Positions 1 to 64,000 of a stretch of 64,000 nt of DNA are shown piece by piece. The stretch lies in assembly GCA_022925895.1 (NCBI GenBank), contig JAKSYS010000107.1, positions 1 through 64,000 on the forward strand. The letters are read 5' to 3'. The stretch comes from Fragilaria crotonensis (taxonomy: Eukaryota > Bacillariophyta > Fragilariophyceae > Fragilariales > Fragilariaceae). Each line of letters begins with the position of its first letter. The first letter of the stretch is position 1. Position numbers and translations under genes: made by a program. The notes below the pieces were generated by a model. The model was not told the DNA's origin. It did no database searches and saw only the letters and a program-made list of their open reading frames with translations.

Positions 1-1248
1 TGGTTGTACGACGTACCTGGCATTACAGCAATTACAGCACACGTCTTGCACATGATGTTGGACTACCTGGTACTGTATTTAGTGGTACCAGGTATTTGGT
101 GGAATACACGAATGCAGATACAGGTATGCTGGAGCAGATACGAAATGCTATGATATGAATACAAGTGTATTCTCAGGGATATCATATAGCATGTACCCTG
201 GTACAGTACTCAGGTAGTTGAAAACCTACCGGTAGTTTCAGTAGAGTGTCAAAATCACTTTCCAATCGAAAATTGTTATCGCGCGCGCCTCCATTAAGAT
301 TTACAACTGGAGCACCCGTACTCTCGTACTCTGGTACGTGGTTTCTGGCATCATACCTGGTACATGTACTGTCTGGCGATAATCTGGGTTCTGGGGTCTG
401 GGGTCTGGGGTAGCTATACGCATACAACTCGATTGTACACAATGACACTTGCAAGAAGACTACGTAAGCAAAGTACACCCAAGCTCGGGGTATACCTCCA
501 CACTCCCATCCCACCCGTCAGGGTCTTTTGGGACGCTATTTTTCGAGTAGCGTCCTTAGAAACATTTAGGACATTTCCGATATGTCGATCACTCCTCAAT
601 TCCCACCCGATGCGCTATTATATGGGTTTAAAGGGGCGCACCCGTGCGCTGTACTATTTCACTATACGAGTACAGTACGATATTCGGATTTCATTCTTTT
701 GTCGTCTTCCTCGTCTCTCGTTCTATCATCATATCATCATCATCGTGGTTGTAGAATGGATCCACCTATCAACAATGACGATTTGCTCATGAAGCATTTC
801 GTTTTCAAGCGTGAAATCACCTCCTGGTGTGAAGAACAACATCATCACTACCGGTAGGTAGATGAGTGAGGTCACCATTGTCATCCCAAACGACGTCCAT
901 TTTGTTGCGATTTTTTACAAACGTAGTCGAGTAGTTCAAGTAGTACAAAGTATGGCGCACCGAGCACAAATATGGCGCACCATGCCTGAATCCAATGTTG
1001 AATAGATCTAAAGTCTCGAATCGAGTTGATCAAATAGGACGTATTGAGCAACGCTATTTTATTGCCAGGAAGCAGAAATCATATTAATTCTGCCATATAT
1101 GTGAATGAATAGCGTTATATTCCAAGATATTCCATGAGCTTTTACGAAAATGTCCATCGGGCCCAACCGGTGGTATGCCGATTCTAAAAAGACTTAAATG
1201 AGGCTAAAATCAAATGTCCGAAATACCCCACGGGTGGGGATGCTCTTA
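1..1248. other. Intergenic, no gene supported
   Basis: Short ORFs here overlap each other on both strands, and none has a recognisable domain or family-like composition. The stretch holds GTAC-rich words, one CTACCGGTAG palindrome at 226-235 and another at 848-857, a CATCAT-type simple repeat near 725-745, and a short direct repeat of ATGGCGCACC at about 951-985. Confidence 0.6.
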
Positions 1249-2088
1249 TAGGGCGTTGTTAACTCCCAAAAATGCACCAAAACGGATACAACTCCGGGTA
1301 TTTTTGTATATCATGCCGTTATTTTTGCCGTTAGCTTGATACGGTATCCGTGAACCTGATACGAATTTTTGGAACGAAAATATCAGGATCAGGATCACGG
1401 ATACCGTATCACGATGCCAGCCAACGATGAAATAACTTCTAACGGCAACAATTTCTCCATGTTTGATAAATAATGAAATAACGCATGTTGCAGAGTATTA
1501 CATACAGTGCTGCGGTATAATATATCATACATGGATAAACATACAAATACCTAATATCATGAATACGCACATTATCATTTTGCTACATATATTTGTATGC
1601 ATATTCTCTCTTGTTGAACAACTATGCTGGTGTGATACGAACGCCAATACAAGGTGCAATGTACAAGCTGCAATGAATACGTGTATGGTGCGCATACATA
1701 TGTCTATTGTCTCAATTGTTGACGTATCGCTGTACGTGTATGTTGTACTCGGTATGATTCTCAACCGAACCAATGCAATGCCAGCACTGTGCACTGTGCA
1801 CGCGAGGCACAACGACGATTGAATCCACGAGGAGTTTGTCTCAGTGGACAGTGGACGCATAAATGGCGTTGTGTGTCGTTTTGCTGAACGAACGAATCAA
1901 AGTGTGTGACGTTATGTGGGCAGTTAAAATAAGTGTGGATGCGTCAGCAATCATCGTGATACAAGCTGTTGAGTTAATAACGAATTCTTGTATCACGGAC
2001 TTTCAGGTGAATAAAAAAATATTTAACGTTAAGTTCACAACTGCCTGATACAAAATTTTGTGATACGCGAAGGAGTTAACAACGGCCC
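1249..2088. mobile_element. Candidate non-autonomous DNA transposon with imperfect TIRs
   Basis: GGGCGTTGTTAACTCC at 1251-1266 is matched in inverse orientation by 2072-2088, which has one extra C. Both ends are next to TTA (1246-1248 and 2089-2091), compatible with a 3-bp target duplication of the PIF/Harbinger kind. Inside is a 17-bp perfect inverted repeat (1337-1353 and 1395-1411), plus several more GATACA/GATACG words near both ends, as in subterminal transposase-binding repeats. No transposase is encoded. The superfamily and exact ends are inference. Confidence 0.5.
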
Positions 2089-3052
2089 TTAACGGATTGA
2101 TCGTCCTCTCACCACCATCACGAAATCACTGAGTACTGGAAGCTACTACTGGTAGCGGAATCTGAGGTATGTCCTATCGGAACTGTTGTCATTTCGAATG
2201 AGCATTTTGATCCGTATATATACTGTAACGTTGAGCATTGCACACAACTTAGTAGTATGCAGCATCCTGAAGAACTCGAGAATGCTCTGGGTTCTGAAGT
2301 ACCTCGCATATGAGAACCAGAGAGCTACCGGAAGTAGAGGTGAGAGATGATGGCGAGTTTTTGACAACTCATGTCGACGTGATGACGTCGCACCAGAATG
2401 AATGAAGATGTGAAATTCGGTGGTGCGATGTTGTAGAAGAGGACATACACAAATGGGTCTCAAGAAAAGGCCAGTTCAACCGCGCAAGGAGGACCTGTAC
2501 CGATCGAGGCGATACCCGTTTAGACAATCCATAATGGAGCTGAGCTTTCAATTGTCGGAAATGTGTACTGGTGATGCCTGTATGATGTATGCCATATGGT
2601 TGTACTGTGTTATGTTGTACTGCTTGTGCTGGTACCTACAGGCTCTGGAGGCCAAGACCAGAGTGACGCTTGCGGGCGAGTACGTTGTGGATCTGCAGGT
2701 GGGTAGAATAACTCTCGTGATCATTCTATGATGCTGTGTTGTACTTCTACAGCTGTGCCCGTGAATTTGCATACTGAACCTCCATTTGACTCAAAGCGTG
2801 GTACGTTGTTCGACGAGCGGGCCTCGTCACCGGTTATTCCGCCACTTCGCCAGGAACCCTTTCGGATTGGTCCGCCGGGCTTCCTGGAGCCATGCATCCA
2901 TTTTTCTCATCATATCTCTTATTCTGAAAACGAGGTTTCAAGAACGGCGACGACGAAGCTCTATTGTTGCTACCGGTAGAGCTGCTGCATTTTCGTAACG
3001 CCACCAGATTCATACCCCATTCGACTCTACACAAATCCTCGTCGCCCGGCAT
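2089..3052. other. Intergenic, contains a copy of the 4.7-kb upstream block
   Basis: No coding region is supported. The stretch holds a block (2296-2347) repeated upstream of the gene at 4758, and a CTACCGGTAG palindrome at 2970-2979, close to the 3' end of the methyltransferase gene. Confidence 0.5.
2296..2347 (+). repeat. Duplicated upstream block, copy 1
   Basis: The block runs from GAAGTACCT through AGAACCAGAGAGCTA to GGTGAGAGA. It aligns with 4700-4747, which lies directly before the ATG at 4758. Here no matching coding region follows, so this looks like an orphan promoter or 5' UTR copy. Confidence 0.55.
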
Positions 3053-3858
3053 TATGCCCGAGTTCCTTCGCTCCCAGTTGATGCCTCATGGTAGTACTTG
3101 CTCGATTTGTTTAGTTTGGTCACCACTGAAAACTCTGGTCCAGCTCCAATGCCTGCGTGGTTGATTGTGTATCCATAAATCTCACTTCCATCAGGCCAGT
3201 ACGACGTTTCAAATCTTCAATCACGTATATCCCACCCTCCCGGAGCGATGATTTCCAGAGCGAATAGAGAAAACCGGACGTGCTGTGGTACGTGCGAGCC
3301 ATCATCAATAATGATATCAAACGGACCTGCATCGGCCAACACCTGCATGGTTTCTCGAGTGGATTGATCTCCAAAATGGACTCTAACATTTTGGCGCATG
3401 CCGGGGATCACTTCCGGCAAATTCTCGGTGCCATACGCATAGGCTAATCCCAGGATTAACTCAGCATGTTCAAAGTAATTGTCCCATAATGAGATTGATT
3501 TGCCTCCTTTCGCACCAATTTCGAGAATCTTGAGGTTTCGTTTCTTCCGAAACGGTTCGAACCAATCGGAGTAGTAGCGTTCAAAATGATGTCGATAATA
3601 CTTGTCCGATCCGGACTCTTCCAAGAGTTCCGTAAAGGATTTTTCCGGACCACTTACCTGATTGGGAGTGAAATCATCTTCCAACAGCTTTGCAGAATAA
3701 TTCATCGTAACAATGATGTAACCGGTCATAAAACCGACCAGATAACTTGTAATAACTCTCATATTGTACGACCGCATGACTATAAAGGACTGTTTTGAGG
3801 AAAACAAGGAGAGTATTTTGAGTCTCGAAGATCCCCAGCATTGCAAGTGTTGAGACAT
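3053..3858 (-). pseudogene. Class I SAM-dependent methyltransferase, frame-disrupted
   Basis: The protein begins with a hydrophobic segment (start ATG at 3858, or at 3777 just before the segment), so it is probably a signal-anchored or secretory-pathway enzyme. A methyltransferase fold follows: the SAM-binding motif LEIGAKGGKS, then FGDQSTRE, the acidic FDIIIDDGSHVPQH and, after a break, GGIYVIEDL and WPDGSEIYGY. This order matches small-molecule or sugar O-methyltransferases of the LEIG...DDGSH...IEDL type; the substrate is unknown. Two lesions are visible. A 4-base GGGT-type duplication lies near 3235-3240 after APGG, and one A is missing from an A-run near 3205 between EDLK and TSYWPDG. 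With both corrected the frame runs to a stop at 3053-3055. The gene may be dead, or these may be sequence errors. Confidence 0.75.
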
Positions 3859-4757
3859 GCAGTCCACAGCCAATGACCTTTCTTCCTTCCCTACGAATCA
3901 CACTGGTGGTAATCACTCCCCAAACAGCGACAACTCTCCCTCCAAACAAAAGCAGTCGCAATGATACTATTAAGAACTAACCGTAATAACGATACTCACA
4001 TTGATGATATGCGCACGAGAGACCGCTGACAAATGTGATGGAAGCACGACGTTTATGAGTTTGGACCGTTGAATAAGCGAGATTGTGCATTGCATACACA
4101 GTATCCTGTCTACTCCCTCAGTCCATATGTAGCAGTCACCTTTCAACCATGAATGCGGAAAATTACTGTATTGCCCCAAAACGTCATTTGCTTCGCATTC
4201 ACCAGTATTCGCATGATCTCCACTGATAATATGTATGAATATACATGTTGAAGTAAAGGAGTGCCAACTTGAATGCTCAAAATTGAGTTTACAGATTGTG
4301 ATTTTTGGAATTTTCGAGTTTTCTTGTCATAACTCACAATGATTCAACACCTTTTAAGGCCTTTGGGGCACCGTTACGTATTCTTTATACAATTGAAAAA
4401 CGGACAAAAACGTTTTTGTATTTTAGGGTTCATTTTACCACTGTTAGATGATACAGAAAACATGTGGCGACAGTCGACAGTATTACACGTTCTCCCTGTA
4501 GCCTGTAGACTACCGTAAACACAAAAGACAACACAAATGAGTTCTCGGAGTGGCTACTTGGTACTAGGTACTGTAGTATTGAGTACTCCACCACGCATAA
4601 ATAATTCATTGCTTCAAGCTTCAACCAAGCGCCGGGGTTGAGCATTGCAACGTTACGTCTCCTTGTACAAAGCAGCTTTACTCTGGAGTCTGGACTATTG
4701 AAGTACCTGGAATAAGAACCAGAGAGCTAACGATAGTGGTGAGAGAGGGAGATACAT
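3859..4757. other. Intergenic region between divergent genes
   Basis: This is a shared upstream region for the minus-strand methyltransferase and the plus-strand gene at 4758. I see no gene. It contains the second copy of the duplicated block (4700-4747) immediately before the start at 4758. Confidence 0.55.
4700..4747 (+). repeat. Duplicated upstream block, copy 2 (probable 5' UTR/promoter)
   Basis: This block is homologous to 2296-2347 and ends about 10 bases before the ATG at 4758, so it is the more likely functional copy of the pair. Confidence 0.55.
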
Positions 4758-6736
4758 ATGATGCCAGTGTATGAAAATGAAGAGCCACACAGAAATGGCG
4801 ATTCTTTGCCTAACTCGAACCAACCGGTAGATCAACAACAACAGCGAGCGAATAGTATGATCTCATCGCAGTCAAGATCATCCTTCAATTTCACCGAGGC
4901 TGTACCTCTTTCTCTATCGAGTTTGGCGCACATGGCAGTGCCTTTGGATGAGGGGGTTATGGATGGTATTCGTGAGATTGTCCACCACATGCAGCTCGCG
5001 TGTGTCAATTATAAAACAACGACAGCCGTCAATACTCTCTCAAGAATTGTGGGTGGATGATTGGCAATGGACCACATCGGCAGCTTCGATTTGCCACCGG
5101 CACTTGCGAAATTAGAATGAAACACAAGTATTGCCAACGCGTCAATATATGTGTCGGACAGCCCCAAGATGGGAAACCAGAACAAACTGAGAATTCTAAT
5201 TCCAATTCGACCACGACCGCTGCTGCGACTGTGACTGTACAGGAGAGTGACAATTGGTTGGATGACCCTTTAGTATTGGGAACACTCAGCTTTTGGTACA
5301 GTTCTCAAGAACTATTCACCGAGGAAGAGCTTCAAGACGAAAATCACGATGAACTCGAAATGAATGACGATGATGACATGCCAAACTGTATTCTATACAA
5401 GGTTGCTGTTGAATACCGATCCTTGCCACCGACTGCGAATAAAATGGCGGTTGAAGCGGAAGAACTTAGCATGTTGAGTTTTGGTGGTTCGGTGGATGAC
5501 GCCGTCAAGTACGGTGCTCTAGCGAGTTTGCATGACGAGAATGCCAAGTATGTCATGGAAATTTGTTCGGTACGTGGCAAGAAGTATAAGTTCGACTTGA
5601 TGGATTCCACATTGAGTGATGGTCGATTGCCTCGATGGAGGGCCAAGGAAGGATCCGAACCCCCTTTGTCAAAGTCTCTGTGTCACCGTCACGGACCACA
5701 CCCACGACGACAATGTTGCTCGCCTATCCCTTGTCCTCGATGGCAATCTTCGAAAACCAAAGGAATGTCATCCAAAATTGCACTTTTACACCAAGAAACT
5801 AGTGTCATCTTTTTTGATCTTTCGAAAGCCTGTCAGTGTCACGGCCGTGCCATCGCAGCAGTCGCTCCTGTTGGATGCCGACTTGGCAGGACAAGTCTTT
5901 ATCGATGGTCGGTACGTGACAACGTGGGGACGGGATTGCAAAATTGGATCCCATGTGGAAGCTCTCTTTGGGTTGGATCTCAATTCCATACCAGTATGGC
6001 ACGGCCGTATTGTGGACTATAATGTCATGATGCAAGTGTATTCTCTCTTGTGGCAGGACCTTTTGGTCGACTCGCGCTTGATGGGATTGGATTTGGCCAA
6101 CATGTTGCTCTCCCGTCTCATGTACGGCAAGGACGAGACGGAAGTATACGACGACGACGATGACAATATTGATACGTCTCAAGATACTCTCGAGTCACAA
6201 ATCTTCTCCTCGTCCAAGTACGACCCAGTAGGGATTTGTCCCAAGGCATTGGCCACTCGCTTTGCCAACGAATTTGGAAAACTAGCAATTCCAGTCCTTG
6301 AGGATGATGTGCATGTCGTCAAACGATTGTTGGGTCATCGCACTCCAGTCGTCGTTCCACCTCGTTTAATGTCTGTCTTGATGCGAGGTGGATACTTTGG
6401 TTTAGGGGCCATTACCACATGGTTTACCGATGGCATCGTTGTCGTTCGACCACCACAAGACGACCATGAAAAACTCATTGTCGATGCCGTGCAGCTCTTG
6501 ATCGATGTTGGTGTTGACGACGTGACAACGGAGCAAATGGTGTTTGCCAAGATTGATGATCAAATCCCGAACGGCATTTCAACATGTGTCGTTATTACGA
6601 GACTGAGCAGCAATACTATCTGAACGAATGTTTGGCAACATCCACACCATTTTGGGTCGCACATGCGATTGTTCGAGAACATCCTGCCGGAGGATTGGCA
6701 GAACGGAAGCTGTTGGAGAAGATGATGATGAAGTAA
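4758..6736 (+). pseudogene. Conserved-looking protein of unknown function, several frame breaks
   Basis: I do not recognise the family. Coding character is clear but moves between frames. MMPVYENEEP to TLSRIVGG is open from 4758 to 5060. A second frame is open from about 5057 to 5690 and contains an acidic EMNDDDDMPN stretch and VAVEYRSLPP. A third takes over from about 5690 to 6590 (VFIDGRYVTTWG, PVWHGRIVDY, MRGGYFGLGAITTW). A final shift near 6585 recovers a well-formed C-terminus (YYETEQQYYLNEC to LLEKMMMK) that stops at 6734-6736. Around 5660-5800 yet another frame also looks protein-like, so two close changes may lie there. One break (5048-5115) could be a short intron, but I found no donor/acceptor pair that restores the frame. 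The others sit in TG- or C-rich runs. The gene may be decayed or the sequence may carry indel errors. Confidence 0.5.
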
Positions 6737-7137
6737 AAACCTGTGACACTTGTTTGTGTGGGGGGCAGATGCATGGCATGGAACGAACGGGACTTGGTTA
6801 ATTAGTAGTGAGTTGTGTTTGGTGTTTAGCACCTCTTGGCTGTCCTGATATTTGCATAATAATCAGCCACATATTAAATGCTTTTGCACGCTTGCGAAGG
6901 TTTTGGAACCTCAACCGGCATGGAAAAATGGCAAATGGTCACACAGGTGGATGAGCACCTTCGTATTGCCGACTGCCCTACGTGACTTACGGTAATGCAC
7001 AAAGACACATGTAGCTTATTAATGTTTTACTTCTGTGAGAGCACCTGACGAGAATAAACTTTTACATCGATATCTCGGAGAAATTGTTACCAGTCCAAAC
7101 AAACTGCACACACAGCCAAGGCTTGGATGTAGCGCAT
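6737..7137. other. Intergenic between convergent genes
   Basis: This is 3'-flanking sequence of the genes on either side. I see no gene or clear repeat. Confidence 0.5.
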
Positions 7138-8301
7138 CTAGCCTCTGTACTTGTTAACTTGTCTTGTTCGTCTCACCATAATGTTGTTGTTAAAGTTGGT
7201 GTTCATGTTCTCCATGGCAGTCGAAGGACGGGCAGAGGGAAATGCGGTTGGCAATGCCGATGGTACGATTGTGATGGATGGCGATTGAGATGGTCTCAAG
7301 GAAGGAGCGGCACTAATGGTCGGGTGCGCACTAACAGAAGGCTTACTCGATGTCGACGGAACTTGTGAAGGACTCTTGGATGGTGGCGAAGTCGATGGAG
7401 ACGATGAAGGTTGCATGGTGGATGGGAAAGCACTTGATGTAGGTGCTGACGATGGAGATGGACTGGGTGCCGGAGAGTCGGTGGGTTCCAAACTAGGAAG
7501 TGGGTTGGAGCTTTCGTCGGAAATTGCGTCGGGGTTGGGTTGGAACCGTCGTTGGGATCAAAGTAACAGGCGCGTCAGTAGGAACCTTGACAAATTTCGT
7601 GGGTCGGGGAGAGATTGTAGGGGCCGCAACAGTTGGCATGGGAACCTTAGTTCGCAGGGGTACCTAGTGCCACCTTCAGGCTCTTGGCTGCTTTAGTACC
7701 AAAATGGAAAACGTAAAAGATGAGAAAATCACATGTTGGGCGAAAAAGAACATATAATAGCAACGTGAAAATGATCGTACCTTGAGGCTCCATCTTGTGC
7801 CCACACGGGTGTTTGACTAGCAGAGTTGTTGTTGACCCCAAATATAACTCCGAGAGTGACCCCGATCACGATGAGGGTCGTGACAATAGCGACAATAATG
7901 ATCATTCGGTTTCGAGCGTTATCTGCTTCTTCCTTCGACTTGATAATCTTTTGAAGAGTGACGGCATCAATCGTGGATTTGGGAACCGACTGGTTGGCAC
8001 TGCCTGGGCCACCATCAAATTCGTCTTCGACAGGCGTTGGTGCTTCCGCAGCTGCCGCTGCAGCAGCAGCTGCTGCAACTGCTGCAGCTGCGGCTGCTGG
8101 TGGGGGTGGTGGTGGCAGTGTCTCTGACTCTGAATCCGACTCGGTCTCTGGTGCATTACCATCTGGATTATCCGCATCGTAGCTGTCACTGCCGCTGTCA
8201 CCTTCGATGGGTTCATCACCCGAAGCAACCGAAGGCTCATACTCCTCATCAATGTCAGACATTACCATTTCGTGTCGGAAGCTGTCGATGCCAGAACTCA
8301 T
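7138..8301 (-). CDS. Single-pass membrane protein with acidic/poly-Ala head and Pro/Ser-rich tail
   Basis: I chose the start at the ATG at 8301 (MSSGIDSF). From the N-terminus there is an acidic Ser/Asp/Glu-rich head, a Pro then Ala tract (six Pro, then about seventeen Ala broken by one Val), a short charged helix (KIIKSKEEADNARNR), one strong transmembrane segment (IIIVAIVTTLIVIGVTLGVI) and then a Pro/Ser/Thr-rich tail with PSxSPS-like repeats ending at 7138. The positive residues before the membrane segment suggest a type II topology with the Ser/Pro-rich part outside, a layout typical of diatom cell-surface or wall-associated proteins. An intron from about 7780 to 7688 (GTACGATC donor, AAAGCAG acceptor) fits the exon edges. 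Downstream of it the Pro/Ser frame changes again near 7500-7560, so a second small intron or indels must exist. No enzymatic domain is seen. Confidence 0.55.
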
Positions 8302-9817
8302 GGTGCGATTTCGTTTATTCGTGATCTCCTTGGAGGTTTTTATGTGATATTCTTTAAAGTCACGAAGGAGGTGCTCTACCGGTAGTCGATGCAGATTTGA
8401 TGGCAGTGGATGTCTGAAAGGCAGGGAAGTCCCACAAAAACACAAAATCGGACCGACGTGGGAGTTGGATCGTGCCAATGCTCCAATGCTCTCGGAAAAA
8501 TGAATCTCGTGTAGTTCGCGAATCATTGGACCATATGGTACTGTCGTCGATACTGGTAACTCGTAGGTCATTCTACTCAGTACGCATGCAACGTCAACCT
8601 TCGCACCCTTCACAACCAACCAGAACTTGTGATGACGTATGCATCGGGTACTGTACTAGTGATGTCAGTACAAGTAGTACCATAGCAAATGTAGTAGCAC
8701 GATAGGAAACATCTCAACGCTGGACAACCAATTTTTTGGGCAAGGTTGGGCAGATTCACTATTTCGAATTTCAGCTCTCGTATTATTTGACCAAACGGAT
8801 GCGACGTTCTTAGCTAAATAGAGTACTGTCGCAAAATTGTGGGTAACCGTAGATTGAGATTCGATAGATTCAGCTGTTTCAACAGTTAATAACGGTTATA
8901 ACCGAGTTACTGCTGGGTGCGCACTATCGTGTAGAAGCTCCTGTAATGAGGAATACTCAGAATTTGGACCTGGTACTCCGAGTACTCGTAAACTCTTTGG
9001 AAACACAATTTCTATGTATAATGGGACATACGCGAAGAGGTGCACAGTGCACAGTAGTCCCAGTAGTTACCTACTCCTTGAACCACGGAGGGCGGTATTA
9101 CTCTCAACAAATCAATGCTAAATAAGCAGAGGTGCACCTTGCTGGTATTGGATTTCATGCTTGGCGTGCGCCGTCTACTCCTTATCACGTATCATACAGT
9201 ACAAGAGTTTCCAGTACATGTACAATGTACGATGGCTCTATAGCAGATTAGTAGTCCACTGCACTTGTAAATTGTTGTTATGTTAACAACTTATGCATAC
9301 TACGTACGACATACCGTACTCCGAAGACTCTCTATGTACTCCAGTACAAATCGCCAACTCAAGAACCTGACGTCATTCATGCATGTTCATCAGGATGATC
9401 ATAATATGGAAATAGCAGTCTCAGAACGATGTCTACATTCACTTAAGGACCACTGGCAGTGGTGTTCCTCCCACAAAATTAGAATGACTGAGGAAACAAG
9501 ATATACATATATACGATTCCGACTAGAATTCCCATGAATCCGAAGGCGAACGAAGCCTTATAGTTGTCGCGAAAGAAACCGTCATTCATCTCCTAATGAT
9601 AAATACGAACGGGGGGCATATAGGGCATAGACTTTCCTCCCGAAAAAGTGATTCGAATAATGTCTGGCGGAGAGACATTTCGGAACCGTTATAATATAAC
9701 CAAAGAGATCTGACTCGGCCTTTGTGAACTTCGGCACCGTCGGATTGGTTGACATTACTACACCTGACAGTCGTCGTCCTTGATGATCTGAAACGACTCT
9801 ACAAGCGACAGCAATCA
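8302..9817. other. Intergenic, GTAC-rich
   Basis: No gene is supported. The stretch holds a CTACCGGTAG palindrome at 8376-8385, an ACTCCGAGTACT-type word near 8974, and many AGTAC/GTACT words. It probably contains the divergent promoters of the membrane-protein gene and the split coiled-coil gene. Confidence 0.5.
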
Positions 9818-10087
9818 ATGATTCAAGCAAGTTCACATGACGATTTTCCTTCCAAATCAGAGGTTTTGGATTCCAAATCCATGTTGGGGTCGCAATCGGA
9901 CTGTGGCCGTTCTGAAAGTGCCGAGAGCCATACTGTGACGTCGTGCCGTCAAGGACAACCACAATCCTCTCATCAAGTGACTGCGAAAGTTTCTTCGGAA
10001 TCTACATCCGACCTCAATTTGATGCAATCAAAGCAGGACTTGTCGTCGTCAAATATGGGTGATGATGCTAATCAAAAGGACGGAAAC
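9818..10087 (+). pseudogene. Split coiled-coil gene, 5' part (90 codons before the Copia insertion)
   Basis: The first ATG in the open frame is at 9818 (MIQASSHDD). This part is low-complexity, Ser/Gln/Asp-rich and ends with codon AAC at 10085-10087, exactly at the 5' edge of the retrotransposon. The last five bases, GAAAC, are repeated after the element at 15527-15531. Removing the element and one GAAAC joins this frame to 15532-16629 without a stop, giving about 455 codons. As it stands, translation continues only two codons into the LTR. Confidence 0.75.
10083..10087. repeat. Target-site duplication GAAAC, left copy
   Basis: This is a 5-bp direct repeat next to the left LTR and identical to 15527-15531. 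Five bases is the usual staggered-cut size for Copia integrases. Confidence 0.9.
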
Positions 10088-10321
10088 TGTTGAAATTGAT
10101 ACCCCCGAGATCAATACTTGTCTTCTTGTATCCCTTCAGGATACGTCAGGGGTCAAATAGGTTGTAGTATACACTTTCCGAATGTAATCTTTCCTAAGAG
10201 TTTAATTAAAGTATGAGTTGTTGTCTTGTTTCTCGTTGATTGAATCTGGTCTTGTTTAATCGTAGTTTCACACTCAAATGACTGCATAGATATATATATA
10301 ATGACTCGTGATATTCCAACA
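10088..10321 (-). repeat. 3' LTR of the Copia element
   Basis: This 234-bp LTR begins TGTTGAAATT and ends ATTCCAACA on the plus strand. It is identical to 15294-15526 except for one extra C in the run near 10100. A TATATATATA tract near 10291-10300 would be the promoter TATA on the minus strand. Confidence 0.95.
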
Positions 10322-10343
10322 CACTCCTGCTGGCCGAGGATGA

Positions 10344-12581
10344 TCACGTTGCATGCATTAGATGTTCGCGGAAATGGAAGAATTTCGCTCCAACCAGTGG
10401 TTTCGTCATGTAGTCCGCGATCATTGCATCCGTCGGACAGTATTCTATTTGAACTTCGTTGCGTTGGATCAAGTCGGTAATGTAGAAATACTTGATGTTG
10501 AAATGTCGAGTTCGCTTTCCTGAACTCGCTTTTCCGTTCTGTTCCAGCTTCATGGAACTCGTATTGTCCCTGTAGATTACGGTCGTTTTCACCTTGTGGC
10601 CTTGTGCCTCAATAAATAGCTTAGACCATAGGACCTTTGATATGACATCGTCCAGACCGACCAACTCCGCTTCAGTGGAGCTCCGCGACATAACCTTTTG
10701 TTTTGTTGACACCGAACTTAGAGTCCCTTCTCCGAGCGTCATAGTAGCTCCAGTATGGCTCTTGTAGTCCTTGTGCACTGCAAATGCCGCGTCGACGTAC
10801 CACTTGATAGATTGCGTATCGTCAGCTTTCATCGCAGTAACCTCGTCTCGAGTCTCCTTCAAGAACGTCAAGATCTTAATCAACTTCATCCAATCGCCTT
10901 CGTTCGGTTCACTCGTTCGCGTTGCGAGGAATGCAATACCGGGCTGGATATCCTGTCTCGCTCGTTTACAAAGGAACATACCTTTCATTACGAACGTATG
11001 GAAAATGCTCGCTCTCACGTCGTCTAACTTTTTAGATTTCGGGTCGACAGTAAACAACTTGTTTGTCCAAGGGAATGTACCGATGCCTTCAAGTTTCACG
11101 GGAAAATCATCGATCATCGCTTTGACGTAGTTCGTCATATCCACTTGTAACACTCCCGGACGAGAAAAATCTAGAACCATCGCTAGATAGTCATGCCGAT
11201 GTCCACGCACGGCTTTGACTTCTCCGATTTCGTCGGAGGCGTACTTCCACTTGAGCCATTCCAGAAACTCGTCGTTCACTTTCGGGTCTACGTGACTCGA
11301 CTTTAGGTCATCCACGTGCCAGGTAACGGTATGTTGCTTTCCGTTCACAATACGATTTGCAACACATGGATCGTACGGATTCACCTTGAATCCAATGGAC
11401 TCGATATCCTTGCGAAATTTCTTGTAATAGAGCAGCGACGATTGGAGCATTCCGTATAGAGCCTTCTCCATAACTACGTAGAGGACCTTGCTGTTACCTT
11501 CGTACACAACGTACGGCGCGTAAGTCTCTGGACTTAATTCCAATAGCATGTCGACCAACGGTCCACGAATCTTCATGATGATTCTCTCACCAACCTTCTT
11601 TTCATCGATGTCTGTCTGCACAAATGCGTTTGGGATGTCTGCCGTCATAACGTCACGACGTTGTTTCGCGTCAATCACTCCGGTGATGACTATAGACTCC
11701 GTCATTGCTGTCGGACTCGCTGCTTCGTCGCGATCCGTGTACTCTCGCTGAGTACTCCCATTTGCGCATGTTCGTCCCTTAATTGTGCCATCTCTCTTCT
11801 CCACCAAGAATATCAAACTCTCCATCGCGCGTCTTTTCTCTTGTTCTGTCAATTCTTCGACCTTAATGGGCCTGAAGACAACTCGGTCGTGAAGTTGCTT
11901 CATCTCTTTGTACGCAGCCTGTCTTCCTTTTTGGCCAAACTTCTTAAGGCCCTTCATCAGACTGTACGACTGCGTGAATTGATGTGCAGTCTTGCCCGTG
12001 GGATTCAAAAACATGTCGCTTATGCGAATCATTGTCATCGCAATCACTCGTGCACTCTCGTTGCTATACTCTTCTCGTATGCTGTGTGCCTGTACTAATG
12101 TCAACTTTGATGGAGGTCTCGAGGTTCTTCCTGACCTCGTCACTCTCACTGTTGCTCCTTCGTCCCGATCAGTGGTTGGATTGGCTTCTTCTGCAACCGA
12201 TTCTTGTTCTGGTTCTTCACTTTCGCTTTCTGATTCGTCGACATTATTGTTCTCTTCGGGATCTTCTTGTTGGACTTCTTGTAGCACTCCTGCATTATCG
12301 ACAGGTGGTCCTTCGTCGTCGTCGTCGTCGTCGTTATCAGACTCTAAATCGCCGACGTCCGTTGCATCGTCTTCTGGGTTGTCTCCGTCCTCTTCGCCGG
12401 GTTCTGTGATTTCTTCCTCCTCGTCATCATCTGCAAAATCTTCGTCGTCGAGATCGTCGTCGAACTGTTCGTCGTCGTAGTCCACTCCTGCAATCCAAGC
12501 ACTGTCGTAGAAAATCTGACCGGTTCGATTCTGAATCTTGAGACCTGTAGGCATATCGTCTTGCTCTGCAAGAGCGTGCAC
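10344..12581 (-). CDS. Copia Pol C-terminal part: reverse transcriptase and RNase H
   Basis: This part copies the element's RNA and removes the RNA strand. From the ATG at 12581 there is a long Asp/Glu-rich linker, then the RT domain starting near FRPIKVEELT, with FVQTDIDEKKVG and the catalytic WHVDDLK (about residue 418; the usual YVDD is HVDD here, as in diatom Copia elements). RNase H follows: KWYVDAAFAVH (about 595), STEAELVGLDD (about 633), YRDNTSSMKL (about 668) and RTRHFNIKYFYI, ending in DYMTKPL. The frame is open upstream of 12581 to at least 12791 (HCQYALGTYVQAHDEPKH), so this is not a separate gene: it is the rest of one Gag-Pol, displaced by one frame from the upstream ORF. Confidence 0.92.
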   Translation of the reverse strand: MHALAEQDDMPTGLKIQNRTGQIFYDSAWIAGVDYDDEQFDDDLDDEDFADDDEEEEITEPGEEDGDNPEDDATDVGDLESDNDDDDDDEGPPVDNAGVLQEVQQEDPEENNNVDESESESEEPEQESVAEEANPTTDRDEGATVRVTRSGRTSRPPSKLTLVQAHSIREEYSNESARVIAMTMIRISDMFLNPTGKTAHQFTQSYSLMKGLKKFGQKGRQAAYKEMKQLHDRVVFRPIKVEELTEQEKRRAMESLIFLVEKRDGTIKGRTCANGSTQREYTDRDEAASPTAMTESIVITGVIDAKQRRDVMTADIPNAFVQTDIDEKKVGERIIMKIRGPLVDMLLELSPETYAPYVVYEGNSKVLYVVMEKALYGMLQSSLLYYKKFRKDIESIGFKVNPYDPCVANRIVNGKQHTVTWHVDDLKSSHVDPKVNDEFLEWLKWKYASDEIGEVKAVRGHRHDYLAMVLDFSRPGVLQVDMTNYVKAMIDDFPVKLEGIGTFPWTNKLFTVDPKSKKLDDVRASIFHTFVMKGMFLCKRARQDIQPGIAFLATRTSEPNEGDWMKLIKILTFLKETRDEVTAMKADDTQSIKWYVDAAFAVHKDYKSHTGATMTLGEGTLSSVSTKQKVMSRSSTEAELVGLDDVISKVLWSKLFIEAQGHKVKTTVIYRDNTSSMKLEQNGKASSGKRTRHFNIKYFYITDLIQRNEVQIEYCPTDAMIADYMTKPLVGAKFFHFREHLMHAT

Positions 12582-12747
12582 TTGTTTGATAATCGCTGGA
12601 GTAATGGGGACAGGTGTTACCTTACGTCGCGTTATAACCGAATTCGTTTGTAGGTGAAGGAGTTCGTGTCCGCCTTGGACATTATCCGTGTATCTGAGAT
12701 AAATGCAGTCTAAACTGCGCGGTGCATTCGTACTGGAATGCTTCGGC

Positions 12748-15207
12748 TCATCGTGAGCCTGTACATAAGTCCCCAGTGCATACTGGCAATGGCGCGAGCG
12801 AGTAGTCCAGATTCCTCTGGTGCATTAACATACGCGGACTATAATACTGCGATACTCCGTTCTTTGCTGGAAAGAAATTCAGCTTCTTTGCTGATTCCGT
12901 AACCAGAATCTTGACAAGAGTTCTTGTCAAGTGACGATATGGCAAACGGTGATAAGTAGCGCGAACGCGTTCCTTGATTACGCGATTGTTCCGCTCTGCC
13001 TCTGGTACATGCTCCTGTGCATTGGCAAAGTTCATGCCGACGTTGAACTCGTCAGCAAGTGGTTCGATCAATGGACGAAACTCGTTGTCACATCGAATTG
13101 ACGTGATTCGAAATCCGCCAGCGTTGTAGATGCGAAAAGTCTGCCCAACCGCTGCCGTTTGGTGTTTCACATACTGTGCAGTTCGATACTGCAAGTTTTG
13201 CGACACCGTTGTAAGAAAAGAGAGTCCGTTGACCTTCATTCCGTCCATGTTGAGAGTCACTTCGCGTTGCGCGGCGATTAACTCTTTTGGAATCTCTACG
13301 TAGTCGTTAACGACTGGAGCTGGTTTGCGACGCGTAGTCTTACCTTTAAGTGCTCCTATATCGGGTCCAAATATCTTCTCGGCCACGATGATATCTTCCG
13401 TTGTCACTGGATTGTTCGTAATTGTGTTCATGCGTAGCATGGCCTTGAAATCCTTGATCGATGGCGTGCCAAGAGCGTGATAGAGGTCTCGAGCTCGCTT
13501 GGCTTTGTCAAACTGACGCTGCGTGTAGAACGTCTTATTTTCTTCGATCGTATTCAACAGCTGTACTCCCTTAATTGGAGGCTTGAAAACATACAAATTA
13601 TTTCCGCGTCTAGCGAATCGTACGGTCTTGTCGTCGCTCAGATGAACGACAAACGCATCTTCCTTTCCTGAATCGTATGTGATTCGGTAACGGTCAGCCA
13701 TTTCCGCATAGCTGATGATGTTCGTGATGGCCGATTCGTTGAACCATACTTCTCCCCACTGTGGGAGGTCGGCCTTCTTGTTTGTTACTAATACTCCGCC
13801 GTTAGTCGACAAATGCATGTTCCCATCGTTCGACTCCCGAATGTTCTGCACCAGGTCTTTATTGCAGAAGACACTGACGCTCGATTGATTATCTAACAGG
13901 ATCCAATTGCGCATTTCGTGCGCTTCAAATTGCTGGAACTGCATTTCAATATGGGCTCCTGCCCATCCAGTTGTGCTCGAGTTCGAGCTTGGCGGTGGCG
14001 TGCTGTTCGTTGTCGGTGTTGATACCACGCTTACGTCCGACACTGTTGCCTGCGCATGACTTTGTTGCGCTTTATTGATTGCCCATTTGTCCTTGGGCTT
14101 GTCTTTCTCGCGGCACGATGGCGACTTGTGTCCCGCTTTCCCACAGCAATAACACTTGCCCTCCAATTGGGCAAACGACAGATTAACCTCGTCGTCTTCC
14201 TTGTCGTCATCTTTCTTGTCTTTATTCTTATTACCGTCTGCCGAATTGTTCTTGTTCTTTCCACCAGACTTGTTGGGCATTGTATCGAACTTGTGGTTGC
14301 TTAGTACATTGTTTGACTCGGTGATGCTTTTTGGATATTGGTCGTTTCCCAGCGACTGTTGAGTGTTCAAACCAGCTAGGATTGATCCATACTTTGCCTT
14401 ATCGGCATTGTCAAGGTACATGAAAGCTAGTAACTGATTGTACGCTTGCTCTCGCATCTTCTCTTGCTTCTCTTCGTCTGCCTCATCATATCCCGACATG
14501 GCTTTCACAATTTTAGTCAAGACGATAGGCCCGCCGATATGTGACTTCAGCACATCTCTAGCTACGCGAAACCTCTTCGTGTAATCCTGCAGGCTTTCTC
14601 CCTCTTTCTGCTTCGTGCTCAATAGTGTTCGCAATGCGTCAAGCACAATCGACATTGAATATCTGTTTTCTTGATAATTCAACGCATGCTCCTTAATCGC
14701 TCTGAGTAGTAAAATCGGATTGTTCTTGATTGACTCGAAGTCTGATCTAGCCTCGATCTTGTTCTTCATGGCCTTTGCACATCGCTCCCAGAGTAATGCG
14801 TACGCTTTAGTCAGGTTATTCTCATACGTGTCCACACGCTTGCGATACGTATCGTAGTCTGACTTGAACTCAATTTTGAATTGTTCGTTCTCGTTCGCTC
14901 GAATTTCTTCATCACCGTCACTACTAACTTGCATACGTGGCTTCCATACCGACGTATCAATAGCTTCCAGATTTTCCAGAGCTGTTCCAATATCATTGCC
15001 GTAATCATACAGCTTCTTGATATGATTGATCAGAAACTCCGTCGTAGTCTCATAATCCGACGCTTGCTTCGCGGATCCAAGATAATAGCTGAAGTCCGTA
15101 ACAAATTGCTTGTGCTTGGTGGTACCAGTTGCATTGGAGTTACCGCCTTTCACTTGGGACTTGCCCTTACCTTGACCCTTCTTGATGAAGCGCCCTTTTC
15201 CACTCAT
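12748..15207 (-). CDS. Copia Gag, protease and integrase
   Basis: The protein is 819 codons from ATG 15207. The Gag N-terminus has the basic MSGKGRFIKKGQGKGK, a capsid-like helical part, and a CCHC zinc knuckle (CYCCGKAGHKSPSC, about residue 350) that packages RNA. A protease-like site follows, WILLDNQSSVSVF (about 434), where DNQS replaces the common D-S/T-G. The zinc-binding helix LYHALGTPSIKDF precedes the integrase core, with candidate catalytic acids in LNMDGMKVNG, IRCDNEF and HVPEAERNN. After LDYSLA the frame runs off into PLPVCTGDLCTGSR and stops; the homologous continuation lies in the frame of the RT ORF. The change falls in GCTCGCGCC near 12795 and would fit loss of one CG pair. A programmed shift at this place would be unusual. 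Confidence 0.92.
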   Translation of the reverse strand: MSGKGRFIKKGQGKGKSQVKGGNSNATGTTKHKQFVTDFSYYLGSAKQASDYETTTEFLINHIKKLYDYGNDIGTALENLEAIDTSVWKPRMQVSSDGDEEIRANENEQFKIEFKSDYDTYRKRVDTYENNLTKAYALLWERCAKAMKNKIEARSDFESIKNNPILLLRAIKEHALNYQENRYSMSIVLDALRTLLSTKQKEGESLQDYTKRFRVARDVLKSHIGGPIVLTKIVKAMSGYDEADEEKQEKMREQAYNQLLAFMYLDNADKAKYGSILAGLNTQQSLGNDQYPKSITESNNVLSNHKFDTMPNKSGGKNKNNSADGNKNKDKKDDDKEDDEVNLSFAQLEGKCYCCGKAGHKSPSCREKDKPKDKWAINKAQQSHAQATVSDVSVVSTPTTNSTPPPSSNSSTTGWAGAHIEMQFQQFEAHEMRNWILLDNQSSVSVFCNKDLVQNIRESNDGNMHLSTNGGVLVTNKKADLPQWGEVWFNESAITNIISYAEMADRYRITYDSGKEDAFVVHLSDDKTVRFARRGNNLYVFKPPIKGVQLLNTIEENKTFYTQRQFDKAKRARDLYHALGTPSIKDFKAMLRMNTITNNPVTTEDIIVAEKIFGPDIGALKGKTTRRKPAPVVNDYVEIPKELIAAQREVTLNMDGMKVNGLSFLTTVSQNLQYRTAQYVKHQTAAVGQTFRIYNAGGFRITSIRCDNEFRPLIEPLADEFNVGMNFANAQEHVPEAERNNRVIKERVRATYHRLPYRHLTRTLVKILVTESAKKLNFFPAKNGVSQYYSPRMLMHQRNLDYSLAPLPVCTGDLCTGSR

Positions 15208-15279
15208 GGTGTTGCCTCGTGGGACTTCTTCAGACTCTCCTCGGTCCGGTACTCTCTACGGTGCTTTCCTGCGACCGGC

Positions 15280-15293
15280 TACTTTAATTAAAC
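15280..15293 (-). promoter_or_regulatory. Primer-binding-site position, self-complementary to the LTR
   Basis: Directly after the 5' LTR the minus strand reads GTTTAATTAAAGTA. No TGG start typical of a tRNA 3'-end primer is present. The same 14 bases occur in the opposite orientation inside the LTR (15405-15418), so the element RNA could pair with itself here and prime reverse transcription. Confidence 0.6.
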
Positions 15294-15526
15294 TGTTGAA
15301 ATTGATACCCCGAGATCAATACTTGTCTTCTTGTATCCCTTCAGGATACGTCAGGGGTCAAATAGGTTGTAGTATACACTTTCCGAATGTAATCTTTCCT
15401 AAGAGTTTAATTAAAGTATGAGTTGTTGTCTTGTTTCTCGTTGATTGAATCTGGTCTTGTTTAATCGTAGTTTCACACTCAAATGACTGCATAGATATAT
15501 ATATAATGACTCGTGATATTCCAACA
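15294..15526 (-). repeat. 5' LTR of the Copia element
   Basis: This 233-bp LTR, read on the minus strand, starts TGTTGGAATATC, followed within about 35 bases by a TATATATATAT tract that can serve as TATA box. It contains TACTTTAATTAAAC (15418 down to 15405), complementary to the sequence just outside the LTR. Confidence 0.95.
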
Positions 15527-15531
15527 GAAAC
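15527..15531. repeat. Target-site duplication GAAAC, right copy
   Basis: This repeat is identical to 10083-10087 and follows the terminal CA of the right LTR directly. Confidence 0.9.
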
Positions 15532-16629
15532 CAACAAAGCCCCTTCAATTCTTCCAGTCGATCGGCATCACCACCCTCCATTCGAGTGCCAGCAAGTCAT
15601 CGATTACGAGCCGAAATAAGTGAAAAGGATTTATTTGCAACTTTCAACTTTATGGATGACGATACTGACTTTGAGGAGGACTTTCGCGCGGATCGTTCGA
15701 ACTCACTCGATGATACGTCATCGACAACAAGTGGATCTGGCGATTCCTTTGGAGTAGAAAGTTTGCAAGACATGAAATGCAATGATGCCATTCCTGAACC
15801 AAGCAAAAATGCAAGTAACAACAACAAGCTGGCAAATTATCTCGAGGGTGACAAGCATGTGACACGTAGCACATCACGTGGAGGAGGTCGTGACAACAAG
15901 AACGGTCTTGTCGACAACGTACCAGGAGAAGAGGAGGATGGTCGTAGCATGTCCATCATGTCGATAAATTCACTTCCATATGCAACGATGGAAGAGCGAT
16001 CCGAGGACGATGAGCAATTCGATGATGATAATGACCACGATGGTTCCTACGGTGATCGGAACATGCACCGACCAATGAGATCACTAGCGTCATCTGCAGT
16101 CATGTCTACCCCAGCGGCGTACTTCGCTTTACTAGAGGAACATGAGAAACTGCTTGAACAAAATGATGAACTTCAAGAAGTCCAAGCGCGAAAGAAGGCT
16201 GAGAAGAATCAACTACACAAGGTATTGGTGTCCAAAGAAGAAGAATACGTGGAGAGGAGGGACCGCGTGGAGTGGTTACAGAGTCGATTAGATTTTTTGG
16301 AAGTTGAACTCATGAAGGAAAGGGCCAATTCCAATTGTTCCAATTCAAGAGCGATGAACCCGTTGAGAAGTAAACAGAAGGCAGGCTGGGAAGCGTTAGA
16401 CTCGGAAGTATCAAGATTGGATTTGCTTCGCTCTGAAAATAAACGTCTCGTATATAAGCTTCAAGAACAACCCGAAGTGACACAAGCTGATGTGAAGATG
16501 GAGATGCGTTTGCAACGACGTCGTAAGAAAATAATGCAATTGGAGATTCTTGAGGCGAAGTTGAAGGAAGATGTCGAAATTTTACGTGGGGTGGACAAGG
16601 CTTGCAAAGATTACGATGATCCTGAATAG
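15532..16629 (+). pseudogene. Split coiled-coil gene, 3' part (365 codons after the Copia insertion)
   Basis: The open frame continues the one ending at 10087 (QQSPFNSSSR, then SEKDLFATFNFMDDD). An acidic, Ser-rich middle is followed by a long coiled coil from ALLEEHEKLLEQNDELQ through LRSENKRLVYKLQEQ to KLKEDVEILRG, ending at 16629. The last third resembles the coiled-coil protein at 37194-38123 (LLEE start, LRxENKRL, final KL..DVE/ARLR). Function is unknown; a structural or scaffolding role is only a guess. A shorter product might start at the ATG near 15651 (MDDDTDFEEDF) downstream of the element, so this half could still be expressed. Confidence 0.75.
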
Positions 16630-17494
16630 ATTTGGACGGGAACGAGACTGAGCAATCATCGTTTTGGTTTATGCACATCCTGCGGACTTACGACTCAAAG
16701 GTGCAATCGCTCAATCAGCCATCAGCAAGCGCTGGCATCCCTTTGGCCTTTCTAACTCCAGCCACGCTCTCGTTCCAGGCGCAGTACCAGTACACATATA
16801 AATGTGGATGGGTGGCTTGGGTATGATTTTAATTGCATGATGGAGTGTGTCGGAGCAACAACCCGCTGCTCAAGTTAACGACCATGAGATTCCAAAACTC
16901 TTAGCAATAGTTTTCCAGTGATCAATTATTACCTACATACACCCTGGAGTTCGATTTGCTTCGGTTATACGGTTGCCATGTTTTGATCCGTCTATGGTTG
17001 ATTTGTCCACATTTCGATTGCCACAGAATGTTGCAGTTATAGATCCTGGTATAGGGGAACCTATTCCATCTGAACCATCAATTTATCCGTCAGGGGATCA
17101 TAAGTTGCAGCCATGACTTGCCATTGCTCACTAAAGTAATCCGAGTATAATTCATCCCATATTGACGTTTCGACCAGCGTGTTGAGTACACAGTACTACC
17201 GTTAGTATTGTACTCCAGTGCTGCGAATATGCTTCTGTAACGCACAAAATTCCGAATTCCATATGGCATTGACTCCGAGCTCCGAGTGTATGCACTGGCG
17301 ATACCAGTACGAGATGGCCACTGTCCATTATCAACGTTGACACATCATGTACAGACTACAGACTACACACTACACACCCGCATTCCATTCTACCGGCAGT
17401 GTCCAATTCGAGTGCCATTTTACCATGAACATTGGTGATTGCTCCAGTCAGATCGTGCTGTCGCGTACTTGCCTTACCGGAAGTAGCGAAAGAC
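16630..17494. other. Intergenic
   Basis: I see no gene. The stretch contains AGTACT/GTACT words near 17180-17350 and the upstream region of the LRR gene. Confidence 0.5.
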
Positions 17495-18712
17495 ATGATC
17501 GCCACCCATAATGTTCAAGAGGATGGTAGTATTCTAGTTGGCGTTCAAAATGAAAGTTTGTGTGATACAGATTCAGCAAATGAGCTTTTGGATCGGCTTC
17601 AAACTTTGGGAATGAACAATCTCCGTGTTCGTCTTGGTCTTAGTCTTGATGAATGCAAGGTGACTGACTGGTCATTTCTTCAGGCTCCTGGACTTGTGTC
17701 ATTGAGGATCTATCGTTGTCGATGCAAAACAAGTCTTTTCCTTCTCGCAGAGTCGTTGCCTCCTCAACTCGAATGTCTGCAACTAAAACACTGTTCCCTA
17801 GATGAATCAACATCATCAGCGGGACCAACCCTTCTGGATGCACTACAACGGCTCTCCAATTTGAATCGATTGGAGATCACTCTTTGTAGACTGCGAGACT
17901 TGACTATGATACGACTGGGAAGTCGCATCCAACATTTGCATTTGGATGAAAACCTTGTTGACAATTTAGATTGGTTGGCAGACCAAACCATGACTTCCGG
18001 TCTCACGTCATTATCCTTGAGTGACAACAATTTGGGAACCTATCATCTTCATCAGCTGGTTCATGTACCATGTCTTCAAGAGTTGGACGTTTCACACAAT
18101 GAAATTTGTGCTGGTGGCATTCAATGTCTGTTGCACGCGAATCTGCCATTGACGCGACTCAATTTGCAAAGTTGTTGGTTAGGACATCGTGGTGCCATGT
18201 ACGTTGCTCAACTGATCCAATCGACTCCAACCTTGGAATACCTACATCTCGGAGGGAATGTATGGGGCGATGTCGGAATCCTTCGCATTGTACATGATGG
18301 ACTTGTTCATTCCGCATCCATTCAATTTATTGATTTCGACGACAACAACATGTCGGAAGAAGGTGCATTGGCAGTGGCCGCAGTCGCGTCGCATCACATT
18401 TCACTCCATGGTTTGGGTTTGTCACGGAATCGCAAAATTTCCAGTCATGGGTGGATGGCACTCGCCACTGCCATTATCCGCAATCCGAAACTGGACCATG
18501 TCACGACCTTTGGTAATGGATTTTTGGAGGCAGGAGTGGATTTGATTCGACTGCATTTAGATGTTGTGAGAACTGAAAAATTTCGACGGTTACTAGGAGA
18601 AGAACGGTCTCCTCTGTGGCCGCTCCTACTCTCAAGAATATCATTGCAATCTCAAGTTGGGTATCAACTCATGTTTGAGTTGCTTCGACTGAAACCGTCG
18701 ATTGTGGTATAG
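17495..18712 (+). CDS. Leucine-rich-repeat protein
   Basis: The first in-frame ATG is at 17495 (MIATHNVQED), giving 405 residues. The body is a run of ribonuclease-inhibitor-type leucine-rich repeats: LECLQLKHCSL, LNRLEITLCRL, IQHLHLDENLV, LTSLSLSDNNLG, LQELDVSHNEI, LTRLNLQSCWLG, LEYLHLGGNVWGD, IQFIDFDDNNMS and LHGLGLSRNRKIS, spaced 24-28 residues as in RI-type repeats. No signal peptide, membrane segment or other domain is seen, so it is probably an intracellular protein-binding scaffold. Diatom genomes carry many such LRR-only proteins; the partner cannot be predicted. The C-terminal tail (EERSPLWPLLLSRI to LRLKPSIVV) is outside the repeats. The frame is intact and transcribed away from the preceding split gene. 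Confidence 0.8.
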   Translation: MIATHNVQEDGSILVGVQNESLCDTDSANELLDRLQTLGMNNLRVRLGLSLDECKVTDWSFLQAPGLVSLRIYRCRCKTSLFLLAESLPPQLECLQLKHCSLDESTSSAGPTLLDALQRLSNLNRLEITLCRLRDLTMIRLGSRIQHLHLDENLVDNLDWLADQTMTSGLTSLSLSDNNLGTYHLHQLVHVPCLQELDVSHNEICAGGIQCLLHANLPLTRLNLQSCWLGHRGAMYVAQLIQSTPTLEYLHLGGNVWGDVGILRIVHDGLVHSASIQFIDFDDNNMSEEGALAVAAVASHHISLHGLGLSRNRKISSHGWMALATAIIRNPKLDHVTTFGNGFLEAGVDLIRLHLDVVRTEKFRRLLGEERSPLWPLLLSRISLQSQVGYQLMFELLRLKPSIVV

Positions 18713-19938
18713 TTGTAGGTATGGTAGGGACAAGCTCATGATACTCTAGTTCCAGAAAGCCTTGTGGTGTCGCCATGATGCTTCTTTGTAGTAGAAACAC
18801 CAAATACTGTGCCAAAATGAGCCGATGACAACTGTGCAGTAAATGTAATGTGATGCTGATATAACTCATACTGTAGTACTCCGTACAGTAGCCTCAGAGC
18901 AGAACCGAGCAGCGAGCAGTAGCCCCTACTGGCGTACAATACAAGTACTGTAAAAAAGGACAAGGACCGTCCCCCTCCCCTGTGGATGACGTACTCAAGA
19001 ACCTGCTCATAATGCACCTCTACTACGTCAGCAGGTCATCATCCGTGAGTCATGAGTTCGAATGGTCATACATACATGTACAGATGCTACACACTATACT
19101 GGTACTACACGTTAATGAGTTCATCAGTCATCTGTCACAGTCTGACAAACCACCCGAGAGAGGCGCGCCAAAGGAACATGGTGTCGCGCATGCACTGCGA
19201 CTCTCTGATCCGATCGAAAAGATTGTCCACACTGCTTGCCATAGTTTATTCCAGTGTATGGTGAAGAAAGGCCGAAGCGTTTCCGCACCTCTGCCGCCGA
19301 CCGACCTGATTCCCATTGCCGTCGAAACTTATATCTTCTACCGCAGCAATCTACTCCGAGGGCAAGATTGGGCGTGACTGTTGTAACTCAAGGAAAAGGA
19401 TCGAGTTGTCACAGCATTGGAAACCAGAAAGTCGCACTCGTGACCTGTGGACTGGGGACTCGTCGCGGTGAACAGAAACGTCCAACATGAGTAAGCAATG
19501 CCATGTGTTTGTTCTCATTGTTGCACTGCAATGGCGTTCTTTCAAAGGATTGCCTACATCCACATTTGTGATGAGTTGATTTGTCGCTTGTTTGGCATGT
19601 AACCTGTTCCTGCCGTGACATCAACTATAGCTGTGACGAGAAAACCATGCCAATTCATACGTGTTTCCTTGCTCCGGTCGGTATTCGTCCATGTTCGACT
19701 CGATTCTATCGGCAGTCAGCTGAGTCCTGAATCTTCAATGCTGATTTCATTATATTGAGTACGAGTACAAGATATGTCGTATGCGTGAAGGCTTGAAACT
19801 GCGTTTTCCAACTCATAATGCTCGCGTGAATAGCTCAAGGCTCACTTTTTTCTCCTCCTTTTTCCCATCGTCGCCTGTTCTTCTTATCAATCCCCAGCAG
19901 AGACACCTGTCCAGAAACTTGACGTGCCGGACGATCCA
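18713..19938. other. Intergenic
   Basis: I could not link any open frame here to a family. Just before the PHD gene the coding frame is open upstream of its ATG (PVQKLDVPDDPM), and a CCCCAG near 19894-19899 could be a splice acceptor. A short 5' exon in this stretch is therefore possible. Confidence 0.4.
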
Positions 19939-22299
19939 ATGTCGACTCCAGTGCAAGAAGATGAAGAACAAGAACAAGAAGAGCTCATTTGCTGTTGTCT
20001 TTGTTACTGCGCTGTGGATTACTCGGACAAGTCCTATTTTTGCCAGATTGCCAGAGATGCCGACAGTGACCTAGAAGGGGAGCAACCTCTCCTATTGCCA
20101 ATGGAACTTTATGATCCCAACAATGCTCTCGTCTTTTGTGATTCCTGTGACCGACCCTATCATCAACTGTGTCACTTTATACCTGCCATCCATTTGCCCC
20201 GCGGCGATTGGAACTGTTTCATTTGCTCATCAGCACCCAAGATACTCGAACAACAGAAGAAAACCAAAAAGCAATCAAAAGCCAACAACACCTCATCATC
20301 GTGGACAGAAACGCAGTTGAAAGAACACATCTACCAAATGAACCAACCCGCGGGACAGTTGGAACTCCAATGGGAATATGATGTTCGAACACACAAAGTA
20401 TTGGCGTTTAAAGCAGAAATGAGACGTCTTCAGGGAGGAATATCGGTACAGATGCAAAACATACGATTGGCACAAATGACATTAAAGGCTTTTACGACAT
20501 CACGTCGCAAAACATCCGTCGAGTCCATGCTCAAATCACAAGAACTTTGTCAAGCCCTAGTCAAGGTATCATCTGCGAAACTTCGGGTGCGACAATTACT
20601 GCAATCACTAGAACAGTACATGAAGGGAGACGATGACAAGTGGAATATCCTTCAGCAGTTTTTGAAACAACACGAGTCAGAGGTTACTACATGGTTCCCA
20701 TTGGTCCAGAATGCTCCACGACGATTGGTACCGCGGCTCAAGGATACTTACGACGACGACAATAACAAGGTCGTAACTGGTAATGTTCCGCAGGAGGTGC
20801 GCATGACCAAAGACAACCAATCATCAGATATTCAAGGTGCAATGACAGGAGCAAAGTCGAGAGCCAACAACTCTGTGAAAAACACAGCCAAAGGAAACAA
20901 ACCCAATAACCCAAAACCGAACAATGACGAGGATGACGATGATTCCTCTGGAATATCATTGGACGACCTCAAATGCGCAGTCTGTTTCAAGGGCGATGCT
21001 ACAGATGACAATGACTTGCTCATGTGCGATGGTCAAGACTGTTTTCGGAGTCATCACATGCATTGTCATGCACCCATCATTACCGAATGCGATGCACAGA
21101 ACGAAGAAGATTGGTTCTGCCCTTTATGCAAAAGTTTGGCCAAATTAGTAGCAGATGTTCAATCGGAATACACTGGTGATGAATGGTACAGTGAAGACGC
21201 TGAAAGTGTCGCATCGTGGGAATGTGCCAATGATGTCTTTCCAGAAGCGCCTGAAGAACACGAAATGGCCATGAAGTGGAAACAAAACAAGATTGATGCA
21301 GAAGCAAAAACGTATTTGAAGAACTTGTTCGGTGACCACGACCATGATCAATATGAGCAGGACGACTCTGGGCAACTTGGACATTTGTTGGAAGAGGATG
21401 ATGACGAAGAAGATGATGATGATTTTGATCCTAATGGAACGACAAAAGCCCTCGACGACGAGGAGACCGACAACGATAGTGACACATCTAGCAAAGCCTC
21501 TCTTGGTGAATTGTCCATCGAACTCAAGATTGGACGTCAAGAACTTGATGCCTTATCGGGAGGCGAATCCAGCAGCAACGAAGACGACGACAAGATTGAA
21601 AATGGTAAAAACACTCGACGATCTCGGCGTGTCCGTTCGACCTTATCATCCCGAACGGCGTCAAGAACCACCACAGATGACGAAAAAAGCAATACAGATG
21701 CTGTCGTTGATGTTGGAAAGCTGGACGAAAGCAACATTATTCTAGGCAAACGTCGCCGGCGAAAAATTGATTACGCCTTGTTGAATGACAGCATGTTTGG
21801 GGGGCTGTCTGCCGAAGATCGCGCCAAAATCGATGACGAAGTTGAGTTCCAATACAAAGCTCCGACGCGGCGAGACACAAGCTCCGATTCAGATGATGAT
21901 TCGAATGAGAGCGGGGAGGCCTCGGATGCCAGTCACAACAACAACAGCAGCAGCGGAAGCAATTTGGGCAGAGACGACAATGCTGACAATGGAGACGCGC
22001 ACGTACGAAAAGTCAAGAAAGTCGTACCTGCAGCCACAGAAGGGACCAAAAAGGGAAATGCAGTGAAGAAGACGATTCCACGATCTGGTGTCGTTGGCAA
22101 GGGCAGGGCTGGCCAGAAGAGCTTACAGTCGAAAAACGCGACATCTACTGATACGCCTCGTAAGGACAAATCTGAGAAAACGTCTGGCAACGAGAAGAAA
22201 GTCATGGTGCCTCGAAAATCCAAACGATCTGCTACTGTTGTGGCAACTGGAAAGCAGCGCCATCCCCCGGTGAAACGCCTCAAGACTAGGAAGAGGTAG
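19939..22299 (+). CDS. Double PHD-finger nuclear protein
   Basis: The protein is about 786 residues from ATG 19939. PHD finger 1 spans about residues 12-95: an early CC-x-C-x-C cluster, then VFCDSCDRPYHQLCHF and WNCFIC. PHD finger 2 spans about 342-400: LKCAVC, LLMCDGQDCF, a His/Cys pair and WFCPLC. PHD fingers read histone H3 tails, so a chromatin-associated role is likely. Between them lies a helical, basic region (KAEMRRLQGGISVQMQN). After finger 2 come an acidic stretch (EEDDDEEDDDDFDPNG), a Ser/Asp-rich linker and a Lys/Arg-rich C-terminus with several possible nuclear-localisation clusters (GKRRRRKIDY, PRKSKRSATV, VKRLKTRKR). The stop lies 50 bases from the 3' end of a convergent kinase gene. 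Two decayed 3'-end copies occur at 24751-25276 and 27893-28360, making this the parental or best-preserved member of a triplication. Confidence 0.85.
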   Translation: MSTPVQEDEEQEQEELICCCLCYCAVDYSDKSYFCQIARDADSDLEGEQPLLLPMELYDPNNALVFCDSCDRPYHQLCHFIPAIHLPRGDWNCFICSSAPKILEQQKKTKKQSKANNTSSSWTETQLKEHIYQMNQPAGQLELQWEYDVRTHKVLAFKAEMRRLQGGISVQMQNIRLAQMTLKAFTTSRRKTSVESMLKSQELCQALVKVSSAKLRVRQLLQSLEQYMKGDDDKWNILQQFLKQHESEVTTWFPLVQNAPRRLVPRLKDTYDDDNNKVVTGNVPQEVRMTKDNQSSDIQGAMTGAKSRANNSVKNTAKGNKPNNPKPNNDEDDDDSSGISLDDLKCAVCFKGDATDDNDLLMCDGQDCFRSHHMHCHAPIITECDAQNEEDWFCPLCKSLAKLVADVQSEYTGDEWYSEDAESVASWECANDVFPEAPEEHEMAMKWKQNKIDAEAKTYLKNLFGDHDHDQYEQDDSGQLGHLLEEDDDEEDDDDFDPNGTTKALDDEETDNDSDTSSKASLGELSIELKIGRQELDALSGGESSSNEDDDKIENGKNTRRSRRVRSTLSSRTASRTTTDDEKSNTDAVVDVGKLDESNIILGKRRRRKIDYALLNDSMFGGLSAEDRAKIDDEVEFQYKAPTRRDTSSDSDDDSNESGEASDASHNNNSSSGSNLGRDDNADNGDAHVRKVKKVVPAATEGTKKGNAVKKTIPRSGVVGKGRAGQKSLQSKNATSTDTPRKDKSEKTSGNEKKVMVPRKSKRSATVVATGKQRHPPVKRLKTRKR

Positions 22300-22349
22300 G
22301 TGTGCTGGTTGTCATCTTATTGGCACAGTAGAAGACTATTATACAGTAT

Positions 22350-23504
22350 TTACCTAGCTAAGTCATTTTGGAAGTACGGGTGCTGCAAAATTTCTTCCAC
22401 CAAAATCCGATTCTCCGGGTCGACCTGAAGCATCTGGCAGAGAAGGTCACGTTGATCGTCCGTCAACCTCTGAACCACAGGTAGCAATTTCACTTCTCGG
22501 AAGTAGTCCGCTGGAAAACCGGGACGATTCAAGTAACCGTCGAAGTTACGTTGGCGGGCCTCCGCAAGACCATTGCCATTAATGTAGTATTGCCAACACC
22601 TGTCGCCAGGTATTTCATAGAGGTGTTGCCCCCTGAACTCATGCCTGTTCTCGGACTCGTTGTTTTTCCATTCCCCTGTGAAGACGTAAAAGAAAATGCA
22701 ACCTAGTGCCCACACATCAACCCCGAAGTCCAATGGAGTGCTGCAATAAACCTCCGGGCTCATGTACGGGAACTTTCCGCAGAGATTCTGCGGTTCTATA
22801 CGAAACGCAATGCCTTCGTTTCGCTGGCATCGAAGGGCCATAGCAAAATCAATTAGAAGACATACCCTCCCACCCGACGCAAAGTCCACAATGATGTTTT
22901 CGAGCGATAGGTCACGATGAATGACATTATTCTCTTTCAGGTAAATCAAATCCTTGACCAATGCTCGAGTGAATTGCATCTCATCGAATGCAAGTCTATT
23001 TTGATCCAGCGCATCATTATCAACGATAAACGTTTCATAGAAATCAAAACCCAGGTGCGGCATGACAATGTACTTGAACGAACGATCCTCCAGAACTTCG
23101 ATGATTCGATGAACGTGCTCGTCATCTTCCAGCAATGTGGCGGCCGCGATCTCGGTCTCCACATTTTCAGAGACGTTAGGGTTTCTCCGAATCCAGTCTT
23201 TGGAAAGCTTCTTGATAACGACGTAGTCCTCGTTAAATCGATATCGTCCATCACCCCCACGAACGTACTTCGCTCCTGTGAGTATGGATCGCCTGCCATC
23301 TTTGGTCTCACCGTAGGAGGGCTTTCCAAAATAAGTGTATGCGAACTCATGATCGGCATCGGCACGACGTAGGTAACCTTTAATCATCCTACCATCTTGA
23401 TCGAGGAATTCAAAATGTTTTTCGGCCTGGTAGACTTGCGTTGGATTGTCGAAAGGCACAGGTGCACACGTTGGATTGTCGAAAGGTGCCACATGGTTAT
23501 TCAT
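22350..23504 (-). CDS. Protein kinase-like protein, copy 1
   Basis: The protein has 384 residues from ATG 23504. A Ser/Thr-type kinase fold is visible: beta-3 lysine in YVVIKKLSKDW, probable alpha-C glutamate in ETEIAAATLLEDDEH, catalytic loop HRDLSLENI, metal-binding motif DFA (not DFG), MSPEV at the APE position, DVWALGCIFFYVF in helix F, and the ending ILQHPYF. No clear glycine-rich loop is seen; the corresponding place reads LTGAKYVRGGDGRYRF. The HRD Asp, the Asn and the DFA Asp are all present, so activity is possible. There is no signal peptide or membrane segment. The gene is convergent with the PHD gene, and two paralogues of similar length follow at 25357 and 28441. The substrate is unknown. 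Confidence 0.85.
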   Translation of the reverse strand: MNNHVAPFDNPTCAPVPFDNPTQVYQAEKHFEFLDQDGRMIKGYLRRADADHEFAYTYFGKPSYGETKDGRRSILTGAKYVRGGDGRYRFNEDYVVIKKLSKDWIRRNPNVSENVETEIAAATLLEDDEHVHRIIEVLEDRSFKYIVMPHLGFDFYETFIVDNDALDQNRLAFDEMQFTRALVKDLIYLKENNVIHRDLSLENIIVDFASGGRVCLLIDFAMALRCQRNEGIAFRIEPQNLCGKFPYMSPEVYCSTPLDFGVDVWALGCIFFYVFTGEWKNNESENRHEFRGQHLYEIPGDRCWQYYINGNGLAEARQRNFDGYLNRPGFPADYFREVKLLPVVQRLTDDQRDLLCQMLQVDPENRILVEEILQHPYFQNDLAR

Positions 23505-24431
23505 TCGTCCAAAGTGAGCAAGATGGAGAATTTATGAGAACATGAATGAGATCTGATCGGCAAGGTATAGGCCTGGTACTGAAGTACGAATACGAATTTC
23601 AACCGATGGATGACGTGAATGTCAACAAATCTAAACCTCGCGTTTGTCGTCTTGATCGTGAAATATGTTCTGACACGATCGAATTCTTGAGCTTTGATCC
23701 TGGCTCGTTACTCCGGACTCGCAACAGCCTTAAGACTCTCCGAGCTCCAACGTTTGTCAGTCATGATGAATCTCTTGCTCCAACTTTGGGACCTCCAAAT
23801 GGATACAATCCGAACGTGGTGGCACGAATGACGATGGGTGCCACTTTCGTATCTATCTATCCATATCTTATATGTACAAAACGAGCACTCGAACTCTGCT
23901 GTCTACTGCAGATTGGATCTTCACCCGCGCCTGGAGGCAATGTGACTGCATGACGTATGACTATGAGAATGCTTCAGGATGTATACAGCAACGATACATA
24001 CCTTTTAAATGTCAATGTATTCATGGATGTACTTGATATATCACTATATCACCTAAGAACAGACTCGGTACTCATTTATGCGTTGTTTTTACGTGTTAGA
24101 ATTCCTCCGGGGTCCGGACTCCGGACTACTGGAAAGAATAAAATCCTGTTTGGTTGACATGAAATTGCATCAAAGGCAAACCTTGGATCGGCTCCATAGA
24201 AATGAAAGAGAGGTTGTATTTTAACTTTAAACCCTCGTTTTGCTGTTCGTCAGGACTATGTTCTGAATTCTGACACGAGAATTCTCGAGGAATTTTCTGT
24301 TCTACGGTTACTATAGCTCCCGATTGCCGAGCTCCTATTCCGATTCCAAGTGCGCGTGAATAATGAATTGCCATGCTTGCCGTGGACTGAGGCGCTGATA
24401 TCGTCGGTTAGGAACGGTCGCAGCGAATACC
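23505..24431. other. Spacer of the duplicated PHD-kinase unit
   Basis: The stretch holds kinase-upstream sequence (about 23600-23810) repeated at 26540-26790 and 29630-29860, and a second block (about 24105-24350) repeated at 30175-30410. The first block includes GAGCTTTGATCCTGG and AAGACTCTCCGAGCTCCA; the second includes TTACTATAGCTCCCGA. No gene is supported. Confidence 0.6.
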
Positions 24432-24729
24432 AAGCTGAAGATGACCTTCAACGACATTGTGGTATTTATCGAAAACATTCAGTGGATGGATGAAGACTCA
24501 AGACAGCTGATTGAGGTCCTGCTTCATCTCCAAGAGCCTTCGAGGATCGTGATCATTTTGGAGCAACGAAGAATCTGCAAGTGGTGCTGAATTATTGGAT
24601 GGAATCAAGATTACTGAAGACACGTTGGATGTACCACTGGATAATCTCGAGACCGACGCTGTTCTAGAGCTCATCTCTAGCAAGATTGATGCTGCAACAA
24701 AAAGCATGTTTGAAGAACCCATTCGTTGA
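24432..24729 (+). pseudogene. Fragment of an AAA/STAND-type ATPase (Walker B part)
   Basis: The frame reads RLKMTF-like context, then IVVFIENIQWMDEDS, a Walker B strand with the hhhhEDxQWxD pattern of the large ATPase-TPR family (COG3899-like). After a frame change near 24555 it continues SNEESASGAELL and LDNLETDAVLELISSKI, the expected following region, and stops at 24727-24729. It is closer to the general family than to the four copies at 40-64 kb, whose Walker B reads FEDMHWACPE. It is a truncated relic joined to the decayed PHD tail. Confidence 0.6.
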
Positions 24730-24750
24730 CGACCATTGCCAATGTGAGCT

Positions 24751-25276
24751 CGACGACTCTGGGCAACTTGGACATTTGTTGGAAGAGGATGATGACGAAG
24801 AAGAAAATGATACTTTGATCCAAATGGAACGACGAAAGCTCGCAACGACCACGACGCCGACGATTGGGCGTCAGGAACTAAATGCTTCTTATCGGGAGGA
24901 GAATCCAGCACCAACGAAGACGAAACACAGACCGAAGTTGGCATGAACAGCGGTAACAACACAGGCAGAGATGACGATACTGGCAATTGCGACGCGAGCA
25001 CAGGCGAAAACCACAGGGAGGCCCAAAAAGCGAAATGAAGGTGCAGAAGACGGTTCTACACACTGATGTTGTTAGGAAGCGTACGGCTGGCCAGAAAAGA
25101 ATGCAGTCAAAAAAGGCAACACCTATCCGTAAGCCTCGTCAAGACAACCAGCGACCTCGTTCGGCATCGAGAAGAAAGTCATGGTGCCTCGAAAATCCAA
25201 ACGACCTGCTGCTGTCGTGGCAACCGGAAAGTAGCGCCGTCCCCCGGTGAAGCTACTAAAGACTAGGAAGAGGTAG
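24751..25276 (+). pseudogene. Decayed 3' part of the PHD-finger gene, copy 2
   Basis: This stretch aligns with the acidic and basic C-terminal coding part of the PHD gene (from about 21361). The first 50 bases, encoding DDSGQLGHLLEED, are almost identical, followed by deletions and frame changes; the end preserves the TAGGAAGAGGTAG stop context. No PHD finger is left. It faces kinase copy 2, repeating the arrangement at 22.3 kb. Confidence 0.85.
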
Positions 25277-25356
25277 GTGCGCTGGATGTCATCAATAATT
25301 GGCCTTGTAGTAGACCATATTACTTTATTTAACTACTAGCAATGGCAGTAAGGATC

Positions 25357-26472
25357 TTATTGGAAGTATGGGTGTTGCAAAATATCTCCTGCGGCGATGC
25401 GATTCGCCGGGTCTATCTGCAGCATCTTGGATAGTAAATCACGTTGAACGTCGGACAAGCTCTGAACCAAAGGTAGCATTCCCGCGGCGCGGACGTAGTC
25501 CATTGGAAGATTGGGAATATTCATGTAACCGTCGATGTTGAGTTGGTGGGCTTCTGCAATACCGTTGCCTTCAATGTAGACTTGCCAACACCTATCGCCA
25601 GGTATTTCATAGAGGTGTTCTCCCCTGAACTCATGCCTGTTCGCGGACTCGTTGTGTATCCATTCCCCTGTGAAGACGTAAAAGAAGATGCAACCGAGCG
25701 CCCAGACATCAACCCCGCAGTCCAGTGGGGTCCCGCGACAAACCTCCGGGCTCATGTACTTGACCTTCCCGCAGGGATTCTGCGGATCTATGCGAAACGC
25801 AATGCCTTGATATCGTAGACATCGAAGGGCCATGGCAAAATCAATAAGAAGGCATATCCTTCCACCCGACGCAATGTCCACTATGATGTTTTCGAAAGAT
25901 ATGTCACGATGGACGACATCTCTTTCTCTCAGGTAAATCAAATCGTTAACCATTGCTCGAGTGAATTGCATCTCATCGAATACAAGTCTATTTTGATCCG
26001 GCGTATCATTATCAACGATGAACGTATCATAGAAATCATAACCCAGGAACGGCATGACAATGTATTTGAACGATTGATCCTCCAGAACTTCGATGAGTCT
26101 GTGCACATGCTCATTATCTCCCAGCCATGCGGCGGCCGCGATCTCGGTCTCCACATTTTCAGGATGATTAGGGTTTCTCTGAATCCAGTCTCTAGAAAGC
26201 TTCTTGATGATTACATATTGATTGGTAAAACGATATCGTCCTTCGCCCTCACGGACATACTTCGCTCCCTTGAGTATGGATCGCCTGCCATCTGGGGAGT
26301 CACCGTGGGAGGCCTTTTTAAAATATGTGTATGCGAACTCATGATCGGCATCGGCACAGCGTAGGTAACCTTCAATGGTCCTACCATCCTGATCGAAGAA
26401 TTCAAAATTTCGTTCGGCCTGGTTGACTTGCGTTGGATTCTCGAAGGGAACAGGGGGGAAATTGATATCCAT
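25357..26472 (-). CDS. Protein kinase-like protein, copy 2
   Basis: I chose the start at ATG 26472 (MDINFPPVPFENP), giving 371 residues. The upstream open extension to 26526 has only a TTG. Motifs are as in copy 1: YVIIKKLSRDW, HRDISFENI, IDFAMALRC (DFA), KYMSPEV, DVWALGCIFFYVF and ILQHPYFQ. The frame has no breaks although the neighbouring PHD copy is decayed, so the kinase has probably been kept by selection. Family-specific positions such as ALRC after DFA and the FTGEW segment are conserved. The substrate is unknown. Confidence 0.85.
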   Translation of the reverse strand: MDINFPPVPFENPTQVNQAERNFEFFDQDGRTIEGYLRCADADHEFAYTYFKKASHGDSPDGRRSILKGAKYVREGEGRYRFTNQYVIIKKLSRDWIQRNPNHPENVETEIAAAAWLGDNEHVHRLIEVLEDQSFKYIVMPFLGYDFYDTFIVDNDTPDQNRLVFDEMQFTRAMVNDLIYLRERDVVHRDISFENIIVDIASGGRICLLIDFAMALRCLRYQGIAFRIDPQNPCGKVKYMSPEVCRGTPLDCGVDVWALGCIFFYVFTGEWIHNESANRHEFRGEHLYEIPGDRCWQVYIEGNGIAEAHQLNIDGYMNIPNLPMDYVRAAGMLPLVQSLSDVQRDLLSKMLQIDPANRIAAGDILQHPYFQ

Positions 26473-27120
26473 TTTTCCAGAGAAATGATCAGAATTGATC
26501 GACAAAATATAGTCCTGATACTGCAAGAATACGAAATTAAACCAACGGATGACGTGAATGTCAACAAATCTATAAACCTTTGCGTTTGTCGTCTTGGTCG
26601 TGAAAATGTTCTGACGCGCGTCGATTTCTTGAGCTTTAATCCTGGTTCGTTATTCTGGATTCGCAACACCTCAAGACTCTCCGAGCTCCAAAGTTTCTCG
26701 CTTATGAAGTGATTTGATGTGATTGATGTGATTAGACTAGTCGCTCCAAACTTCGGACTTCCAAATGCAATCAGAACGCGTTGGCACGTTGGTAAACGAT
26801 GGGAGACGGGACAGACTCTCTACTGGTACAAGTACTATCGTTCATACGACGTACTTGTACTCGTCGGACTTCAGCAAGTCCAAGTAGCACATTACTGTCC
26901 AATGCACGCATTGCACATACACATGGCAGATGGTACGGCGGATAAGGTGTTCACTCGCACGAAGAGTGATGAGCCTGTGCGTTTGTGAATCTGTGAGTCT
27001 GCGCGCCAATTCTTGGATTCTATCATATGATCGGGTTATTCGGACATGCTGACAGGCGTACAAGGCATGCTACTAGTAGTAGTGCACCCGTGCACCCGAA
27101 CCAGTAGTAGAGATCACTCT
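26473..27120. other. Spacer between kinase copy 2 and the 21-bp-array element
   Basis: The stretch contains kinase-upstream homology (about 26540-26790) and GTAC words (26820-26880). I see no gene. Confidence 0.5.
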
Positions 27121-27277
27121 TCTACAGGAAGGTCCGGCCATACCTAGGGAATCGTGAATCAGACGAAAACACGTGATACCCTGGAGGTGAAAATCGCTTC
27201 CATTCTGAGTCGTGGTGACGCAACGTGAAGCATAGGCTGGCGCTATTATCATGTGCGTGACGCAAAGTGAAAATTTG

Positions 27278-27413
27278 CTGACGGTCAGTGAAAAATTGCT
27301 GACGGTCAGTAAAAAATTGCTGACGGTCAGCAAAAATTTGCTTATGGTCAGTAAAAAATTGCTGACGGTCAGTAAAAATTTGCTGACGGTCAAGAGAAAT
27401 TACTGACGTAAGA
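27278..27413. repeat. 21-bp array, left half (A-rich spacers)
   Basis: CTGACGGTCAG or variants start at 27278, 27299, 27320, 27341 (CTTATGGTCAG), 27362, 27383 and about 27403. Spacing is 21 bases except the last step. Spacers are of the TRAAAAATTG type, placing an A-tract every 21 bases on the plus strand. Confidence 0.95.
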
Positions 27414-27459
27414 ACATACTATGTGTCCACGAAAACTTCTTAAAGACAAATCAGATTTT

Positions 27460-27575
27460 CTGACGGTCAGCAATTATTTACTGACGGTCAGTGATTTTTT
27501 GCTGACGGTCAGTAAATATTTACTGTCGGTCAGCAATTTTTTACTGACGGTCAGCAATTTTTTACTTACGAAGAG
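27460..27575. repeat. 21-bp array, right half (mainly T-rich spacers)
   Basis: The same 11-base core starts at 27460, 27481, 27502, 27523 (CTGTCGGTCAG), 27544 and, degenerate, 27565, again every 21 bases. Most spacers are of the CAATTTTTTA type, mirroring the left array, yet the central base of the core is G on the plus strand in both halves, so this is not a simple inversion. Confidence 0.95.
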
Positions 27576-27716
27576 AAAACCTTGCCGGCTCGTTTGCTTC
27601 GACCAATGGAGCTACAAATCTCGCAATACATACAAATGGGAAGATCCCTGACGCATATCTGACGACGGTCATAAACTTAACGGCTGAAACGTGCTTGGGC
27701 CGGACCTTCCAGTAGA

Positions 27717-27892
27717 TCAAAGTTGCAAGTCGCTACTAAGTACTACTAGATGATTTACGTAACAACACGTTCCTAAGAGTCAATTTCTAGACATGGCAGA
27801 TTTGCCAAACTTGCAGGGGGATCACCGGATATGGACCAAGCAAAGTAGTAACATAGAAATGCAGTGGTGGCAATGACGTCGCTGGTGTAAAT
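27717..27892. other. Short spacer
   Basis: This is sequence between the TIR element and the third PHD remnant. Nothing is recognisable. Confidence 0.4.
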
Positions 27893-28360
27893 TTGATTTG
27901 CGCCTTGTTGAAATGACAGCATGTCGGGGAGATTTTTTTCGGCTACAAATGGCTCGAACATGAATAATGGCGGGGAGTCCTCAGATGCAAGCCATGACAA
28001 AATGAGCCGCAGTGGTAACAACACGGACAGAGAGACGACAATGCTAATCATGCCGACGAGAGCACGTGCTGTGCGAGAAGTCAAGAAATTCGGACCTGCA
28101 GCTACAGGATGGGCCGAAAAGGGACGAAGGTCCTAATTATTAGGGTTGTTAGCAAGAGTAGGGCTGGGCTGAACAAGAACGAAAAACAGTCGAAAAAGCA
28201 ACACCCATCGATAAGTCTCTTAACGACAAGTCAGAGACCACGATCAGCATAGAGAAGAAACCTCAAGGTCCCTCTAAAATTCATACGATCTGCTACTGTT
28301 GTGGCAACCGGATAGCAGCGCCGTTCCCCGGTAAACCGGTTCAAGACTAGGAAGACGTAG
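27893..28360 (+). pseudogene. Decayed 3' part of the PHD-finger gene, copy 3
   Basis: The stretch begins with a match to the PHD gene around its IDYALLNDSMFGG codons (parent near 21768). It keeps GGGGAGTCCTCAGATGC-like Ser/Asp coding sequence and the Lys-rich 3' end, finishing in ACTAGGAAGACGTAGG. It has large internal deletions and frame breaks and no finger domain. It is convergent with kinase copy 3. Confidence 0.8.
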
Positions 28361-28440
28361 GTGCGTTGGTTGTCATATAATTGGCCAATTAGTAGACCGT
28401 AATGCAATATTTAACTAGTAGCAAAATTTCAGTGCAGATC

Positions 28441-29541
28441 TTATTGGAAATATGGGTGTTGCAAAATATCTTCCGCCGCGATTCGATTCGCCGGATTTAG
28501 GTGCAACATCTGGCAGAGAAGGTCACGTTGAACGTCGGACAAGCTCTGAACCACAGGTAGCAATTTCACGACACGAATGTAGTCCGTTGGAATATCGTCA
28601 TCATTCACGTACTGGTCGAAGTTGCGTTGGCGGGCTTCCGCAAGACCGTTGCCTTCAAGGTAGTATTCCCAACACCTGTCGCCAGGCATGTCATACAGGT
28701 GTATTCCTCTGAACTCGTCCCTCGCCAGGTATCCCATTGTGAAGATATAAAAGAAGACGCAACCGAGAGCCCAGACATCGACCCCAAAGTCCAATGGAGC
28801 CATGAACCAAACTTCGGGGCTCATGTATCTCAGCTTCCCACAGGGCGGCACCTGCGGAATAATGCGAAACACATTGCCATCGTATTCCGCACACCGGAGG
28901 GACATGGCGAAATCAATGAGAAGACATATGCGTCCTTGCGATGCAATGTGCACAATGATGTTTTCGAGAGATATGTCACGATGGATGACACGGTGTTGTT
29001 TGATGTAAATCAAGTCGTTTGCCATGGCTCGAGTGAAGGCTCGTGTGAATTGCACCATATCAGTAGGCCTGCGATGCGCGAACGTATCCAAGACATCAAG
29101 ACCCAGGGAGGGCATGACGATGTAAAGGAACTGTCGATCCTCCAGAACTTCTATGATTCGATGTACGTGCTCATCATCTTCCAGCAGTGTGGCAGCCGCG
29201 AGCTCCGTCCGCACATTTTCAGGATGGTGAGGGTTTCTCCGAATCCACTCCTTGGAAAGCTTCTTGATGACAACATATTCGTTGGTAAAGCGATATCGTC
29301 CGTCACCCTCGGGGACGTATTTCGCCCCGGTGAGTATGGTCCGCCTGCCATCTCGGGATCTCCCGTGGGAGGGCTTCCCAAAGGATGTGTAAGCGAACGG
29401 ATGATCGGCATGGGCTCGGCGCAGGTACCCTTCAATGGTGTTATTGTCTTGATCGATGAATTCAAAATGTCGTTCGGCCGGGAAGACTTGCGGTGGAATC
29501 TCGAAGGGTCGAGGTGGAAAAGGGATCGCCTGCATCGCCAT
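28441..29541 (-). CDS. Protein kinase-like protein, copy 3
   Basis: The protein has 366 residues from ATG 29541 (MAMQAIPFPPRPFEI). Motifs are YVVIKKLSKEW, HRDISLENI, IDFAMSLRC (DFA), RYMSPEV, DVWALGCVFFYIF and ILQHPYFQ. Compared with copies 1 and 2 it has lost part of the segment between the hinge and the catalytic loop (LDVLDTFAHRRPTDM) and part of the FTGEW insert. The frame is intact. It has the same probable kinase fold and the same lack of a clear glycine-rich loop. Confidence 0.85.
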   Translation of the reverse strand: MAMQAIPFPPRPFEIPPQVFPAERHFEFIDQDNNTIEGYLRRAHADHPFAYTSFGKPSHGRSRDGRRTILTGAKYVPEGDGRYRFTNEYVVIKKLSKEWIRRNPHHPENVRTELAAATLLEDDEHVHRIIEVLEDRQFLYIVMPSLGLDVLDTFAHRRPTDMVQFTRAFTRAMANDLIYIKQHRVIHRDISLENIIVHIASQGRICLLIDFAMSLRCAEYDGNVFRIIPQVPPCGKLRYMSPEVWFMAPLDFGVDVWALGCVFFYIFTMGYLARDEFRGIHLYDMPGDRCWEYYLEGNGLAEARQRNFDQYVNDDDIPTDYIRVVKLLPVVQSLSDVQRDLLCQMLHLNPANRIAAEDILQHPYFQ

Positions 29542-31425
29542 TCGTCCAAAGTAAGCAAGATGGACAAGATGGAGAATTTATAAGATCATGAATTAGAACT
29601 GATCGACGAGGTATAGTCGTGGTCCTGGGCCTGGTACTGGAAGAATACGAATTTCAACCAAGCGATGACGTGAATATCAACAAATCTAAACCTCGCGTTC
29701 GTCGTTTTGATCCTGTAAATGTTCTGACACGATCGAATTCTTGAGCTTTGATCGTGGTTCCTTACACCCTCAAGACTCTCCGAGCTCCAGAGTGTGTCAG
29801 TTATGATGAATCTGTCGTTCCGACTTAGGGACCTCCAAATGCGATCCGAACGCGTTGGCAGTTGGCACACGATGGGAGCGACTTCGTGCTGTGTATCTCA
29901 TACATAGTGCAACTGTACTGTCTACTGTCGATTATATTGTTGCTAGGATTCCGAGTCGCGCAAGCAGGAGGGAGTTGTGAGGTTGTGAGATTGTGCACCA
30001 TGTGTTGGGAGGTGACCTGAGGATGAATTTGTAAGATACCGCTTCATCCCACATACAAACATATATTAATAAAGCATTCAAGGACAACCTTCAATACTCC
30101 GACGCTGCATGAACATAAACATGATTGGATTATCAATATATCCTGGAAATGTGTATGAAAGACGTGGTATTCTTAGGAATTGCTCCGGACTCCAGACCTC
30201 CAGACCATATAAAATTCGGTATCCATGAAATTGCAGCCAGAGCAAACCTTTGATCGGGCTCGATAAGGCAACAGAGTGTACTTGTGGTATTTTAAACCTC
30301 GCGTCCTTCGTCGTCAGGACTTCGTTCTGACACTTCAGAATTCTCGGGGCCTACTCCTGTTCATTGATGTTACTATAGCTCCCGACTACCCAGCTCCCAC
30401 GTTCAATATCTGGTGCCGTGGTACAATTGTAGTTATGATGAAATGAAGAATATCCAAAATTATATCTTATTCCAGAATGCAATCCAACATCACTTGGAAG
30501 ACCCAATTCTATAAAAGCTTGCGCCCCACTCAGTCGGGCGTACAGTACCGATGACGGATCTGCAATATACATACTACTCATACAGAGCGAGCAATCTACA
30601 GGAGTACCCTACCTTTTGCAAGTTCTTACTATCCTATGCTCACGTACTTCAAGAACGAATGAGATGCAACCATAATTCTGTTGTTCTTTATTCTCGATGA
30701 AATTGCAGCAACGAACACTTTCAATACACTCTGGCTATCAGGTGCCGTAATACACAACAGAAGGACGAAGTGCATTTCTGACAATTTTAAACCTCGCGTG
30801 TATCCTCTTAGTCCCTCAAAGTCGTCACTCTCATATTCTCGGTTCTTGATCTTGGAAGTAAACCCCGTACTTTGAACACATGCAATACGTTGACACGAGT
30901 GGCACACAATACTTCTGTTATTCTCAATGAAATTACAGCTACTAGAGACTTCCAACGTTGGGTAGGGAGTATCCTCCAAACTACCGATCTATCCAACAGT
31001 AGTTGTGAAGTTCTTTTCATTTGAATTCTTGATCTTGGCTCAATCTTCTGACACGAAAAATGTTCGGGGTTTGATCCCGGTTTGTTGTTCGTTCTCCTAT
31101 TCAATAGTACTGGAGTATGTATTGCCCTCTCTCGACACAACCGGCAGCTGTGTCGCCTACTAATAGAGAAGTTTAAACAGGATCGGCAATCTGATATGCT
31201 GATCACCCCACTGTCGCCATTCGATTGATCGACCATGGCAGCAAAACAAAATAATCGGGGTATACGTTTCAATGGAAGATGAATAACCTTTCAATTTCTA
31301 TATCCTCAACAAGAGATGCGCTTGCATGAATCAGTTGACTTTCGCAACAATTATGCACGATTGGGCGACTCCAAATATTTGTAACATAGAGGCCTTACGA
31401 ATTCACCGGCGTTTTGCATCGTTCA
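29542..31425. other. Degenerate spacer copies of the duplicated unit
   Basis: The stretch contains kinase-upstream block homology (about 29630-29860) and a copy of the 24.1-24.35 kb block at 30175-30410. Two further weaker repeats of a TTCTC(G/A)ATGAAATTGCAGC-type segment lie near 30685 and 30925. The duplication therefore went through at least one more round that left no kinase or PHD gene. No gene is supported. Confidence 0.55.
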
Positions 31426-32588
31426 TCAAAACTGGTCGACGAGAATTTCCCGCAATTTTTCTGTTTCCTTTGTGAAAGCCGCAATGCCTTCCGCAAGTTT
31501 ATCTTGTCCACAGACATCAACTTCCCAATACTGATCCCACGACTCTTTCGTTAGCTTAAAATCAGGATCAAGACAAGTTGCAGCGTCCGCCACAGCATCG
31601 CATTCCCTCACGACATCAGATCCATCGCGACGTTGAAGGGATTCCAATAGTGGGGCTGGAATTGTCATTTCGTCAACCCCTGCCAGGGCCAATATCTCAT
31701 CCACGTCACTACCTTCCACTTTGGGACCACGAGATGGTCGCCACGACGCTGGCATGCATATCGTGTCATAACCATACTTTCGGAAGTAGGCGTACATGCG
31801 CTTTACCAACAGGACTCCCGGATCTGCGCTGGGGTGGTATCCCTCCTTGCCATTCTTACTCTTGTGCCAATCAAGGATACGTCCAGGAAATGGAGAAATC
31901 AGATACGCTGCAGCTTGCGCCGATGCTGCGGCTTGAGAAAGGAAAATACAAGTGTAATGTTGCACTGAATGCCCTCCTTCTCCAACACTCGAGCGGCTTG
32001 AATACCTTCCCACGTTCCTGCCAGCTTGATTAGAATGCGACTCTTGTGAATTCCCATTTCGGCATACATATCAATGATGCGCCTGGCACGTTGGATGCTC
32101 TGTTCCGTGTCGTACGAGAGTCGAATGTCGACTTCGGTGCTGACCCGGCCAGTCACGAGAGATGCGATTTGTGCTCCAAGATTGACCGCCAATTTGTCCA
32201 TGGCAAGGTTGATTTCTTGTTCTGGATCTGGGAGTGACGCATCACCTCCTCCCATTTGTTCTTTGGCGTAGGATATGGCATCATTGACCATTTGTTGGTA
32301 TCGGGTGGATCCATTGGCAGCCGCTTGACTGACAAATAGTGGATTTGTGGTGGCATCGGTAATGAGACCTGTTTTGCCGTATTCTTCTACAACCGTGAGA
32401 TCGCCCGAGTCAATGGATAGCTTGGTAATCTTGGCAAGTTCCTCGAGAGCACTGGCTTCCATCTTGGATGTTCTAAAAGTCGTACTTCCCGTGCTACCAG
32501 TAGACAACGTCGGCGGAGAAACGGCAAAAGCATGACTTGTCGGAATCAATAGTAGTAACGAGATTAGGGACTGGGATGGAAACTTCAT
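31426..32588 (-). pseudogene. Plastid-targeted transaldolase with one frameshift
   Basis: Transaldolase moves a three-carbon dihydroxyacetone unit between sugar phosphates in the pentose-phosphate pathway. From ATG 32588 the leader MKFPSQSLISLLLLIPTSHA is a signal peptide followed by FAVSPP, giving an AF-type cleavage motif for import into a complex plastid. The enzyme part shows TDATTNPLF, the Schiff-base lysine in ILIKLAGTWEG, NITLVFS, LISPFPGRILDW and MPASWRP. Between NITLVFSFL and QAAASAQAAAYL one base is missing near 31931 (CTCAAG where CTCCAAG would keep the frame). The first frame then reads only KPQHRRKLQRI before its stop, and the rest is open to 31426. Length and motifs are otherwise complete, so either the loss is very recent or the base is a sequence error. 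Confidence 0.88.
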
Positions 32589-33155
32589 TGTTGAGGTTAA
32601 CTTCTGGCGGGCTCCAAACTTGAAGCAAGTTGTTTCGGTTTGAAGGGTGGAGTTGTTAGTGTTGGGTCGATGCCATGGAATGGGTGTGGTTGCACTGACA
32701 TCTGTCCGTGTCAACAAGTGAAAGATCCAAAGATATGCCTGTCGTATGTCAAATAACGATTTCTACACAGGGTCGTTGATATCATACGGCATACGCACGT
32801 CAACAAACGACGAATCATCGGAGGGTATGTAGTATGTAGTATGTAGCACTGGTACGGACTTGGCGCTCGGAGCTCGGAGTGCTATGGCTTGTTTCGCTTC
32901 GTAGCAAAATATAGTGCAACTCGTGTAGGATCAGTACAAAATCCGTGACGTCTTCGTTTTATGCCAGGGGATGGCAGCCTCGCACATCGAAACAAGACGA
33001 TCGAAACCACACCAAAAAAAGTTGTTCGGACCATGATATTGTAACGACAACTTCACCAACTTACACTTCGTAACTGCCGAGCCTTTTGTTGCGACTGGAT
33101 CAATAATATACTTCAAGGCAGAGTTTAACTTGCGAGGGTCGGCAGTTGAGACATA
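32589..33155. other. Intergenic between divergent genes
   Basis: This is the upstream region of the transaldolase gene and the left flank of the transposase pseudogene. GTATGTAGTATGTAGTATGTAG near 32825 is a short tandem repeat. I could not identify a terminal inverted repeat for the transposon. Confidence 0.45.
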
Positions 33156-36100
33156 ATGAAGACGCTCGCAACGTATTATCAGTGTTGGCTTGAAATCACC
33201 AAGCAACAACGATACCGAGACAAATGGCTGTCAGACGAACTCTATTTCCGTGCAATCAATGCCCAGTTTCCAACTCTCAAGGCCCTTGGATTCGATAGAG
33301 GCATGTTGAACAAAGCAATTTCATCATGCGAAGGCGCAACACTTGATGACTTCACAGAATTGAATGATACTGGCCGATTCCGGAGGTCAGCCAAAGGCCT
33401 TGATATCTTCGGCAATCCAAAACGAAAGATCTGGGGATACTACGTAACAGATCCCGGAGGATTGGTCGAACGTCCGCCAGATGGAAAGAAATGTTTCTTG
33501 TCTCTGTTGCAAGACGCAGGAATAAATGATCGCTATAGTGTGGCACGTGGTTCATCGGAAATTGTGGATCTGACGACGGAAATTCATATCCAATCGAGAG
33601 CAAAGAGGAAAGCTGAAGCAGGTGCAGCTGTTGCGGCACAATCTCCTGGTAGTCAGAAGAAAGCAAAGGCTTCTCAACTTGCTTCTGGATCTGATTCGGC
33701 AATTATCTCGGTAGAGAGCTACTGGGACAGTCCGGAGGCAAAAAAGCTCTTCCTTGGGAGCTCAACCGACAACCGAAGCGTTGTTGATGTTCTTCAGCAA
33801 CGTATAGAAAGGCTGCAGCAAGTCAATAGAAGTCCTGACGGGTGGAGAGACCTCATTGATAAGCATGATGTAGACAATCTCTGTTCTCCGTATGATATCT
33901 TCATAATACGACAGCGATGCTCCATTCTTTGCTTAGCATATATCATGGCCTTGGAGGAGATGAACTCTGCTCGGTGGGTAGAAGATTGCTGCTCCCAGGC
34001 TGTCTATGATAGCAATAGGATGGGCATTGAAGCCGCAACCAGCAAGCTTACAGTTGCAGGCTGGAATATCCTACTGCGAGCGAATCGCGAGCACTTTCCG
34101 TTACCAGACCCGAAGATACATAAACAAAAGAAACCACTCCCTGATCTTCTAGAGTACTTCCGTGAAGAAATCACATTACCATGGATTGACTACTGTATTG
34201 GAAGCCTTGCTGACCTAACAGTGGAATCGGCACGTAACGAGCTGATCACTAAGATAATTCCTAACTATTGTTCGCAGGTGAATGACGATGACACGGAGGA
34301 GAATGCAACAAACGAGAACGGTGAATCTAGTACTACAATTAAAGACTGCTGCCCACTCCTTCAGACGTATCTAGATTCTCCTATCTCATTGACGACAACC
34401 TGGCGATGGCTTCGACGTCTCGGCTTTCATTACGACAGTCGCAAGAAATCCTTCTTTGTTGATGGGCATGAGAGACCCAATGTCGTATTCCACCGGAACG
34501 AGTTCTGCACGAAATACCTATCGAAGCTTGAACCTCGAACCCATCGATGGATTCAAGTGAGAAGAGAAACTGTGGAAAAGTGGAAGTCAGAGAAAAGAAT
34601 TTCAGACGACGTCGGAGGTCAAGGATATTCTTACCAAGAGCAGCCTTCGGGCAAAGAAATGATTGAATTCCACGTGGACGATTTTGATTTTCTTCATTCG
34701 GTTGCGGAGGAAATGGGCTTTGGTATGTTTGGAGGGAACCTCAGCGTTCGCAAGCCGCTAGGTCTGAAACCACTGATGATCTTCGGCCAAGATGAAAGCG
34801 TGTTCAACCAGTTTCTGCTCAAATCACGCCAATGGGTTGGGCCACTAGGTCAACGTCCACTTTTGCCAAAGACGGACGGAATGAGCCTCATGCTCTCCGC
34901 AATTCAATCGCGTGAAACCGGATTCGGAGTTCCGATCAGTCGGATTCAGATGGAAGAAATAAATGAGACTCGTCGTGGTCATAACTATGTTGACCTTGAT
35001 GCAGCGATTGCAGTTCATGGCCAAGTGTCCAAGAAAGACCTGGAAGAATCGCCATTTGTTGTGAGTTTCGAATTGGGAGCAAACAACGAAGGGTATTGGA
35101 CTTACAATCACATGAGCATGCAGTTTGAGGACTGCGTCGACTGCATCAAAGTTATATACCCCCAATTTGACTTCGTTTTCTGTTTGATCATTCGCAGGGA
35201 CATTCAAAGAAATTGACGGGCGGTCTAGATGCTTACAGTATGAATAGAAGCTATGGAGGAGCACAACCAATAATGCGTGAGTCAAAAATAAAGGAACACG
35301 ATGGGTACCTCGGGATGCATGCTGCACGAACCTTAAACGTTGGCGACACACAATCTTTTGTGTTTACCTCGGAGGATGATGGTCCATTCTGGATGTCACC
35401 ACAAGAACGGGAACTTAACCGTGATGACCGCATACTCCCATCTCCGGCAGGCATTCCGCGAATGCGAAACAAAACCATCGCTGAACTCAAATCGGAGCTC
35501 GCTCCACTCAATATCTTGAGCAATCGCCGCCAATATCGCCTGACCGAATTACAACAGATTGCAAGGGATAACAATTTGGATCCAAAAGTGGAAAGGACAA
35601 GGGAGAAAAAGGTTGGTTAGGCCAGCCGAAAGGTCTCATGCAAGTCCTTTGGGAGCGAGGATGGATAGATGAAGGCAATATTGACAAGTATACAATGGAT
35701 ATTGCGAAGGACAAGAATGATGGTGAAGATATGGAGGATGCCGAAAATTGGAGCTTAAAATATCTGATGGCATCGTGTCTTGACTTTGCTGAAGAGATGA
35801 CAGCGTTGCAGCATGTGGGACATGCACTTGGAGTTTCGGTCCTCATCACTCAAAGTTCCACGCCGAAATGGCCGGCGAGGGAATTGAATACAGTTGGGGT
35901 GTCGAAGAGTGTCTACCGCAAAATGCCACTGGATTCTAAAGGGAAAGACATCTTTCAAGGCGTTAGTGAAAGAATGTACAAGCAGAGATGTCCTCAAAAC
36001 AGTGACAGTGCGAAAGCTTTCGACGGGCACGATCATACATATGTGCATACTTTGTCCTTCATCAACAAAACCTGAACAGTTGCGAGGACAGTATTCCTAC

Positions 36101-36263
36101 AGCACTCACCTTGCCTCGGATTGAACGCGTCAGGAAGGAATTCAAAACCCACCGAGCTGTAGTTGACTTTGATGCTGGCTTTGTGCAAAGCTTTGTCTCG
36201 CCTGCAATAGAGGACGTTGTTCTGATGGCAGCAAAGAATGAAACGCCAGCAGCAGGAGTATAA
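33156..36263 (+). pseudogene. Large DDE transposase (IS630/Tc1-like superfamily), copy 1
   Basis: The first 686 codons from ATG 33156 are intact; the gene then continues through several frames to a stop at 36261-36263. Order: an N-terminal helix-turn-helix-like part; TTTWRWLRRLGFHYDSRKK and FFVDGHERPNVV, characteristic of a transposase family common in fungi and other eukaryotes; first catalytic Asp in FGQDESVF (about residue 545); second Asp in LFDHSQGHSKK, reached after a 1-base loss near 35180; a helical, SAP-like insert (IAELKSELAPLN, LTELQQIARDNN); GQPKGLMQVLWERGW, reached after a break near 35608; the third acid in GIEYSWG near 35895; and a C-terminus RRARSYICAY to KFKTHRAVVDF-type sequence. 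At least four frame breaks make it non-functional as given. Terminal repeats were not found. Confidence 0.8.
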
Positions 36264-37193
36264 CGTCTGAGACGCTATCGGTACTTTCGGAAATGCAAGA
36301 CCGATAAAGACGAATCTGTTCAACGTGCAGCTCACCTTCAATTATTCTCGTTGCTTCTTCATCGTTTCGGCCTCGTAGTGCAAATAGATGCGAATGAAAC
36401 AGATTGTCGAAGATATAGATTTATGGATCATACCGAATTCTTGTTCTATTTTGAGGAGACTGCCGGAGGATTGGAGGCAGTTTCTCAGTTCAACTAAAAT
36501 TTTAGAATACTGAGTCTACGTGCTCCTACCATATATTGCCTCATGGTGAAACAAGCCATACCGGTACTGAAATAGAAGTTACTGTACTACCAAAATCTAC
36601 GGTACCACAGCCTATGTCATATGCACTATGCACTCGGTTATTCGTCATCTTGTTTGTCATTCAGCTACCGTACTTGTACTCCAGTGGGTCAACCGCAACC
36701 CATCCAGTACCGGTAAAGCCAAAGCGTTCGTTTTGGTATGAATACTGCATCTATGTGCATACCTTGTACGAGTACTGTATGTACAGTACCAGCCACAACG
36801 ACGTAAACATATGTCATACATACAGGAGAGTTGCCCACAATGACGTTGCAATGACCAATGTGACGATGTCATATGACCCCTGAGAATGTGCCATGTCATA
36901 GTATATGAGTACCGTTCGTAGTCAGTAGACAGTAGTACTCAGTACGCACTGCCTACAGGATACTACAAGTACTCTACTCCGGAGTACTACACAGAAAATG
37001 ACATGCCGGTCCTTGTACCGGTACTTGTACATGTTGCACCGCAGTATACTAGATGCACTGAACACAATTGAGAAGACGGGTATGAGCATGGCATTTGGCA
37101 TCATCATTTTCATCCTTTCCGCCACATCAACAACAAGAGCAGCAACAACATAATTATCATCATCAGTATCATCAACAACAAACTGAATTAATA
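36264..37193. other. Intergenic, very GTAC-rich
   Basis: A dense run of GTAC, TACCGGTAC and AGTACT words lies at about 36540-37050, including the 12-base palindrome TACTCCGGAGTA near 36975. It lies upstream of the coiled-coil gene and is probably its promoter. No gene is supported. Confidence 0.5.
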
Positions 37194-38123
37194 ATGCGCC
37201 GGAGTGCTCAAACGGAGACAATTCATAACGTGTTTGTGACAGACGATGGAGAGGTCATTGAAGAAATGACAGACGAGCAAGAACAGGAGATTTATGAAAT
37301 CCCAAATGGCCGATCATCTCGTAGTAGTTCACCGCCGCAGACACCTCAGCGACGAAGCTTGCTACAACACATATCATCCATAACTAAGGTACATGGAAAT
37401 GGCAATAACAGCCATCCAAGTGCGAATTCGCCGCATCATAATAATCACGGTACTCCTGGTGGCAATGGTGGCAGCACATCCGGAAGACTCTTGTCATCCT
37501 ACAATTTGTTGGAGGAGGAATATTGCAAACTGAAATTTGAACAAACAGAACTGGTGGCACTTGCCGATCAACGAAAGATGGAAAAACAGCGTTCGGCAGA
37601 ACTCATGGAAAGTTTAGAGGAAGATTTGATGCAACAGCGAACTGAAAATGCCAAACTACGCTACCAAAAGGAACAGTTGCAAGAACAACTGCAAATACAT
37701 CGAGGCGATCAGCGCGTCACATCGTCATCCTCTCAGAAACAAGAGGATCATACATCGAATCGACAACTTCGAAAACTTTGGTTGCAACGAGATGTGGCAC
37801 GACAAAAACTGGAAGAAGCAATCGATGAACTTCAAGATTTGCGTCTCGAAAACAAGAGACTTTTGGATGCACTTCAAGTGCCTCCCAAAATACCCAACGA
37901 TGAAGTGAAGCGCGAACTGTTTCGTATGAAGAAGGAACACAAGGTGGCCGAACTTGAAAAATATCTTCAAACTCTTTCGGCGGATGTCGCACGGTTACGA
38001 CCTCCGACTAAAGTCATCCCATCCAGTCATAGCGCCGCCTCCTCCGCATCACCAACCATGATTGGCAAAGAAATCATGGTGGATGAAGCGACGAGTCACA
38101 GTAACGGTCATCTTGAGCACTGA
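37194..38123 (+). CDS. Coiled-coil protein, paralogue of the Copia-split gene
   Basis: I chose ATG 37194 (MRRSAQTETI) as the first in-frame ATG, giving 309 residues; the frame is open further upstream through a Gln/His-rich stretch without an ATG. A Ser/Gly/His/Asn-rich head is followed by a long coiled coil: NLLEEEYCKLKFEQTELVAL, DLMQQRTENAKLRYQKEQLQ, DELQDLRLENKRLLDALQ and AELEKYLQTLSADVARLR, then a Ser/Ala-rich tail. The order and the LRLENKRL...K/EVKxE...DVARLR end resemble the 15532-16629 part of the split gene. Function is unknown. The frame is intact, so this member may cover for the disrupted relative. Confidence 0.7.
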   Translation: MRRSAQTETIHNVFVTDDGEVIEEMTDEQEQEIYEIPNGRSSRSSSPPQTPQRRSLLQHISSITKVHGNGNNSHPSANSPHHNNHGTPGGNGGSTSGRLLSSYNLLEEEYCKLKFEQTELVALADQRKMEKQRSAELMESLEEDLMQQRTENAKLRYQKEQLQEQLQIHRGDQRVTSSSSQKQEDHTSNRQLRKLWLQRDVARQKLEEAIDELQDLRLENKRLLDALQVPPKIPNDEVKRELFRMKKEHKVAELEKYLQTLSADVARLRPPTKVIPSSHSAASSASPTMIGKEIMVDEATSHSNGHLEH

Positions 38124-40605
38124 ATAATACGTTTGATGCGTCGTGATTGGAACGCTGTACAACTGAATGACAGGCGATTCGTCTGAAATTCATGGACTCG
38201 TTTCGTTCCATTTTTGGGGAGCATGGCGACCCAAGTTTGAAAAGCGTTGTATTTTTGGTGCTTGGCTTGGCTTGTCAACACATGGTAGACTGAAAGGCAT
38301 CGCGAGGTTTTCCAACAGGATCGACTCTTCCTTCTTCGGAAACACTGGTTCGTCTAGTCGTTCATGAGACGATGGTTCATGTGGTCGTGTGGTGGTGGTG
38401 GCAAGTAGACGTAGACTTTTCTCAAAGTTCTTGTCCCTAGATGCACAGCTCAATGCAAAATTACATCAATCATAAGGAAAATTGAGATGAGACAGTAATG
38501 CAGATGGTTAATAGGAATGCATGTTGCGAAGCGCGTCAGGAGAAGTGCAAGGTGCATTTTTCAAAGCTGATCCGCGATTGTCGCTACCAGTGGGTCACAA
38601 AATTGACTCGATCCTCGGATGACGCACATGCCTGGTGTGTGCTATTATTGCAGACGATATTAGAGGTAAAAATGTGATCTGCTTTGTTCATGCATTAGTA
38701 GGCAATATCTTGTTGCCAAATGGAAGTGACTACTCCTGGCTTATAACAAGCATCATATAACACGAGAGTGGAGAAGGATCTGTGCAGGGCCTGGATGCTG
38801 GCAAATGATGGGTTGACACAAGCATTCCCACCATGTGCACTAGTTTAAAGGACCTCAGATACCCTTCTACTCGCTTTTCAGAAACAAGTTTTGGACATGT
38901 TGGAGTTAGCACTTCTTGTGCTGTGTCACGGAAAATGAACGGGACGCCCATTTGATGCTGTGTTGATTATGTTGTTTATCGTAGTTTGTAAGCTTCCTTG
39001 TTAGATCATGCTGATTGGTTTGCAGTTTTCATAATCAGGCTTCATTACGTGAAGTGTGATGTTGTCAGTTGTTATTTTTTTATCATTCCAATCATTTGAG
39101 GGTTTAACATCATACTTCAATGAAAAGCAATGTGGACATCTGGGCGGGTGGCAAACTTCAAGGTTAAGAAAGGTGTCAATCTGTCAATCTTATGATGTCA
39201 ACAAAACACATGGCGATGGACATTGTTCAAAAGAAGGAGATTTGCTTAGGAGTTACTTCAGTTTTGACTAAGGCTTGTTCCAACAAAAGTGTCTAGGCAA
39301 CTCAATAAACCATCGTTGATGAATGATTTACATATCTTGAACGTCCAGTGTGTCCCATGGATTGATTACAAACATAAATGCTGTTTTCAATGACTGTTAG
39401 AGCCATCAAACAAGTTTATGGCTGGCATATGTATCTTGCAACTACCACAGCCTTTCTGAAAACGATTTTTTTAATCTCTCATAATGCATGGTGTTGAAAA
39501 AGTCTTGACAGATATCCTCCAGGTTGGGCGGTCATCATTGCCAGTTATGACCACAAGACACCTGAAAGTTCAAGAATCACAACCTAAAATCTCAATCGCA
39601 AACATTTAGTTCAAGATGCATGCATTGATCATACACTACTTTCTCAAGGATCGATAGAGTTACTTCAAAGGAATGCTAAGACCACAACAATTTTTGGACA
39701 AATGGCTGGCAGAATTTTTTGGGCGAGGGGAGGAGTATGGGATTTCTCGGAGTATGAACACCCTTGATCTTTTGGCTTCGATTGACGCACTTCCGCAGAT
39801 GGAATTTTCTCGACGTCACCATTAGCAGCGTATACTCATCGTGTGAGTTTCAAAATATGAGAAAACCTGCGTTACAAAATCGTACCGGAATGTGTGCTGA
39901 TAAATGGACACCAGTTTTAGCTTAAGCACAGAAATTTCCACAGTTCGGAAAGGAATAGCTAAGAACAAAATGTGCATGTTGCTTAGAATCGACTAAAGTG
40001 CCGGAATTAACATCATGATTTGGACCAAAGGGCGGAGACCATCACATATCTAAAATCTATTTGCACTGTCGCATCCGAAAACAATTAACACGAAGATCGC
40101 ATCGTATTCACACATAACATCATAGTAGTACATGTTATAAGGGAACGAAGTCATTGATTCCCGAAGTGCACAGGCATATGACGGTATTTTTCTGTCGGGG
40201 AGCTTTTTCCGTTTTCGTGCATCGCCACAATGTTAGTATTATGTATATATTGCTGGTAGCAGGACAATCCCAGGTATGTCATATGTAGCGGCGGGCCAGG
40301 AATCACAAGGCAGCTCGACAAATCGCACTTGCATACACCTATATATATTCTACCCCGTAACTTCCAGCATAAGATAAATACGACTCTAAAATTCTAATTG
40401 TACGCTCGGAGAACCCTTAAAAAAGGGGTTTGCACGTTCGTACTTTGGAATTTAAGATATTGTGTCGCATCAGACTTTTTCAGAACGAATACACACATCA
40501 GACATCAGGGAACAATGAAAAAAGTAACTCCCAGGCACCATCTGTAGAGATCATCCCGATGTGAATGACCTCGTCGACACATATTTTCGCCAATTAAAAG
40601 GCAAC
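38124..40605. other. Long intergenic stretch
   Basis: No gene, tRNA or ordered repeat is recognised between 38124 and about 40050. From about 40065 the sequence resembles the regions upstream of the second ATPase copy (47090-47275), including CATCCGAAAACA and TTTCTGTCGG(C/G)GAGCTTT, so the duplicated gene unit starts here. Confidence 0.5.
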
Positions 40606-43600
40606 ATGCGTGATGACAGCGATGGTACGCTGGAGGAAATGGAAGCGAGCATCATTACCAGCACCAGTGACCAAGATCTTGTGTTAGAACATCAACAAAC
40701 GAATGCAAGCAATTCTGTCAAGAAGAGCAAAGAGTTGTTTCATGTTGTTGACTGGTTTTCGCGAGCTACGAATGGTAATGAGCGATTTGAAGTGGTCATG
40801 CTTGAAGGTTATCCTGGGGAGAAGAAGTCACAACTTCTATTGGAACTGCAAGATGAATTGGAATCTCATAACGCCCGTGTCATTCGACTCAAGAATGATC
40901 GCACTGCATGTTCCCATCAAATGGCGGCTACTTTCGATTTCTATGACCAGCTCATTGACTTGTGCAAAATGCACCAAACAAGGATGACATCGTGATGAGC
41001 ATTCTCAAAGAAATACCAAGGGAAAGACTTGATCTGATTGGGAATGTTTTCCCCACCATTCGTGACTTTCTTGGGATTGAAAAGTCTCCAACAGCGCCTC
41101 TGCGCATGGCCTTGAAGACACAGACAAGGACCACTCCATTCACCGACCACTGCCTCGAAGATGCGTTTTGCGAACTCATCCGCGTATCGACTTCAAAGTT
41201 ATGTCCTGTCGTCGTCGTGTTCGAAGATATGCATTGGGCGTGCCCAGAATTTGTGAAGCATTTCCAGGATATGCTGACCCGCATCGCCGTGGCGAACTGC
41301 CCGTTCTTGGGGGTGTTCGTGCATATGGAGAATACGAATATCGCCATGGCCGCTTCGTTATACGATATCTCCGATTCAACAGTTCCCATCCATCGGGTAA
41401 CAATAGAAGATGGTCCAGACAGCTTCGAAAGATACTCTGGATTTGTTAAGCGAAAGGTTGACAATCTTTCGGATGAGAGCACGACAGTCTTGAAGGTGGC
41501 ATCGCTACTCGGAATTCGGCTCCGACCCGCGTTGTTGGAAGAGGTTTTCTGTGCTCTTGATCAAATTCTCGATTTCGATCTCAATACATCCTTGAACCTT
41601 GAGAGCAACAGTTCAAAGAAGAGTGTTGTCCAAATGGTCCTCAGGGAATTCGTTGGTCATTATCTCATGGCTGAAGTTTCTGATTTGTACCATTTCGCCG
41701 ATGACACAGTGTACGACGCTATTCTTGGCCTCTTGGACGCTGATCCCAATCAGGCGGAACTGTGTTTCAAGGTGGGTCGAATACTACACCATCTAAGCTT
41801 GCAGGACCCAAATCTGCTGCTTCCTTCCGTGATACATTTGAACTCTGCGAGCGGTATTATCCCTCGCAATAGCCATCCGATTCTGGCGCAGCTCAATCTA
41901 GACGCTGCCAAACTCGCATTGCAAGCAATTTCCTTCAGTCTGGCTGTCGATTATGCCAGTCAGGGCCTTGCCGTTTTGGGGAACGGTAAGTGGCGGACTG
42001 ACTACGCACTTTCCTTGGATTTGACGACAGCATTGGCGGAAATGGCACTCGCTGACAAGAACTACGTCGAGTGCAAGGTTGCTATTGATGACGTGGTACG
42101 TAATGCAGGATCAGTAGGAGATAAATTGCCAGTGTACTACATTTTGGTGGATTCACTTCGAGAGCAAGGTCGATACAGCGAGGCCATCAAAATCGGGATG
42201 CATATACTCCATTTGCTTGGGGAAAAACCGAAGTACAACCGTTCTCAGATTGTGGGGAATTGTCGAACTCAATTCAAAAAGAATGCTACCAGTATTTGTG
42301 AGCGTCCGCAGATAAGCGATACGTTAAAGCTGGAGGTATGCAAACTCCTCCATCAACTCGGAGAAATGGCTTGGATGAGCGGCGATTGCGACCTCGCCAT
42401 CCAGTGTCTGTGCCGCATTGCACAGATATCGCTCAAATATGGACCCAGCCAATACTCTGCACATGGTTTCGCTGCTCTTGGCATTGGTTTTCGTGTGAGT
42501 GACTGTTTTGACGAATCGGACCTTGCAGGCCCGCTTGCCCTCGCATTGGACGAGAGGTTCCGAAGCCCATCTGCTGTGCTCACTGGGGTGTTGGTGTATA
42601 ACTACATCGACCACTGGCTACATCCCTATGGTGCCGGTGTGGAATGGCTGAAGAGTGCATATTGGACCGCACGAAATTGTGGTAACCCTGACACCGCCAT
42701 TTTTTCAGCGTGCTTTGAACTGTCCCTTCGACATATGAGCGGAGAAACTTTGGCGGATCTCAATTTGAGGTGTGATGCAATCGTCAAGGATGCGACAATG
42801 TACGGCGAGAGGCTGTCACTCATGAAAATCCTTCCAGAATACCAATTCCAACTTAACATGACGGGGACAGTTCGCGATGTGGAAGTGCTCTCTGGTGCGG
42901 CCATGAAAGAGGAAAGCTATTTATCAGAATGCGCCGAACTGAACTTGCCACTGGATGTATTTTATTTTCAGAAAATGAGACTCGCCTACTACTTCGGCAG
43001 CTTCGTCAAAGCGAAAGAATACGAGGAAAACTTCTTGCATTACGTAGTCGGACGATGGCTTCTGAGAGCAAGTGTACCTACCGCTGTCTGGTTTGGTGCA
43101 CTCATTGCCGTTGAAATGTTCAAGTCTACCTCAAGGAAGGCCTTTCTTCAAGATGCCAAGAAAGATCTTCAGAGAATGCGAAAGTGGGAGAAGCGAGGCT
43201 GCATGAATGTCAAACATATGGTGCTGTTGTTGGAAGCCGAAATTGCTGCAGCAACTCGTTCCCCAGCAGCACTTGTGCTGTTCCAAAAAGCAATCGAATC
43301 AGCCACCGCTGCTGATTATGTACAAGATCGAGCATTGGCAAATGAACGAGCTGCCGTGCATTGTCTGTTCGAGAGCAATACGGCGTCGGCGGTCGATTTC
43401 ATGATGGAAGCGTCTCGTTTGTACAAGCGATGGGGTGCGAGCGCCAAGGTAACCCATATCAATACCAACTATCCGTATCTGTTTTACGATCAGAATTCCG
43501 CAGTATCATCATTCAAATCTAATCGACAGAAACGACTGCAAGGTGGCCAAAACATTCTTCGTACAGCCACAATGCCGTCAGGCAGTGGCGGAGGACAACC

Positions 43601-43676
43601 CGGAATCTTTGCAAGGCGGCAGGAATCAGAAATTGCTCCAAGCTCTAAAATGGGGGCTCTTGGCGTGGATGACTAG
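40606..43676 (+). pseudogene. ATPase-TPR protein, copy A (one frameshift)
   Basis: This is the first of four tandem paralogues. From ATG 40606: SKELFHVVDWFSRATNG, then P-loop position GYPGEKKS (about residue 67), LIDLC, Walker B VVVFEDMHWACPE, VLKVASLLGIRLRPALLEEV (winged-helix-like), and a long TPR-like helical region (LPSVIHLNSASG, AKLALQAISFSLAVDYASQGL, RYSEAIKIGMHILHLLGEK) to the Ser/Gly-rich tail. This is the AAA_16/COG3899-type architecture usually placed behind a Ser/Thr kinase, but the kinase is absent here. One A is missing from the run near 40969 (TGCAAAATG where relatives have TGCAAAAATG), so the first 120 codons and the remaining 904-codon frame are separated. The single homopolymer change could be a sequence error. 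Confidence 0.85.
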
Positions 43677-43926
43677 ATGGTGCTTGCCAAACCAGTGGAG
43701 ATGGAGTGTAGAGTTCACATCTTCGGGGCGACAGGATTCAGTTTGTTTTCGTCGGAGCGACGATAATGGTCCTGAGCCTGTTCCATCGTCGCATGGCATG
43801 TCCCAGAATATGGTGCGGCTTACTTATGAAGGTCTGGGGGTTTGAAATATTTTCAATGAAGTGGTATCGTGACAACTGGCATTGCTAACAGACCGGGTGT
43901 CTGATGACAAGTGCCTAGTGTTGGAT

Positions 43927-44645
43927 TGCGCGGTGTTTTAAGTAAGTGGGTAATGTAGTCAAATTTCAGGCTCAATCATGTGTGCGTTACTTCGCATACA
44001 ACGCTTGCTTTGTCATCAACAAGGATAATTCATGGGGAATGCAATTGGGTTTTTACAGTCCGATGGAATGCATGGCAACAACACGTGCCGACATTTTCTG
44101 GCGTGTCTCTATACTTGCTTGTACTTGTCCAGCCCGTCAGTGTACGATGGTTGTTGTTTTTCACTAGTAACTACCGGTAGCAACAGCATTTCATCAACAA
44201 ACCTACCGGTAGTGTCACAGTGACCGAACTATTAAAAATCCGAGGCGAGCCGTTTGCGCTCCTCTCATTGCATTTTTTCGTGATTGTATTGATGCCGCCG
44301 CTAATTAATCTGGTTTCCAAGAGAAGAATGCGCTTGCTGAAGCACAACAAAACTTGGTGTTTTGAAATCACATAAAAGCATCAATAAAGGTAGACTCAAA
44401 GCGTGGTAGCCATCCCCAAGGCATGCTGAGAATGAATCCGTAATTGTGGCCTGAGGCTTGTCGAGATGCTCACACTGCTGACGGGTACTCCTGATCGTCC
44501 CAAGTAAGCCTGATCACCAATGACGATTGCCATGGGAACTTAGTCCAGTGCACCTAAAGTGCGAGTACATGGACAACGTAAGCAGTCGTCATCATTGTTT
44601 TCACAAATCATTAAATCATGAGACTCATATTGCTGCCTCCAAGCA
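43927..44645. repeat. 3'-flank duplicate of copy A
   Basis: This stretch is collinear with 50885-51541, sharing TTTTAAGTAA, GGCTCAATCAT, AATTCATGGGGAA, GTGACCGAACTA and ATCATTAAATCATGAGACTC. The duplicated unit thus spans the gene and about 1 kb downstream. Confidence 0.8.
44171..44212. promoter_or_regulatory. Pair of CTACCGGTAG palindromes
   Basis: There are two copies of the 10-base palindrome, at 44171-44180 and 44203-44212. Both are missing from the otherwise aligned flank of copy B, which has CTAG at both places. Whether it is a protein-binding site is unknown. Confidence 0.5.
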
Positions 44646-46302
44646 TTTGCATTCTCGGCTCCTTCATTAATCAGCGGAGACTACAGTTGTTACAACAACA
44701 TCATGTCGTAATCATCAGCAACTGAAACTGAGGACTCCACAGCTCGTATTTGATGCGTGAGCATCGACTGTAGTTGGCCGTTGTGGAGGACTTGAGACTT
44801 GAGACTGTCCGGCATCCTTTGGTTTCTCATGTTGCGAAACGCATAGGTCGAACTTTCCCAATACTGGCTCCACGATATTCCTGCCAGTGCCACACAGGAC
44901 TCGCAGTACGTACAGTAAGTACAAGTACCATAGCGCAGGTATGCACATGTACCAGACCTATGAACATATTACCGTAGCATACTACCGGTAGCTCTACTAC
45001 AGTAGTACTCGAATACAACGAACCGGAACTGTCCGTCACGGCTGCGGTACTTGTGCTCCAGTACAATTGTACTGTAGACTCCACTCTTCCATGAAGATAA
45101 AAGGAGACTCGTCTACGTTGTTAGTTGTTATACTACCTGGTACTACTAGCTAGTTCGGGCGGCGGGCGGCGGTATTTGAGCTACAATAGCTGTTCTGTTG
45201 ACCATGAATAGCAGGACTCCTATGATGTAGGTTGGACCATTCCAATCAAACCCGAAAGGAAATTGAACAATTGAGCCACAAACAAAAAAGGTCAAGTATT
45301 GTTTTATTGAACTTAACATTTAAGTGGGATTAAACTGATGCTCCTGGCAAACTGTACCTTGTGATTGACTAGTATGTGCTGATTGATGGGATTGATTTAG
45401 TACAAACTTACATACATTGTATGATTGAATGTCTCAAATGAAAACTTCCAAGTCAATGAATGGTATGGAGTGCACTCTAGCACTCCAATGCAACAGTTAT
45501 GTGCATATTCATGATCAGCATGGCAATATCCTCATCATCAGAGAAACCATCAAATCCCATCAGCAGAAATCGATAGTTAAGTAGCTATGGGATTTAAGGG
45601 ATTATGAGCACTTGTTTGCAGCTGAAACAGCACATTTGCTTGATCATGATAGTAGCACTGAATTACTGTATGAAATCAGCATCAATGTAATCATGATCAG
45701 GAAGCACGATGTAGGTCTGACACTGCACTATGCACTGTAACATTACTTCTGAATGAGTTTGTCACTAGTGTAAAATTCTTGGAAGAAATCCAAAAAAATC
45801 ATGAATAAGCTCTTTGGGTGCTACTAGGAGCTTTTGTGAAATAACACAGTCTGGCTGGTCACAGTGGTAGATATGCAACAAATAGGCAGCCAAGACATGC
45901 AATGAGTTGTTGAACTCTACTACATGTCCTTTCAGTTATGTGAAAGCTTGTTCCTTTTATAGACTTTCCAGTCATGAAAAGCTCCTACTAGGAGCACTTC
46001 CTACTATGTGATGTTATTAATTTATCATGCTATCTGACCACATGAAGAAGAACATGATGTCCTTGCAAATTTCACTCAACGTTCGGTACAAAGTCATCCG
46101 AAAATCCTGTAGTAGGGAAAATCCGTGGGATTTGTAAGAGAAATAGTATGTAAATACTGTGCCGGTCTGTCGTTGTGTTGCACATGAGTACGCGTCCATA
46201 CCAGTGCAAATAGATGTGACCTGCACTGGCTTCAAACTCCAATACAGTACTCCGAGTACTACAGTAGGTAGATAGCAAGGTATCGTGGTGATGTAAATGC
46301 AG

Positions 46303-46714
46303 TGCTCGGGAATAAATTAATTTAATGAATCAAGAAAAGTTTAGATTTAAAATTGTTTTACAGAATATGTTAGAATTTTTTTGGGTTATGGTTAACGGGC
46401 AACCAGTAAATCAAACGGTTTTTCCACTCAGGATCACTCCAAGAATGCCTCAACAGAGCTTTCTGCAATGCTTCAACTGTCTCAAATCTCCGTTTGGACT
46501 GACATATCAACAAGGAGGAGATGGAGATTGTGCAAACAATGATATTGAGGAGGAGAAGGAAGGTGTGAATATTTTCCAAGTCTGACTTTAAAAAAGCGTT
46601 CCAGGGAACCCGCTCAAAATGAATCATAATTCTCAATTAATTTTAATTGATTTATTGTACTGAAAAAAGAATTAAATTTTTTAAAAAAACCGTGAAATTA
46701 AGTTATCCCGAGCA
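46303..46714. mobile_element. Candidate MITE, about 410 bp
   Basis: TGCTCGGGAATAAATTAATTT at the left (46303-46323) matches the inverse complement of 46695-46714 with a few differences. The interior is AT-rich, especially at both ends, with no credible gene. No obvious target duplication is seen, so the class is open. Confidence 0.45.
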
Positions 46715-47636
46715 ATTGGCGTTGCTGTGCTGGCATGACAATGGACTGGGCCGGCGCGTTGAAAAACCTTGAAAGAAATGAGAAACTAAGATTCCGTACA
46801 TTCCCCGGCCTACGACACCTGTGAAATGAGAAACTAAGATTCCGTACATACCCCGGCCTACACGTGTCACAGGTCCTCTCACGAATTTTTTGCGTTGACA
46901 TAAGTGTTGACGTCATTTCGACATTTCCATGTATTCTAAAAAAAATCAGATCTGGTACCGGTAGATAAATGGCATGAGTTGCGACGTCGTACCTGGTACT
47001 GGATCTCATGATTACTTGTACTGCATGTCCGAATTCATGCATAATTTTTGCAGTCCATGAACAAACCACATAACCTGTCATAATATCCAGCGCTATTCAA
47101 ATATTCGCATTACCATGCGTCCGAAAACATTCGAGGCAAAGGTCGCGTTATAACGACACATTTTATGTCTGAGCTCATGTAGTCATTAATGTTCTAACTG
47201 AACGTTCGATGAAAGACTGCACAGGCGTATCATCGGGATTCGAATCGTATTTCTGTCGGCGAGCTTTCCTCACTTTGATACATCATCGATCATCGACATC
47301 ATCGATCATCGTTGTATAAGCAAATATTCAAATGATATACATAGCAGTTATGCACATGAAGGGGGTCACAGCTCATGCGTATGACGTTTTCAATTCTGGC
47401 AGGCAGCAATGCTTCGTACTATAAATACAAACTAGTAGGGCAGATCAGACTGCATACGACAACAACGTGTTCATGTCGGACATTGTCAAGGCATTGTGTC
47501 GCATCAGTTTCGCAACGCCAGCACTTTAAAGAAACTATTAAAGTACTCCGGACGGAGTAATGTGGACCCAGAGACTACTGCAGATATCGGGGACGATCAC
47601 CTCCGTGACTCATATTTTGGAATCAAGTGTATAAGA
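46715..47636. other. Upstream region of copy B
   Basis: The stretch contains a 48-bp tandem repeat (46775-46862), a CATCGATCATC simple repeat near 47281-47312, and the upstream block shared with copy A (about 47090-47275). No gene is supported. Confidence 0.5.
46775..46862. repeat. 48-bp tandem duplication
   Basis: GAAATGAGAAACTAAGATTC followed by CGTACAT(T/A)CCCCGGCCTAC occurs at 46775 and again at 46823, nearly identical. Confidence 0.9.
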
Positions 47637-50600
47637 ATGACAATTATTAATGGGTCGATAGAGAAAATGGAGGCGAACAGCAGCATTTGCATCAGCGACC
47701 AAGTCCTAGGAGATGAACAAAAGTATACGAGCCATTCTGCTAAGAGGAGCAAGGAGTTGTTTCATGTTGTTGACTGGTTTTCGCAAGCTACGAATGGCAA
47801 TGAGCGATTTGAAGTGGTCATGCTTGAAGGTAATTCAGGAGAGAAGAAGTCACAGCTTCTCTTGGAATTACAAGATGAGTTGGAATCTCGTAACGCCCAT
47901 GTCATTTGGCTCAAGAATGATCGCACTGCAAGTTCCCACCAAATGTCGGTTACTTTCGATTTCTATGAGCAGCTCATTGACTTGTGCAAAAATGCGCCGA
48001 ACAAGGATGACATTGTGACGAGTCTTCTAAGGAAATACCAAGGGAAAGACTTGATCTGATTGGGAGTGTGTTTCCTGCCCTTTGTGACTTTCTTGGGATC
48101 GAGAAGCCTCCAACAGCGCCTCTGTGCGGTGTTGAAAAAACAGATACGGACCATTCCATTTACTGACCATTGCCTCGAATGCGGCCTTTGCGAACTCATC
48201 CGCATATCGACTTCGAAGTTATTTCCTGTCGTCGTCGTGTTCAAAGATATGCATTGGGCGTGCCCAGAATTGGTGGAGCACTTCCAGAATATGCTGCCCC
48301 GTATTGCCGCGGCCAACTGCCTTTTGGGGTCTTTGTACATATAGACAATACGAATACCGCAATGGCCGCTTCATTACACGCTATGTCCGATTCAACAATT
48401 CCCATTCACCGGGTGAATATTGGTGATGGACCAGACGACTTCGAAAACTACTCAATTGGTGAACCGAAGGGTTGACAATCTCTCTGATGCAAGCACGAAA
48501 GTCTTGAAGGTAGCATCGCTACTCGGAATTCGGCTCCGACCCGCGTTGTTGGAAGAGGTTGTTTGTGCTCTTGACCAAGTTCCTGACTTCGATCTCACAA
48601 CATCCTTGAACCTCGAGAGCGATTGTTCGAAGAAGGTTGTTGTCCAAACGGTTCTCAGGGAATTCGTTTGCCACCATCTCATGAAGAAAATTTCACATTG
48701 GCACCAGTTCGTCGACGACGCAGTGTACGATGCTGTTCTTTTTCTCTTGGACACTGATCCCAACAAGGCGGAACTGTGTTTCAGGGTGGGTCGAGTGCTT
48801 CACCACCTGAGCGCGAAGGACCAAGATCTGCTGCTTCCTTCGGTGATACATTTGAACTCTGCGAGTGGTATTCTCCCTCGCAATAGCCAGCCCATTCTCG
48901 CGCAGCTCAACCTAGACGCTGCCAAACACGCATTGCAAGTGACTTCCTTCAGCCTGGCCGTTGATTATGCGAGTCAGGGCCTTGCAATTCTGGGGGACGA
49001 TAAGTGGCAGAGGGAATACGCACTTTCCTTGAATCTGACGACCTCATTGGCGGAAATGGCGCTAATCAGCAAGAACTACGTTAAGTGCAAGGTTGCTATT
49101 GATGACGTTGTACGTAATGCAAGATCAGTAGGCGATAAATTGCCAGTATACTACATTCTGGTGGATTCTCTTCGAGCGCAAGGTCGTTACAATGAAGCCA
49201 TCAAGATCGGGATGCAAATACTTCACTTGCTTGGCGAAAAGACGAAGTACAACCGGTCGCAGATTGTTGGGAAATGTCGAATTTTGTTAAATAAGAATGT
49301 CGCCAACATTTGTGACCGTCCGCAGATAACCGATACGTCGAAGCTCGAGGTATGTCAACTCCTTCATAAACTCGGCGAAATGGCTTTGGTGAACAGTGAT
49401 TGTGACCTCGCACTTCAGTTTCTGTGTCGCGTATCACAGATATCGCTCAGGTATGGCCCCAGCCAATACTCTGCACTTGGTTTCGCTGCTCTTGGCGTAG
49501 GTCTTCGTTTGAATGAGTATCTTGATGAATCAGAACTTGCGGGTCAGCTTGCCCTCGCATTGGAAGAGAGGCTCCCAAGTTCATCTGGTGTGCTGACTGG
49601 AGCGGTGGTGTATAACTTCATCGACCACTGGCATCATCCTTATGGCGCCGGAGTAGAATGGCTGAAGAGTGCCTTTTGGACTGCTCGAACTAGAGGTAGC
49701 CCCGACACCGCCATTTTTTCTGCCAGCATTGAATTGTCCCTTCGACATTTGAGTGGGGAATCATTGTTGGATCTCAATTTGAAGTGTGACGCAATCGTCA
49801 AGGATGCGACAATGTATGGCGAGTGGCTGTCACGCATGAAAATCCTTCCGGAATATCAATTCCAACTCAACATGACAGGGACAGCTCGCGACGTCGAGGT
49901 GCTCTCTGGCGCGGCCATGAAAGAGGAAAGCTATTTTGCTGGATGCGCAGAACTGAATTTGCCACTGGATGTGTTTTATTTTCAAAAAATGAAACTCGCC
50001 TACTACTTTGGCAGCTTCGTCAAAGCGAACGAGTACAAGCAACATTTCTTGCACTATGCGGTCGGACGGTGGCATCTGAGAGCTAGTGCCCCTACCGCTG
50101 TCTGGTTTGGTGCACTGATTGCCATCTACCTCCAAGAAGACGTTTCTTCAAGATGCCAAGAAAGATCTTCAGAGAATGCGAAAGTGGGAGAAGCGAGGCT
50201 GCACGAATGTCAATCATATGGTGCTGTTGTTGGAAGCCGAAATTGCTGCGGCAACTCGATCCCCAGCCACAGCGGCACTCTTCGAGAAAGCAATCGCATC
50301 TGCCACCGCTGTTGATTACGTGCACGATCGAGCATTGGCAAATGAACGAGCTGCCGTGAATTGTCTGTTCGAGAGCAACACGGCGTCGGCTGCCGATTTC
50401 ATGGTGGAAGCGTCTCGTTTGTACAAGAGATGGGGTGCGAGCGCGAAGGTGACCCATATCAATACCAAGTATCCGTATTTGTTTTACGATCAGAATTCGG
50501 CAGTATCATCGTCCAATTCTAGTCGTCAGAAACGATTGCAAGGGGGCCCAAATAGTCATCGCACAGCCACAATGTCGTCAGGCAGTGGCGGGGGACGACC

Positions 50601-50676
50601 CGGAATCTTTGCAAGGCGGCAGGAATCAGAAAATTCTCTCAGCTCTCCAGTGGGGGCACTTTTCGTGCATGACTAG
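47637..50676 (+). pseudogene. ATPase-TPR protein, copy B (multiple lesions)
   Basis: The family is the same as copy A. From ATG 47637 (MTIINGSIEKMEAN) through HVVDWFSQATNG and GNSGEKKS at the P-loop position, the frame breaks near 48027 (one base missing before the KEIP segment). It breaks again near 48125 and near 48325 (after AAANCL) and within 48400-48475. The frame is then open over the long TPR-like part from NRRVDNLSD to WFGALIAI. Near 50126 a 14-base deletion relative to copy C (the codons for EMYKST are affected) shifts the frame a last time; the C-terminus follows in a new frame to the stop at 50676. This number of lesions, including a real deletion, supports a true pseudogene. Confidence 0.85.
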
Positions 50677-52020
50677 CTGGTGCTTGGCATACAAGTGAAG
50701 ATGGTGTGTAGATGAACAACTTTGAGGGGATATGATTCATTTTGTTTTCGTCGGAGGCACAAGGATGGTGGTGAGGCAGGTCCATCATCGTTTTGCTTTT
50801 TGAAATTAACTCAAATTATGTTTCTCTCCCAATTGAGAAAATGCGACCATTTGTATTGTTCTGGTGTCTGATGATCAGAGCGTTGTATTGCGCTGCGTTG
50901 TGTTTTAAGTAACCGGGGTAATTTTTTACTATAGTATAGGCTCAATCATTGGTGTGTTACAACGCTGGCTTCGTCATCACCATGAAGTTAATTCATGGGG
51001 AACACAAGTGGTCTTTTTGTAGTTCTATGGAATGCAATGTAACAAAAGTGCCAACACTTTCTGACGTTTGTTGTTGCTTGCTTTTGATCACTCCGAGTAC
51101 TTGTAATGATACGTTGTTCTCTTCACTAGCAATTGCATTGCATCAACAAAACTAGAGTCATAGTGACCGAACTATGGAAAGCTGGGCCGTTTGCGCTCCT
51201 TTATTGTTTATTTCGCGATCGTATCGATTCCGGCGCTGATGAATCTGGTCTCCAAGTAAAGAATGCTTGTTTCTTTTAACTCACATGGTTGCCATCCCCA
51301 AAGCATGCGGAGAACGAAGCCACAATTGTGGCTGGAGGCTCGTTTTAGATGCTCACACTGTGAAATCACGGTCACTCCTGATCCTCCCCACTCCCCACTC
51401 AGCCTGATCACCAATAACCATCGCCATAGCAACTTAGTCCAGTGCACCTAAAGTGCGAACACCAGGACAAAGCATGCAGTCGTCATTATTGTTTTCACAA
51501 ATCATTAAATCATGAGACTCATGTTGCTGCCTCCAAGGATTCATCATCACCGGGGACAACAGTTAATGCAACATCGTGTCGAAATCACTGGCAACTGCAA
51601 CCGAGGACTCGACACTGATTTGTGGCTTTATTGTTTTCAGGATGTGTATTCCACCGTGCTTGCGATAAAAGCACGGCTGTCAGTACTGTATCAAGTACCT
51701 CCGAGTTTAAATCCGTTCCATTATTTGTTTGATCTTGTGAACGGTAGGAGGTCAGGTAAAATGACGTTTCTTCCCGTAGCTTCTACATGCAATTAATACC
51801 AAGCAGAGGTGCGTGGCCGGACCTGCTGTGACTACTTCTTCTATGCCACCAGGTACAGCTGGTTTTCTGTTCTAAAATCCGGGCGCACGTCCCAGTATTA
51901 ATTCTACGCTAGACCGATTTCACTGCCAATATGACGTCACGAGGGCGGGACTTTGTCGTGTTGGAAGCAAGGCTTCCACAATGAGATTTTCAAGCCGTCG
52001 TTTGCAACATTTCCATTCTA
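50677..52020. other. 3' flank of copy B and left flank of the second transposase
   Basis: The first half aligns with the copy A flank. From about 51545 the sequence is unique, and the transposon's left end must lie between there and 52099. I see no gene. Confidence 0.5.
50885..51541. repeat. 3'-flank duplicate of copy B
   Basis: This is the partner of 43927-44645, with small indels. It includes the loss or gain of ACCGGT within CTAG described under findings. Confidence 0.8.
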
Positions 52021-52095
52021 ATCTATAGATTTACCTCCTGCAGTCACCTTCCTATGTAACTCAGTGAACCTACTGTTGGTGATAAATCTATAGAT
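52021..52095. repeat. 13-bp inverted repeat just before the transposase start
   Basis: ATCTATAGATTTA at 52021-52033 is perfectly complementary to 52083-52095, with a 49-base loop. The ATG of the transposase follows at 52099. It could be a 5' UTR hairpin or a subterminal transposase site. Confidence 0.8.
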
Positions 52096-52098
52096 ACA

Positions 52099-55000
52099 AT
52101 GGTTGACAAAGGTAAATATGCTATTTTGACTGATGCCGTCATGCTACTTCGAACAGACATCACGTATGGTCCGAGATTGTCAAATTGCTGGCTTCCTGCA
52201 TCAACTTGGGCTGAAGCTTTAGGGAGATTTGATGTCAATGCGTCCCTTGGCGTCATTGATGTAAGAAGGTTCAATACAGGGATGTCCAAGTCGGCTTCTT
52301 TCGGAGAATTGATGCACCGATTTGATGGATCAAACACAACAGGAGTGTTCAGAGTCACATACAAGAACACATTCTATTACTACTTCACAGAGAAATCAAG
52401 GCAGATACGGTACCCATGTCCACTTAACAGTGCATGGAACGAAAAAGTAATGGAAGCAGCCGCAAATGTGCTAGTCATTCCAAGCACAAGATCAAGACCC
52501 GCTCTCGACACAATGATAACTACACCTGTCAACACGGAGGCTACAACGGGAGGAAGGATCGGAGACATTGTTGAGCAATCACCGAGCAAACGAGCAAGGA
52601 TAGGAGATACTGGTGCGGCCGCTGTAATGATTGCTGCTGATGCTTCTAGCTCAAGTTACTGGCCATGTAGCCCAGAGGCATACCGAGTGTTCAAACCACC
52701 AAAGAAACATGGGACAACGAATTGCGAGGATGGGAATGATACTGATTTCGATTCTGAAACTCCAATGGAAGCACTTCAGAGAAGGATTGTACTGCTTCAA
52801 AGCGTTCATGAGGAAGAAAATAATTGGAGGAATGTTGTGCAAGGTAGAGATATCGACAACGTGTGTACCAAAGCTGAGATATGCGCTGTCAGGCAAAGGG
52901 CGACGTTTCTTTGTTATGCGTACCGATTGGCTCTTGCAAAAATGAATGAATGGACGTGGCAAGACTGTTGCACTGAATCTTGTAAGGTATTGAACACTGT
53001 TGGTATGACGCAAGCAACCTTCTATAAAACCATCGCAAATTGGAACATTGTGTTCCGTAATTTTGAATGCTTCCCAAACCCAAACTTGTCTGTTCAGTGT
53101 GAAACGACCTCTTCCTCGAGTTCTCGAAGTGTTTCCATGCGCAAAGGAGCAGATTGTTGCATTTGGCGTCGAGAACTTGTCACATCTTTCAATTGAAGCA
53201 GTCTATCAATTCGTTCATTCGTCTGTAATCCCAAGGCTGGCTGCGTTGTGGAAACGTGAATCGGTAGTAGACGAAGATACTGCAGAAACGTCAACATTGA
53301 GTACAAGTACTACAGCCATTAATCCTACTAGCAATCCTGTCGATGTCGATCAAGATGAGGATGATATTGCGCTATTCCTTCGCGCACATAGACTTAAAAA
53401 CATGAGCTTCACAACAGCATGGCGCTGGATGCGATTACTCGGATTCAAGTATGATACGAGAAGGAAGAGCTTCTACGTCGATGGCCATGAACGTGAAGAT
53501 GTTGTCGCACATCGAAATGCATTCTGCAAGAACTACCTTACCGTGCTTGAGCCACGTTGTCGGCGTTGGATTCAGCTTCCACTCAGTGAAGCTGCTACGA
53601 TCAAGACCTTAGACACAGATTTCGGACATCATTACTATGATATTATATCTGATGAGACTCGGGTTGAGTTTCACGTTGACTATTGGAAGAATTGCATATC
53701 AAGAATCAAAAGGGAGAAGAGGCAGCGCGAGATGTTGAAGCAAAAACAAGCATACGAGTGTCATCATCAGTCAGGCCCTTGATGATTATTGGTCAAGATG
53801 AGTCTGTCTTCGCGCAGTATCTACTGTCCTCCAAACAATGGGTTGGGCCAAAGGACAAGTGCCACTTCTGCCCAAGTCGGAGGGCGATGGGTATATGCTT
53901 TCTGCGTTCGTGTCACGCGAATTCGGCTTTGGCAGGCAGATGACAGAGGATGAGTTACAAAGAGTGAATATGGCAAGGCAAACAGCAGCTCTCGGCGGTG
54001 GAAATTACCTCGATACAACAGCTGCGATGGAAATCTTGGGAACAACGAGGAAGCCGATTTTGTTGGAATCCCCTTCGTAAAATACTTGTTCATCGGAATC
54101 AATAATCAGGGTTATTGGAATTCATACCACATGAGTCTTCAGCTTGAGGATGTGGTTGATTGCCTACGAATCCTATATCCAAGCTTCGATTTTGTATTTT
54201 TGTTCGATCATTCTCAGGGACACGCTCGCAAACGTGATGGTGCACTCAGTGCGATCAACATGCAAAAGAACTTTGGAGGATCAAAACAGCAGATGAGAGA
54301 CACAGTCATAATGTCACAAGAGGGTTATCTGGGCACACACTCACCAACCCTGGGCATCGGAGACACACAGTCAATGGTATTCAATACTGACGACTGTGGC
54401 CCATGGTATTTGACACCAGAGCAACGTGACTTACAACGTCATGATCGAATAATGGGGAAAAGAAGCAAGCCAATTGAAAAAACAAAGAAGACCCTTCTTG
54501 AAGAGCTCAACGAAAGGGTGTGACGCTCCAACAAAAACGCGGGTACACTAAAGCCGAACTTCAGGAATTGGCAAGAAACAATTCAATCGAAACTCACAAA
54601 GAAGTCGACAAAATCCTATCTGGATGGGAAGGAAAATCTAAAGGCATGCTACAAGTTCTGTGGGAAAGAGGACTGATTGATCCAAGTGAGTTAGATAAAT
54701 ACACTGTCGACGGAAAGAAAGACACAATTTCAGGAAGATTGACTTACGGTATTCCCTACGCCATCTCATCGCAGAGTGTGCTGATTTCAAGGATGAGGAA
54801 ACGGCACTTCAGTACCTTGGATCTCAGCTGGGCATCACGGTACTTCTAACACCAAAGTTCCATGCCGAATTAGCAGGGAAGGCATTGAATTTTGCTGGGG
54901 TCACGCAAGGCTTTCTACCGACGGGTTCCTGTATCTCAAAAGAGGGGACGAGAGAATTTCAAACAACTTGTGAGAGATTCAACGTGTTCAATCAAGGAGT

Positions 55001-55275
55001 TGACCAAAGAAAGGATGGGAAAGTTTGCTTCGAGCACGCGCATATATTTGTACTTACCATCATCTTTTTGAGAGTCAGCAGAGAATGAGGCAGCAAGGTC
55101 GTACCCACAACTTCATCGCCACAAGTATAACAGAAGATCAAGGACTTCTGTACTCCGAAATCAACGCCTGATGAAATTGTTCAAGTCTCACAGGTGTGCA
55201 TTGGACTTCGATCGTGGCTTCGTCAACAGTGCACTCAAAGAAGCAAAGACAAGAAACGAGGAGGACGAGGTGTGA
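52099..55275 (+). pseudogene. Large DDE transposase (IS630/Tc1-like superfamily), copy 2
   Basis: This copy is related to copy 1 but clearly diverged. From ATG 52099 the N-terminal part runs to about 53110; frames then change near 53100, 53690, 53840, 54085, 54520, 54770 and 54880. Matching landmarks: FTTAWRWMRLLGFKYDTRRK, FYVDGHEREDVV, first Asp in IIGQDESVF (about 53785), second Asp in LFDHSQGHARK (about 54205), SAP-like insert (TLLEELNERG, KAELQELARNN), KSKGMLQVLWERGL, and FHAELAGK followed after one missing G by IEFCWGHARL, the third catalytic acid (about 54885). The C-terminus reads RARAYICTYHHL and ends with LFKSHRCALDFDRGF near 55275. It is inactive as given. It separates ATPase copies B and C. 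Confidence 0.78.
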
Positions 55276-56273
55276 TCATCATGTCGACAGAGATGGATTT
55301 TTATGGTCGCAGGAGACAGCTGCTACTAAAACTTGATAAAGGATATGGAAATAATATGCGTGCATGGTACGAATTGTACACAACCTACGTTCGGACGCTT
55401 CAACGAAAAACCAGCTGTACTGTATGTCATACTGGAAGTACTTTTTGAAGCACGAACGAGGATTTCTTGGGATCATTAATTTTTGTTGTCTCAATATGTA
55501 TATATGCAAACAGGATATTCATTAGTGACCTTGTTTGTGCGTCATGAAGAAATGTCGCAAGGCGCAAGCTGTCTCTTTGTACACAATTTCTACGGTCCCA
55601 AAATGGAGTATCATGACATCATGACTCTCGAAAAGCGGGAACAACGTGCCCGCAGCCCAATCGAATAGTTCCCTGGTGAAACACACATCCGAAAACACAG
55701 AACGCACGAAGGGTGTCATCATAGTGACATTTTCACGTTTAACCTCGGCTAGTCATTGATTTACATTTATTTATCTACTACTATCGATGGAAGACTGCAT
55801 AGGCCTAGAATAGTTACGAAGGACTCTAGTTCTGCCTAAGGTTGTACTCCGAGTAAACAGTAAAACAAGTAAGGATTTTTGTCTAATAAGTAAGGGCATG
55901 TGCGTCAACGACTACTTCATATGTCTACTTCAGTTATTCCGGGTACTGGGTAGGGTTTGACGCAAATCTGAGATACCGGTACTACGTACGATGTACGATG
56001 TATATATAAAACAATAAATGTACCGGTTGATATGCATTTGTATTTGTATCGTACTGTATGACATACCGACAAGACATGTCAATTTACGGGATCGCCTTTC
56101 GGACTTTTTAATCCTGATGTCTGATGTCCAATCAGTATTTTGGGTGGGCATTCTTGTGCACGTTATGTGTGGTTGGAGTCGCATCGTAGTGTTCTCAATG
56201 CCCATCAGCTGCACCTCTGCTAGAAGTGCTGCCCGTGTTTGTCGCCCCACTGGTTAGTCCAGTAAAAACGAAA
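55276..56273. other. Upstream region of copy C
   Basis: From about 55680 the sequence shows the shared upstream block of the ATPase-TPR genes (ACATCCGAAAACA, GACTGCATAGGC). No gene is supported. Confidence 0.5.
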
Positions 56274-59200
56274 ATGAGTTCTCTTGATATGAGTGATGGC
56301 ACGATGGAGAAAATGGACGCGAACGCCAGCATTAGCATCAGCGACCATGTAGTAGAACATGAAAAAAAGAATACGAGTAATTCTGTGGAGAGGTGCAAGG
56401 AGTTGAATCATGTTGTTGATTGGTTTTCGCGAGCTACGAATGGCGATGAACGATTTGAAGTGGTTACGATTGAGGGTAATCCAGGGGAGAAGAAGACGCA
56501 GCTTCTCTTGGAATTACAAGATGAGTTAGACTCTCATAACTCCCAAGTTATTCGGCTCAAGAATGATCGCATCGCATGTTCTCATCAAATGTCAATCATT
56601 TTCGAGTTCTATGAACAGCTCATTGACTTGTGCAACAAAGCACCAAACAAGGATGACATCGTGACGAGTCTTCTCAAGGAAATACCAGGGGAAAGACTTG
56701 ATCTGATTGGGAGTGTGTTTCCTGCCATTTGTGACTTTCTCGGGATCGAGAAGCCTCCCACAGGGCCACAGCAAGGGGTCGTCAAGTCACCGACACGAAC
56801 CACACCACTTACGGACCACTGCCTTGAAGATGCGTGTTGCGAACTTATTCGCATATCAACTTCAAAATTATTTCCTGTCGTCATTTTATTTGAAGATTTT
56901 CATTGGGCTGGTCCAGAACTGATTACGCGTGCCCAGGATATGGTGACCCGTCTCGCCGCGATTGACTGCCCCCTCTTGGTCATGTATGTGGACACAGGGT
57001 TTACCCATAGCGCCTTGGCCGCGTTGTTGTACGCCCTCTCGGATTCACGAATAACTATTCATCAGGTCAAGCTAGATGATGATGATCCAGACGGTTTTAA
57101 GAATTACATTCGATTGGTGAACCAAAAGATTGAGAATCTATCGGATGAAAGCACGACAATCTTGAAGGTAGCATCGCTGCTCGGAATTCGCCTCCGACCC
57201 GCGTTGTTGGAAGAGGTTATCTGTGCCCTTGATCAAGTTCATGATTTCGATCTCACAACATCCTTGAACCTTGAGAGCAATTGTTCAAAGAAGGGTGTTG
57301 TCCTAATGGCTCTCAGGGAATTCGTTGACTCCCGTCTCATGACGGAAATTTCTCATTGGTACCATTTCATTGACGACGCAGTGTATGACGCTGTCCTAAG
57401 CCTTTTGGACGCAGATCCAGATCAGGCGGAACTGTGTTTCAAGGTGGGTCGTGTCCTACACCATCTTAGCGCCAAGGACGGAGATCTGCTACTACCATCC
57501 GTGATACATTTGAACTCTGCGAATGGTCTCCTCCCTCGCAATAGCCAGCCCGTCCTGGCGCAGCTCAATTTAGATGCTGCCAAACACGCATTGCACGTAA
57601 CTTCCTTCAGTCTGGCTGTTGATTATGCGAGTCAGGGCCTTGCAATTCTGGGAGACGATAAGTGGCGGACTGACTACGCACTCTCCTTGGATTTGACGAC
57701 GGCACTTGCAGAAATGGCCCTCGCTGATAAGAACTACGATGAATGCAAGGTTGCTATAGATGAAGTGATACGTCATGCAAGATCAGTTGGCGATAAATTG
57801 CCAGTATACTACGTTCTGGTGGATTCTCTTCGAGAACAAGGTCGCTACAGCGAGGCCATCAAGATCGGGATGCAAATACTTCACTTGCTTGGCGAAAAGA
57901 CAAAGTACAATCGTTCGCAGATTGTGGGAAAAAGTCGAACTCAATTCAAAAAGAATGCCGTCGGGTTGAGCGAGCGTCCGCAGATAAGCAATGTGCTGAA
58001 GCTGGAGGTATGCAAACTCCTGCATCAACTTGGCGAAATGTCTTGGATGAACAATGACTGCGACGTCGCACTCCAGTGTCTGTGCCGCGTAGCGCAGATA
58101 TCGCTCAAGTATGGTGTTAGCCAATACTCTGCACTTGGCTTTGCTGGTCTTGGCGTAGGTCTTCGTTTGAGTGACTATCTCGACGAATCAGAACTTGCGG
58201 GTCAGCTCGCCCTCGCGTTGGAAGAGAGGTTTGACTGTTCATCTGGTGTGCTGACTGGGGCGGTGGTTTATAACTTCATCGATCATTGGCATCGTCCCTA
58301 CGGCGCTGGTGTGGAATGGCTGAAGAGTGCCTATTGGACCGCTCGAACAAGAGGTAATCCCGAAACCGCCATTTTTTCTGCAAGCTTTGAACTGACCCTT
58401 CGACATTTGAGTGGGGAATCATTGTTGGATCTCAATGAACAGTGCGATGCTATCGTCAAGGATGCGACAATGTATGGCAAGAGGATATCATTCATGAAAA
58501 TCCTTCCGGCATATCAGTTTCAACTTAACATGACGGGGACAGTTCGCGACGTGGAAGTACTCTCTGGTGCGGCCATGAAGGAGGAAAGCTATTCAGCAGA
58601 ATGCGCACACATGAATTTGCCACTGGATGTGTTTTATTTTCAAAAAATGAAACTCGCCTACTACTTTGGCAGCGTCGCTAAAGCAAACGAATACAAGCAA
58701 CATTTCTTGCAGTGTGCGGTCGGACGGTGGCATCTGAGAGCTAGTGTACCTTCAGCTGTCTGGTTTGGTGCACTTATTGCAATTGAAATGTACAAGTCTA
58801 CCTCGAAGAAGACGTTTCTTCAAGATGCCAAGAAAGATCTGCAAAGAATGCGAAAGTGGGAGAAGCGAGGCTGCACGAACGTCAAACATATGGTGCTGCT
58901 GTTGGAAGCCGAAATTGCTGCAGCAACTCGTTCGCCGGCTGCAGTGGCATTGTTTGAGAAAGCAATCGAATCTGCCACCGCTGTTGATTACGTGCACGAT
59001 CGAGCCTTGGCAAATGAAAGAGCTGCCGTGAACTGTCTGTTCGAAAGCAACACGGAATTGGCTGGTGATTTCATGGTGGAAGCGTCTCGTTTGTACAAGA
59101 GATGGGGTGCGAGCGCGAAGGTCACCCAAATCAATACCAAGTATCCATATCTTTTTTACGATCAGAATTCAGCTGTATCATCATTCAAATCTCATCGACC

Positions 59201-59321
59201 GAAACGGTTGCAAGGGGGCCCAAACAGTCTTCGCACCGCCACAATGTCATCTGGCAGTGATGGAGTACAACCCGGAATGTTTGCAAGGCGACAGGATGCA
59301 GAAAGTGCTTTCCAACGCTAA
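56274..59321 (+). CDS. ATPase-TPR protein, copy C (intact)
   Basis: I chose ATG 56274 (MSSLDMSDGTMEKM), giving 1015 residues without a break; this is the reference copy. N-terminus: CKELNHVVDWFSRATNGDE, then GNPGEKKTQLLLELQ at the P-loop position (about residues 66-74). The canonical GK of GxxxxGK[ST] is KK here, in all four paralogues. Walker B is VVILFEDFHWAGPE (about 202-212). Next come NLSDESTTILKVASLLGIRLRPALLEEV (about 300), DDAVYDAVLSLLDAD, and about 600 residues of TPR-like helix pairs (LPSVIHLNSANG, FSLAVDYASQGLAILGDDKW, LVDSLREQGRYSEAIKIGMQ), ending in a Ser/Gly tail. COG3899-like proteins of this build usually work as signalling ATPase/scaffold modules fused to kinases; here no kinase or sensor domain is present. 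The altered P-loop suggests weak or lost ATP hydrolysis. Partners are unknown. Confidence 0.85.
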   Translation: MSSLDMSDGTMEKMDANASISISDHVVEHEKKNTSNSVERCKELNHVVDWFSRATNGDERFEVVTIEGNPGEKKTQLLLELQDELDSHNSQVIRLKNDRIACSHQMSIIFEFYEQLIDLCNKAPNKDDIVTSLLKEIPGERLDLIGSVFPAICDFLGIEKPPTGPQQGVVKSPTRTTPLTDHCLEDACCELIRISTSKLFPVVILFEDFHWAGPELITRAQDMVTRLAAIDCPLLVMYVDTGFTHSALAALLYALSDSRITIHQVKLDDDDPDGFKNYIRLVNQKIENLSDESTTILKVASLLGIRLRPALLEEVICALDQVHDFDLTTSLNLESNCSKKGVVLMALREFVDSRLMTEISHWYHFIDDAVYDAVLSLLDADPDQAELCFKVGRVLHHLSAKDGDLLLPSVIHLNSANGLLPRNSQPVLAQLNLDAAKHALHVTSFSLAVDYASQGLAILGDDKWRTDYALSLDLTTALAEMALADKNYDECKVAIDEVIRHARSVGDKLPVYYVLVDSLREQGRYSEAIKIGMQILHLLGEKTKYNRSQIVGKSRTQFKKNAVGLSERPQISNVLKLEVCKLLHQLGEMSWMNNDCDVALQCLCRVAQISLKYGVSQYSALGFAGLGVGLRLSDYLDESELAGQLALALEERFDCSSGVLTGAVVYNFIDHWHRPYGAGVEWLKSAYWTARTRGNPETAIFSASFELTLRHLSGESLLDLNEQCDAIVKDATMYGKRISFMKILPAYQFQLNMTGTVRDVEVLSGAAMKEESYSAECAHMNLPLDVFYFQKMKLAYYFGSVAKANEYKQHFLQCAVGRWHLRASVPSAVWFGALIAIEMYKSTSKKTFLQDAKKDLQRMRKWEKRGCTNVKHMVLLLEAEIAAATRSPAAVALFEKAIESATAVDYVHDRALANERAAVNCLFESNTELAGDFMVEASRLYKRWGASAKVTQINTKYPYLFYDQNSAVSSFKSHRPKRLQGGPNSLRTATMSSGSDGVQPGMFARRQDAESAFQR

Positions 59322-61372
59322 AGTGGTGGATTTTTGCATCGATGAATGTAACTGATTCTGGACATAAGATCCTGAGATGTAGTGCAATGCAACATCTTAA
59401 AAGTGACTAACTAAACTTTGAGCTATCCATTCGATTCATTTAGGAACAGGCGCGTTTTGCGGGCCGGCATTGCATGTTGCTCCAGACTGCTCCATGAGTG
59501 GTCGGGAGGCAGCTCCATTTATGCATTACTTTTACGGGGAGCGAGCTCGTAATGAATGAGAATTCGGCATCAGTGTCGGAAATGTATTTTTATTACAATT
59601 TGTCTGCGTCTTCAGGTTATGTTACAATCGACAAAGCTAATGGACTTGTGGGTCAAATCATGGATAACGCACATGACTTGCGTCTCCATCTCCTGCCACA
59701 GTAAGGACCAGATCTCATGGTTTGGTCGATGAATGATTCGATCCATCGTAATGAATGCGGCAATCGACAGAATGATGCACCGATCGCTTCTTTGGAGGCC
59801 GACAAGGATGTGGTTGTTTGCATTGCGAGTTCCGTGATTTAGTTTGCGTCATCTCGTTCCATCAACAAAGTGCTTGATTCGTTCTCGTTGAAGTATCAAT
59901 TGGCATTTGCACTGAGACAATCTTACTGTGTATGCTAGCATAAAGGGTGCTCTCAAATCGTATCAAAAGGTTGCACTACGCCCTTCTGGCACAACAATCA
60001 AGCCCTTTACACTTCTCCCCTCTGCCGTCGCAATGAAGCTCAACCCCCAACCCCACCTCCCAATGAACCGACTTTCACTGGGCGAAAGTCAAGGCTTTCG
60101 CCTGGTCTGCCTTTTACATCCAAAACGAGAGGACTGAGGGAATTTCCAGAACCTACGTCCACCTGCACTTCTCTTCCACAATGACAAAGGCAGCTTTTAC
60201 CAAGTAACTCTTGGGAAGAGCCTTTTGCAGCATGATCCTAGGACTAGGAGCACCGGGGAAAGATGGACTTACTCCATCGTGGATTCGCCAGCACCACCGA
60301 CAACGGTATACCGCCTCGTACATGTTCAAGGGAACCTTTGCAAATGCTCATTCGTCAGAGTCCTCTCAATTCCAGAATTGAGTACTGTAGTGATCGACAT
60401 CAAAGGCAACTTCCCCATCATCAAAGTCATGGTCAAGTCGATAAGATATTGAGCTGACATCAAAGCTCTTAAGGCGAAGGGTTGCGGAATCCGTTGTCAC
60501 AAACTGAACCACCGCACTGATGAATGGGGACATCTTCCTCATGCCCGACGGATACCCATTTACACAGCCAATGGAACTCGCGATCAGACTGCCTCATCGA
60601 TTAGATCCACATGAATCCTGACGAAGCCGACGAAGAAGAAGAAGCAAAAGGTAGGAAGTTGCAGTGGGAAAAGCAACCATGGGCGTCTGAAAACGTGGGC
60701 CTGTCATCAATACAGCTGCTGGATGCTCCCAACTCCCAACTACCGGTAGCTACTAGCTAGGCGACCCTCAACCAGATTACTCGTACCCGAGTCGTCAAGG
60801 AGTAAGCTCATACATACACGTCAGCGTCGTCACGCAACCACTCCTACAGTTTCCTCGTGCTCGGATGGTGAAGACTTGAAGATATTCTCTTGTTAGGGTT
60901 CAAACTTCAATCGTACGTACAGTACGGTCCCCTATTATGTACGAAGGGTAAGGACAACCGGTTTTAACATTTATTCGATTTTGCGACACGTCAGAAAACA
61001 CTTAAGCTCACGAACGTCGCATTGCACGGAAACATTATGTATGATTTATCCCAGGGAGTCATTTACGGTTCAATTCACATTCCGGGGAATAGATGCATCA
61101 TCATTCTAAGCCCGTTTTCATCCGCGTAGGGTCGGACTACAGTACATGTAGGTACTAGAGAGCTTTGTGGGAGATCAATGGTCATTGGCACACATGCGTT
61201 CTTATGCATCACGACTACATACTTACACAGAGCAATTCCTGGTACAAAATATATCATATGTACATCTATATATGTACTGCACTTTCAATCCTAACATGGG
61301 GTCGCACTTCGGGGACCTTCAAAGACTCTCGCTGCATCAAACTCATTCAGGAGCACCACACTCACAGGAACG
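59322..61372. other. Intergenic between copies C and D
   Basis: I found no gene of a known family. The stretch holds one CTACCGGTAG palindrome at 60740-60749 and, from about 60980, upstream sequence resembling the other copies (GTCAGAAAACAC, CCCAGGCACCATC near 61383 within the coding start). A long weakly coding-looking stretch at 59990-60640 is unassigned. Confidence 0.45.
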
Positions 61373-64000
61373 ATGAATGAAGTCCCAGGCACCATCAGCT
61401 ATAATCCCCATGTGAATGACCTCGGCGACACATATTTTCGCCTAGGAAGAAGGAGAACGAGTAATGACAGCAATGAGTTAATGGAGAAAATGGAGGCGAA
61501 GACCAGCATTAGCATCAGCGACCCAGTCCTGGAACATAAACCAACGAATACGAGCAATTCTGTAAAGAAGAGCAAGGAGCTGTTTCATATTCTTGATTGG
61601 ATGTCGCGAGCAATGAACGGGAATGAACGAATTGAGGTAGTCATGGTTGAAGGTTATCCAGGGGAGAAGAAGACGCAGCTTCTCTTGGAACTACACGATG
61701 AAATGGAATTTCGCAAGACGCGTGTCATTCGGCTCAAGAATGATCGCACTGCATGTTCCCATCAAATGGCAGTTTTCTTTGAATTCTATGAGCAGCTCAT
61801 TAATCTGTGCAACAAAGCACCAAACAAGGATGACATCGTGATGAGTCTCCTGAAGGAAATACCAAGGGAAAGACTTGATCTGATGGGAAGTGTGGTTCCT
61901 GCCATTTGTGACTTTCTAGGGATCGAGAAGCCTCCCACAGCGCCTCTGTGCGGTGCCTTTAAGGCACAGACACGAACCATTCCATTTTCTGACCACTGCC
62001 TCGAAGATACGTGTTGCGATTTCGTCCGCATATCGACTTCAAAGTTAGTGTCTGTAGTCGTCGTGTACGACGATACGAATTGGGCGTGCCCGGAATTTGT
62101 GGCGCATTTCCAGAATATGCTGTCCCGTCCCGCCGTGATAAACAGCCCCATGTTAGGGGTGTTTGTGCATATTGGCAACAAGAATACTCCCATGGCCGCG
62201 TCGATACACGCCACCTCTGATTCGACAAATCCCATTCATCGGGTGATAATTGATGATGGTCTAGACGGCTTTAAAAATTACACTCGATTGGTAAACCAAA
62301 AGATTAACAATCTATCGGATGAGAGCACGACAGTCTTGAAGGTAGCATCGCTGCTCGGGATTCGCCTCCGACCCGCACTGTTGGAAGAGGTTGTTTGTGC
62401 TCTTGGTCAAGTTCTTGATTTCGATCTCACAAAATCCTTGAACCTCAAGAGCGACAGTTCTAAGAAGGGTGTTGTCCAAGAGGTCCTCAGGGAATTCGTT
62501 GGCTTCCGTCTCATGACGGAGATTTCGCAGTGGTACCATTTTGTCGATGACACTGTGTACGACGCTGTCCTTAACCTCTTGGACGCCGATCCCAACAAGG
62601 CGGAACTATGTTTCAAGGTTGGTCGAGTACTACACCATCTCAGCTTGCAGAACCGTGATCTGCTTCTACCGTCCGTGATACATTTGAACTCTGAAAGTGG
62701 TATTCTCCCTCGCAACAGCCAGCCCATTCTGGCGCAGCTCAATCTAGACGCTGCCAAACACGCATCGCAAGTAACGTCTTTCAGTCTTGCCGTCGATTAT
62801 GCGAGCCACGGCCTTGCAACTTTGGGTGACGATAAGTGGCGGACTGACTACGCACTCTCCTTGGACTTGACGACAGCATTGGCAGAAATGGCCCTCGCTG
62901 ACAAGAACTACATTGAGTGCAAGGTTGCTATTGATGACGTTGTACGTAATGCAAGATCAGTCGGAGAAAAATTGCCAGTTTACTACATTCTGGTGGATTC
63001 TCTGCGAGCGCAAGGTCGTTGCAGCGAAACTGTTAAGATCGGGATGCAAGTACTTCACTTGCTTGGCGAAAAAACGAAGTACAATCGTTCGCAGATCGTT
63101 GGGAAATGCCGAGTTGTATTGAAGAAAAATGCTGTTGACATTAGTGAGAGTCCGCAGATAAGCGATGTGCTGAAGCTGGAGGTATGCAAACTCCTCCATC
63201 AACTCGGAGAAATGGCTTGGATGAACAATGATGTCGACGTCGCTTTACAGTTCCTGTGCCGCCTTGCTCAGATATCGCTCAAGTACGGTGTTAGCCAATA
63301 CTCTGCACTTGGCTTTGCTGTTCTTGCGGTAGGCCTTCGTTTGAGTGACTATCTAGACGAATCAGAAATCGCAGGCCAGCTTGCCCTCGCATTGGAAGAG
63401 AGGTTTCAAAGTCCATCTGCTGTGCTGACGGGGTCGGTTGTGTATAACTTCATCGACCACTGGCTCCATCCCTACAGCGCCGGTGTGGAATGGCTGAAGA
63501 CTGCCTATTGGACCGCTCGAACAAGAGCTTACCCCGAGACCGCCATTTTTTCTTCCACGGTCGAACTGTCCCTTCGACATTTGAGTGGGGAATCATTGTT
63601 GGATCTCAATGAACAATGCGATGCCATGGTTAGGGATGCGACAATGTATTGCGAGAGGATATCGCTCATGAAAATCCTTCCGGCATATCAATTTCAACTT
63701 AACATGACGGGGACAGCTCGCGACGTCGAGGTTCTCTCTGGCTCGGCCATGAAAGAGGAAAGCTATTTAGCGGAATGCGCAGAACTGAACTTGCCACTGG
63801 ATGTGTTTTATTTTCAAAAAATGAAACTCGCCTACTACTTTGGCAGCTTCGTCAAAGCGAATGAATACAAGGAACATTTCTTGCAGTATGCGGTCGGACG
63901 GTGGCATCTGAGAGCAAATCTACCGACCGCAGTCCTGTTTGGTGCACTGATTGCCCTTGAAATGTACAAGTCTACCTCCAAGAAGGCGTTCCTCAAGATG
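61373..64000 (+). CDS. ATPase-TPR protein, copy D (3' end outside the window)
   Basis: From ATG 61373 (MNEVPGTISYNPHVNDLGD) the frame appears open to the window edge, about 876 codons (I read the first 350 or so codon by codon). Landmarks: SKELFHILDWMSRAMNG, GYPGEKKTQLLLEL (same KK substitution), LINLCNKAPNKDDIVMSLL, Walker B position VVVVYDDTNWACPE, where ED-x-H-W has become DD-x-N-W, LLGIRLRPALLEEV, and the TPR-like region (RCSETVKIGMQVLHLLGEK). It is the only copy with changes at both nucleotide motifs. The upstream sequence and the VNDLxDTYFR leader are shared with copy A. The C-terminal roughly 130 residues expected from copy C are missing because the window ends. Confidence 0.8.
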   Translation, partial: MNEVPGTISYNPHVNDLGDTYFRLGRRRTSNDSNELMEKMEAKTSISISDPVLEHKPTNTSNSVKKSKELFHILDWMSRAMNGNERIEVVMVEGYPGEKKTQLLLELHDEMEFRKTRVIRLKNDRTACSHQMAVFFEFYEQLINLCNKAPNKDDIVMSLLKEIPRERLDLMGSVVPAICDFLGIEKPPTAPLCGAFKAQTRTIPFSDHCLEDTCCDFVRISTSKLVSVVVVYDDTNWACPEFVAHFQNMLSRPAVINSPMLGVFVHIGNKNTPMAASIHATSDSTNPIHRVIIDDGLDGFKNYTRLVNQKINNLSDESTTVLKVASLLGIRLRPALLEEVVCALGQVLDFDLTKSLNLKSDSSKKGVVQEVLREFVGFRLMTEISQWYHFVDDTVYDAVLNLLDADPNKAELCFKVGRVLHHLSLQNRDLLLPSVIHLNSESGILPRNSQPILAQLNLDAAKHASQVTSFSLAVDYASHGLATLGDDKWRTDYALSLDLTTALAEMALADKNYIECKVAIDDVVRNARSVGEKLPVYYILVDSLRAQGRCSETVKIGMQVLHLLGEKTKYNRSQIVGKCRVVLKKNAVDISESPQISDVLKLEVCKLLHQLGEMAWMNNDVDVALQFLCRLAQISLKYGVSQYSALGFAVLAVGLRLSDYLDESEIAGQLALALEERFQSPSAVLTGSVVYNFIDHWLHPYSAGVEWLKTAYWTARTRAYPETAIFSSTVELSLRHLSGESLLDLNEQCDAMVRDATMYCERISLMKILPAYQFQLNMTGTARDVEVLSGSAMKEESYLAECAELNLPLDVFYFQKMKLAYYFGSFVKANEYKEHFLQYAVGRWHLRANLPTAVLFGALIALEMYKSTSKKAFLKM

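Follow-up and report, generated by a model that had tools for sequence, protein, structure and literature searches.

A multi-copy non-coding DNA transposon carrying two blocks of 21-bp-spaced near-palindromes, and sister subfamilies with re-spelled arrays

The stretch of DNA analysed here (64,000 nucleotides, hereafter the window) contains a 582-bp element that is almost certainly a MITE, that is, a multi-copy, non-coding DNA transposon. The element, assigned to subfamily A, occupies positions 27128–27709 on the forward strand, and its interior carries two blocks of near-palindromes that recur at a step of exactly 21 bp. A new finding is that relatives sharing its terminal inverted repeat (TIR) carry arrays that are spelled differently and yet keep the same two-block layout. 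The genome searched comprises 62.1 Mb in 881 contigs, and the window lies on contig C13.

Ends, copies and insertion sites

The element is bounded by a perfect 12-bp TIR, with GAAGGTCCGGCC at 27128–27139 and GGCCGGACCTTC at 27698–27709, and is flanked on both ends by the target-site duplication CAG (27125–27127 and 27710–27712). An earlier note on this DNA had proposed a TIR of 19 bp; the longer match resolves into the 12-bp repeat, the CAG on each side and chance matches in the flanks. No open reading frame of 150 or more amino acids overlaps 27128–27709, and a search of 26000–29000 against Rfam gave no match at the gathering score.

Genome-wide, the 14-mer AGGAAGGTCCGGCC was found 207 + 208 times with at most one mismatch, compared with 6 + 1 for a reversed control, and this count far exceeds what subfamily A needs. 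The 596-bp stretch of the window gave at least 85 genome matches when used as a query (40 of 117 candidates scored). Thirty loci were fetched, and 27 of these, the window copy included, hold near-full-length copies of subfamily A, a number that is a lower bound; the remaining three are one piece at a contig end and the two halves of a split copy. Identity of the other near-full-length copies to the window copy ranges from 75 to 98%. Both ends could be recognised in 21 of the 27 copies, with lengths of 478–586 bp, while the finder used did not recognise one end in the other six. The earlier note had named a single copy without TIR-sharing relatives as the outcome that would speak against mobility, and the search returned instead the 27 copies and the hundreds of TIR-like sites given above.

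The flanks of these insertions are highly regular. In subfamily A, identical 3-bp flanks are seen in 19 of 21 copies (18 with CAG or CTG and one with CCG), the unequal ones being L055 and L057. Fifteen of 18 copies in sister subfamily B have identical 3-bp duplications of the form CWG, and the other three combine CTG at one end with CAG at the opposite end; for subfamily C the flanks are identical in 17 of 20 (16 CWG and one CCG), with two CTG/CAG and one CGG/CAG among the unequal. CWG is present on both sides in 18 of 21, 18 of 18 and 18 of 20 copies of A, B and C, respectively. Pooling the three subfamilies where both ends were read, identical duplications number 51 of 59 and CWG on both sides 54 of 59, with 49 of those 54 identical; CWG accounts for 3% of trinucleotides in the window. 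Such a pairing of CTG with CAG across one insertion, found in 5 of the 54 (L077, L078, L093 and two of L100–L119), seems more frequent than point mutation would give in the young subfamily C.

Two pairs of A copies, L036/L043 and L042/L048, have common flanks and look like two haplotypes of one insertion each, so that the 21 copies are not all independent. The members of each pair differ in length (583/571 and 583/572 bp) and in core spacing, differences that may reflect either haplotypes or homopolymer errors in the assembly.

Empty sites were sought by joining 65 bp from each flank for 16 of the A copies and searching the genome with the resulting constructs (40 of 127 candidates scored). 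The construct from L032 matched C295:58900–59029 over 130 of 130 bp at 100% identity and with a single CTG, an exact empty site that is perhaps the other haplotype. Junction-spanning matches were also returned for L044 and L050, at 96% and 89%, and correspond to repeated or diverged sites; L044 sits in a repeat for which several more diverged empty copies exist. Among the candidates scored, the other 13 of 16 constructs, including that of the window copy, gave no junction-spanning match. Taken with the copies, the TIR and the target-site duplications, the exact empty site lends strong support to the proposal of the earlier note that the array is carried on a mobile element, the extent of which is 582 bp.

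The arrays of subfamily A and of its relatives

Eleven cores matching CTGACGGTCAG with at most two mismatches lie between 27278 and 27554 of the window, and eight of the 11 are exact. The left block (27278–27393) comprises six cores with A-rich spacers, starting at 27278, 27299, 27320, 27341, 27362 and 27383, and the right block (27460–27554) comprises five with T-rich spacers, starting at 27460, 27481, 27502, 27523 and 27544. The step from core to core is exactly 21 bp throughout each block, as the earlier note had described for at least eleven near-palindromes. Self-identity at lag 21 is 0.83 in the left block and 0.84 in the right, against 0.40 and 0.49 for the next-best lag when lag 42 is set aside, and Tandem Repeats Finder reports period 21 in both blocks, with 6.0 and 5.5 copies. 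The genome search for the core at 21-bp spacing that the note had advised returned 93 exact pairs CTGACGGTCAG-N10-CTGACGGTCAG (38 + 55), compared with none for a reversed control pattern. Just past the last core of the right block stands a lone half-site CTTAC (27565–27569), spelled as in subfamilies B1 and C, and a sub-terminal stretch of 71 bp (27560–27630) is shared at 80% identity with a B1 copy.

The spacer TAAAAAATTG of the left block appears as CAATTTTTTA in the right block, and most of the spacer sequence on the right reverse-complements that on the left; arms of 112 nt in the window copy are 83% complementary. Contrary to the earlier note, the right block is largely an inverted copy of the left, and the inversion is broken by the base at the core centre alone. 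Both blocks have a G there on one and the same strand, in 164 of 166 cores from the 21 copies of subfamily A as counted by a core finder that undercounts (in the window copy it detected 8 of 11). The simplest account that we infer for the same-strand G is a single change of the centre base in one arm, predating expansion of the blocks.

Sister subfamily B was identified from 20 TIR pairs picked by eye among 100 of the 415 TIR sites and 100 of the 131 sites in a second list. All 20 pairs enclose tandem arrays; the period given by Tandem Repeats Finder is 21 in 19 of them, and L089 is irregular. Subfamily B consists of 18 of these copies, with L089 (a composite) and L096 (a nested insertion) left out. 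Its members have the two-block layout, and their flanking stretches are 68–85% identical to those of A where they can be aligned. Ten of the 18 (B1) carry mainly CACTTAC/GTAAGTG palindromes in 21-bp units GTAAGTGGAATTCCACTTAC, and eight (B2) carry mainly CACTTC/GAAGTG palindromes in 21-bp units GAAGTGGAATTCCACTTC. Among 100 units of B, the 20-bp unit is followed by C 71 times, by G 18 times, by T nine times and by A twice. The two-block layout of palindromes at 21 bp is common to A, B1 and B2 without exception in the sample.

Subfamily C was first met beside a transposase on contig C179, where the TIR element is a 589-bp C copy. The 40 relatives of this copy that were scored, from 162 candidates, are 97–100% identical to it, and 69 C-type left ends occur in the genome with at most two mismatches. 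Mean pairwise identity among 20 sampled copies is 98.8%. The majority sequence has TTTGCTTAC-like sites that are irregularly spaced, with 16 CTKAC in one direction and two GTMAG; the steps between these half-sites are mostly 13–22 bp, and the sites form two blocks flanking a middle stretch. L097 and L100–L119 belong to this subfamily, for which at least 41 copies at 97% identity or above are present among the candidates scored. Both L089 and the outer part of a locus on contig C228 resemble C. The subfamily is a recent amplification burst with no coding source visible. That the layout is retained in relatives despite the re-spelling points to some importance of these rows for the element, which may use them to dock a protein.

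Half-sites, phasing and folding

The half-site CTKAC (reverse complement GTMAG) is common to A, B1 and C and is largely missing from B2. The mean number of CTKAC plus GTMAG per element is 21.9 in A (n = 21), 11.7 in B (n = 18, range 2–22) and 18.5 in C (n = 2), compared with about 2–2.6 in dinucleotide shuffles (1.9 for A and 2.6 for C); these counts are inflated by the repeats and therefore indicate presence, not independent origin. Ten of the 18 B copies have at least eight such half-sites and the eight B2 copies have only 2–6, and the idea of one half-site common to every subfamily was dropped for this reason. The unit of A can be written G-GTCAG-TAAAAAATTG-CTGAC and that of B1 G-GTAAG-TGGAATTCCA-CTTAC. 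Between these two, half-site positions coincide in 9 of 11 cases and spacer positions in 3 of 10 (one-sided p = 0.024, from one comparison of consensus units); between A and B2-type units the figures are 6 or 7 of 11 and 3 of 10 (p = 0.24 or 0.13).

In an alignment of the 21 A copies, between-copy difference is 0.037 in the cores, 0.090 in the spacers, 0.073 in the flanks and 0.059 in the middle. With columns treated as independent, permutation gives p = 0.0007 for cores versus spacers and 0.0013 for cores versus flanks, values that overstate the significance because common descent links the copies, two pairs of which sit at shared insertion sites. The lower divergence of the cores could alternatively be caused by homogenisation of the repeat units. 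Subfamily C, which is very young, shows no such slowdown (half-sites 0.0102, rest of the array 0.0107, flanks 0.0143). For the protein-binding array envisaged in the earlier note, the slow cores of A and the half-site in A, B1 and C are favourable, and the B2 copies, mostly lacking that half-site, are not; that the array is a cluster of protein-binding sites is, judged from these sequence patterns, an evenly balanced proposition.

It is also possible, though somewhat doubtful, that the array is a by-product without binding function: a small satellite produced by slippage or unequal exchange of palindromic units, the period of which was simply inherited. Gain or loss of whole units would predict the inter-block step of 77 or 98 bp (77 + 21) seen in 16 of 21 copies, and would fit a period of 21 common to the flank-alignable A, B1 and B2, among which spelling nevertheless drifts and CTKAC is lost in B2. 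The equal variability of half-site and other array columns in C points the same way. Such an origin does not readily explain why the cores of A change half as fast as spacers and flanks, or why the half-site is kept in C, which has no regular unit, and in B1, where the spacers are unlike those of A.

The earlier note held that every site faces the same side of the helix. This stands inside a block, where 21 bp is two turns, and fails between blocks: across the inter-block stretch of the window copy (27394–27459), the core-to-core step from 27383 to 27460 is 77 bp, or 7.33 turns at 10.5 bp per turn. Over the 21 A copies this step is 77 bp in nine, 98 in seven, and 76, 78, 95, 119 and 121 in one each; steps of 77 and 98 bp each leave the blocks one third of a turn off register, and phasing over the whole array was for this reason discarded. 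Within-block steps of 19, 20 and 22 bp are also seen in some A copies. Per kb, subfamily A has 21.8 tracts of four or more A or T, subfamily B has 10.5 and subfamily C has 22.1; with half the density of A in subfamily B, curvature through A-tracts, which the earlier note had predicted, is not supported as a general principle. With two blocks that are not in register, irregular spacing in C and few A-tracts in B, helical phasing is not general and is unlikely to be an essential principle.

Long inverted arms built from repeats are present in one A and one B1 copy examined for folding as single-stranded DNA and are weaker in a C copy. The folding energy lies far below that of shuffles for the window element (z = -11.7) and the B1 copy (z = -19.5), and less so for the C copy (z = -4.9); in each case none of 100 shuffles folded as well. 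Selection could conceivably act on this fold-back itself, as a long imperfect hairpin extruded as a DNA cruciform or transcribed into double-stranded RNA that feeds small-RNA silencing, and the 83% complementarity of the 112-nt arms, together with the fact that A, B1 and B2 have palindromes in common and not one fixed half-site, would accord with this. We consider it improbable, given that it is the copy of the young and numerous C that folds less, that 16 of 18 half-sites in the C consensus point in the same direction and that in A any pairing between cores of the two arms would leave a G-G mismatch at the centre.

Likewise improbable is a role in gene control, in which a transcription or chromatin factor of the host would bind the array and genes close by would gain a portable enhancer, silencer or anchor. 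The window copy does lie about 650 bp upstream of a minus-strand frame (25357–26472) that by eye resembles the kinase-like frame at 22350–23504, but the spelling of the array differs among subfamilies within one genome. The two frames and a third at 28441–29541, also on the minus strand, are alike by eye, and the MITE is located between two of them. The frame at 22350–23504, the only one of the three compared with Pkinase, matched that family; the frames of 22350–29541 are probably tandem kinase-like paralogues.

The coding partner and known systems

Harbinger-type transposases are plentiful in the genome, with at least 150 matches to DDE_Tnp_4 (150 of 333 candidates scored). None of these could be tied to the TIRs described here among the loci fetched and the TIR sites listed, and no autonomous element was found among the 100 of 415 and 100 of 131 TIR sites and the C-type ends with at most two mismatches. 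The coding candidates that were met are nested insertions or an unrelated neighbouring gene. On C228, both MITE ends and their CAG duplications enclose a 439-aa DDE_Tnp_4 reading frame; this frame belongs to a different element, with a 52-bp inverted repeat and a TAA duplication, nested in a C-type copy. The nested transposon (L061 and L063, C228:25150–31400) carries the DDE_Tnp_4 frame together with a 662-aa minus-strand frame, and by eye a further TIR-like insert adjoins it. Beside six relatives of its transposase (C301, C603, C109, C246, C807 and C394) there is no pair of the present TIRs in the flanks fetched, which end at the contig end for C603; for C447 one side was fetched. On C164, a TIR lies about 4 kb from a broken transposase, and the 4.8 kb fetched contains no second end with at most two mismatches. 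The transposase on C179 is a mere neighbour of the 589-bp C copy. Pairs of C ends at intermediate length (about 1.2–1.4 kb) exist, and the one fetched (C218, L099) is an interrupted C copy.

The C-type ends on C270 are 4.27 kb apart; the additional 3.7 kb between them belongs to another transposon, with 99.65% identity to window 32883–36561. This 3.7-kb DNA transposon has the ends GCTTGTTTC/GAAACAAGC; its relative on C270 corresponds to L098 83–3758 and is flanked by TATG at both sides where it has inserted into the C-type MITE. Its 686-aa protein (33156–35216) gave no Pfam match, and the element may have been active recently with an undescribed transposase. A 365-aa frame at 52099–53196 is by eye a diverged relative of that protein and likewise has no match in Pfam. 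Elsewhere in the window, frames of a Copia-type retroelement lie on the minus strand at 10344–15207, with an RVT_2 match in the first and none in the second.

We propose that the element is a non-coding, cut-and-paste MITE of the PHIS superfamily, NuwaI-like by its CWG target, that would be moved by a transposase acting in trans. Recognition in A, B1 and C would act on the half-site CTKAC, set in A and B1 as two half-sites head to head, which makes a near-palindrome around one base, and used singly in C; B2 would present the re-spelled palindrome CACTTC/GAAGTG. The likely binder would be a Myb/SANT-type DNA-binding partner required beside the transposase, or else a host factor; by repeating its sites the element would increase occupancy locally and draw the transposase to its ends. 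The regular spacing could have arisen when one 21-bp unit was duplicated in tandem and its copies were then homogenised; a step of two helical turns keeps neighbours within a block in phase, which may help without being essential. The copies, ends, target duplications, empty site and sister subfamilies with a common TIR and layout are observed features of this account. As a whole, a NuwaI-like MITE moved in trans with its blocks as clusters of binding sites may equally well prove right or wrong. Counting against it are arrays that begin about 150 bp inside the ends, a TIR that starts with GAA and not with the GGG usual for NuwaI, the scarcity of CTKAC/GTMAG in the eight B2 copies among 18 of B, and the lack of a coding element among the loci and TIR sites covered.

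A more speculative extension, which we regard as rather unlikely, is that these MITEs spread by means of a multiplied docking platform, two blocks of repeated half-sites with which they would outdo the autonomous element in capturing the protein that binds DNA for a PHIS transposase. The successive re-spellings (palindromes of CTGAC, of CTTAC and of CACTTC, and the single TTTGCTTAC sites) would then track a changing partner while the layout is kept. How a MITE outcompetes its parent for the proteins of transposition is the question that these subfamilies address. Within one genome, the same ends and layout occur with different spelling and spacing of sites, including those of the very young C at 98.8% mean identity, and provide a natural series in which sites, palindromic form and helical phase can be set against mobility.

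Assignment to a NuwaI-like group of the PHIS (PIF/Harbinger-like) superfamily is probable on sequence grounds, since the CWG duplication fits that branch. In the relevant part of the survey that describes it, NuwaI is a group of PHIS (PIF/Harbinger-ISL2EU-Spy) defined by CWG duplications, taken from animals only, with TIRs of 12–61 bp that usually start with GGG, and its authors state that MITEs could be missed (PMC4482050). The present element is alike in its 3-bp CWG duplication with an empty site and in a 12-bp TIR that falls inside this range; it differs in being non-coding, in the GAA start and in its two-block palindrome arrays. As CWG is palindromic, the exact boundary is ambiguous, and the start would be GGA with the boundary moved outward by one base. 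A diatom, Thalassiosira pseudonana, is known to have Harbinger-like elements (PMC2806351), and if the host is an alga, as its Copia-type retroelement and the style of its genes suggest, the present elements may extend CWG-targeting PHIS beyond animals.

Movement of PIF/Harbinger type requires a separate Myb-like protein for DNA binding (PMC2836001). The Tourist-type MITEs typified by mPing/Ping are similar to the present element in being short and non-coding with TIRs and a 3-bp duplication, and mobilisation in trans would be expected here too; the duplication of mPing is TAA in place of CWG, and the parts of that article that treat mPing and Ping mention no large internal palindrome arrays (PMC2836001). 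When CTGACGGTCAG, GAAGGTCCGGCC and GTAAGTGGAATTCCACTTAC were searched as literature text, the matches listed were only papers unrelated by title, and the titles and abstract openings on internal repeats of MITEs and on Harbinger elements in diatoms, from journals other than subscription ones, described no such arrays.

The FB foldback elements of Drosophila have inverted arms of short tandem repeats around a middle stretch. The present element likewise has repeat-built inverted arms flanking a middle, but its repeats lie in the interior, with short TIRs about 150 bp away, and the half-sites of C are mainly in direct orientation. Maize En/Spm and Ac carry multiple sub-terminal motifs that bind transposase, and are comparable in that a short motif recurs many times in each half of the element; a difference is that the motifs of A and B described here are near-palindromes with an exact period.
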